From positions 1-34,434 of the forward strand of contig JACQFS010000119.1 in the NCBI GenBank assembly GCA_016199935.1: a DNA stretch of 34,434 bases, in the 5' to 3' direction. The notes beneath the pieces are model-generated. The model was not told where the DNA came from, searched no databases, and worked only from the letters and a program-made list of their open reading frames with translations. The translations under genes were made by a program, and so were the position numbers. Below, one piece after another: positions 1-34,434 of this stretch. The stretch's first letter is position 1. Each line of letters opens with the position of its first letter. This DNA comes from Verrucomicrobiota bacterium. Lineage in GTDB: Bacteria > Verrucomicrobiota > Verrucomicrobiia > Limisphaerales > JACQFS01.

Positions 1-421
1 AACTGTTCGCGGCGGCGGACGCAAGCGTGGCGGCGAGGCCGTCGCTCAACTGCGTCGCGGTCACATCGCCGGGATCACCCTTGACGCCTTTCTCGCCCTG
101 AGTGCCCGTCCCGCCGTCGTTGCCATTCGCGCCGGGTGCGCCGGTCACGCCGTCGTGGCCGCGCGGGAGGCCGAGGGTGAGGTGGACGTTCGTCCCGTCG
201 AAGCTCGCATCCACGGTCGCGGGGTCGTCGGGGTTGAGAGTGTTGACGGCATCCACGGCGACGCCGGCCATCGGCGGGCCGATGGGGCCGTCGTTGCCGG
301 GCGGCCCCGGCGGGCCGGCGGGCACGGCGTCAATCTTGTCATTCAGCGCGTTGAACTGGACGCGGAAATCCGCGGCACGAATGCGCGTGCCGGCCTGGGG
401 ATAATTCGGATCAAAGGACAT
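1..421 (-). CDS. Collagen-like (Gly-X-Y) repeat protein, 3' end beyond window
   Basis: The reading frame starts at an ATG at 421 and runs leftwards off the window without a stop, so the C-terminus is missing. The visible 140 residues begin MSFDPNYPQAGTRIRAADF, a short N-terminal head that continues into a predicted helix (FRVQFNALNDKIDAV). Two collagen-type tracts follow: GPPGPPGNDGPIGPP near residues 37-51, and a second one containing GHDGVTGAPGANGNDGGTG and GEKGVKGDPGD. They are separated by a spacer rich in Asp, Val and Thr. The Gly-X-Y periodicity with Pro at X is seen directly. Bacterial collagen-like proteins of this shape are often trimeric surface fibres or phage-tail-like fibres; the role here is inferred. 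No signal peptide is visible. The gene lies 91 nt downstream of the FN3-like gene on the same strand and is probably co-transcribed with it. Confidence 0.72.
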   Translation of the reverse strand, partial: MSFDPNYPQAGTRIRAADFRVQFNALNDKIDAVPAGPPGPPGNDGPIGPPMAGVAVDAVNTLNPDDPATVDASFDGTNVHLTLGLPRGHDGVTGAPGANGNDGGTGTQGEKGVKGDPGDVTATQLSDGLAATLASAAANS

Positions 422-464
422 GGCTGTGGATTGGGAGTTGAAGGTTGAAGGTTGCGAGTTGAGC

Positions 465-497
465 GGGGAGTTGGAGTTTCTCAACTCTCAACTCCCC
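465..497. repeat. Inverted repeat between two minus-strand genes
   Basis: GGGGAGTTG at 465-473 pairs perfectly with CAACTCCCC at 489-497 across a 15-nt loop. The flanks hold short direct repeats of the type GAAGGTTGAAGGTTG (440-454) and CAACTCTCAACT. The hairpin lies downstream of the FN3-like gene and upstream of the collagen-like gene. It has no T-tract, so a terminator role is uncertain. It more likely belongs to the short simple repeats scattered between genes here, compare CTTTGAA x4 at 28371. Confidence 0.5.
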
Positions 498-512
498 AGC
501 TCTGGACTCACT

Positions 513-1136
513 TTACGGCACCATGGCGCACGCGGGATCGCTCCACGGGCCCGGGCCGTTGGGGCCGATGGCCCGCACGCGTCCCCACGTTTTCTTCCCG
601 CTCGTCAGGTCTTCCGCGTCCAGCCGCGACTTGCGCGTCGTCCCGGCGTGGGTCCACCCGTCCGGCAGATTCGGGTCGAGCGTGATCTGGAACTCATAGG
701 TGTAACTGCGCCCCGAGCTGTCCCACTTGAAGTGCAGCATCGCTTCCATTCCGTTGGCGCGCGCCGCGAGGTTCTGCACGGCCGGCGTGGCCGGACTGGG
801 GGAGCGGGGCGAGGCGATGTCCGCGCCGGTGCCGAGGATTTTCTCCGGATGGCCACCGGTGGCCGTCTGGATGTAGGCGCCCTCCTGACGGAGCAGTTCC
901 GTCAACTCCTCCTCGTCCTGCTCCAGTTCCGAATCCAGCGCGTCCAGTTCCGCCTGCTTCTGGGCGCGGTCGTTTCGTTTGGTCTCCAGCGCCGTCCGCT
1001 TGGCGGTGAGGGTGGCCAGGGGCGGCTCGGGGGTGGGCGTGTCGGCGTTGCCGGCCATGTTCGTCTCGAACGCCAGGCAGAGCTGGAGCTTCTCGTCCAG
1101 GTTCTTGCGGCTGAGCGACAATTTTACCTTTGTCAT
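513..1136 (-). CDS. Coiled-coil protein with C-terminal fibronectin-III-like domain
   Basis: A 207-residue protein starting at the ATG at 1136. An AAAGGA sequence about 8 nt upstream makes this one of the few genes here with a recognisable ribosome binding site, and it excludes the longer frame that opens 87 nt further upstream. Residues ~35-85 are rich in Leu, Glu, Lys and Arg with heptad spacing (for example KRTALETKRNDRAQKQAEL) and should form a coiled coil. A short Pro/Ser/Ala linker follows. The last ~80 residues end in WGRVRAIGPNGPGPWSDPA, the typical G-strand region of a fibronectin type III domain. No signal peptide or catalytic motif is seen. With the collagen-like gene downstream it suggests a fibrous or appendage-type structure, but function is unknown. 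Confidence 0.75.
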   Translation of the reverse strand: MTKVKLSLSRKNLDEKLQLCLAFETNMAGNADTPTPEPPLATLTAKRTALETKRNDRAQKQAELDALDSELEQDEEELTELLRQEGAYIQTATGGHPEKILGTGADIASPRSPSPATPAVQNLAARANGMEAMLHFKWDSSGRSYTYEFQITLDPNLPDGWTHAGTTRKSRLDAEDLTSGKKTWGRVRAIGPNGPGPWSDPACAMVP

Positions 1137-1324
1137 GTGTGTTGTCCTTTCACTTTCCGCCGCGTCGGAATCAAAGACCGCCTCCTCGGAATCGAAGAAT
1201 GCGTTTGAATCGTTGAATCTCATGCGCGGCTTGTTTGCGGAGGCATTGCTGGCCGCGTGCCAGCTTTTTCGCGCCCCGCGCTTCGCGCCGGCGAAAATAT
1301 TTTGTGAAGCCTGAGAAAAAAAGC

Positions 1325-1560
1325 GCGTGCCGCCGCCCGTGCGGCACGTGCCACGGCGGGAAAAGTGTGCGCGAATTTCCCGCCGCTGCGTGCCACCGCC
1401 TAAAAGTTGCGTGCGAAATTTCCGCCGGCACGTGCCGCCGCCGAAATGTTGCGTGCCAAATTTCCGGCGCTGCGTGCCGCCGGAGAATTTTTACACATCC
1501 CCGCCGCGATCGCGCGTGCCGGCGAAAGTTCCGCGCGCAGTGCCGGCGCGTCGGCACTCA
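1325..1560. repeat. Degenerate tandem repeat array, ~41-43-bp period
   Basis: Successive copies start near 1325, 1388, 1431, 1472 and 1514. The best conserved units, 1388-1430 and 1431-1471, share the order CGTGCC-CCGCC-AAA-TTGCGTGC-AAATTTCCG. Units 1, 4 and 5 keep only parts (GCGTGCCGCCG, AATTTCC, GTGCCGGCG). There are no identical repeats with unrelated spacers, so this is not a CRISPR array. It is probably a decaying tandem expansion in non-coding DNA. Confidence 0.55.
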
Positions 1561-1610
1561 TCATTTTTGAAAAAGCGTGTCCACCGGTGACCACGGGACA
1601 ATGTTCCGAG

Positions 1611-1665
1611 CCGAGACACTACCGCGTTGTCCGATCGGGTCCCTTCGGTGTCTCGGGGGGGGGGG
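1611..1665. repeat. 9-bp inverted repeat followed by an 11-G run
   Basis: CCGAGACAC (1611-1619) is the exact reverse complement of GTGTCTCGG (1648-1656), with a 28-nt loop. The right arm runs into a homopolymer of eleven G residues, 1655-1665. A G run of this length could vary by slippage, but it lies outside the coding region I accept, about 160 nt upstream of the start at 1827. Confidence 0.5.
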
Positions 1666-1694
1666 TGCATTGGCTCGGTCAGCGGACCGTCCGC

Positions 1695-1713
1695 TGTAGC
1701 GGAATCCGCTACA
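1695..1713. repeat. Short perfect palindrome
   Basis: TGTAGCGG (1695-1702), loop AAT, CCGCTACA (1706-1713): a perfect 8-bp stem with a 3-nt loop. It stands next to a second short symmetric stretch (GCGGACCGTCCGC, 1682-1694). It is probably one of the dispersed palindromic elements of this genome rather than an operator. Confidence 0.45.
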
Positions 1714-1826
1714 TAATTATCCGCCGAATTACTTTGCTGGAGCCGACTGCGACGGGGAGTCTGCTCCTAGTTCCCAAAGGTTTTGTGAAACATCAACCAA
1801 CAAACTTGACGGGGTCGGCCCGGGCT

Positions 1827-4079
1827 ATGGAGAGGGTCAAAAGCAACCGCAGCTTCACGCGCGTCAACCTCCTCGCCGCGGTCGGCATCGCGGCGGCGGT
1901 GGTGTTGTTCCTCGCCGGCTCCGCCTTCCTCTCGCGCTCCGCCGCCACGGCCGCCACCGTGCGCAGCACCCCGACGCTGGGTATGGACAGCGTGGCGGTG
2001 GGCAATTACGTTGACCTCGTGAGCAACCGTCTGGTCATGCCGGTTTCGGCGCGGGTCAAAGGCCCGGATGGTGTGCTGGCCGACGCGACGGTGGTCTTCG
2101 CCGTGGACAGCGGGGCGGCCGGATTTTGGGTGGAGGGCCAGTCGGGTTTATCCAGCGAGGTGACGGTGAGCAGCGATGCGGACGGGATCGCGCGGGCGTG
2201 GTTGTTCCTGCCGGTGGACTTCACCGCCACGAATCTGCTCTCCATCACGGCGGACGACGGCGACAACACCGTGCAGGCGCGCCTCTCGGTGGTGCTGGAT
2301 GATTACAGCGGCACGGGCACGCTCCAGACCAATTGGAACAAGGTTCCCGGCCCGCTTTCCGTGGCCACGCGGGTGCGCCTGCTCAACCCGGACGAACTGG
2401 GCGGCGGCGGTGGCGGCCGGATGTCCATGATGTCGGAGGTGGCGGGTTTCACCGGCGGCGATGTGTTTCTTTCCACCGAGCTTTTCCTCGAACCTCGCGG
2501 GTATTCCAACGACGCGACATATCTGACGCTGCACAACACGGCGACCAACATGAGCTACCAACTGCTCTGGAAGTTCGACTTCAACAACGAAACCAACTGG
2601 CACGCCGGCCAAACCGTCACCGGAAACGGCAGCAATCTGGACTTCACGCCCGTGCCGGCCTACGGCCACCAGAAGATGTTCTTCGCGGTGACGACGAATT
2701 CGCCGGCGAACACCGTCTCGATCAATTTCACGAACGGCATCGCGACCAACGCGGTGGAACCCGACAGCACCAACTCTGATCCCGGCCTGGTCGTCGTCTT
2801 GCGCGTCGCACGCACCGGGTCCACCAATGCGGCGCTGCCGGTGTTCTTCAACCTCAGCGGCTCGGCCGCCTACACCAACGACTATTCGCTGCAATATACG
2901 AACGGCACCGCCGTGACGAACGGGACCATCGTCATTCCCGCGGGCGCGACGAACATCGACCTGGTGGTCCAACCGGTGGACGACCAGGTGGCGGAGTTTG
3001 ACGAATCGGTGGTGGTGCTGCTGATGTCGCACGGGGGCTACTTCGTGGACACGAATCACGCAATGGTGCAGTTCCTCATTGAGGACAATCCGGGCACGAA
3101 CCTGTTTGAATTGGTTTATCACGACATGCCGACGCCCGTGGGCATCGATTACCATCCCGTGAGCAACGCCTTGATTCTTTCGGTCAACTTCAACAGCAAT
3201 GGTTACTACCCGAATTTTTACATCGTGACGACGAACGACGCGGGTGACGACGTCGTGGCGGACAACTGGTCTTCGATCATTGGACTGACCAATGAGATCA
3301 AGCTGGCCGTGGTCCAGACGACCACCAACGGCTTCACCGCGGGCGACATGTATTTCGGCACGGGCACCAACGGAGTCGTCGGTAAACTTTCGGCGGACGG
3401 CACGACTTGGAACCTCAAATGGCTGACGCTTCCGGACACGAACGGGAGCAACACGCTCCTGCGCGGCGGCCTTTACGTGGATCAGACCGGTGTGTTTGGA
3501 AACGATCTTATCGTGGTCACCGGAGGATTTGCAGACGAGGGCGGGCAAGTTTGGCGAATCAGTCAAACAAATGGGCTGGCAACCAACGCAGTGCTTCTCG
3601 CCAATCTGGCTGACAATCCGTATCCGCATCTCGAAGGAGTGACCACACTGCCCGACGACCCGCTCACCTATGGACCTTGGGCTGGGAAAATCATTACGGG
3701 AGCCGAAAGTGCTCAAAACACAAACGGCGCTCCGCAGCCTCGCATTTATACGATCACGCCGGGTGGCATCGTGGCCACGAACTATTGGGGAATCTCACCG
3801 GAAGACTTCGATCTCATTCAGCCGAATCAGGATTTATATGCCGTTTCCGAAACGCTGAGTCTTTTGGAAAAAGTGTCGCGTTCCCGCTTCACTAATCATT
3901 TGAACGATCTGCTGGTCACGCAATCGGGGGAAATCATAGGCTTTGCCAATGCCCAACTCGTCATTGTGCATTGGGATTCGACCAATTTACTGCATTACCA
4001 GACGGTCATTCCACACACCAACGGCGCCTTGGAGCACGTTACTTTTGCGCCGCTCGATCTTCCGGTTCCCCCGCCTTAA
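1827..4079 (+). CDS. Membrane-anchored surface protein with Calx-beta domain
   Basis: A 750-residue protein. The ATG at 1827 is chosen because the sequence directly after it is a basic stretch and a hydrophobic segment (VNLLAAVGIAAAVVLFLAG, residues ~13-31), a signal anchor or uncleaved signal peptide; upstream codons look non-coding. Residues ~60-155 resemble an Ig-like/invasin-type repeat (DATVVFAVDSG ... SSDADGIARAWLFLP). A Gly-rich linker follows at ~191-198. Residues ~313-421 form a Calx-beta-like domain, ending FDESVVVLLMSH ... VQFLIEDN. From ~427 to the C-terminus runs a beta-rich region with repeated TNG and GGLYVDQTG-type turns, perhaps a propeller. A stop at 4077-4079 leaves only 3 nt before the first PEP-CTERM gene, so the two are likely co-transcribed. 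Its last 117 nt are duplicated at 4723-4839. Function is unknown; adhesion or matrix binding is plausible. Confidence 0.8.
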   Translation: MERVKSNRSFTRVNLLAAVGIAAAVVLFLAGSAFLSRSAATAATVRSTPTLGMDSVAVGNYVDLVSNRLVMPVSARVKGPDGVLADATVVFAVDSGAAGFWVEGQSGLSSEVTVSSDADGIARAWLFLPVDFTATNLLSITADDGDNTVQARLSVVLDDYSGTGTLQTNWNKVPGPLSVATRVRLLNPDELGGGGGGRMSMMSEVAGFTGGDVFLSTELFLEPRGYSNDATYLTLHNTATNMSYQLLWKFDFNNETNWHAGQTVTGNGSNLDFTPVPAYGHQKMFFAVTTNSPANTVSINFTNGIATNAVEPDSTNSDPGLVVVLRVARTGSTNAALPVFFNLSGSAAYTNDYSLQYTNGTAVTNGTIVIPAGATNIDLVVQPVDDQVAEFDESVVVLLMSHGGYFVDTNHAMVQFLIEDNPGTNLFELVYHDMPTPVGIDYHPVSNALILSVNFNSNGYYPNFYIVTTNDAGDDVVADNWSSIIGLTNEIKLAVVQTTTNGFTAGDMYFGTGTNGVVGKLSADGTTWNLKWLTLPDTNGSNTLLRGGLYVDQTGVFGNDLIVVTGGFADEGGQVWRISQTNGLATNAVLLANLADNPYPHLEGVTTLPDDPLTYGPWAGKIITGAESAQNTNGAPQPRIYTITPGGIVATNYWGISPEDFDLIQPNQDLYAVSETLSLLEKVSRSRFTNHLNDLLVTQSGEIIGFANAQLVIVHWDSTNLLHYQTVIPHTNGALEHVTFAPLDLPVPPP

Positions 4080-4130
4080 GATATGCAAGCGCGCACGATT
4101 TCGTTATTGCTGTTCGGTTTCGCCATGACT
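3963..4130 (+). repeat. Direct repeat, left copy (offset 760 bp)
   Basis: This 168-bp segment covers the last 117 nt of the Calx-beta gene and the first 48 nt of the first PEP-CTERM gene. It recurs at 4723-4890 with only four mismatches (4076, 4081, 4113, 4114). The repeat is immediate evidence of a tandem duplication with a 760-bp unit. Confidence 0.92.
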
Positions 4131-4706
4131 AGTTCGATTCAGGGCCAAACTAATTTTTTTTATGACCAGCAATCTGCGATCGAAGGAGCCTCTGCAGAAA
4201 CGGTGGGTTCAATCAACTTCGCTCAGCCCTACGGCCAGTCATTTGTTCCCACGTCAAACGCGGTCGGTTTCATTCGATTGTGGATGCGTGATCTTAACGC
4301 AGGGAATGGGCTAGGAGCGGACGTTTTTGTAAATTTGCGTTCGAATTCCATTTCTGGCCCGATTCTGGGTTCCTCAGAAACCGTTTCATTTACGGATGGC
4401 TTTGGTGGGCCAGGGGATCGAATTTACCCGGACTTTTTCTTTACCAATCCGATTTCTGTCGTTCCCGGCGTGACCTACATTTTCCAGCCGGTCGTGCAAT
4501 CTGGCGATAGTGTGTCCGTGTTTGCCGATTCAACCTACAATTATTCATTCGGAGATTCGTTATATCAGGGTGCGGTTCAAACTGGAATTGACCTTTGGTT
4601 CCGCGAGGGCGTCATCACCGTGCCCGAGCCGTCGTCGGTGTCCCTTGGCCTGGCTGGAGCCGCCGCGCTCGGCTGGTGGCGGTGGTGCAGAAATCGCCGG
4701 CTTTAA
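4083..4706 (+). CDS. PEP-CTERM sorting domain protein, paralogue 1
   Basis: A 207-residue secreted protein. Residues 1-~22 are a signal peptide (MQARTISLLLFGFAMTSSIQ). The mature part opens QTNFFYDQQSAIEGASAET and is a beta-rich domain of ~160 residues with conserved YGQSF, VGFIRLW, SNSISGPILGS, YPDFFFTNP and DLWFREGVI blocks shared with the next two genes. The C-terminus has the exosortase signal: VPEPSS, a hydrophobic segment, then RNRRL. In PEP-CTERM systems an exosortase cleaves at this motif and the protein goes to the cell surface or matrix; the enzyme is not in this window. The start is 3 nt after the stop of the Calx-beta gene, without a visible ribosome binding site, which suggests coupled translation. 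GC content is clearly lower than in the genes from 6277 onward. The ligand is unknown. Confidence 0.85.
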   Translation: MQARTISLLLFGFAMTSSIQGQTNFFYDQQSAIEGASAETVGSINFAQPYGQSFVPTSNAVGFIRLWMRDLNAGNGLGADVFVNLRSNSISGPILGSSETVSFTDGFGGPGDRIYPDFFFTNPISVVPGVTYIFQPVVQSGDSVSVFADSTYNYSFGDSLYQGAVQTGIDLWFREGVITVPEPSSVSLGLAGAAALGWWRWCRNRRL

Positions 4707-4722
4707 GGTTCCTAAATCCTTT

Positions 4723-4839
4723 ATTGTGCATTGGGATTCGACCAATTTACTGCATTACCAGACGGTCATTCCACACACCAACGGCGCCTTGGAGCACGTT
4801 ACTTTTGCGCCGCTCGATCTTCCGGTTCCCCCGCCCTAA
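4723..4839 (+). pseudogene. Duplicated 3' fragment of the Calx-beta gene
   Basis: The stretch reproduces the last 38 codons and stop of the gene ending at 4079. In the matching frame it reads IVHWDSTNLLHYQTVIPH and ends DLPVPPP, with one silent change (CCT to CCC at 4836). It has no start of its own and no 5' part, so it is a gene scrap carried along by the tandem duplication. It may still serve as the leader of paralogue 2, because it keeps the stop-then-ATG arrangement (stop 4837-4839, ATG 4843). Confidence 0.85.
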
Positions 4840-4890
4840 GTTATGCAAGCGCGCACGATTTCGTTATTGCTGGCCGGTTTCGCCATGACT
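4723..4890 (+). repeat. Direct repeat, right copy (offset 760 bp)
   Basis: Right-hand partner of 3963-4130, 164 of 168 positions identical. Beyond 4890 the two PEP-CTERM genes diverge quickly, although they remain recognisable homologues. Confidence 0.92.
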
Positions 4891-5478
4891 GGTTCGATTC
4901 AGGGGCAAACAAATTTTATTTACGACCAGCAGTCCGCTACTGAAGGCGCAAATGCGGAAACTGGCGGTTCGCTAAACTTTGCGCAGCCATACGGTCAGTC
5001 TTTCACGCCGTCGTTCAACTCTGTCGGATTTATACGGTTGTGGATGTATGATAATTATCCGAGTAACGGTTTGGGAGCCGTAGTTTTTGTCAATTTGCTG
5101 TCGAATTCGATTTCGGGTCCGATTCTTGGCTCCACTGACCCCGTTACCTTGGCGGATGGATTCGGTTCAGGTGGGAATCAAGTTTACCCAAACTTCTTCT
5201 TTTCCAATCCGGTCTCTTTAGTGACCGGTGTTACTTATTTTCTACAACCGATCGTCCAAACTGGCGATGTAGTAACCGTAAATGCGGACATCACTTATAA
5301 CTATCCCGGTGGAAACGCTTTTTACCAAGGGGCTGCTAATCCCAATCACGACCTCTGGTTCCGCGAAGGCGTCATCACGGTCCCTGAGCCGTCAGTGGCG
5401 GCGCTGGGGGCGGTTGGACTTGCGGGTTGGGTTGGGTGGCTGGTGCGCCGACGCGTGCGGGCCGCGCAGAAGGTGTGA
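4843..5478 (+). CDS. PEP-CTERM sorting domain protein, paralogue 2
   Basis: A 211-residue homologue of the genes on both sides. It has a signal peptide (MQARTISLLLAGFAMTGSIQ), then QTNFIYDQQSATEGANAET, the YGQSF and VGFIRLWMYD blocks, SNSISGPILGS, and DLWFREGVI. The C-terminal sorting signal is VPEPSVAALGAVGLAGW followed by VRRRVRAAQKV, so the basic tail is longer than in its sisters. Its first 48 nt are nearly identical to paralogue 1, while its sorting signal differs from both others. The start ATG follows the duplicated stop codon after 3 nt, exactly as in paralogue 1. It is presumably exported and processed by an exosortase. No catalytic residues are apparent, and the family fold is likely a jelly-roll or lectin-like sandwich (inference). 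Confidence 0.84.
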   Translation: MQARTISLLLAGFAMTGSIQGQTNFIYDQQSATEGANAETGGSLNFAQPYGQSFTPSFNSVGFIRLWMYDNYPSNGLGAVVFVNLLSNSISGPILGSTDPVTLADGFGSGGNQVYPNFFFSNPVSLVTGVTYFLQPIVQTGDVVTVNADITYNYPGGNAFYQGAANPNHDLWFREGVITVPEPSVAALGAVGLAGWVGWLVRRRVRAAQKV

Positions 5479-5557
5479 GGTTTCACCATTCGCGATTAAG
5501 CGCCGCGCGTTTTCCGCCCCATTCCCGCGCGGCACAGTTTTTGCGAACATTTTGATC

Positions 5558-6172
5558 GTGCGCGCGTTCGTTCCAATCCTCGCCGGTGTCGGCCTCGCTC
5601 TCGCACATCATGCTTTGGCGCAAACAAATTTTATTTACGACCAGCAGTCTGCGGTCGAAGGTGCGAACGCCGAAACCGGAGGTTTTATCAACGGTGGTCA
5701 ACCCTACGGGCAATCCTTCATTCCATCGTCAAACGCTGTTGGCTTCATTCGTCTTTGGGTTGCCGAAGATTTTACACCTGGAAATGGCACTGGAGCGGTT
5801 GTTTATGTAAATTTGCTTTCAAATTCCATCACTGGGCCGATCTTGGGTTCGTCGGAATTGGCTTCCTTACCAGACAGTTTTAGCGGTTACCCAGATTTCA
5901 TTTTTACCAATCCGGTTTCAGTCGTCCCCGGGGTGTCGTATTTTTTCCAACCAGTCGTGCAGTCAGGCGACAGCGTTTTTGTATATGCGGATGCGTTTTA
6001 CCAATATTCGAGAGGGGACTCCTATTATCAAGGAGCTCTCCAGACTGGAATTGACCTTTGGTTCCGCGAAGGCGTCATCACCGTGCCCGAGCCGTCGTCG
6101 GTGTGCCTTGGCCTGGCCGGGGCCGGCGCACTCGTCTGGTTTCTCCGCCGTCGTGCTTCCGCTTCCGGCTAG
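5558..6172 (+). CDS. PEP-CTERM sorting domain protein, paralogue 3
   Basis: A 204-residue third copy. I place the start at the GTG at 5558 because the signal peptide RAFVPILAGVGLALAHHALA follows directly; a TTG at 5552 is the alternative. The frame is open further upstream, but that part overlaps paralogue 2 and reads as its shadow. The mature protein opens QTNFIYDQQSAVEGANAET, then YGQSF, VGFIRLWVAEDF, SNSITGPILGS, YPDFIFTNP, DLWFREGVI, and ends with VPEPSSVCLGLAGAGALVW and LRRRASASG. Its 5' region is unlike paralogues 1 and 2, but nucleotides 6044-6124 are almost identical to 4581-4661 of paralogue 1. This mosaic pattern points to gene conversion between copies. Confidence 0.8.
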   Translation: MRAFVPILAGVGLALAHHALAQTNFIYDQQSAVEGANAETGGFINGGQPYGQSFIPSSNAVGFIRLWVAEDFTPGNGTGAVVYVNLLSNSITGPILGSSELASLPDSFSGYPDFIFTNPVSVVPGVSYFFQPVVQSGDSVFVYADAFYQYSRGDSYYQGALQTGIDLWFREGVITVPEPSSVCLGLAGAGALVWFLRRRASASG

Positions 6173-6263
6173 TCCCACCGCGCGCCTTTTATCCCCCGCG
6201 TGCGCTTTCAATAGGAGTCAGTCTTGAAAGTTCTTTCGGCTGTCTTTCCGGCACGCTTCGCGC

Positions 6264-6276
6264 TAGCTTCGGCACC
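6264..6276 (+). promoter_or_regulatory. Putative -10 box of a leaderless promoter
   Basis: CTAGCTT ends 7 nt before the ATG of the NYN gene (hexamer TAGCTT at 6264-6269). Only a weak -35 (TGTCTT, 6241-6246, 17-nt spacer) is visible. The same arrangement occurs at 9096 and 28409. It would place the transcription start at or next to the ATG. Confidence 0.35.
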
Positions 6277-6747
6277 ATGCCGCTGGTGCGAATTCTCGTG
6301 GATGGCTACAGCCTCCTGCACGCGTGGCCGGACCTCGCGCCCGGCCGGCCGCGCCATTCCGCCGCCGCCCGCGACGAACTCATCGCCGCACTCACCCGTT
6401 ATCGCGACTCCGTGGCCACGCCGGTCACGGTGTTTTTCGACGGCGCGGGCGCGCCCGCCGGCACGGGCGCGCCGCACAGTTCGCCGGAGATGGAGGTGCT
6501 CTACTCGCGCGACGGCAAGACGGCCGATGACCTCATCGAGCGCGCGGCGCACCGCTTCCGCGACTACGGCGAGGTGCTCGTGGTGACGGACGACTCGGCC
6601 GAGCGCGACACGGTGATCAATCTCGGCGCGTCCGCGATGAGCTGCGACGTCTTCATCCGCACGATGGAGAATGCGCTCGCCGAATTCCAGTCGGAGCTGC
6701 AACACTTCAACCGCAAGGAACGCACGGCGTTCAAGCAACGAAGATGA
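6277..6747 (+). CDS. NYN (YacP/Rae1-like) domain ribonuclease-type protein
   Basis: A 156-residue single-domain protein. It starts MPLVRILVDGYSLLHAWPDL, the first strand of the NYN/PIN-like fold with the conserved Asp (ILVDGYSLL). Further acidic sites of the fold are visible in VTVFFDGAG (~residues 48-56), in GKTADDLIE and in VVTDDSAERD. In this family these residues bind metal for RNA cleavage; Bacillus YacP (Rae1) cuts mRNA on the ribosome. The match to the family is good, but a specific substrate cannot be read from the sequence. The TGA stop at 6745-6747 overlaps the ATG of the next gene (ATGA), so the two are translationally coupled. The ATG at 6277 is preferred over the longer upstream frame, which is the continuation of the preceding gene region in another phase. 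Confidence 0.82.
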   Translation: MPLVRILVDGYSLLHAWPDLAPGRPRHSAAARDELIAALTRYRDSVATPVTVFFDGAGAPAGTGAPHSSPEMEVLYSRDGKTADDLIERAAHRFRDYGEVLVVTDDSAERDTVINLGASAMSCDVFIRTMENALAEFQSELQHFNRKERTAFKQRR

Positions 6748-7943
6748 AGCTCAAGCTCCTGGCCCTCACCGTCCTGCTCGCGTGGCTCGCGCCCGCGCGC
6801 GCCGCGGACGCGCCGCCGGCCGCCAACGGGCATCGCTTCCTGTTTCTCGTGGACGCCTCGACGAACCTCGCCCGCTGCCACGAGGCCACGGTGCAGACGG
6901 TGAACGAGCTCCTGCTTTCCGCGATGAACGGCGAGATGCGCACGGGCGACTCGTTTGCGATCTGGCCGTTCCGCGCGAAAGTTTTCACCGAAACCTTCCC
7001 GCCCGAGTCGTGGGTGGTGGATCTCAAGGACGATCACGCCGCGAACGCCAGGCAGTTCGTTGAGCGGTTGAAATTCGAGGGCCGCACGGGCATCGGCGCC
7101 GCGCTCGTTGAACTCGCCAAGGGCGTCGCGGCCTCGCGCTCGGTCACCGTGTTCCTCGTCACCGACGGCAGCGAACCGGTGACCGGCACGCCGTTCGACC
7201 TGTATGTGAACACGATCTTCCGCGATCAGGCCGCCGAGTTGCGCAAGAGTCGCAAACCCTTCGTCACCGCGTTCCTCGCCGTGGACGGAAAGATCATCGA
7301 TTGCCTGGTCAGCACCGGCGGGGAAAAAGTGCAGGTGCCGCGCATCCCGGCCGACGCGCGCCCGAAAGCCGCGCCGGCTCCGGCACCGGTCGCGGCCGTC
7401 GTGAAACCGAACGCGCCGGCTCCGCTGATCCTCACCAAGCCCAAGCCCGAGCCGGTGCCTGCGCCCGTCGAGCCGCCCGCGCCGGCACCCAAGCCGACGG
7501 TGGCCGCGACGCCGACTGAACCGGCCGTTCCGAAATCCGATCCGCCGGCGACGGAACCCGCAAAATCCGGGACGCCCACACCGCCGATGAGCCTGGGCAA
7601 ACTCGACGTCGAGCCGCCCAAGCCCAAAGCATCGCCGCCGCCGGTCACCGCTCCGGCACCCGCCGCCCAAACGCCCGCGCCCGTTGCGATCACGCCACCG
7701 CCGACAGCCGCACCCGCGACGGCGCAAGTGACGACCACCGCCGTCGCCGCGGCCACGAAGCCCGGCCTGCCGGCGGTGCTCGCGGGATTTCTACCCGAGT
7801 CGAAGCCGCTGCTCTCGCGGACCATGCTGCTCGCGATCGGCGTGCTGTTGATCGTGATGGCGACGGTGATCTGCTGGTTCATGGTCCGCGCCGCGCGCCC
7901 GGCCAAGGGCCCGAGCCTCATCTCGCGCTCGATGGAGCGGTGA
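6744..7943 (+). CDS. Exported vWA-like protein with Pro/Ala linker and C-terminal TM
   Basis: A 399-residue protein overlapping the NYN gene by 4 nt. Residues 1-21 are a signal peptide (MKLKLLALTVLLAWLAPARA). Residues ~28-190 look like a von Willebrand factor A domain: the first strand is FLFLVDASTN, a degenerate form of the DxSxS metal site in which the last Ser is Asn; a mid-domain segment is EGRTGIGAALVELA, and VFLVTDGSEP matches the third MIDAS loop. About 120 residues of Pro/Ala/Thr/Lys-rich linker follow (~205-340). Near the C-terminus a hydrophobic helix (MLLAIGVLLIVMATVICWF) anchors the protein in the membrane, with a short basic tail. A periplasmic metal-dependent binding role is inferred. 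Coupling to a predicted RNase is unexpected and may be accidental. Confidence 0.75.
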   Translation: MKLKLLALTVLLAWLAPARAADAPPAANGHRFLFLVDASTNLARCHEATVQTVNELLLSAMNGEMRTGDSFAIWPFRAKVFTETFPPESWVVDLKDDHAANARQFVERLKFEGRTGIGAALVELAKGVAASRSVTVFLVTDGSEPVTGTPFDLYVNTIFRDQAAELRKSRKPFVTAFLAVDGKIIDCLVSTGGEKVQVPRIPADARPKAAPAPAPVAAVVKPNAPAPLILTKPKPEPVPAPVEPPAPAPKPTVAATPTEPAVPKSDPPATEPAKSGTPTPPMSLGKLDVEPPKPKASPPPVTAPAPAAQTPAPVAITPPPTAAPATAQVTTTAVAAATKPGLPAVLAGFLPESKPLLSRTMLLAIGVLLIVMATVICWFMVRAARPAKGPSLISRSMER

Positions 7944-8065
7944 GCGGTCGCGAGCGTTGCGTTCAGCAATCGCCTCGATAATTTTTTCCGGAAGCCAAAC
8001 GAGGAAGCGCGCGGAAGAAAACCTCCACCTTGCAACCCGCCATCCGAAACCCGAAACTCTCCGCC

Positions 8066-8671
8066 ATGTTCACGGGCATCGTCGAAGAATCCGGCGTGAT
8101 CGGAAAAATCCGCCGCACCGCGCGCGGCATCGAGCTGACCGTGCGCGCGAAAGTCTGCGCGCGTGGCGTGAAGCTCGGCGACAGCATCGCGGTCAACGGC
8201 TGCTGCCTCACGCTCGTGAAGGCCGCGGGCCGCGGCGCGGCGCGGACGTTGCGCTTCGATCTGCTGCGCGAGACGTGGGAGCGCACGAGCTTCGCCCAGC
8301 TTAAAACCGGTTCCGCCGTGAACCTCGAACGCTCGTTGCGCGCGGACTCGCGGCTCGGCGGGCATTTCGTCACCGGCCACGTGGACGCGCCGGGCCGCAT
8401 CACGCGCTGGGAAAAATCCGGCGCGGACTGGCTCCTCGAAATCGCCGCGCCCGCCGCGGTGCGGCGCTACGTGATTTTCAAAGGCTCGATCGCGGTGGAT
8501 GGCATCAGCCTCACGGTGGCCAGCGTGGCGCGGGGAAAAATCCAGCTCTGGATCATCCCGCACACACGCGCGGTCACCGCGTTGCGCGAGCGGCGGACGG
8601 GCGACGTCGTGAATCTCGAAGCGGACCTGCTCGGCAAATACGTCGCGCAGTTCGTGCGGGCGCGGCGCTGA
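8066..8671 (+). CDS. ribE: Riboflavin synthase (alpha chain)
   Basis: A 201-residue protein, about the usual family length of 200-220. It catalyses dismutation of two 6,7-dimethyl-8-ribityllumazine molecules to riboflavin, the last step of the pathway, in the cytoplasm. It contains the two lumazine-binding barrels: the first begins MFTGIVEESGVIG and includes GDSIAVNGCCLTLV (~residues 43-56); the second begins GGHFVTGHVDAPG (~95-107) and includes KGSIAVDGISLTV. These are hallmark motifs of the family. The ATG at 8066 opens the invariant MFTGIV start. No other rib genes lie in the window and I see no FMN riboswitch in the 122 nt upstream. The stop is 3 nt from the stop of the convergent lipoprotein gene. 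Confidence 0.95.
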   Translation: MFTGIVEESGVIGKIRRTARGIELTVRAKVCARGVKLGDSIAVNGCCLTLVKAAGRGAARTLRFDLLRETWERTSFAQLKTGSAVNLERSLRADSRLGGHFVTGHVDAPGRITRWEKSGADWLLEIAAPAAVRRYVIFKGSIAVDGISLTVASVARGKIQLWIIPHTRAVTALRERRTGDVVNLEADLLGKYVAQFVRARR

Positions 8672-8674
8672 AGC

Positions 8675-8887
8675 TCAGTGGCGGTCAATGCTCAGCACCC
8701 GGCCGGGCGGGATGCTCGCGTCGTGGCCCTGGCCGTCCTTGAAGACGTAGGCGTTGTCCTTGATCACCGGCCGGGAGTAGGCGTCCACGGTGCGGCCGTT
8801 GGTGAGCTTGAGCACGTAGTGCGAGCGGCAGCCGGCGGCGGCGCCAACCACCACGACGAGGAGGAGGAGCTGGGCGGTTTTTTTCAT
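8675..8887 (-). CDS. Small YgdI/YgdR-like (DUF903) lipoprotein
   Basis: A 70-residue protein that starts at the ATG at 8887. The frame is open further upstream, but that part is the translated tRNA gene, so the short start is correct. MKKTAQLLLLVVVVGAAAGC is a lipoprotein signal peptide with the modified Cys at residue 20. The mature ~50 residues (YVLKLTNGRTVDAYSRP ... VFKDGQGHDASIPPGRVLSI) match the small SH3-like fold of DUF903 lipoproteins such as E. coli YgdI and YgdR, in which a short domain is tethered to the membrane. Its function is unknown in all organisms I recall. It lies 21 nt downstream of tRNA-Leu on the same strand and may be transcribed with it. Confidence 0.82.
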   Translation of the reverse strand: MKKTAQLLLLVVVVGAAAGCRSHYVLKLTNGRTVDAYSRPVIKDNAYVFKDGQGHDASIPPGRVLSIDRH

Positions 8888-8908
8888 AGGCTGGGTTGGA
8901 GGAAAAAT

Positions 8909-8993
8909 TGGTGCGCACGGCAGGACTTGAACCTGCACACCTTTCGGCACTACCACCTCAAAGTAGCGTGTCTGCCAATTCCACCACGTGCGC
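8909..8993 (-). tRNA. tRNA-Leu (anticodon GAG)
   Basis: The reverse strand folds as a class II tRNA of 85 nt including an encoded CCA end (8909-8911). The acceptor stem GCGCACG pairs with CGTGCGC, followed by discriminator A. The D-arm is TGGTGGAATTGGCAGACAC. The anticodon arm is CTACT-TTGAGGT-GGTAG with anticodon GAG; one T-G pair closes the stem. There is a long variable arm, and a T-arm GCAGG-TTCAAGT-CCTGC. The sequence closely follows the bacterial Leu-GAG pattern and reads CUC/CUU codons; CTC is a frequent Leu codon in this GC-rich DNA. Confidence 0.96.
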
Positions 8994-9072
8994 AACGGGC
9001 CGGTATAAAGCCGCCTCCCGGCGCGCGGTGCAAGAGGTTTTTCCGCGCGCGCGGCGGGCGGGAGTTTTTGAA

Positions 9073-9107
9073 TTGGTTTTCCGGGCCGGCTCGTCTAGCG
9101 TTGCCGC
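9073..9107 (+). promoter_or_regulatory. Putative leaderless promoter of the TPR gene
   Basis: TTGGTT (9073-9078) and TAGCGT (9096-9101) are separated by 17 nt, a fair match to a sigma-70 -35/-10 pair. The -10 box ends 6 nt before the ATG at 9108, which would put the transcription start at the start codon. No Shine-Dalgarno sequence precedes the gene. Confidence 0.45.
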
Positions 9108-10502
9108 ATGGCCGAAAAGAACCTCACGGAAGTTCCGCGCGAACTGCGCGACCAGTTTGAGAAGGGCATGACCGCGCTCCAGCGGAGCAACTTCGACTAT
9201 GCGATCCAGTTTTTCACGTTCGCGCTGAGCAAGGAGCCGGGCTTCTTCGAGGCGCGCAAGGCGCTGCGGGCGACGCAATTCAAAAAGGCCGGCGCGGGCG
9301 GCGGCTTCTTCAAAAAAATGATCGGCACCGCAAGCAACTCGCCGCTCGCGGCCAAAGCGCAGGTGCAGATGCGCAACAACCCGCTCGATGCCATCGCCAC
9401 CTGCGAGCAGATCCTCAACTCCGATCCCAACAGCACCAGCGCGCACAAGGTCCTCGCCGAGGCCGCCGCCGCCGCGGACCTGCACAAGACCGCCATTCTT
9501 TCGCTGGAGATCATCCTGAAAAATTCGCCGAAGGATCGCGAACTCACGATCCAGCTCGCCGATTCGCTCGCCGCCATCGGCGAGGTGGCCAGAGCCGAGC
9601 AGTTGCTCCACGAGTTGCTCCGCTCCCGACCGACCGACGGCGATCTCGCCTCGCATTTGAAAAATATTTCCGCCCGCCGCACGATGAAGGAGGGCCAATA
9701 CGACAAGGCCGGCGAGGAAGGCGTCACCTATCGCGACATGCTCAAGAGCAAGACCGACTCGGAATCGCTCGAACAGGAAAAGCGCGAGGTGAAGAGCGAA
9801 GACCTGACGCAAAAGCTGATCCGCGAAACCGAGGCGCGCATCGCGAAGGAACCGGGCAACCTGAAGCTGCTCCGCTCCTGCGCCGAGTATTACTCGCAGA
9901 TCAAGGACTACGACAAGGCGCTCGAATACTACCGCCGCATCTCCGGCTCCGAGGGCGCGACTGATCCGTCGTTGGAAAAAGCCATCTCGGAAACCGCGAT
10001 GAAGAAGCTCGACCACGGCCTCGCGCAACTCGACGAGGCCAACCCCGATCACGCCCCGCGCCTGGCGCAGCTCAAGGCCGAGCGCCACGCCTTCCTCCTC
10101 GCCGACACGCAACGCCGCGCCGAGAAGTATCCGACCGACCTCGACATCCGTTTCGAACTCGGCCGCCTGTTCTTCGAGGGCGGAAAAATGAACGAGGCGA
10201 TGGCGGAATTCCAGAAGGCCCAGAACAATCCGCACCGCCGCCTCTCCGCGATGGGCTATCTTGCACAGTGTTTTGCCAAGAGCGGCAAAATCGACATCGC
10301 GGCGAAAAAATTTCAGGAAGCCATCAAGGAGAAGCTCGTGCTCGACGACGAGAAGAAGGACCTCATCTACAACTACGGCTGCGTGCTCGAGAAAATGGGC
10401 AAGGCCGACGAGGCCATCGAGCAGTTCAAGCTCATCTACGAGGCCGACATCGGCTACCGCGACGTCGCCGCCAAGGTGGACGCGTATTATTCGGGCCGCT
10501 GA
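9108..10502 (+). CDS. Tetratricopeptide (TPR) repeat protein
   Basis: A 464-residue protein without signal peptide, so probably cytoplasmic. The N-terminal repeat contains EKGMTALQRSNFDYAIQFFTFALSKEP in shorter blocks around residues 19-45, with the TPR pattern of small and aromatic residues. Further TPR units are visible near NPLDAIATCEQILNSDPNS, LHKTAILSLEIILKNSPKD, ARAEQLLHELLRSRPTD, KDYDKALEYYRRI, KMNEAMAEFQKA, KIDIAAKKFQEAI and KADEAIEQFKLIY. The middle (~residues 200-245) is a charged helical segment rich in Glu and Lys. TPR proteins are scaffolds for protein complexes; no partner can be named. The final 16 nt overlap the 3' end of the convergent helicase gene, so antisense overlap of the two mRNAs is expected. 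Confidence 0.85.
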   Translation: MAEKNLTEVPRELRDQFEKGMTALQRSNFDYAIQFFTFALSKEPGFFEARKALRATQFKKAGAGGGFFKKMIGTASNSPLAAKAQVQMRNNPLDAIATCEQILNSDPNSTSAHKVLAEAAAAADLHKTAILSLEIILKNSPKDRELTIQLADSLAAIGEVARAEQLLHELLRSRPTDGDLASHLKNISARRTMKEGQYDKAGEEGVTYRDMLKSKTDSESLEQEKREVKSEDLTQKLIRETEARIAKEPGNLKLLRSCAEYYSQIKDYDKALEYYRRISGSEGATDPSLEKAISETAMKKLDHGLAQLDEANPDHAPRLAQLKAERHAFLLADTQRRAEKYPTDLDIRFELGRLFFEGGKMNEAMAEFQKAQNNPHRRLSAMGYLAQCFAKSGKIDIAAKKFQEAIKEKLVLDDEKKDLIYNYGCVLEKMGKADEAIEQFKLIYEADIGYRDVAAKVDAYYSGR

Positions 10503-12823
10503 GGCACGCCCGACCAAAAGTTTTCCGCCGCCCGCGCGATCTCGGCCGCGCCCCGCACACGCCGCACCCGCCACCACGACGGCAGCAGCGCCGCGTAGTT
10601 TTCCTCGCGCCACCGCGCGTCAATGAGCAGCACCGCGCCGCGATCCGTTTCCGAGCGGATGACGCGGCCGGCCGCCTGCACCACGCGGTTCACGCCGGGG
10701 AAACGGTAGGCGAATGCGAAGCCGTCCTCGCCGCGCTCCGCAAAATGCTGCCGCATCCATTCGCGCTCCGGCCCGACCTGCGGCAGGCCGACGCCGACGA
10801 GCACCGCGCCGATGAGCCGTTCGCCCGTGAGATCAATGCCCTCGCCGAACGCCCCGCCCAGCACGGCGAAACCGGCGAGCGTTTGATCGTGTTCCGCGTC
10901 GAACTCGGCCAGAAAACTGGCGCGCTCCGCGTCGCTCATGCCGCCGCGTTGGACGAGGAAGCGCGCGCCCGTCAGCCGAGCCTCGACGAGCGGACGCACG
11001 GCTTCGAGGTAGGAGTAGGACGGAAAGAACACGAGGTAGTTCCCGCGCCGCGCCGCGAGAAACGCCGCGATGGATTCGGCGACGGCCGCCGCGCTGGCCG
11101 CGCGCGATTTGAAATCGGTGCGCACCGTGTCCTCGATGAGCACGCCGAAATTCTCCGGCGGAAACGGCGAAGGCAATTGCAGCGTCCCGTCCCCTGCCCC
11201 GCCGCCGAGGAGGCGTCGGAAAAAATCCAGCGGCGAGAGCGGGGCCGAGAACATCACCGCCGCTCGGCCACGCGCGAGCGCCTCGGCCAGCCGCTTCGAG
11301 GGATCGAGGCAGAAGAGCCGCAGCCGCCAGTCGTCTCCCGGCCCGGCCAGCAGGACGTAGTTTTCATCAAAGCCCTCCGCGGTGCGAACGAAGCGGTGCG
11401 CCTCGAAGTAGAGTTGCAGCAGTTCATCGCGAAACGGCGCCGGCCGGTTTTGCGCGAGCCACGCCTCGGCGAGCGCGAGGAATTTTTTCAGCAGCTCCGG
11501 CAGCTCCTGGGGCAGGTCGCGGCTCGCGGGATTTTCCGCCGCGAACTTTTTCGCGAACGAAGCGATCTTGCCGAGCGCGCGGCCGCACGCGGGCAGTTCC
11601 TCCGTGATGGCGCGGCGCACGGCGGCGAGAGGCGCGGCGCGAAGTTCCGCCGAAAACATCTCGCGCCCGCGCTCAACGAGGTTGTGCGCCTCGTCCACGA
11701 GGAAGGCGTAGTCGCCGGGGCCGTCCTCGAAGAAGCGGCGGAGATTCACGGCGGGATCGAAAACGTAATTGTAGTCGGCGATGATCGCGTCGCACCAAGT
11801 CGCGGCGTCGAGCGAGAGTTCGAACGGGCAGACCTCGTGCCGGCGCGCGACCTCCTCGATGACCTCGCGCGTGAGCGACTCGCGGCCAAGCGCGTCGCGC
11901 AGTGCGGGCTTCACGCGGTCGTAGTAGCCGCGGGCGAACGGGCACTCGGCGGCGTCGCAGGGTTTCCTTTCGCCGAAACAAATCTTGTCGCGCGCGGTGA
12001 GCGTGACCGCGCGCAGACGCAGACCGCCGCGGCGCAGGTCGGCCACGGCCTGCTCTGCCACGGCCCGACCGCTGGTCTTGGCGGTGAGGTAAAACAGTTT
12101 GCTGAAGTGACCCTCGGCCATCGCCTTTGTCGCGGGAAAAATCACGGAGATGGTTTTGCCGATGCCCGTGGGGGCTTCCGCAAAGAGCCGGCCGCCACGC
12201 GCGAGCGTGCGATACGCCGCGACCGCGAACTCGCGCTGGCCCGCGCGGTATTCGGCAAAGGGAAACGCCAGTGCGCGGATGGACTCGTCGCGCGTCCCGG
12301 CCCAGCAGAACTGCTCGCCGAGCCACGCGACGTATTCGCCGGTCACGCGCGCGAAGAACTCCGCGAGCTGCGCGTCGGAAAAACTTTCGCGCAGCGTGGT
12401 GACGTGGCCGGAATCGAGTTCGAGATAGGTCAGGCGCACCTCGAGCGACGGGATTTTTTCGGCGGCGCACCAGATGGCCGCGTAGATTTTTCCCTGCGCC
12501 CAGTGGAGCGGGTCGGCTTCGCCGTCCCATTTGCCGGCGATGGTTTTGATTTCCTCCAGCCACGGCGCACACGCGCCGCGCCAGCGGCCGTCCACGCGGC
12601 CCTTGATTTCCAGCGTGAATCCGTCGGCTTCGAGCACGCACGCGAGCGGCACTTCCTTCTCATAACCCTCGGGCCGTGCCTGCTGCACGCGCTGATGGCC
12701 GCGCGTGCCCGCGAGCGCGCGCGACGCGCCGGTGAACTCCCCGCGCCCGCCGAGGTCGCCGGTGCGGCACGCGAACTCCACGAGTTCGCGGACGGAAACG
12801 GTGAGCGTGCGCGGGGCGGCCAT
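10487..12823 (-). CDS. Rad3/DinG-type Fe-S helicase with N-terminal nuclease-like domain
   Basis: A 778-residue protein starting at the ATG at 12823 (MAAPRTLTVSVRELVEF). The C-terminal ~580 residues are a superfamily 2 XPD/DinG helicase: Walker A APTGIGKT at 217-224, a DEAH box at 377-380 (LVDEAHN), and four cysteines at 282, 289, 294 and 332 placed between them as in the 4Fe-4S domain of XPD and DinG. Conserved C-terminal helicase motifs follow, including GEGIDLTG and QAAGRVIRS. Residues ~1-130 carry the pattern of a PD-(D/E)XK nuclease of the RecB/Cas4 type: D78 in GRVDG, E91-I-K93 in LEEIKT, and Q110-x3-Y114. The protein likely unwinds and possibly cuts 5'-overhang or damaged DNA; activity of the nuclease part is inferred. 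It is transcribed away from the patatin gene. Confidence 0.88.
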   Translation of the reverse strand: MAAPRTLTVSVRELVEFACRTGDLGGRGEFTGASRALAGTRGHQRVQQARPEGYEKEVPLACVLEADGFTLEIKGRVDGRWRGACAPWLEEIKTIAGKWDGEADPLHWAQGKIYAAIWCAAEKIPSLEVRLTYLELDSGHVTTLRESFSDAQLAEFFARVTGEYVAWLGEQFCWAGTRDESIRALAFPFAEYRAGQREFAVAAYRTLARGGRLFAEAPTGIGKTISVIFPATKAMAEGHFSKLFYLTAKTSGRAVAEQAVADLRRGGLRLRAVTLTARDKICFGERKPCDAAECPFARGYYDRVKPALRDALGRESLTREVIEEVARRHEVCPFELSLDAATWCDAIIADYNYVFDPAVNLRRFFEDGPGDYAFLVDEAHNLVERGREMFSAELRAAPLAAVRRAITEELPACGRALGKIASFAKKFAAENPASRDLPQELPELLKKFLALAEAWLAQNRPAPFRDELLQLYFEAHRFVRTAEGFDENYVLLAGPGDDWRLRLFCLDPSKRLAEALARGRAAVMFSAPLSPLDFFRRLLGGGAGDGTLQLPSPFPPENFGVLIEDTVRTDFKSRAASAAAVAESIAAFLAARRGNYLVFFPSYSYLEAVRPLVEARLTGARFLVQRGGMSDAERASFLAEFDAEHDQTLAGFAVLGGAFGEGIDLTGERLIGAVLVGVGLPQVGPEREWMRQHFAERGEDGFAFAYRFPGVNRVVQAAGRVIRSETDRGAVLLIDARWREENYAALLPSWWRVRRVRGAAEIARAAENFWSGVPQRPE

Positions 12824-12860
12824 GTGGGGCGAAAATATTTGATCTCGTGCAATACGGTGA

Positions 12861-12905
12861 CGGAGTGCGGGCTTTAGCCCGCTTCGATGTCCGTCGTCGT
12901 GCGGC
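12861..12905. repeat. Dispersed palindromic repeat, copy 1
   Basis: GCGGGC-TTTA-GCCCGC (12867-12882) is followed by GCTTCGATGTCCGTCG and TCGTGCGGC. The core hairpin plus the tail resembles 17546-17587 (GCGGCG-TTCA-CGCCGC, then TTCCGTGTCCGTCGTGCGGC). It lies in the 205-nt gap between the divergent helicase and patatin genes. Confidence 0.55.
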
Positions 12906-12944
12906 ATCGAGAATGCCCGGCCCGCTGGCACTTTGCACGTTGAA

Positions 12945-12960
12945 GCGGCGTGAACGCCGC
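12945..12960. repeat. Palindrome core, inverted relative to 17552-17567
   Basis: GCGGCG-TGAA-CGCCGC is a perfect 6-bp stem with a 4-nt loop. It is the exact reverse complement of the hairpin at 17552-17567, and it is flanked by AAGC and GCTCC. It occupies the same 205-nt gap as the repeat at 12861. Confidence 0.55.
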
Positions 12961-13028
12961 GCTCCGGCTCCGCGGCTCCGCCCACGGCGCGCTTGACCCG
13001 TCGCGCATTTGTCCTGAACCTCGCGCGC

Positions 13029-14402
13029 GTGAAATCCTTCTTGGCGACTGCGCCGGTGCGCCTTCTGATTTTGACCGTCGGCCTGATGTTCGCGGGTTGC
13101 GCGCACGGGCCGGTCAACGCGCCGCTGTCGGGCAGCACCGGCGGCCCCGGTTATTATTTCCGCAATGAACCCCAGCCGGGCAACGCGGAGGACACGCTGT
13201 TCATCCTCGCGTTCTCGGGTGGCGGCACGCGGGCGGCGGCGTTCGCCTACGGCGTGCTCGAGGGGCTGGCCGAGACGCACGTGCGGCGCGACGGCAAGCT
13301 GCACCGGATGCTCGACGAGGTGGACGCGATCACGGCGGTGTCGGGCGGGAGCTTCACCGCGGCGGCGTTCGGACTGCAGGGCGATAAAATTTTCGAGACG
13401 TTTCCCGACGCCTTCCTCAAGCGCAACGTGCAGGCCAACCTCGCGTGGCGCACGCTCGACCCGCTGCGCTGGCCGCGGTTCTGTTCGGGCCGCTACGGCC
13501 GCTCGGAGATGGCGGAGGAGTATTATGACAAAATCCTTTTCCACGGCGCGACGTTCGCCGCGCTGCAACGGCCCGGCGCGCCGTTCATCATCATCAACGC
13601 GACGGACATCAAGGCCGGTTCGCGCTTTGAGTTCACGCAGGATTATTTCGACCTGCTGTGCTCGGACCTGCGGAGTTTTCCCGTTTCGCGCGCGGTCGCG
13701 GCGTCGTCGGCGGTGCCGGGCTTGCTGACGCCGATCACATTGCATAACTACGCCGGCGAGTGCGGCTACGCCCCTCCAACTTGGATGTCCGCCCAGTCCA
13801 CCAACCGCCCCGGCCGGCTGCGGCTGCGCGCGGAGGAACTCGGCCGCTACCTCAACCCGACGAACCACCCGTTCATGCACCTGGTGGACGGCGGGGTGTC
13901 GGACAATCTCGGCCTGCGCTCGCTGCTCGACGCGCTGATGATCATCGAGGCCGAGCCGTCGCTCGCGCGCCAGCAGCAGATTCAAAAGGTGAAGCGGCTC
14001 GTGCTCATCAGCGCCAACGCCCACTCGTCGCCGGAGAACGATTGGGACCGGCACGAATCGCCGCCCAACTCGATCGCCGTCGCGGCGAAGGCGGCGAGCC
14101 ACACGCTCGATCATTTTTCCTTCGAGACGCTGGAGCTGATCAAGGACGTGTTTGAAAAACTGCGCGGCACGTCCGGCGCGAGCAACGGGTTGAAGCTGTA
14201 TCCGATCTTCCTGAACTTCTCGGAGTTCGCGGACCCGCAGAAGCAGCGGTTCTTCATGAACCTGCCCACTTCATTTTCGCTCTCCGACAATCAGGTGGAT
14301 CACCTGCGCAAGGCCGGACGCCAACTGCTCCACCAGTCGCCGGAGTTCCGTGAATTCGTCCACGACTTCGCCACGCCGGCCGGCAAGGCGTCGAAGCCGT
14401 GA
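13029..14402 (+). CDS. Patatin-like phospholipase, lipoprotein
   Basis: A 457-residue protein, counted from the GTG at 13029. This start gives a clean signal peptide (VKSFLATAPVRLLILTVGLM then FAGC) with a lipoprotein-type Cys; a TTG at 12993 would add 12 residues. The patatin fold is shown by the Gly-rich oxyanion loop FSGGGTRAAAFAYGVLEGL (~residues 61-79), by the nucleophile segment TAVSGGSFTAAAFG with the active Ser in VSGGS (the usual GxSxG begins with Val or Ala here), and by the catalytic Asp in HLVDGGVSDNLGLRSL. Patatins hydrolyse acyl esters of membrane or storage lipids with a Ser-Asp dyad. The position on the outside of the inner membrane or on the outer membrane is inferred. The TGA at 14400-14402 overlaps the GTG of the downstream glycosylase gene, so the two form a coupled pair. 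Confidence 0.88.
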   Translation: MKSFLATAPVRLLILTVGLMFAGCAHGPVNAPLSGSTGGPGYYFRNEPQPGNAEDTLFILAFSGGGTRAAAFAYGVLEGLAETHVRRDGKLHRMLDEVDAITAVSGGSFTAAAFGLQGDKIFETFPDAFLKRNVQANLAWRTLDPLRWPRFCSGRYGRSEMAEEYYDKILFHGATFAALQRPGAPFIIINATDIKAGSRFEFTQDYFDLLCSDLRSFPVSRAVAASSAVPGLLTPITLHNYAGECGYAPPTWMSAQSTNRPGRLRLRAEELGRYLNPTNHPFMHLVDGGVSDNLGLRSLLDALMIIEAEPSLARQQQIQKVKRLVLISANAHSSPENDWDRHESPPNSIAVAAKAASHTLDHFSFETLELIKDVFEKLRGTSGASNGLKLYPIFLNFSEFADPQKQRFFMNLPTSFSLSDNQVDHLRKAGRQLLHQSPEFREFVHDFATPAGKASKP

Positions 14403-15018
14403 GCGTTCGCGCCCCCGCTGCACCGACGCCGCTGCCGCCATCTTTCTTCCGGCCGGCCGCGGACCTTGTCGCGCCGAAACTGCTCGGACATTTTCTCTTC
14501 CGCGCACGCCGCGCGGGCTGGCCGGTGGCGTGATCGTCGAGGTCGAGGCTTATCTGCACGACGACCCGGCGAGCCACACCTTCCGCGGGTCCAGTGCGCG
14601 CAACCGCGTCATGTTCGGCCCGGCGGGGCGCAGCTATGTGTATCTCATCTACGGCATGCATCATTGTGTGAACGTAGTCTGCCACGAAGCGGGCGTGGGT
14701 GAGGCCGTGCTCATCCGCGCGCTCGCGCCGGCGTTCGGCGAGGAGTGGATGCGGAAACAGCGCACCGTGAAGTCACGCCGCGAATTGACCAACGGCCCGG
14801 CGAAACTTTGCGCCGCCCTCGCCATCACGCGGGAACTGAACGGCGTGGATTTGTGCAACGTTCGCTCACCGCTCTTCATCGCTCGCAACCCGGCGCGCGA
14901 AAAATTCCTCGCGGCGCAAGGGCCGGTTACGGTCAGCACGCGCATCGGCATCACGCAGGCGGCGCATCTGCCACTGCGGTTTTATCTGGAGGGATGCGAG
15001 TTCGTTTCGCAGCGGTGA
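14399..15018 (+). pseudogene. mpg: 3-methyladenine DNA glycosylase (AAG/Mpg family), frameshifted
   Basis: The gene removes alkylated purines from DNA in base excision repair. It is split between two frames. From the GTG at 14399 the first frame reads LPPSFFRPAADLVAPKLLGH and FLFRARR, the normal N-terminus, then stops at 14531. The rest is in the frame at 14512 onward: GLAGGVIVEVEAYLHDDPAS, with the catalytic Glu of the EVEAY motif, then HTFRG, NRVMFGPAG, YVYLIYGMHHCVNVV, AVLIRALAP and LTNGPAKLCAALAI, ending at 15018. One base appears to be missing near 14505-14520, within a run of CGC and GCG; restoring it gives 206 residues, the normal family length. The overlap GTGA with the patatin stop supports this start. 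A sequencing or assembly error is as likely as a real mutation, since every motif is otherwise intact. Confidence 0.8.
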
Positions 15019-15045
15019 GGAGCGCGGTCGGCCCAACCGCGCTCC
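15019..15045. terminator. Perfect 10-bp hairpin after the glycosylase gene
   Basis: GGAGCGCGGT (15019-15028), loop CGGCCCA, ACCGCGCTCC (15036-15045). It begins directly after the stop codon. The stem is strong, but no T-run follows, so it may instead be a dispersed palindromic repeat that acts as a transcription or mRNA-stability boundary. Confidence 0.45.
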
Positions 15046-15123
15046 GGACCGCGTGAATTTAGCGTTGCCTCCCCCGTCAAAAACCGCGATTAACGCCGCG
15101 CTCTGCGTCCCAAAACACATTAC

Positions 15124-17538
15124 ATGAAACTCCATCGTCGGTTCGGTCCCGTTCTTCCCACCCTCGTGCTCGCCCTGTTCGCGGTCTCCGGCTTTGCCGC
15201 CGACGCGAAGAAGCCCGCCAAGAAGGACGCAAAAAAGGCTGAGGCGAAAACGGACGCGCTGGGCCGGCCCAAACCGCAATACGACGACGTGATCCTCAAC
15301 AGCATGGATCACGGGCCGTTTTACTCGGGCGTCTTCAACGGGCGCGACCTCTCGCTCAAGGGCATCGCCATCAAGCTGGATGGCGGGAAGGCCGGCATTG
15401 TTTTCGACACGCTCACGCTGCGTTACGGCGACGGCTGGACCGGCGGCTTCATCCAGATCAACGGCGAGCGCACCCTCGGCTGCAACTCGACGCCCGTCGG
15501 CGACCTCGCGTTCTCCACGCACCCCGGCCCCGGCTGGGCGAAGGGCGGCGCGTTCGACGCGCCGCGTCCGCGTTACGAATCCACTCCGGGCCACGACAAG
15601 AAGCACGACGTCGCCGCGCACAAGGGAATCTGTGACGGCCCGCTGCCGCGCGAGTGGGCGAAGTGGAAGGGGATTTACCGCAACGGCGAGAGCGTGGTGC
15701 TCACCTACTCCGTCGGAACGGCGGACGTGCTCGATTTGCCCGGCTTGGAAAATCGCGACGGCCTCGCGCTCTTCACGCGCACGCTGCACGTGAGCAAGAG
15801 CAGCGAGCCGCTCATCGCGCTCATCGCCGAGGACGCGAGCGCGACGGCCAAGACGGACAACGGCATCGTCACGCTCACGACCACGAACGGCACCGTGGCC
15901 ATTGGCGTAAAACGCTCGAAGGCTTCGAAAGGTGTGAAGCTCAGTGTCGCCGACCATGGCCGCGTGCTGCTGACGATAGAGAACACCCCGAGGGCGCACA
16001 CCGTGCAGGTAGTCATCGCGAAACTCGCCGATAGCAACACCGCGAAATTTTCCGCCGCGCTCAAGAGCTACAGCCGAATGCCCGAACTTGCAAAGCTCAT
16101 CCAGCCCGGGGCGCCGATCTGGCCGCAGACCGTCACGCTCAAGGGCACGGTGCCGCTCAGTTCCGAGCCTTACGTGTCCGACACGATTCCCGTGCCCGAC
16201 CTCGACCTGAATCCTTGGAAGTCCTGGATCCGTTGCAGCGGCTTCGACTTTTTCTCCGATGGGCGCCTGGCGATCTGCTCGTTGAGCGGCGACGTGTGGA
16301 TCGTCTCCGGCCTCGACGCGAAGCTCGACAAGGTGACGTGGAAACGTTTCGCCTCGGGCCTGTATCAGCCGCTCGGCCTGAAGATCGTGAAGGACCAGGT
16401 GTTCGTCCTCGGCCGCGACCAGCTCACGAAGCTCCATGACTTGAACCACGACGGCGAGGCGGACTTCTACGAGAACTTCAACAACGACGTCGCGATCTCG
16501 GAGTATTACCACGAGTTCTGCCTGAACCTGGAGACGGACTCGAAGGGCAATTTTTATTTCACCAAGGGCGGCAACCTCGGCCCCGCGACGCACCCGCATC
16601 ACGGCTGCCTGCTCCGCATCGCCGCCGACGGCTCGAAGCTCGACGTGGTCGCCACCGGCCTGCGCGCGCCCAACGGCATGGGCATGGGCTTGCACGACGA
16701 AGTCTCCACCGCCGACAACGAAGGCAACTGGGTCCCAGTCTGCCGCGTGGACCTCGCGAAGCCCGGCGCGTTTCTCGGCCACGTCTTCACCGCGCACCGC
16801 GACCAGCCACCGGCCAATTACGGCAACCCGCTTTTCTGGATCGCCTACAACCAGGACAATTCCTCCGGCGGCCAGGTCTGGGTGAACAACGACCAATGGG
16901 GACCGTTCAACGGCGACATGCTGCACATGAGCTACGGCAAATGCGCGCTCTTCAAGACGTGGAAGCAGGACGTCGGCGACGTGGTGCAGGGCGGATACGT
17001 GCGCTTCCCGCTCACGTTCGATTCCGGTGTCATGCGCGGGCGCTTCAGCCCGTTTGATCACCAGCTTTACACCTGCGGCCTGAGCGTGTGGCAGTCGAGC
17101 GGGGCGAGGAAGGGCGGCTTTTATCGCGTGCGCTACACCGGCCGGCCCGTGGTGATGCCCACGCAGCTCGTCGTGAAAAAAAACGGCGTCGAGATCACCT
17201 TCACCGGGCCGCTCGATCCGGAGACCGCGAAGGACACGGGCAGCTACGCCGTGGACCAGTGGAATTACAAATGGGCACAGGACTACGGCTCGAAGCTCTA
17301 CTCGGTGAAGGACCCGACGAAGGCGCTGGACAAAAGTCTGGAGCGCGCCAGCGGCGACGAGGTGCAGGTCAAGTCCGCGAAACTTTCCAACGGCAACAAG
17401 ACCGTCTTCCTTGAATTCGGCGAACCAGTCGTGCCCGTGATGGAGCAGCACGTGCGCTTCAATCTGAACGACGCGAACGGCAAGCCGCTCAAGGTCACGG
17501 AACTTTTCCACACCATTAACCGCGTGCCGGCAAACTGA
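15124..17538 (+). CDS. Exported DUF6797-type beta-propeller protein
   Basis: An 804-residue protein with a signal peptide (MKLHRRFGPVLPTLVLALFA, then VSGFAADA) and a Lys/Ala-rich linker (~residues 28-43). The N-terminal ~300 residues (DDVILNSMDHGPFYSGVF, GRDLSLKGIAIKLDGGKAG, YGDGWTGGFIQINGERTLG) match the DUF6797 region found in Planctomycetes and Verrucomicrobia. Residues ~355-680 look like the beta-propeller of sorbosone/glucose dehydrogenase-like proteins: GFDFFSDGRLAICSLSGDVW, LYQPLGLKIV, LRAPNGMGMGLHDEV and RGRFSPFDHQLY. No CxxCH haem site is present, unlike many relatives. The last ~120 residues are a beta-rich tail. It opens the long plus-strand series that includes ThuA, DUF1549/1553 and DUF1501. 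A periplasmic role in sugar oxidation or binding is inferred. Confidence 0.82.
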   Translation: MKLHRRFGPVLPTLVLALFAVSGFAADAKKPAKKDAKKAEAKTDALGRPKPQYDDVILNSMDHGPFYSGVFNGRDLSLKGIAIKLDGGKAGIVFDTLTLRYGDGWTGGFIQINGERTLGCNSTPVGDLAFSTHPGPGWAKGGAFDAPRPRYESTPGHDKKHDVAAHKGICDGPLPREWAKWKGIYRNGESVVLTYSVGTADVLDLPGLENRDGLALFTRTLHVSKSSEPLIALIAEDASATAKTDNGIVTLTTTNGTVAIGVKRSKASKGVKLSVADHGRVLLTIENTPRAHTVQVVIAKLADSNTAKFSAALKSYSRMPELAKLIQPGAPIWPQTVTLKGTVPLSSEPYVSDTIPVPDLDLNPWKSWIRCSGFDFFSDGRLAICSLSGDVWIVSGLDAKLDKVTWKRFASGLYQPLGLKIVKDQVFVLGRDQLTKLHDLNHDGEADFYENFNNDVAISEYYHEFCLNLETDSKGNFYFTKGGNLGPATHPHHGCLLRIAADGSKLDVVATGLRAPNGMGMGLHDEVSTADNEGNWVPVCRVDLAKPGAFLGHVFTAHRDQPPANYGNPLFWIAYNQDNSSGGQVWVNNDQWGPFNGDMLHMSYGKCALFKTWKQDVGDVVQGGYVRFPLTFDSGVMRGRFSPFDHQLYTCGLSVWQSSGARKGGFYRVRYTGRPVVMPTQLVVKKNGVEITFTGPLDPETAKDTGSYAVDQWNYKWAQDYGSKLYSVKDPTKALDKSLERASGDEVQVKSAKLSNGNKTVFLEFGEPVVPVMEQHVRFNLNDANGKPLKVTELFHTINRVPAN

Positions 17539-17545
17539 GCGGCGG

Positions 17546-17587
17546 AGGAACGCGGCGTTCACGCCGCTTCCGTGTCCGTCGTGCGGC
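17546..17587. repeat. Dispersed palindromic repeat, copy 2
   Basis: GCGGCG-TTCA-CGCCGC (17552-17567) followed by TTCCGTGTCCGTCGTGCGGC. Same layout and tail as 12861-12905. It lies between the DUF6797 gene and the ThuA gene, within the 92-nt gap. Confidence 0.55.
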
Positions 17588-17630
17588 GGCGTGCGGCGCA
17601 GGAAACTTTTGTCCGCGCCTTGCGTCTGCC

Positions 17631-18545
17631 ATGTTCAATCACGCCAGGAACACCCGTTGCCCAACCCGCGCGCTGCTGCCCGCGGTTTTCTTTCTTCTGT
17701 TCTGCCTCGCAACCGCCGGCGCGTTTGCCGCCGACGCGAAGCCGCGCCGCCTGCTCATCGTCGGCCAGGGACCGGACGGGCATCCGCCCACGACGCACGA
17801 GTTCATGCCCGGCGCGAAGGTGCTGGCCGAGTTGCTCAAGCCCTTCCCCGAAATCCAGACGACCATCGCGAACGCCGACGAGCCGTGGCCGGAGGGACCG
17901 AAGCTGATTGATGCGGCCGACGGCATCGCGATGTTCGTGACGCAGGGCGCGCAATGGATGCAGGACGACCCGGCACGACGCGCGGCGCTCAAGCGGCTCG
18001 CGGCTCGTGGCGGCGCGGTCATCGCGCTCCACTGGAGCGTCGGCGCGAAGGACGCGAAATACATCCAGGGCCAGCTCGATTTGCTCGGCGGCACGCGCGG
18101 CGGCGAGCAGCGCAAGTATCAGAAGCTCGAAGTGGAGTTGAAGCGCGCGGATCCGAAGCATCCGATCCTCAGCGGCCTCGGTGACTTCAAGGTGTTCGAC
18201 GAATTTTACTACGCGCTCGACCGGTCGCCCGGCATCACGCCGCTGTTCACGGCCAACATTGACGGCCACGACGAGACCGTGGCGTGGTCGTGGGACCGGC
18301 CCGATGGCGGGCGCGCGTTCGGTTTCGTCGCGCTGCACTTCCACAGCAACTGGCAGTTGCCCGCCTACCGCCGCTTCGTCGTGCAAGGCGTCCTCTGGTC
18401 GCTCAAGCTGCCCGTGCCAGCCGGCGGCGTGAACGTGGACATTGATTCCAAAAAGCTGCAGCTCGACGGCGTGCTACCCCCGCCCGCCGGATCGGAAAAG
18501 GTGAAGAACACGAAGAAGGTGAAGGCGGAAAAGCCCGCCAAGTGA
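17631..18545 (+). CDS. Exported ThuA-domain protein
   Basis: A 304-residue protein. The N-terminus is a signal peptide (RALLPAVFFLLFCLATAGAF at ~residues 13-32). The following ~230 residues are a ThuA-like domain, a class-I glutamine-amidotransferase-like fold linked to trehalose and other sugar use in bacteria: RRLLIVGQGPDGHPPTTHEF, ARGGAVIALHWSVGAKDAKY, LGDFKVFDEFYYALDRSPG, and GRAFGFVALHFHSNWQLPAY, then RRFVVQGVLWSLKLPVP. The C-terminus has a Lys-rich tail. Its reaction is not established in general; a role in keto-sugar catabolism has been proposed for the family. The stop TGA at 18543-18545 overlaps a GTG at 18542, though the preferred start of the next gene is further on. Confidence 0.88.
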   Translation: MFNHARNTRCPTRALLPAVFFLLFCLATAGAFAADAKPRRLLIVGQGPDGHPPTTHEFMPGAKVLAELLKPFPEIQTTIANADEPWPEGPKLIDAADGIAMFVTQGAQWMQDDPARRAALKRLAARGGAVIALHWSVGAKDAKYIQGQLDLLGGTRGGEQRKYQKLEVELKRADPKHPILSGLGDFKVFDEFYYALDRSPGITPLFTANIDGHDETVAWSWDRPDGGRAFGFVALHFHSNWQLPAYRRFVVQGVLWSLKLPVPAGGVNVDIDSKKLQLDGVLPPPAGSEKVKNTKKVKAEKPAK

Positions 18546-18667
18546 GCGGTGCCGGCGGCGAAGGAGGTTCGGCGTGCGATCGCGAAACGGAACTGGCGAA
18601 GGCGAGCCGGCTGCCGCATGATGCCGCGTCCCTTGCCACGACTTTGAAAGCCAACACGCAACCCATC

Positions 18668-20896
18668 GTGAAACCATCGGCGAACCGGTGGCCCGGCGGA
18701 GTTTTGCTTCTGCTCGTCTGGCTGGCGCTCGCGGTCGCGCCGGCGAAGGCCGCGACCGAGTTCACCATCACCGACGCCGACCGAAAGCATTGGGCCTTTC
18801 AACCCGTCACGCGTCCCACTCCGCCAGTCCTGGTGCACTTCGCGCCGGGAGTTCAAAATCCGATCGACCTGTTCATCCGATCCAAACTCGAAGCCGCGGG
18901 GCTCCATCCTTCGCCGCCCGCGGGCAAGGCCGCGCTCATCCGCCGCGTCACGTTCGACCTCATTGGCCTGCCGCCGACGCCCGCGGAGATTGATGCGTTC
19001 GTGAACGACCCGTCGCCAAAAGCTTACGAAGCGCTCGTTGACCGCCTTCTCGCGTCGCAACACTACGGCGAACGGTGGGGCCGGCACTGGCTTGATCTCG
19101 CGCGCTTCGCCGAGACCGATGGCTTCGAGCACGACGCGATCCGCCCGCACTCGTGGCGTTACCGCGACTACGTCATCAAGTCGTTCAATGACGACAAGCC
19201 CTACGACCAGTTCATCCGCGAGCAAATCGCCGGCGACGAACTCTACGCGAACTCGAAACCCGAAACTCAAAACCCGGAACTTTTAGTGGCCACCGGTTTC
19301 AATCTGCTCGGCCCGGACATGGTGGACAGCTCCGATCAGATTCAGCGCCGTCACAACACCCTCAACGACATGACCGACACCGCCGCGCTCGCGTTCCTCG
19401 GCCTGACGATGGGTTGCGCGCGCTGTCACGACCACAAGTTCGAGCCGCTCTCGCAGCACGACTACTACGCGCTGCAGGCCTTCTTCACGCCCGCGAAATT
19501 CCAGCGCGAGCAGCCGATTCCGACTCCCGATGCGCGGGTGGCCTACGACGCTGCGATGAAAAAGTTCAACGAGCACCCGAAGGTCCGTGAACTCACCGCC
19601 CTCGAAGGGCCCGTGCGCGAGAAAATTTTCAGCCAGAAGACTGCGAAGCTTGCGCCCGAAGCGCAGGTCGCGCACCGCACGCCGCCGGAAAAGCGCGACG
19701 CCGAGCAGGCGAACCTCGTGCTCGAAACGGAGGACAAGGTGAAGATTTCAGACAAGGACCTCACGGCGGCATTCAGCGGCGAAACGAAGACGCGGCGGAA
19801 GGAATTGCTGGATGAAGTGAAGTCGCTGCCCAAACCGCCATCGCTCCCGAAGGCGATGGCGCTCACGCAAGGCGACGCCTCCACCGCGAAGACCTTCATC
19901 CTCCGCCGCGGCGAATACAGCCAGCCGGGCGAGGAAGTGTCGGCGGGATTTCCGACCGTTCTGGTGTCCAGCCTTCAGGCTGCTTCGGCGGGGAACAGGC
20001 TGAAGCCTGGACACCAAGCGCATTCCCGCGCCGCACTCGCCGACTGGATCGCTTCGCCCACCAACCCGCTCACCGCGCGCGTGATGGTCAACCGCATCTG
20101 GCAGCACCATTTCGGCCGCGGCCTCGTGGCGACCCCGAGCGAGTTCGGCACGCACGGCGCGAAGCCGTCGGACCCGGAGTTGCTCGACTGGCTGGCGAGC
20201 AAGTTCATCGCGCGCGGTTGGAGCGTGAAGGCGATGCACAAGCTCATGCTCATGTCCGCGACGTATCGGCAAAGTTCGTTTGGAGTCCCGCCTTCAGGCG
20301 GTTCGGCGGCCGGGGACAGACTGAAGGCTGGACTCCGAACCGACCCCGACAATCGCCTGCTCTGGCGCATGAACCGCCTCCGCCTCGAAGGCGAGGCCAT
20401 CCGCGACAGCCTTCTGGCTATCAGCGGCCAGTTGAATCCGCAGATGTTCGGGCCGGGTGTTTTCCCGCCGATCCCGAAGGAATCCATCGCGGGCGTGAAG
20501 GGCGGCTGGCCGCAGAACGACCACGTGCGCGAATACTCGCGCCGCAGCATCTACATCTTCGCGCGCCGCAATCTGCGCTTCCCCTTCCTCGAAGTCTTCG
20601 ACGCGCCGGACAACAACCTGAGCTGCCCCGCGCGCGAACGCAGCACCACCGCGCCGCAATCGCTCACGCTGCTCAACGCGGACGAAGTCACGACCGCCGC
20701 GCGCCTCACGGCAGAGCGTTTGAAAGCGGAGGGCAAGTCCGCTGACAAGCAGATCACGCTCGCCTATCGGCTCGTCCTCGGCCGTGCGCCCACGGCAAAC
20801 GAACTGGCCCTCGCCCGCGAATTTCTGGCGCAGTCGCCGTTGAATGAGTTCTGCCGCGCGCTGTTCAACCTGAATGATTTTGTTTATCTGGAATGA
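18668..20896 (+). CDS. Exported DUF1549/DUF1553 protein with CxxCH motif
   Basis: A 742-residue protein, counted from the GTG at 18668, which directly precedes a signal peptide (WPGGVLLLLVWLALAVAPAK). A GTG at 18542 that overlaps the ThuA stop would add 42 residues of unlikely sequence. The N-terminal part is DUF1549: NPIDLFIRSKLEAAGLHPSP, RRVTFDLIGLPPTPAEIDAF, HYGERWGRHWLDLARFAETD, and GCARCHDHKFEP, in which C250-A-R-C253-H254 is a c-type haem site. The C-terminal part is DUF1553: ANRIWQHHF-like VNRIWQHHFGRGLVATPSEF, LMLMSATYRQSS, DPDNRLLWRMNRLRLEGEAI. These proteins usually pair with DUF1501 proteins, as here. The leading cytochrome domain seen in many relatives is missing. Two palindromic DNA elements are read through in frame (residues ~433-450 and ~539-557). 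Confidence 0.88.
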   Translation: MKPSANRWPGGVLLLLVWLALAVAPAKAATEFTITDADRKHWAFQPVTRPTPPVLVHFAPGVQNPIDLFIRSKLEAAGLHPSPPAGKAALIRRVTFDLIGLPPTPAEIDAFVNDPSPKAYEALVDRLLASQHYGERWGRHWLDLARFAETDGFEHDAIRPHSWRYRDYVIKSFNDDKPYDQFIREQIAGDELYANSKPETQNPELLVATGFNLLGPDMVDSSDQIQRRHNTLNDMTDTAALAFLGLTMGCARCHDHKFEPLSQHDYYALQAFFTPAKFQREQPIPTPDARVAYDAAMKKFNEHPKVRELTALEGPVREKIFSQKTAKLAPEAQVAHRTPPEKRDAEQANLVLETEDKVKISDKDLTAAFSGETKTRRKELLDEVKSLPKPPSLPKAMALTQGDASTAKTFILRRGEYSQPGEEVSAGFPTVLVSSLQAASAGNRLKPGHQAHSRAALADWIASPTNPLTARVMVNRIWQHHFGRGLVATPSEFGTHGAKPSDPELLDWLASKFIARGWSVKAMHKLMLMSATYRQSSFGVPPSGGSAAGDRLKAGLRTDPDNRLLWRMNRLRLEGEAIRDSLLAISGQLNPQMFGPGVFPPIPKESIAGVKGGWPQNDHVREYSRRSIYIFARRNLRFPFLEVFDAPDNNLSCPARERSTTAPQSLTLLNADEVTTAARLTAERLKAEGKSADKQITLAYRLVLGRAPTANELALAREFLAQSPLNEFCRALFNLNDFVYLE
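19963..20015. repeat. In-frame palindromic element A inside a coding sequence
   Basis: 53 bp with 20-bp arms (18 of 20 paired) around a 13-nt loop: GGTGTCCAGCCTTCAGGCTG ... CAGGCTGAAGCCTGGACACC. It is read as VSSLQAASAGNRLKPGHQ, a stretch that breaks the otherwise conserved entry into DUF1553 (… GFPTVL | AHSRAALADWIASPTNPL). It is homologous to element B at 20282. Confidence 0.8.
20282..20336. repeat. In-frame palindromic element B inside the same coding sequence
   Basis: 55 bp with 20-bp arms (17 of 20 paired) and a 15-nt loop: GGAGTCCCGCCTTCAGGCGG ... CAGACTGAAGGCTGGACTCC. The loop TTCGGCGG is shared with element A. It is read as GVPPSGGSAAGDRLKAGLR between YRQSS and DPDNRLLWR, a junction that is normally short in this family. 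Confidence 0.8.
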
Positions 20897-20934
20897 GCGC
20901 GCCGCGCGTCTGAGTTTTTGATTCGTTGACCACC

Positions 20935-22386
20935 ATGAACACCTGCCCCGGCCCCAGCGGCTTCAACACGCGACCCGCGTCGCGCCGCGCGTTCCTGCAA
21001 CGAGCCGGCAGCGGCTTCGGCATGGTGGTGCTCACGTCATTGCTCGCCCGCCAGGGTCTGCTCGTTGCTGAAGAATCATCGGTCGTCGCAAACCCGCTCG
21101 CGCCCAAATCGCCGCACTTCGCTCCCAAGGCGCAGCGGGTCATCTTCCTCTTCATGTCCGGCGGGCCGAGCCACATGGACTTGTTCGACCCGAAGCCGGA
21201 ATTGATCCGCCTCGCGGGCCAGCCGATCCCGGAATCGTTCGGGAGCTTCAAGACGCGGCGCGCGGTGGCGAAGAACAAACTGCTCGCGCCGTGCCGTCCG
21301 TTCCGCGCGCGCGGCCAGTGCGGCATGGAGATCTCGGATTTTCTCCCGAACATCGCGCAGCACGCCGATGACCTCTGCCTCTTGCGCGGCTGCTACGGCG
21401 ACAGCGTCACGCATCCCGAGTCGGTGTATCTGATGAACACCGGCACGATTCTCATGGGCAAGCCGAGCCTCGGCGCGTGGGCGACCTACGGCCTCGGCAC
21501 TGAGAATCAAAACATGCCGGCCTTCGTCGTGATGCCCGACCCGTCGGGCTGGGTGAAAGGCGGCGCGCCTGCGTGGAGCAACGGTTTTCTGCCCGCGACG
21601 TATCAGGGCACGATCCTGCGCGGCGGCGAGTCGCCGATTTTGAATCTCAACACGCCAAAGGGCGTGAGCGCGCAGCAGCAGCTCGCGACGGTGAATCTCG
21701 TGAACCAGTTGAATCGCGCGAGCCTGCCGGCGGGCGAGGAAAATTCCGAACTCACCGCGCGCATTGCCGCTTACGAACTCGCGTTCCGTATGCAGTCGCA
21801 TGCGCCCGAGGTCGTGGACATCTCGAAGGAGAGCGCTGCGACGAAGAAACTCTACGGCCTCGACAGCAAGACCACGGCGGAGTTCGGCCTGCGCTGCCTT
21901 TTCGCGCGGCGGATGCTCGAACGCGGCGTGCGCTTCGTGCAGCTCTACTGCGGCGACACCAACGGTTGGGACGGCCACAGCGACGTCGAAGGCAATCACG
22001 CGAAACTTTGCGCGCAGAGCGATCTGCCCGTCGCCGGTCTGCTGAAGGATTTGAAATCGCGCGGTCTGCTCGAATCCACGCTCGTCGTGTGGGGCGGCGA
22101 GTTCGGCCGGATGCCGATGAGCGAAGGCTCCAACGGCCGCGATCACAACCCGCACGGCTTCTGCCTCTGGCTCGCGGGAGGCGGCGTGAAGGGCGGCCAG
22201 GTCATCGGCGCGACCGACGCCGTCGGCCTGCGCGCCGTCGAGGAGAAAACGCACGTCCACGACATTCACGCGACCATTCTCCATTTGCTCGGCCTCGATC
22301 ACACGCGCCTCACCTATCGCCACAACAGCCGCGACGAGCGGCTCACCGACGTGTCAGGCAACGTGATCACCAAGGCGCTGGTGTGA
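20935..22386 (+). CDS. DUF1501 (sulfatase-like) protein with Tat signal
   Basis: A 483-residue protein. The ATG at 20935 is chosen over the in-frame TTG 9 nt earlier. The N-terminus carries a twin-arginine motif (SRRAFLQRAGSG, residues 17-28) followed by a hydrophobic stretch, so export as a folded protein is likely. The rest is DUF1501, distantly related to alkaline phosphatases and sulfatases: RVIFLFMSGGPSHMDLFDPK near residue 65, ARRMLERGVRFVQLYCGDTN, GWDGHSD, ESTLVVWGGEFGRMPMSEGS, GRDHNPHGFCLWLAGGGVKG, and a C-terminal HDIHATILHLLGLDHTRLTY. It lies 38 nt after the DUF1549/1553 gene; this pair is one of the most frequent gene pairs in planctomycete and verrucomicrobial genomes. The substrate is unknown. 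Confidence 0.92.
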   Translation: MNTCPGPSGFNTRPASRRAFLQRAGSGFGMVVLTSLLARQGLLVAEESSVVANPLAPKSPHFAPKAQRVIFLFMSGGPSHMDLFDPKPELIRLAGQPIPESFGSFKTRRAVAKNKLLAPCRPFRARGQCGMEISDFLPNIAQHADDLCLLRGCYGDSVTHPESVYLMNTGTILMGKPSLGAWATYGLGTENQNMPAFVVMPDPSGWVKGGAPAWSNGFLPATYQGTILRGGESPILNLNTPKGVSAQQQLATVNLVNQLNRASLPAGEENSELTARIAAYELAFRMQSHAPEVVDISKESAATKKLYGLDSKTTAEFGLRCLFARRMLERGVRFVQLYCGDTNGWDGHSDVEGNHAKLCAQSDLPVAGLLKDLKSRGLLESTLVVWGGEFGRMPMSEGSNGRDHNPHGFCLWLAGGGVKGGQVIGATDAVGLRAVEEKTHVHDIHATILHLLGLDHTRLTYRHNSRDERLTDVSGNVITKALV

Positions 22387-22429
22387 TTGCCTCGCGTCCG
22401 GTGCGCTCCGGCCTCGGCATTTTACCTCC

Positions 22430-23605
22430 ATGAAACTGACTCCAATGAAAACGAAACTCCACCTCCTCGCCTCCGCCGCCTTGCTCGCGGCTGCCCTCTG
22501 CCTGCCGGCATTGCCCGCGTCGGCCGCGCAACCAGTCCAGCCCATCGCGGCCAAACTCCAGCCGTTCGTTGACAGCCACACGCTCGCCGGCGCGGTGACA
22601 CTCGTGGCGAACAAGGACAAGGTGCTCGACCTCGAAGCCGTCGGCTTCATGGACGTGGCCGCGAAGAAGAAGATGCGCACCGACTGCCTGTTCTGGATCG
22701 CGTCGCAGTCGAAGCCCATCACCGCGTGCGCGCTGATGATCCTCGTGGACGAGGGCAAGGTGAACGTGAACGACCCGGTGGAAAAATATCTGCCCGAGTT
22801 CAAGGGCCAGATGGTCGCGGTGGAGCAGGACGCCGAGCACGTGCTGTTGAAGAAGCCGAGGCACCCGATCCTTGTGCGCAACATTCTCAGCCACACGAGC
22901 GGCCTGCCTTTCAAAACGGCGATCGAGGAGCCGACGCTCGACTTGTTCCCGCTCGCGCTGCGCGTGCGCAGCTACGCGATGACGCCGCTCCAGTTCGAGC
23001 CGGACAGCAAGTATCAATACAGCAACGCCGGCATCAACACCGCCGGCCGCATCATCGAAGTGGTGAGCGGGATGCCGTATGAAAAGTTTCTGGAGACGCG
23101 CATCTTCAACCCGCTCGGCATGAAGGACACGACCTTCTGGCCGACGAAGTCGCAAATCCGCCGGCTCGCGAAAGCCTACAAGCCCAACGCCAAGAAGGAC
23201 GGCCTCGAGGAAGTGCCCATCGGCCAGCTTCATTACCCACTCAACGACCCGATGCGCCAGCCGATGCCCGCGGGCGGACTGTTTTCGACGGCGAAGGACC
23301 TTTCGCTTTTCTACCGCATGATCGCCAACGGCGGCGCGTTCAACGGCCAGCGCATTCTTTCCGAGGAAGCGTTGAGGCAGATGACCTCCAAGCAGACGGG
23401 CGAGCTCAATACCGATTACGGTTTCGGTATGAAAGTGGGCAAGACCATCGGCCACGGCGGCGCGTATGGCACGAACTCGTCGTGGGACCCCGAGCACGGG
23501 CTGATCACAATCTACCTCATCCAGCACGCGGGCTTCGGGCCGGAGGGCAAGACGATCCTCCCGGCATTCGTGAAGGCGGCGACCGATCTGTTCGGCGCGC
23601 GATAA
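22430..23605 (+). CDS. Exported serine hydrolase, class C beta-lactamase/esterase family
   Basis: A 391-residue protein with a signal peptide (residues ~7-33, LHLLASAALLAAALCLPALP then ASAAQ). A second ATG at 22445 is an equally good start. The beta-lactamase/transpeptidase fold is marked by S92-Q-S-K95 (SxxK nucleophile motif, in WIASQSKPIT), Y197-S-N199 (YxN, in YQYSNAG) and GHGGAYGT near residue 344 (the HxG counterpart of KTG). Other family blocks are LVRNILSHTSGLP, IFNPLGMKDTTFWP and PAGGLFSTAKDLSLFY. Members include esterases, D-aminopeptidases and beta-lactamases; in this cluster an esterase acting on an exported substrate seems more likely than antibiotic resistance (inference). It lies 43 nt downstream of DUF1501 on the same strand. 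Confidence 0.9.
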   Translation: MKLTPMKTKLHLLASAALLAAALCLPALPASAAQPVQPIAAKLQPFVDSHTLAGAVTLVANKDKVLDLEAVGFMDVAAKKKMRTDCLFWIASQSKPITACALMILVDEGKVNVNDPVEKYLPEFKGQMVAVEQDAEHVLLKKPRHPILVRNILSHTSGLPFKTAIEEPTLDLFPLALRVRSYAMTPLQFEPDSKYQYSNAGINTAGRIIEVVSGMPYEKFLETRIFNPLGMKDTTFWPTKSQIRRLAKAYKPNAKKDGLEEVPIGQLHYPLNDPMRQPMPAGGLFSTAKDLSLFYRMIANGGAFNGQRILSEEALRQMTSKQTGELNTDYGFGMKVGKTIGHGGAYGTNSSWDPEHGLITIYLIQHAGFGPEGKTILPAFVKAATDLFGAR

Positions 23606-23651
23606 ACAACGACCAACATAGCACGGCAAACTTTCAGAAAACAAAACGACC

Positions 23652-24606
23652 ATGAACTCACGCGAACTCCCCCAACCTCACCGCCGCCTCGTCACCTTGC
23701 GTGCATTGACCGCACTCGTCGCGGTTACCGCGACCCTCACGTGCGGCAACCTGTTCGCTCAAGTGGACGGCCAGGCAAAGAACGCGAACGCCGCGAAGCC
23801 CGCTGCCAAGCCGTTCACGTTGCCCGCGGGCATCCGCATGGAGAAGGACATCTCTTACATCCCCGACGGCGATGAGGCGCAGAAGCTCGACCTTTATCTC
23901 CCGGAGCAGCCGTCGGACAAACCGCTCCCGCTCATCGTCCACATCCACGGCGGCGGCTGGCGCGGCGGGAGCAAATTTCCCTGCCCCGTGGCGATGATGG
24001 TGCTCAAGGGCTACGCCGTCGCGAGCGTCGAGTATCGCTTCAGCCAGAAGGCGATTTTCCCCGCGCAGATTCAGGATTGCCAGGCCGCCATCCGCTGGCT
24101 CCGTGCCCGTGCGAAGCAATACAACTTCGATCCCGAGCGCGTCGGCGCCGTCGGCAGTTCGGCGGGCGGGCACTTGTCCGCGCTCGTCGGCACGTCGGGC
24201 GGGAAGAAGGCCTTCGCGCCCATCGGCGGACATGAGGAACAGTCCGACCGCGTTCAAGCCGTGTGCGATTACTTCGGGCCGGCCGATTTCACGACCGTCG
24301 TGCAGCAGGCCGACGCCGACAAGAACGTGCGGAACATTTTCAAGTTCAATACGCCCGCCGATCCCTACTCGTGCCTGACCGGCGCGGACCTCTCGGACAA
24401 ATCAAAGAGCGACGCAAAAAGGCGTCGAGGCGTGGTTGCAAAAACTTCCCGGCTCGGGTCACGGCGGCCCGGCGTTCAACAAACCGCCGCTCACGAAGCT
24501 CATCCAGAACTTTTTCGACAAACACCTCAAGGGTGCGGACGTGAAGCTCGCGCTCGTGCCGGAAGCGGAACTCGCCATCGAGCCGCCAAAGCCGGCGGCG
24601 AAATGA
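23652..24606 (+). pseudogene. Exported alpha/beta hydrolase (BD-FAE/carboxylesterase type), internally deleted
   Basis: From the ATG at 23652 the first frame encodes a signal peptide (LRALTALVAVTATLTCGNLF) and the N-terminal two thirds of an esterase: oxyanion HGGGW at 99-103, and the nucleophile elbow G168-S-S170-A-G172 in VGAVGSSAGGHLSALVG. After SDKSKSDA (~24417) the family sequence resumes only in another frame, 24418-24606: KGVEAWLQKLPGSGHGGPAF with the catalytic His, then FFDKHLKGADVKLALVPEAE. The expected segment with the catalytic Asp (the PPFLILHG-D type block) is absent. Ser-to-His spacing is ~100 residues where relatives have some 35-40 more, so I infer a deletion of roughly 110-125 bp (not a multiple of 3). 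The original stop, 24604-24606, still overlaps the next ATG. The damaged first frame runs into the next gene. Confidence 0.8.
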
Positions 24607-26003
24607 CCCGGGACCGCGTGAATCCCATGAGCACTCACCGACCGGCTTCGCTCGTCATCACTTTCGCCGTCAGCATGACGGTGCTTCTGTTCGCCCGCCG
24701 CGGAGAGACTGCCGACGAACCAACGCCCCGCGCTCGCCGCGCAGCCGCCGCGGCTGCCGGGGCCACGAACGCGCCCGCCGCCTCGAACCCGCCGCGCACC
24801 CGCCGTGCCTCCGCGACGAACGCAACTCCACCGGTTCCAGTTTCCACCGCGCCCGCGAAGCCGCTGACTGTCGGGCCGGAGGAACTCGTGGACTTCACCG
24901 ACCCGACCTACGGTTCGAAAATCCGCCAGCTCCGCAAGGACGACGGGCACGAGCACAACTTTTACTATTATCGCAATCCGTGGAACGCCGATGGCAGCTA
25001 CCTGCTCGGCGTCCAATCCGACCTCCAGCAGAAGAACTGGCATGTCGTGCTCCACGACGGCGACGGAAAATTCATCAAGGACCTTTTCACGATCGACCGA
25101 TACGACTGGCGACTTTGCTGGGACGGCAAAGACCCGGACATCCTTTACACGTGGAAGGGCAGCGATCTGTTCCGCTTCCATGTGAAGGACGGCAAGGCGG
25201 AGCTGATGAAATCATTCAAACCGCTCTCGCTGATGACCAGCGGCCCGTCGGTGAACCAAACGGGTGACCGCATCCTCGTCGCGACTTCGGACAAGACCTT
25301 CCGCTCGTATCATCTGCCGGACCTGAGCGACGAGCGCACCTTCCAACCGCAGATACCCAAGGGGGCGGTGATGATCGGCTGGGACAAGCCGCGCTTCACC
25401 GGCTACGGCAACACGATTGATGTCGCGTTCCATTCGCAGGACATGAAGACGCAGGGCGTGCTCGTGTATGACGACACGGGGAAGCTCGTGCATCGCCTCG
25501 ACGGCTTTGGCGGCGGTGGCCACTGCGCGTTCTCGCCGGATGGGCACGTCGCGTATTTTTTCATGCCCAACTATCCGCGCACCGACGGCAAGGACTCGCT
25601 CGACATCCACGTCGCGAAGCTGGACGGCAGTGAAGATCGCGTCGTGTTCAGCGTGCCGCGCGCGCAGGCGGCGCAGGTGCAGAACCTGCATCTCTCCTGG
25701 CCCGCGAAAGTGAACGGCTGGTTCCTCGCGTCGTTCTTTCATTTTCCGAACTCAACGCAGCCCGCCTACGCGCCGCTGTTCGATGAGATTCTGCAAATCA
25801 ATCTTGACGGCAAATTCAAATACCTCGCTCGCAGCGGGGCGAACTATTCTCGTGGCGCAGGCCGCGGCACGAGCACGGATATGTTCTGGGCGATGCCGCT
25901 CGCCGCGCCGCAGGCGGACGGGAAGCGGATCAGCTTCAACAGCAATCGTTCCGGCACGATTGATCAGTTCATTCTCTACGTGGATGGCGCGCCGAAGCGG
26001 TGA
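24603..26003 (+). CDS. Exported beta-propeller protein (PD40/oligogalacturonate-lyase-like)
   Basis: A 466-residue protein when started at the ATG at 24603, which forms an ATGA overlap with the stop of the original esterase frame. An ATG at 24627 (MSTHRPASLVITFAVSMTVL) gives a better-shaped signal peptide and is the main alternative. A ~65-residue Ala/Pro/Thr-rich linker follows. From ~residue 95 the chain consists of repeated beta-blade units: DFTDPTYGSKIRQLRKDDGH, FYYYRNPWNADGSYLLGVQS, RYDWRLCWDGKDPDILYTWK, GSDLFRFHVKDG, GGGGHCAFSPDGHVAYFF, SLDIHVAKLDGSEDRVVFSV, and ISFNSNRSGTIDQFILYVD at the end. This is the TolB/PD40-type propeller, which includes oligogalacturonate lyases. No specific catalytic residues could be confirmed, so binding or lyase activity stays open. 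Confidence 0.78.
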   Translation: MTRDRVNPMSTHRPASLVITFAVSMTVLLFARRGETADEPTPRARRAAAAAAGATNAPAASNPPRTRRASATNATPPVPVSTAPAKPLTVGPEELVDFTDPTYGSKIRQLRKDDGHEHNFYYYRNPWNADGSYLLGVQSDLQQKNWHVVLHDGDGKFIKDLFTIDRYDWRLCWDGKDPDILYTWKGSDLFRFHVKDGKAELMKSFKPLSLMTSGPSVNQTGDRILVATSDKTFRSYHLPDLSDERTFQPQIPKGAVMIGWDKPRFTGYGNTIDVAFHSQDMKTQGVLVYDDTGKLVHRLDGFGGGGHCAFSPDGHVAYFFMPNYPRTDGKDSLDIHVAKLDGSEDRVVFSVPRAQAAQVQNLHLSWPAKVNGWFLASFFHFPNSTQPAYAPLFDEILQINLDGKFKYLARSGANYSRGAGRGTSTDMFWAMPLAAPQADGKRISFNSNRSGTIDQFILYVDGAPKR

Positions 26004-26052
26004 ACGTCGCCGCTTTACTTGTTTCCCCAACCTCGGCCACCTTCGCGGCAGC

Positions 26053-28284
26053 ATGAGAACATTTCTTCTCGCCGTCATCGTGGCCGCGACTTTTTTTCCC
26101 GCCGCTGCCGCTGAACACACGCGCGCCGAAGTCATCGTCTACGGCGGCACGCCCGCGGGCGTGATGGCGGCGGTCGCCGCCGCGCGTCAGGGGCACACGG
26201 TCGCGCTCGTGGACCTCAACAACCACATCGGTGGCGTGGTGAGCGGCGGGCTCGTGGCGAGCGACATGGGCGACCGCAAGACCGTCGGTGGACTCGCGGA
26301 TGATTTCTTCAAGCGCATCGTGAAATTTTACGCGGACAAATACGGCGCAGCCTCGAAGGAGTTCAACGCCTGCCGCAACGGCGCGACGTTCGAGCCGCAC
26401 GTCGCCGAACTCATCTTCGACCAGATGCTCAAGGAGCAGCCGCGCGTGACCGTTTGGAAAAACTGCCGCTACCGCTCCGTGTTGCCCGAGACGGATCGCG
26501 CGGTGTCCGGCAATCGCATCACGGCGCTCATCGTGGACGACGTGGCGGCGAAGACCACGCGCACCTTCACCGGCGAGGTGTTCATTGACGCGAGCTACGA
26601 GGGCGACCTGATGGCCGGCGCGCACGTGCCGTATCGCGTCGGACGCGAGGCGCGCGCCGAGTTCGGCGAATATCTCGCGGGCGTCAGCATGGGGCCGAAG
26701 GAGCAGCGCGGCCTCGGCGACCAGCGCACGATGGCTTACAACTATCGCGTCACCGTCACGTCGAACACCGCCAACCGCGTGCTCTTTCCCAAGCCCGAGC
26801 ATTACGACCCGACGCCCTTTCTCGCGACGCACGGCAAGCGCATCAAGGAAGGCCGCGCGACGGGCTTCGGCAGTTTTTTCACGACCGTGGACAAGGCGCA
26901 TCCCGGCGGCAAATACGACGCGAACTGGTTCGACTGGCCGGGCAACAGCGAAGGCTACGCCGACGGAAATTGGGAAACACGCGACCGGATCGCGGCCAGC
27001 ATCCGCGACCGCGCGTTGAGCATGCTCCACTATTTGCAGAATGACCCCGAACTGCCCGAAGCCTTCCGCACCGAAGCGCGCACGTGGGGTTTGCCGGCGG
27101 ATGAATTCGCCGACAGTGGCCACTTTCCCTTCCAGCTCTACGTCCGCGAGGCGCGGCGGATGGTCGGCCGCCACGTGTTGCGCGAAGACGACCTCACGCA
27201 GAATCGCTGGAAGGCCGACGGCATCGCGACGGGCAGCTACGGCGTGGATTGTCACACGATCCAGTTTCTCCGCGAGGGCGACCGCCTCGTGCCCGAGCAC
27301 ACGCGGCACGTCGCGCTGAACAACTACGACATCCCCTACGCGAGCCTCGTGCCGCCGGACGTGGAGAATCTCCTCGTGCCCGTTTGCCTCTCCGCGACGC
27401 ACGTCGCCTACTGCTCGCTGCGGATGGAACCGGTGTTCATGATGCTCGGCCACGCCGCCGGCGACGCCGCGCATCTCGCGCTCACGAAGAAGACGAGCGT
27501 GCAAAAGGTGGACGCGCAGAAACTCCGTGGCCTCTTGCTCAAGGAAGGCGCGGTGCTCGACGCCGGTTATCAGCCGCAGGTGAGGATTTCCGTGACGCCC
27601 GCGCATCCGAAAGTGGGCGAGCACACGGTCATCAAAGTCGTTGCCGGCGCGTTGAAAGATCCGCTCAAGCAAATCGTGTGGGACTTCGACGGCACCGGAA
27701 AAGTTTCCGGCGAAGGCGAGCGCATCGTGCACGCCTTCGACCTCGACAAGATTTACAACGTCAGCGGGCTCGTCACCGACGCCGCGGGACGCCGCCGGCT
27801 CCTGACGACTGAAGTTGCCGTCGGTGCCGCGACCGCGCGCGACGTGACGGTGGATGATTTCGACGCCGACCTCGCCGGTCGCTGGGACGGCGCATTTCCC
27901 GAATTGGTCGCCGGCCTGCCGCTGCGTTACTCGGATGTTTTCCTCGGCCCCGGAGTCCATCGCGACGTGGCGCGCAAGGGCAAAACCTCGCCCGCGCGCG
28001 CCCGCTTTCAGCCGACCCTTCCGCGCGCGGGCCGCTACCAGGTGTGCATCGGATTCCGGCCGGCGAAAAATCAGGCGACGAATGTCCCCATCACGATTCG
28101 CCACGCGGGCGGCACCGCGAAGCTCACGTTGAACGAACGCAAAGAAACCACGCCGTTCAACTTCGTCCCCGTCGGCGAGTTTCAATTCAAGACGGGCGAC
28201 TCCGGCTTCGTGGAAATTTCCAACGGCAAGGCCGACGGCCGTGTCGTCGTGGACGGCGCGCGCTGGGTGTGGCTGGGTGAGTGA
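26053..28284 (+). CDS. Exported FAD-dependent oxidoreductase with golvesin-like C-terminal domain
   Basis: A 743-residue protein; the ATG at 26053 opens a signal peptide (MRTFLLAVIVAATFFPAAAA). The upstream frame is a shadow of the propeller gene. The FAD-binding Rossmann segment is EVIVYGGTPAGVMAAVAAAR (~residues 26-45), followed by NNHIGGVVSGGL and, further on, TFTGEVFIDASYEGDLMAGA, QLYVREARRMVGRHVL, NNYDIPYASLVPP and RMEPVFMMLGHAAGDAAHLA, all typical of the FAD_oxidored family. Residues ~515-600 form a PKD-like linker (IVWDFDGTGKVSGEGERIVH). The last ~130 residues match a golvesin C-terminal-like domain: GRWDGAFPELVAGLPLRYSD, LPRAGRYQVCIGFRPAKN, FNFVPVGEFQFKTGDSGFVE and GRVVVDGARWV. In related genomes such proteins sit in polysaccharide-use loci. 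Substrate unknown. Confidence 0.88.
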   Translation: MRTFLLAVIVAATFFPAAAAEHTRAEVIVYGGTPAGVMAAVAAARQGHTVALVDLNNHIGGVVSGGLVASDMGDRKTVGGLADDFFKRIVKFYADKYGAASKEFNACRNGATFEPHVAELIFDQMLKEQPRVTVWKNCRYRSVLPETDRAVSGNRITALIVDDVAAKTTRTFTGEVFIDASYEGDLMAGAHVPYRVGREARAEFGEYLAGVSMGPKEQRGLGDQRTMAYNYRVTVTSNTANRVLFPKPEHYDPTPFLATHGKRIKEGRATGFGSFFTTVDKAHPGGKYDANWFDWPGNSEGYADGNWETRDRIAASIRDRALSMLHYLQNDPELPEAFRTEARTWGLPADEFADSGHFPFQLYVREARRMVGRHVLREDDLTQNRWKADGIATGSYGVDCHTIQFLREGDRLVPEHTRHVALNNYDIPYASLVPPDVENLLVPVCLSATHVAYCSLRMEPVFMMLGHAAGDAAHLALTKKTSVQKVDAQKLRGLLLKEGAVLDAGYQPQVRISVTPAHPKVGEHTVIKVVAGALKDPLKQIVWDFDGTGKVSGEGERIVHAFDLDKIYNVSGLVTDAAGRRRLLTTEVAVGAATARDVTVDDFDADLAGRWDGAFPELVAGLPLRYSDVFLGPGVHRDVARKGKTSPARARFQPTLPRAGRYQVCIGFRPAKNQATNVPITIRHAGGTAKLTLNERKETTPFNFVPVGEFQFKTGDSGFVEISNGKADGRVVVDGARWVWLGE

Positions 28285-28291
28285 GCCATCG

Positions 28292-28337
28292 CCCGGGAGC
28301 GCCGGCATCCTGCCGGCGGGATGCCGGCGCTCCCGGG
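28292..28337. terminator. Perfect 19-bp hairpin between oxidoreductase and ALDH-like genes
   Basis: CCCGGGAGCGCCGGCATCC (28292-28310), loop TGCCGGCG, GGATGCCGGCGCTCCCGGG (28319-28337): a perfect 19-bp stem. It starts 7 nt after the oxidoreductase stop. It has no T-run, so it may be a repeat element with a terminator or 3'-end-protecting effect. It marks the likely end of the exported-protein series. Confidence 0.6.
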
Positions 28338-28370
28338 GCGACACCTCGCGATGCAACCATCACGCCCCGG

Positions 28371-28398
28371 CTTTGAACTTTGAACTTTGAACTTTGAA
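28371..28398 (+). repeat. Four tandem copies of CTTTGAA
   Basis: Four perfect 7-bp units (28371-28377, 28378-28384, 28385-28391, 28392-28398). The third and fourth units overlap the TTGAAC used as -35 candidate for the ALDH-like gene, so copy number would change promoter surroundings but not the core spacing. Confidence 0.85.
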
Positions 28399-28421
28399 CT
28401 CCCCTTCCTAGTGTTCGCGCC
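28387..28421 (+). promoter_or_regulatory. Putative leaderless promoter of the ALDH-like gene
   Basis: TTGAAC (28387-28392) and TAGTGT (28409-28414) with a 16-nt spacer. The -10 box ends 7 nt before the ATG at 28422, as at 6264 and 9096. No Shine-Dalgarno sequence is present. Confidence 0.45.
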
Positions 28422-29294
28422 ATGTCCTCACGCCTTGATGTCCGCAAGACCTACAAGCTCTACGTGGGCGGAAAATTCATCCGCAGCGAGAGCGGCAAAT
28501 CCCTCACCGCCCACGGCCCCGACGGCGCGGCGCTCGACAATTACGCGTGGGCCTCGCGCAAGGATTTCCGCGACGCCGTCGTCGCCGCGCGCACGGCGCA
28601 CGAGGGCTGGGCCAAGGCCAGCGCCTACAACCGCGGCCAGATTCTTTATCGCGCCGCGGAGATGCTCGAAGGCCGGCACGAGGACCTCGCGCGCGAGGTG
28701 AGCCGCTCGCACGGCGTGACGATGGACAAGGCGCGCAGCGGCGTCGCGACGGTGATTGACCGCCTCGTCCACTTCGCGGGCTGGACCGACAAATATCAGC
28801 AGGTCTTCGGCAGCGTAAATCCAGTCGCCTCGCCGCACTTCAACTTCACCACGCCCGAGCCGATGGGCGTCGTCGTCATCCTCGCGCCCGACGTGCCCGT
28901 GATGCTCCCGATGATTTCGCTGCTCGCGCCTGTAATCCTCAGCGGCAACGCGGCCATCGTCATTCCGTCCGAGCGCGCGCCGCTGCCGGCGCTGACCTTT
29001 GGAGAAATTTTGGCGACGAGCGACCTGCCCGGCGGCGTGGTGAACATCCTCACCGGCAAACGCGACGAACTCGCGCCGCACCTCGCGACGCACATGGACG
29101 TGAACGCCATCGTGGACGGCGCGGGCATTCCCGAACTCAGCGCGAAACTTCGCGCCGGCGTGGCGACGAATCTCAAGCGCTACGTGAATCGCTCGCTCGC
29201 CGAGGAGGAATGGTTCACCGCCAAGGCCGAGGACCCGTATTGGATTCTCGACACGATCGAGTTCAAGACCGCGTGGCACCCGATCGGAGTGTGA
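28422..29294 (+). CDS. Short aldehyde-dehydrogenase-like protein without catalytic domain
   Basis: A 290-residue protein, against ~480-500 for a normal aldehyde dehydrogenase. It begins MSSRLDVRKTYKLYVGGKFI and contains ASRKDFRDAVVAARTAHEGW, NRGQILYRAAEMLEG, HFNFTTPEPMGVVVILAPDV and NAAIVIPSERAPLPALTFGE, then ATSDLPGGVVNILTGKRDEL. These are the cofactor-binding half of the fold. The chain ends EFKTAWHPIGV, before the catalytic Cys region. I recall short homologues with the same KTxWHPxG ending next to a full-length aldehyde dehydrogenase and deoC in Actinobacteria, so this is probably a natural short form rather than a fresh truncation. Here no full-length partner is adjacent. No signal peptide, so cytoplasmic, unlike the genes before it. 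It converges with the ankyrin gene, with 28 nt between stops. Confidence 0.85.
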   Translation: MSSRLDVRKTYKLYVGGKFIRSESGKSLTAHGPDGAALDNYAWASRKDFRDAVVAARTAHEGWAKASAYNRGQILYRAAEMLEGRHEDLAREVSRSHGVTMDKARSGVATVIDRLVHFAGWTDKYQQVFGSVNPVASPHFNFTTPEPMGVVVILAPDVPVMLPMISLLAPVILSGNAAIVIPSERAPLPALTFGEILATSDLPGGVVNILTGKRDELAPHLATHMDVNAIVDGAGIPELSAKLRAGVATNLKRYVNRSLAEEEWFTAKAEDPYWILDTIEFKTAWHPIGV

Positions 29295-29322
29295 GGGGCG
29301 GCGGCTGGACGCGTGGAATAAC

Positions 29323-32300
29323 TCAGCGGACGGGAATCCGGTTGGTCATTCCGACGGGCAGGCCCGGACGAATCGAAAACGATGAGGGAGAAAGAAAACC
29401 ATTCGTGCCGGGCCGGGCGCCGTGGTCGCGGAGGAAAGCGATCATGTTCGTGCGCATCAGCGCATTCGTCCAGACGGGCGCAGGCCCGCCCAAGACCGAC
29501 GGCGGCGGCCCCATCGGCCATTGGACCAGCGCTAGCGCGGTCCGCCCATTTACCGTCGCGAGTTCGAGCTGCGCGCCGTGGGCGAGCAGCAGCGCCACGA
29601 AATTTGTGTCGCCCCGCAGCGCGGCGAGATGAATGGGACCGAAGCCGCCATCCATCAAACCCAGCACTCTTCCGGTGCCGCGGACGGCTTCGCGCGCGTT
29701 GGGGTCTGCGCCGTGATCCAAGAGCAGGCGCGCGCCGTCCGCCGCGCCGATCGCGGCGATGCAGAACAAAGGCGGGCGCCCGAGCGTATTCGTCGCGTTG
29801 ACCGAAGCCCCGGATTCGATCAGCCATTCCATCACCTCACGCTGCCCGGCCGACGCCGCCTCGACCAGCGCCCGATCCAGCAATGGAGCGGAGCCATTGG
29901 CGCGCACGAATTCCTTCACCACCGCGAGGTGGCCGAGCCGCACGTCATCCGTGAACGAGAGCCGCGCGCCCGCGGCCCGCAGCGCCTCGGCGATCCGCGC
30001 CTGTCCGCGACGCTCGGCGCGGCCGAGCAGCGACTCGCCGGTCGCGGCGTTCATTTGATTGGCCGTCCATCCGTGCGCGAGCAGAAACTCGACGGAGGCG
30101 AGCTGCCCGGCATCAATCGCCGCCACCATCGCGCCCGTTGTGGAAGAGCGGTAGCTGGCCTGGGGCGACGAGGAGTCGGGATTCGCCAGCGCCAGGGCCA
30201 GCTCGTTGGTGCGCCCCAACTGCGCGGCCATCGTCGCGTCGAGCCGCGCGCCCGCGGTGATCAACCGCTCGACGACTGCGGTCTGGCCGCGGATGGAAGC
30301 CTGTTGGATCAACACACGATCGAAGTGCGCCGGCTCGGCCAGCCGCGGCTCGCGCCGGAGGTATTCGTCAATGAGGTCGAGTTCGCCGGACTCGATGGCC
30401 TCGCGAAAACTGTGCGCGCGGCCCGGAAGTCTCAGCTCGTTGGGGTTCAGCCCGCGCGCGGTGCCGGCGAGGAGGAGCGGCGATTCGCCCAGCCGGTTGG
30501 TCACCATCGGGTCCGCGCCTTTGGCCGCGAGCAGCGAGACGAGGTCGTGATTGCCCGAGCGCAGGGCGAGATGCAGCGCCGTGTCGCCGTGATCATCCTG
30601 CGCATTGAGCCGCGTTCGCGCGGTGACCAGTGCGTTGCCAATGTTATCCTGCGCGTCCGGCCGATTTCGCCCAATGACCTTCGCGGCACCAGACGCGCGC
30701 ATGAAGAACAGTGGCTGCTTGTCGAGCTTCGCCAGGTAATGCAGGGCGGTCTGTCCGGCGGCATCCGTCGCGTTGACATCGGCACCCGCCGCCACGAATT
30801 GTTTTGCCTGATCCGCCACGCCATCCCAAGGCCAGCTCCGTTTGAGGAGCAAATGCAGCGCGGTCCGGCCCGAAGCATCGCGCGCATTGTGCGACACCAG
30901 CAAGGATAGCAGCGACACGTCTTCACCCGGTTTCGCGGGAGTCGCGGGCGTTGCCCCCCCGGATGCCCGCCGGGAGTCGTTTTGCAAAGCCCATTCGATC
31001 AGCGACTGGTCCTCGTCGAATTCGATGTTCGGGCTGGCCCCTTTCTCCAGCAGCATCCGCGTCACCGGCAGCGACCCGAGCGCCAAGCGCAACACTGGCT
31101 GCCCGTTGGTGGTGCGCCGATTCGGATCGGCTCCCTGATTGATGAACAGCCGGGTCAGCTTTTCGTCACCGCGCAGTGCGGCCAGCATCAACGGTGTGAT
31201 CCCATCCTTGTTACGAACGTCAACCCGGACGCCGTAGGCGATGATTGCCTCGGCGCATTTGAGCGCCCCAACGTTCGCGGGAGGGGCATTCGGCAGAAGG
31301 GTCGCCTGGGAACTAATCCGCTCGGACCGGACGAAGCTCGCGAACACGTCTTCCGTCGTGCATCCCGCCACCGCCGCGTAGTGCAGCGCCGTGTTCCCTT
31401 CGCGATCCACCGCGTTGACGTCCGCGCCCGCGCGCACGAGGCGCGCGAGATTGGTGAGCCACTGGTTCGTCGGCGCGCCGCCGGAATGATTCACCATCGC
31501 CAGTTTGTGCAGCGGCGTCTGGCCGAGCGCGTTGGCCGCCTTCACGTTCGCGCCGCGCCGGAGCAGGAAGCCGAACACATCCGCCTGCGTCTGCGGCGGC
31601 GGCCAGGTCGCGGGCACTGGCGCGACCTTCGGGCGGAACGGGCGCGTAAGCGATGTCAGCCACGGCGCTTTCGCTTGCGCGTTCTGCCACCACGTCGGCG
31701 GGGGCGGCGGGACCGGGACGAAATTGTTTTCCAGCATCGCGCGCAGGTGCAGCAGGGTGTCGCCTTGCTGGTTGGTCGCGTTGAGGTTCGCGCCGGCGTC
31801 GAGCAGCGTTTCCAGCACGGCGAAATGTGTCGTCGGAAACCCGGGTTGCCCGCCCGCGGCGAGGTGCAGCGCCGGATGTCCGTCCACATCGCGCGCGTCA
31901 ATCTTCACGCCGCGCTTGAGGAATTCCTTCACCAACACCGGGTCGCCCACCCGCGCCGCGAGATGCAGCGGCGTGGTGACGTTGGTTCCGCCTTTGGAAA
32001 ACTGCGCGCCGCGATCCAGCAGTTGGCGCACGGCCGGCAGTTGGCGGGCGGCGACCGCATGCGTGAGCGCGTTCCACCCGCGCGGGTCCACCGCATTGAC
32101 CTGTGCGCCGGCGGCGAGCAGCGCGCCGAGCGAGCTCATTTCGCCGCGCACGGCCGTCATCATTAGCGGCGTTTGCCCGCCGCGGTTCGTGGATGTGCGC
32201 GCCTCAATGGGCGCGCCCAGACTCAGGAGCAGCGCGGCCAGGCCCTCGTTGCGAAGTTCCAGCGCGAGGTGGAGTGGCGTGAAGCCGGTGGTGTTCGTGA

Positions 32301-33756
32301 CCGAGATGAGGGCCGGCTCCGCGCGCAACACGGCGACGGTGGCGTTCGTGTGGTTGAGTCGGACCGCGGACCAGATGCTCCAGCGCGCGCCGTTCTCGAT
32401 CAATTGGTCCACGATCTCGTTCCGGCGGTCGGGTTTCGCCGCCACGGGGGGCCAGGAACGAGTCCAACCGCCGAACCAAATATTCTTCGGCGGCCACGAC
32501 GCCACCAAGTCCAGCGCAGTCTGGCCGGCGGCGTTGGTGGCGTTGACGGGGATCGGCAGGTCGAGCAAGGCGAGGAGCGCGTCCTGATCCTCCCGCTCGG
32601 CCGCGAGCGGAAGCAGCGAGCCGAGCTGCTCTTTCAACCCGGGCTGCCCGAGCCGGTTGGTCGCGGCGGCGAGGAACTCGTCAAACAATTCGCGCGGCCC
32701 GGCACGCAACGTCGCCTCGAGCAACGCCACCGGGCGGTCCGGGCCGGCGGCGATCAAAACATCGGCGCCGCTTTCGATCAGGAACCTCGCGGTCTCCGTC
32801 ACCTCGGGGGACACGCGCGTGGAATAGCGATCGCGGGGCAGCTCGCGAAGCAGCAGCGCGCCGAGTGGCGTTTGACCGGCCGGGCTGTTGGTCGCATTGA
32901 CGGAAGCACCGAGTTGAAGCAGGGCGGATAGCAAGTTGGAGTCGCCCCGGCGGGCCGCGAGGTGCATCAACGTCCCGCCTTCGCTGGTGCGCCCGTCGAG
33001 CAGGGCGCGGTTGGTCAACGCTCCGAACCATTCGTCGAACAACTCGCGCGGGCCGTCGCGCAAAGTTATCTCCAAGGCCTCGATCGAAGGCTCAGGGTGC
33101 GTCGCCCGCCACACGTCCGCGCCGCGGGCGACCAGCAACCGTGCGACCACCGCGCGGTTGGATTGCGTATCAGCTCTGAATTTGACGCGCGTTTGCTCGC
33201 GAAGAAAAGCCCCGAGCGGAGTGAGACCCGAGGGGTCGCGCCGATCGGGCGTGGCCCCGGAATCGAGCAGCAGGCGCACGGTTTCCAACTCGCCTTCCCG
33301 GGCGGCGAAATGAAGCGGAGCCTGGCGGTTGGTCGCCCCGATGTCCACGGAGGCCAGTCCGTTGATGTCCACGCCCAGCGCGAGCAGTTGGCGGATGGAC
33401 CCGGTCGCACCGCGCTCGGCGGCCGCCGCCAGCAAGCCCGGACCGCCTTCGGCAAAGGTCGGCATGGGATCACGCACGTAGCCCAGCAGCGCGCGCAATT
33501 CACCGCCCACCGGCCAGTTCGTGACGACGCTCCAGTGGGTCGCGAAATAGTTGGAGCGGGCCGCGCGTTGCAGTTGGAGCGGAGGAAGATAATAGAACCT
33601 GCCGGACCGCTGGATTTGATCGGAGTTCCACTTCCGAAAACTCTTCAACTCCGCTTCCCACTCGGCCGGGCTCATGCCGATCGCGGCCCAAGTGCCACCC
33701 AGCAGCGCGAGCACGCAAATCGTCGCGACTCGAAATGGCTGGCCGAAACTTCGCAT
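29323..33756 (-). CDS. Very large exported ankyrin-repeat protein
   Basis: A 1477-residue protein. The ATG at 33756 directly precedes a signal peptide or anchor (MRSFGQPFRVATICVLALLG then GTWAAIG); a TTG at 33801 would add 15 residues. After a ~90-residue unique region (SPAEWEAELKSFRKWNSDQI, FATHWSVVTNWPVGGEL), about two dozen ankyrin units fill the chain, for example APLHFAAREGELETVRLLLD, GQTPLMMTAVRGEMSSLGAL, TTPLHLAARVGDPVLVKEFL, GITPLMLAALRGDEKLTRLF, GDTALHLALRSGNHDLVSLL and GPIHLAALRGDTNFVALLLA. Many units are separated by irregular inserts; one is Pro/Trp-rich (VPVPPPPPTWWQ ... ATWPPPQTQ). No enzymatic domain is visible. Ankyrin proteins bind other proteins; export suggests a periplasmic, surface or secreted binding role. 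It follows the next ankyrin gene by 67 nt and is probably in one unit with it. Confidence 0.85.
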   Translation of the reverse strand: MRSFGQPFRVATICVLALLGGTWAAIGMSPAEWEAELKSFRKWNSDQIQRSGRFYYLPPLQLQRAARSNYFATHWSVVTNWPVGGELRALLGYVRDPMPTFAEGGPGLLAAAAERGATGSIRQLLALGVDINGLASVDIGATNRQAPLHFAAREGELETVRLLLDSGATPDRRDPSGLTPLGAFLREQTRVKFRADTQSNRAVVARLLVARGADVWRATHPEPSIEALEITLRDGPRELFDEWFGALTNRALLDGRTSEGGTLMHLAARRGDSNLLSALLQLGASVNATNSPAGQTPLGALLLRELPRDRYSTRVSPEVTETARFLIESGADVLIAAGPDRPVALLEATLRAGPRELFDEFLAAATNRLGQPGLKEQLGSLLPLAAEREDQDALLALLDLPIPVNATNAAGQTALDLVASWPPKNIWFGGWTRSWPPVAAKPDRRNEIVDQLIENGARWSIWSAVRLNHTNATVAVLRAEPALISVTNTTGFTPLHLALELRNEGLAALLLSLGAPIEARTSTNRGGQTPLMMTAVRGEMSSLGALLAAGAQVNAVDPRGWNALTHAVAARQLPAVRQLLDRGAQFSKGGTNVTTPLHLAARVGDPVLVKEFLKRGVKIDARDVDGHPALHLAAGGQPGFPTTHFAVLETLLDAGANLNATNQQGDTLLHLRAMLENNFVPVPPPPPTWWQNAQAKAPWLTSLTRPFRPKVAPVPATWPPPQTQADVFGFLLRRGANVKAANALGQTPLHKLAMVNHSGGAPTNQWLTNLARLVRAGADVNAVDREGNTALHYAAVAGCTTEDVFASFVRSERISSQATLLPNAPPANVGALKCAEAIIAYGVRVDVRNKDGITPLMLAALRGDEKLTRLFINQGADPNRRTTNGQPVLRLALGSLPVTRMLLEKGASPNIEFDEDQSLIEWALQNDSRRASGGATPATPAKPGEDVSLLSLLVSHNARDASGRTALHLLLKRSWPWDGVADQAKQFVAAGADVNATDAAGQTALHYLAKLDKQPLFFMRASGAAKVIGRNRPDAQDNIGNALVTARTRLNAQDDHGDTALHLALRSGNHDLVSLLAAKGADPMVTNRLGESPLLLAGTARGLNPNELRLPGRAHSFREAIESGELDLIDEYLRREPRLAEPAHFDRVLIQQASIRGQTAVVERLITAGARLDATMAAQLGRTNELALALANPDSSSPQASYRSSTTGAMVAAIDAGQLASVEFLLAHGWTANQMNAATGESLLGRAERRGQARIAEALRAAGARLSFTDDVRLGHLAVVKEFVRANGSAPLLDRALVEAASAGQREVMEWLIESGASVNATNTLGRPPLFCIAAIGAADGARLLLDHGADPNAREAVRGTGRVLGLMDGGFGPIHLAALRGDTNFVALLLAHGAQLELATVNGRTALALVQWPMGPPPSVLGGPAPVWTNALMRTNMIAFLRDHGARPGTNGFLSPSSFSIRPGLPVGMTNRIPVR

Positions 33757-33823
33757 GGCTGGATCTGCTTTGACCGTAGCCGCAAGGCCCCGACGATTCA
33801 ATGCTCATCCGCCCGCGCGCCGT

Positions 33824-34434
33824 TCACTCCTTCGCGCCGTGCTCACGCAGGAATTTCGCGAGCTCCGTGCGCTGGGTTTGGTTTCGCAACACGGACGTGT
33901 TGCGATTCGGCGGCAGGCGGAGATACGCATAGCTTCCGGACTGCGTAACCAGTGCGAGCGGCGTCTTTCCCGCGCGGTTCTTCGTGTGAATGTCCGCGCC
34001 GGCGGCGAGCAGCGCCTCGATGATTTCGCGGTTGGCGGCCAGCACGGCGAAGTGCAGCGGCGTGTGGCCGGTGTCGCTGGAACTGATTCGCGGCCGGCTC
34101 TGCCGCGCGCTTTCGGCTCCCGTCGCGGGAACTTTCCGCTCCAACAGCAGCCGGACGGTTTCGAGATTTCCCGCGCCCGCGGCGTAGTGCAACGGCGTGA
34201 AGCCGAAGTCATCCACGGCTTGAAGGTCGGCTTCATTGACGACGAGCACGCGAAGGAGACTCGCGTCCTTCATCGCCGCGGCGTGGTGAACGGGCTGCCG
34301 CCGTCCGTAACCTCCCACCGCGTTGACCTGCGCGCCGGCGGCGATGAGCTGGAGTGCGGTCTCCGTTTTTCCCGAAGTGATCGCGAGCAGGAGGGGCGTG
34401 GCGCCGTCGCCGGCCGGCGCCTCGAGGCCGGCGC
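33824..34434 (-). CDS. Ankyrin-repeat protein, 5' end beyond window
   Basis: The frame is open from the right window edge to the stop at 33824-33826, so the N-terminus is missing; a GTG at 34318 lies inside a repeat and is not a credible start. The visible ~200 residues hold at least four ankyrin units: DGATPLLLAITSGKTETALQ with AAGAQVNA, RQPVHHAAAMKDASLLRVLV, GFTPLHYAAGAGNLETVRLL, and GHTPLHFAVLAANREIIEAL with LLAAGADIHTKN, then GKTPLALVTQSGSYAYL. The C-terminus is a half repeat (LAKFLREHGAKE), which is also how the large neighbour ends (IAFLRDHGARPG), so the two are probably paralogues. No signal can be judged. Likely co-transcribed with the 1477-residue ankyrin gene. Confidence 0.85.
   Translation of the reverse strand, partial: AGLEAPAGDGATPLLLAITSGKTETALQLIAAGAQVNAVGGYGRRQPVHHAAAMKDASLLRVLVVNEADLQAVDDFGFTPLHYAAGAGNLETVRLLLERKVPATGAESARQSRPRISSSDTGHTPLHFAVLAANREIIEALLAAGADIHTKNRAGKTPLALVTQSGSYAYLRLPPNRNTSVLRNQTQRTELAKFLREHGAKE

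Follow-up and report, generated by a model that had tools for sequence, protein, structure and literature searches.

A probable recent deletion pseudogene of a secreted esterase whose shifted frame runs into a downstream propeller-like gene in a Verrucomicrobiota contig

Overview

The window analysed here, a 34,434-nucleotide stretch of a Verrucomicrobiota bacterium contig (JACQFS010000119.1), contains an open reading frame that begins as a secreted esterase and ends as a propeller-like protein. We favor, with moderate confidence, the view that this frame marks a recent deletion pseudogene of an ordinary secreted esterase, and that the propeller-like protein probably continues to be translated from a start of its own. 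The features on which this view is built are the following.

23652..26003, + strand: accidental fused reading frame, 783 aa (783 codons) with no internal stop
23652..24415, + strand: retained 5′ portion of the gene for a secreted BD-FAE-type alpha/beta-hydrolase esterase (PF20434 match, orthologue identity)
24410..24427, no strand: inverted repeat of 6 bp around a 6-nt loop (CGACGC AAAAAG GCGTCG), spanning the junction
24415..24418, + strand: deletion junction, net 116 bp lost relative to nine of 11 orthologues and 119 bp relative to two of 11, frame shift of 2
24417..24602, + strand: Arg-rich linker (the fused-frame reading of the esterase end DNA), 62 residues, 12 of them Arg
24418..24606, + strand: orphaned esterase end in the old frame, KGVEAWLQKLPGSGHGGPAF...PAAK, which includes the expected His and ends with TGA at 24604–24606
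24627..26003, + strand: probable secreted protein, beta-propeller-like, that has a start and a hydrophobic signal-like segment of its own; PD40 match below the cut-off

Loss of an Internal Segment of the Esterase Gene

The esterase start spans the first ~254 residues of the fused frame. It belongs to the BD-FAE family (PF20434), with a score of 155.6 bits against a gathering cut-off of 26.8 (E 1.7e-45, residues 79–224), and the match covers only profile positions 1–159 of 215. The N-terminus looks like a signal peptide by eye and has a computed hydrophobic peak. Two motifs in the retained part, HGGGW and GSSAGG, are taken by us to be the oxyanion motif and the nucleophile elbow, respectively. 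Over residues ~57–255, the retained part is 80–82% identical to its relatives L051, L052 and L050 (genome G025), the values for L051 and L052 being 82% and 80%.

For comparison we used eleven orthologues: two Verrucomicrobia MAG contigs (L051 and L052) and nine genomes of the same class, the latter from a search in which 10 of 384 genomes matched at E ≤ 1e-90, one of them being the window's own. An order-level set consisted of 57 other genomes, all of the same order, among which none from the window's genus or family was returned. A stop codon is reached in 10 of the 11 orthologues; the frame of the remaining one, L073, runs off its contig, and its C-terminal end is not whole. A further 25 esterase-like matches at E ≤ 0.001 lie in the window's own assembly.

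Between the DPYS and GV codons the window has a spacing of 49 nt (24372–24420), compared with 165 nt in nine orthologues and 168 nt in the other two. A base-by-base alignment of three orthologues shows the gap directly, the right edge of the junction being uncertain by 2–3 nt. Judged by this comparison, the deletion is well beyond what chance would give. The comparison with an intact relative, which the preliminary description had proposed as a check, thus found all eleven orthologues undeleted and bore out both the deletion around 24417, with a net 116 (or 119) bp gone, and the shift of the reading frame by 2 at the junction. Relative to all eleven orthologues, the gene carries the kind of frame-disrupting lesion by which pseudogenes are recognised.

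From what we know of the family, we presume the Asp of the conserved HGT(H/F)D motif to be catalytic. This motif lies in the missing stretch and aligns with HGDQD and HGDAD of the solved esterases 6nkf and 6xyc. The segment that carries it is kept in 11 of 11 orthologues and is absent from the window, which therefore lacks a part expected of an active esterase; the earlier claim that the expected catalytic Asp had been lost holds to the extent that its role is as presumed. When the window is set beside the solved PF20434 relatives (6nkf, which is Lip_vut4, and the acetyl xylan/carbohydrate esterases 6xyc and 6tkx), the N-terminal two-thirds with the oxyanion and nucleophile motifs are common to all. 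The His-containing end is also alike but orphaned in the window, whose gene is without the aligned-Asp segment and has its end out of frame.

When the surroundings (within 20 nt) of the two breakpoint positions are compared, none of the 11 orthologues has a direct repeat of more than 8 bp common to both, the repeats being judged from the orthologues alone. L077 and L079 have 8 bp common to both breakpoint regions. Collapse of a repeat at the breakpoints was therefore rejected, and an illegitimate deletion fits better. The inverted repeat across the junction is of doubtful significance, since comparable hairpins are found in 6.7% of the window's 40-nt stretches, and for this reason we do not press it as the deletion mechanism. 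A search of the window's own assembly for the missing segment returned no orthologue-like piece; it gave 14 weak matches at E ≤ 10, of which the first five are all in esterase-like paralogues and the best, in a paralogue, is 61% identical.

The Orphaned C-Terminal End Shows No Decay

Downstream of the junction the old frame can still be read. Its translation (KGVEAWLQKLPGSGHGGPAFNKPPLTKLIQNFFDKHLKGADVKL...) is a typical esterase end with a stop at 24604–24606, and the stretch GVEAWLQKLPGSGHGGPAF... (24421–24606, TGA at its end) matches the C-terminal end of the orthologues. On a codon-usage scale derived from nine genes of the window, the old frame across 24421–24603 scores +44.0 bits over 61 codons, the scored stretch itself being kept out of the training set. 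The His-containing end was thus rightly called recognisable, and it lies out of frame (shift of 2, old frame from 24418), as would not be the case in an active esterase.

The dN/dS of the orphaned end is 0.07–0.17 relative to eight of 10 relatives, which is similar to the 0.09–0.27 found among five undeleted orthologues (10 pairs); against L074 and L079, dS is saturated. These ratios, for which 10 of the 11 orthologues were used and L077 was left out, are rough, most dS values being above 1. As can be seen, the orphaned end shows no decay. It follows that the deletion is either very recent or an artefact. The preliminary description had called the event recent; this stands for a real deletion, but an error of assembly or a chimera would give the same picture.

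An Open Fused Frame Is about a Coin Toss

The shifted frame had been described as passing without a stop through the propeller ATG to give a product of 783 residues, and the frame at 23652–26003 is indeed open for all its 783 codons. The importance attached to this fusion is weakened, however, since 52–54% of window-gene stretches are stop-free in that shift. In nine window genes, 2151 of 3975 overlapping 61-codon stretches (54%) are open in the frame-shift class of the fusion, as are 38 of 69 non-overlapping ones, and among 15 ORFs chosen less strictly the count is 2807 of 5448 (52%). The other shift is open much more seldom (815 of 3975 in the same nine genes). When the ends of the orthologues are read in the shifted frame, five of 10 are open, L073 (cut by the contig end) being among the five and L077 being excluded from the count. 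Since about half of comparable stretches are open in that shift, the fusion is unremarkable and needs no special explanation: it requires only the right deletion length class and roughly even luck.

Across 24421–24603, the fused frame has a codon score of −46.6 bits, i.e., it scores as non-coding, and the linker, with 12 Arg among its 62 residues, has a computed pI of ~12. A second hydrophobic segment at residues 330–350 of the fused product is the propeller's own signal-like segment. The window has a single open frame over two once-separate genes whose relatives are unfused, as in a deletion-born fusion. Neither the three other propeller genes nor the 11 esterase orthologues yielded a fused relative. 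Since those three propeller genes, from one of 57 other order genomes and two of 383 other class genomes, are all unfused, the fusion is not shared by several of the genomes searched.

The Downstream Propeller-Like Gene

Two in-frame starts are available to the downstream gene, ATG 24627 and an alternative ATG 24603, the latter in the old ATGA at 24603–24606. Starting at 24627 gives a short, more usual signal-peptide-like N-terminus; by eye, neither start has an obvious Shine–Dalgarno sequence. The ATGA overlap noticed earlier is present as described, but its role as the propeller start is weakened, 24627 being at least as good.

The protein may be beta-propeller-like, as weak matches suggest. 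PD40 matches the window protein at 15.6 bits, below the cut-off of 20.9, and matches three of four propeller family members at E ≤ 10 (best E 1.4e-4). Searches of solved structures, by single sequence and by profile, gave nothing convincing (best profile E 0.091), NCBIfam gave no match, and a single-sequence fold of 24867–26000 had a mean pLDDT of 42, too poor to use.

Three relatives, L068, L069 and L070, are 43, 69 and 57% identical, respectively, and are separate genes. Since they come from only one of 57 other order genomes and two of 383 other class genomes, the propeller gene is sparsely distributed. There is no esterase near the three other propeller genes in the fetched loci (~1.5 kb of flank), and no esterase–propeller pairing was found in the other loci retrieved, most of which have ~1.5 kb of flank. 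A scan of 88 out of 91 loci, the remaining three being the window's own, found the propeller in only three.

Origin of the Fused Frame

The course of events that we consider most probable is an illegitimate, recent deletion by which an ordinary gene for a secreted esterase lost ~116 bp and would have become a pseudogene. The deletion would have taken out the presumed catalytic Asp segment and put the end with the presumed catalytic His out of frame, leaving the esterase inactive. Stops are rare in the shifted frame, the genome being GC-rich, and the propeller gene happens to share that frame, so that the broken frame continues past the old esterase stop and into the propeller gene. Most of the propeller protein would come from translation that begins at its own ATG (24627 or 24603). 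The read-through product, consisting of a signal peptide, two-thirds of an esterase, the Arg-rich linker, the second hydrophobic segment and the propeller, would be incidental and would probably misfold or be degraded.

The main competitor, to which we give a smaller but substantial share of belief, is an assembly or chimeric-read artefact, in which case an intact esterase and a separate propeller gene would exist in the organism or in the bulk of its population, the 116 bp having been lost in contig building. That a segment is missing, how long it is, that the frame is shifted and that the end is undecayed are all shown for this contig by comparison with the orthologues; the source assembly, however, is in 260 contigs with an estimated contamination of 4.33%, and the lesion may be absent from the organism. 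The lack of decay in the orphaned end is equally expected from an artefact, and the small hairpin on the junction and the fragmented state of the assembly also speak for one. Against it are the lack of a direct repeat longer than 8 bp by the breakpoints that could explain a collapse, the lack of an orthologue-like copy of the missing segment in the assembly, and the near-full Pfam domains in the neighbouring beta-lactamase, DUF1501, PSD1/PSCyt2, FAD oxidoreductase and DUF6797 genes. Pfam coverage in neighbours is partial for ThuA (52–208 of 209) and DUF7133 (70–188 of 385).

That the frame is a newborn functional fusion appears very improbable. Such a fusion, observed just after its formation in a lineage that is environmental and probably verrucomicrobial, would be a single secreted polypeptide under selection, in which the truncated hydrolase would deliver or tether the propeller. 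No stop interrupts the frame, and PMC12803068 puts deletion-born fusions in bacteria on record; yet the product would lack the presumed catalytic Asp segment, have the His-containing end in the wrong frame, carry a second hydrophobic segment inside it and be joined by a linker whose codon score is that of non-coding DNA, and the three other propeller genes and eleven esterase orthologues are unfused. We give still less credence to ribosomal frameshifting or other recoding that would bridge the frames and yield an esterase that still has its former C-terminal end. The undecayed old frame and an A5 run followed by GG at the junction would suit it, but the missing 116 bp code for a portion of the fold and for the presumed catalytic Asp, which a frameshift product would be without too, and the 11 orthologues read the region in one frame.

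A deletion pseudogene would have known counterparts. The frame-disrupted pseudogenes and singleton frame transitions of PMC3711429 and PMC11017572 likewise consist of a single non-triplet indel in one genome, with undeleted relatives and a readable old frame; the window differs in that its shifted frame happens to reach the next gene without a stop. PMC3711429 describes singleton frame transitions as common and as arising from recent indels or sequencing errors, and PMC11017572 attributes many such lesions to assembly errors. The deletion-born fusions of PMC12803068, a preprint, likewise turn two genes into one reading frame by deletion, but its screen has many genomes per case, whereas the window offers one assembly and a small out-of-frame deletion inside one gene, with no sign of retention. 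For many of its 44 fusions the preprint gives indications of selection, so that the fate of such a frame need not be loss. The kind of event is thus already known, to which the window adds a further example at most. Should the deletion be real, the window offers a clean case of a single deletion producing, in a GC-rich genome, a two-gene frame that annotation software would label a two-domain protein; it would then bring no new function but a caution for automated domain-fusion inference.

Gene Neighbourhood

The esterase and propeller-like genes are part of a same-strand run at 15124–28284 (+) that comprises DUF6797, ThuA, PSCyt2/PSD1, DUF1501, beta-lactamase-like, BD-FAE, propeller-like and FAD oxidoreductase genes, and which we would liken to secreted degradation clusters of Verrucomicrobia and Planctomycetes. 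It is followed at 28422–29294 (+) by a 290-aa aldehyde-dehydrogenase-like protein (PF00171, positions 16–210 of 461) that ends before the usual catalytic half. A second lesion in this gene was considered and rejected: 14 of 57 other genomes match at E ≤ 1e-40, and 13 of these 14 matches extend to its last or second-last residue, that of G025 reaching only residue 256. By this comparison, the protein is possibly a conserved aldehyde dehydrogenase pseudoenzyme. The opposite strand carries at 29323–33801 (−) a 1492-aa ORF made up largely of ankyrin repeats. Between the FAD oxidoreductase and aldehyde-dehydrogenase-like genes, a 23-nt inverted repeat without a spacer (28292–28337, 96% complementary) is followed by tandem CTTTGAA units at 28371–28398.
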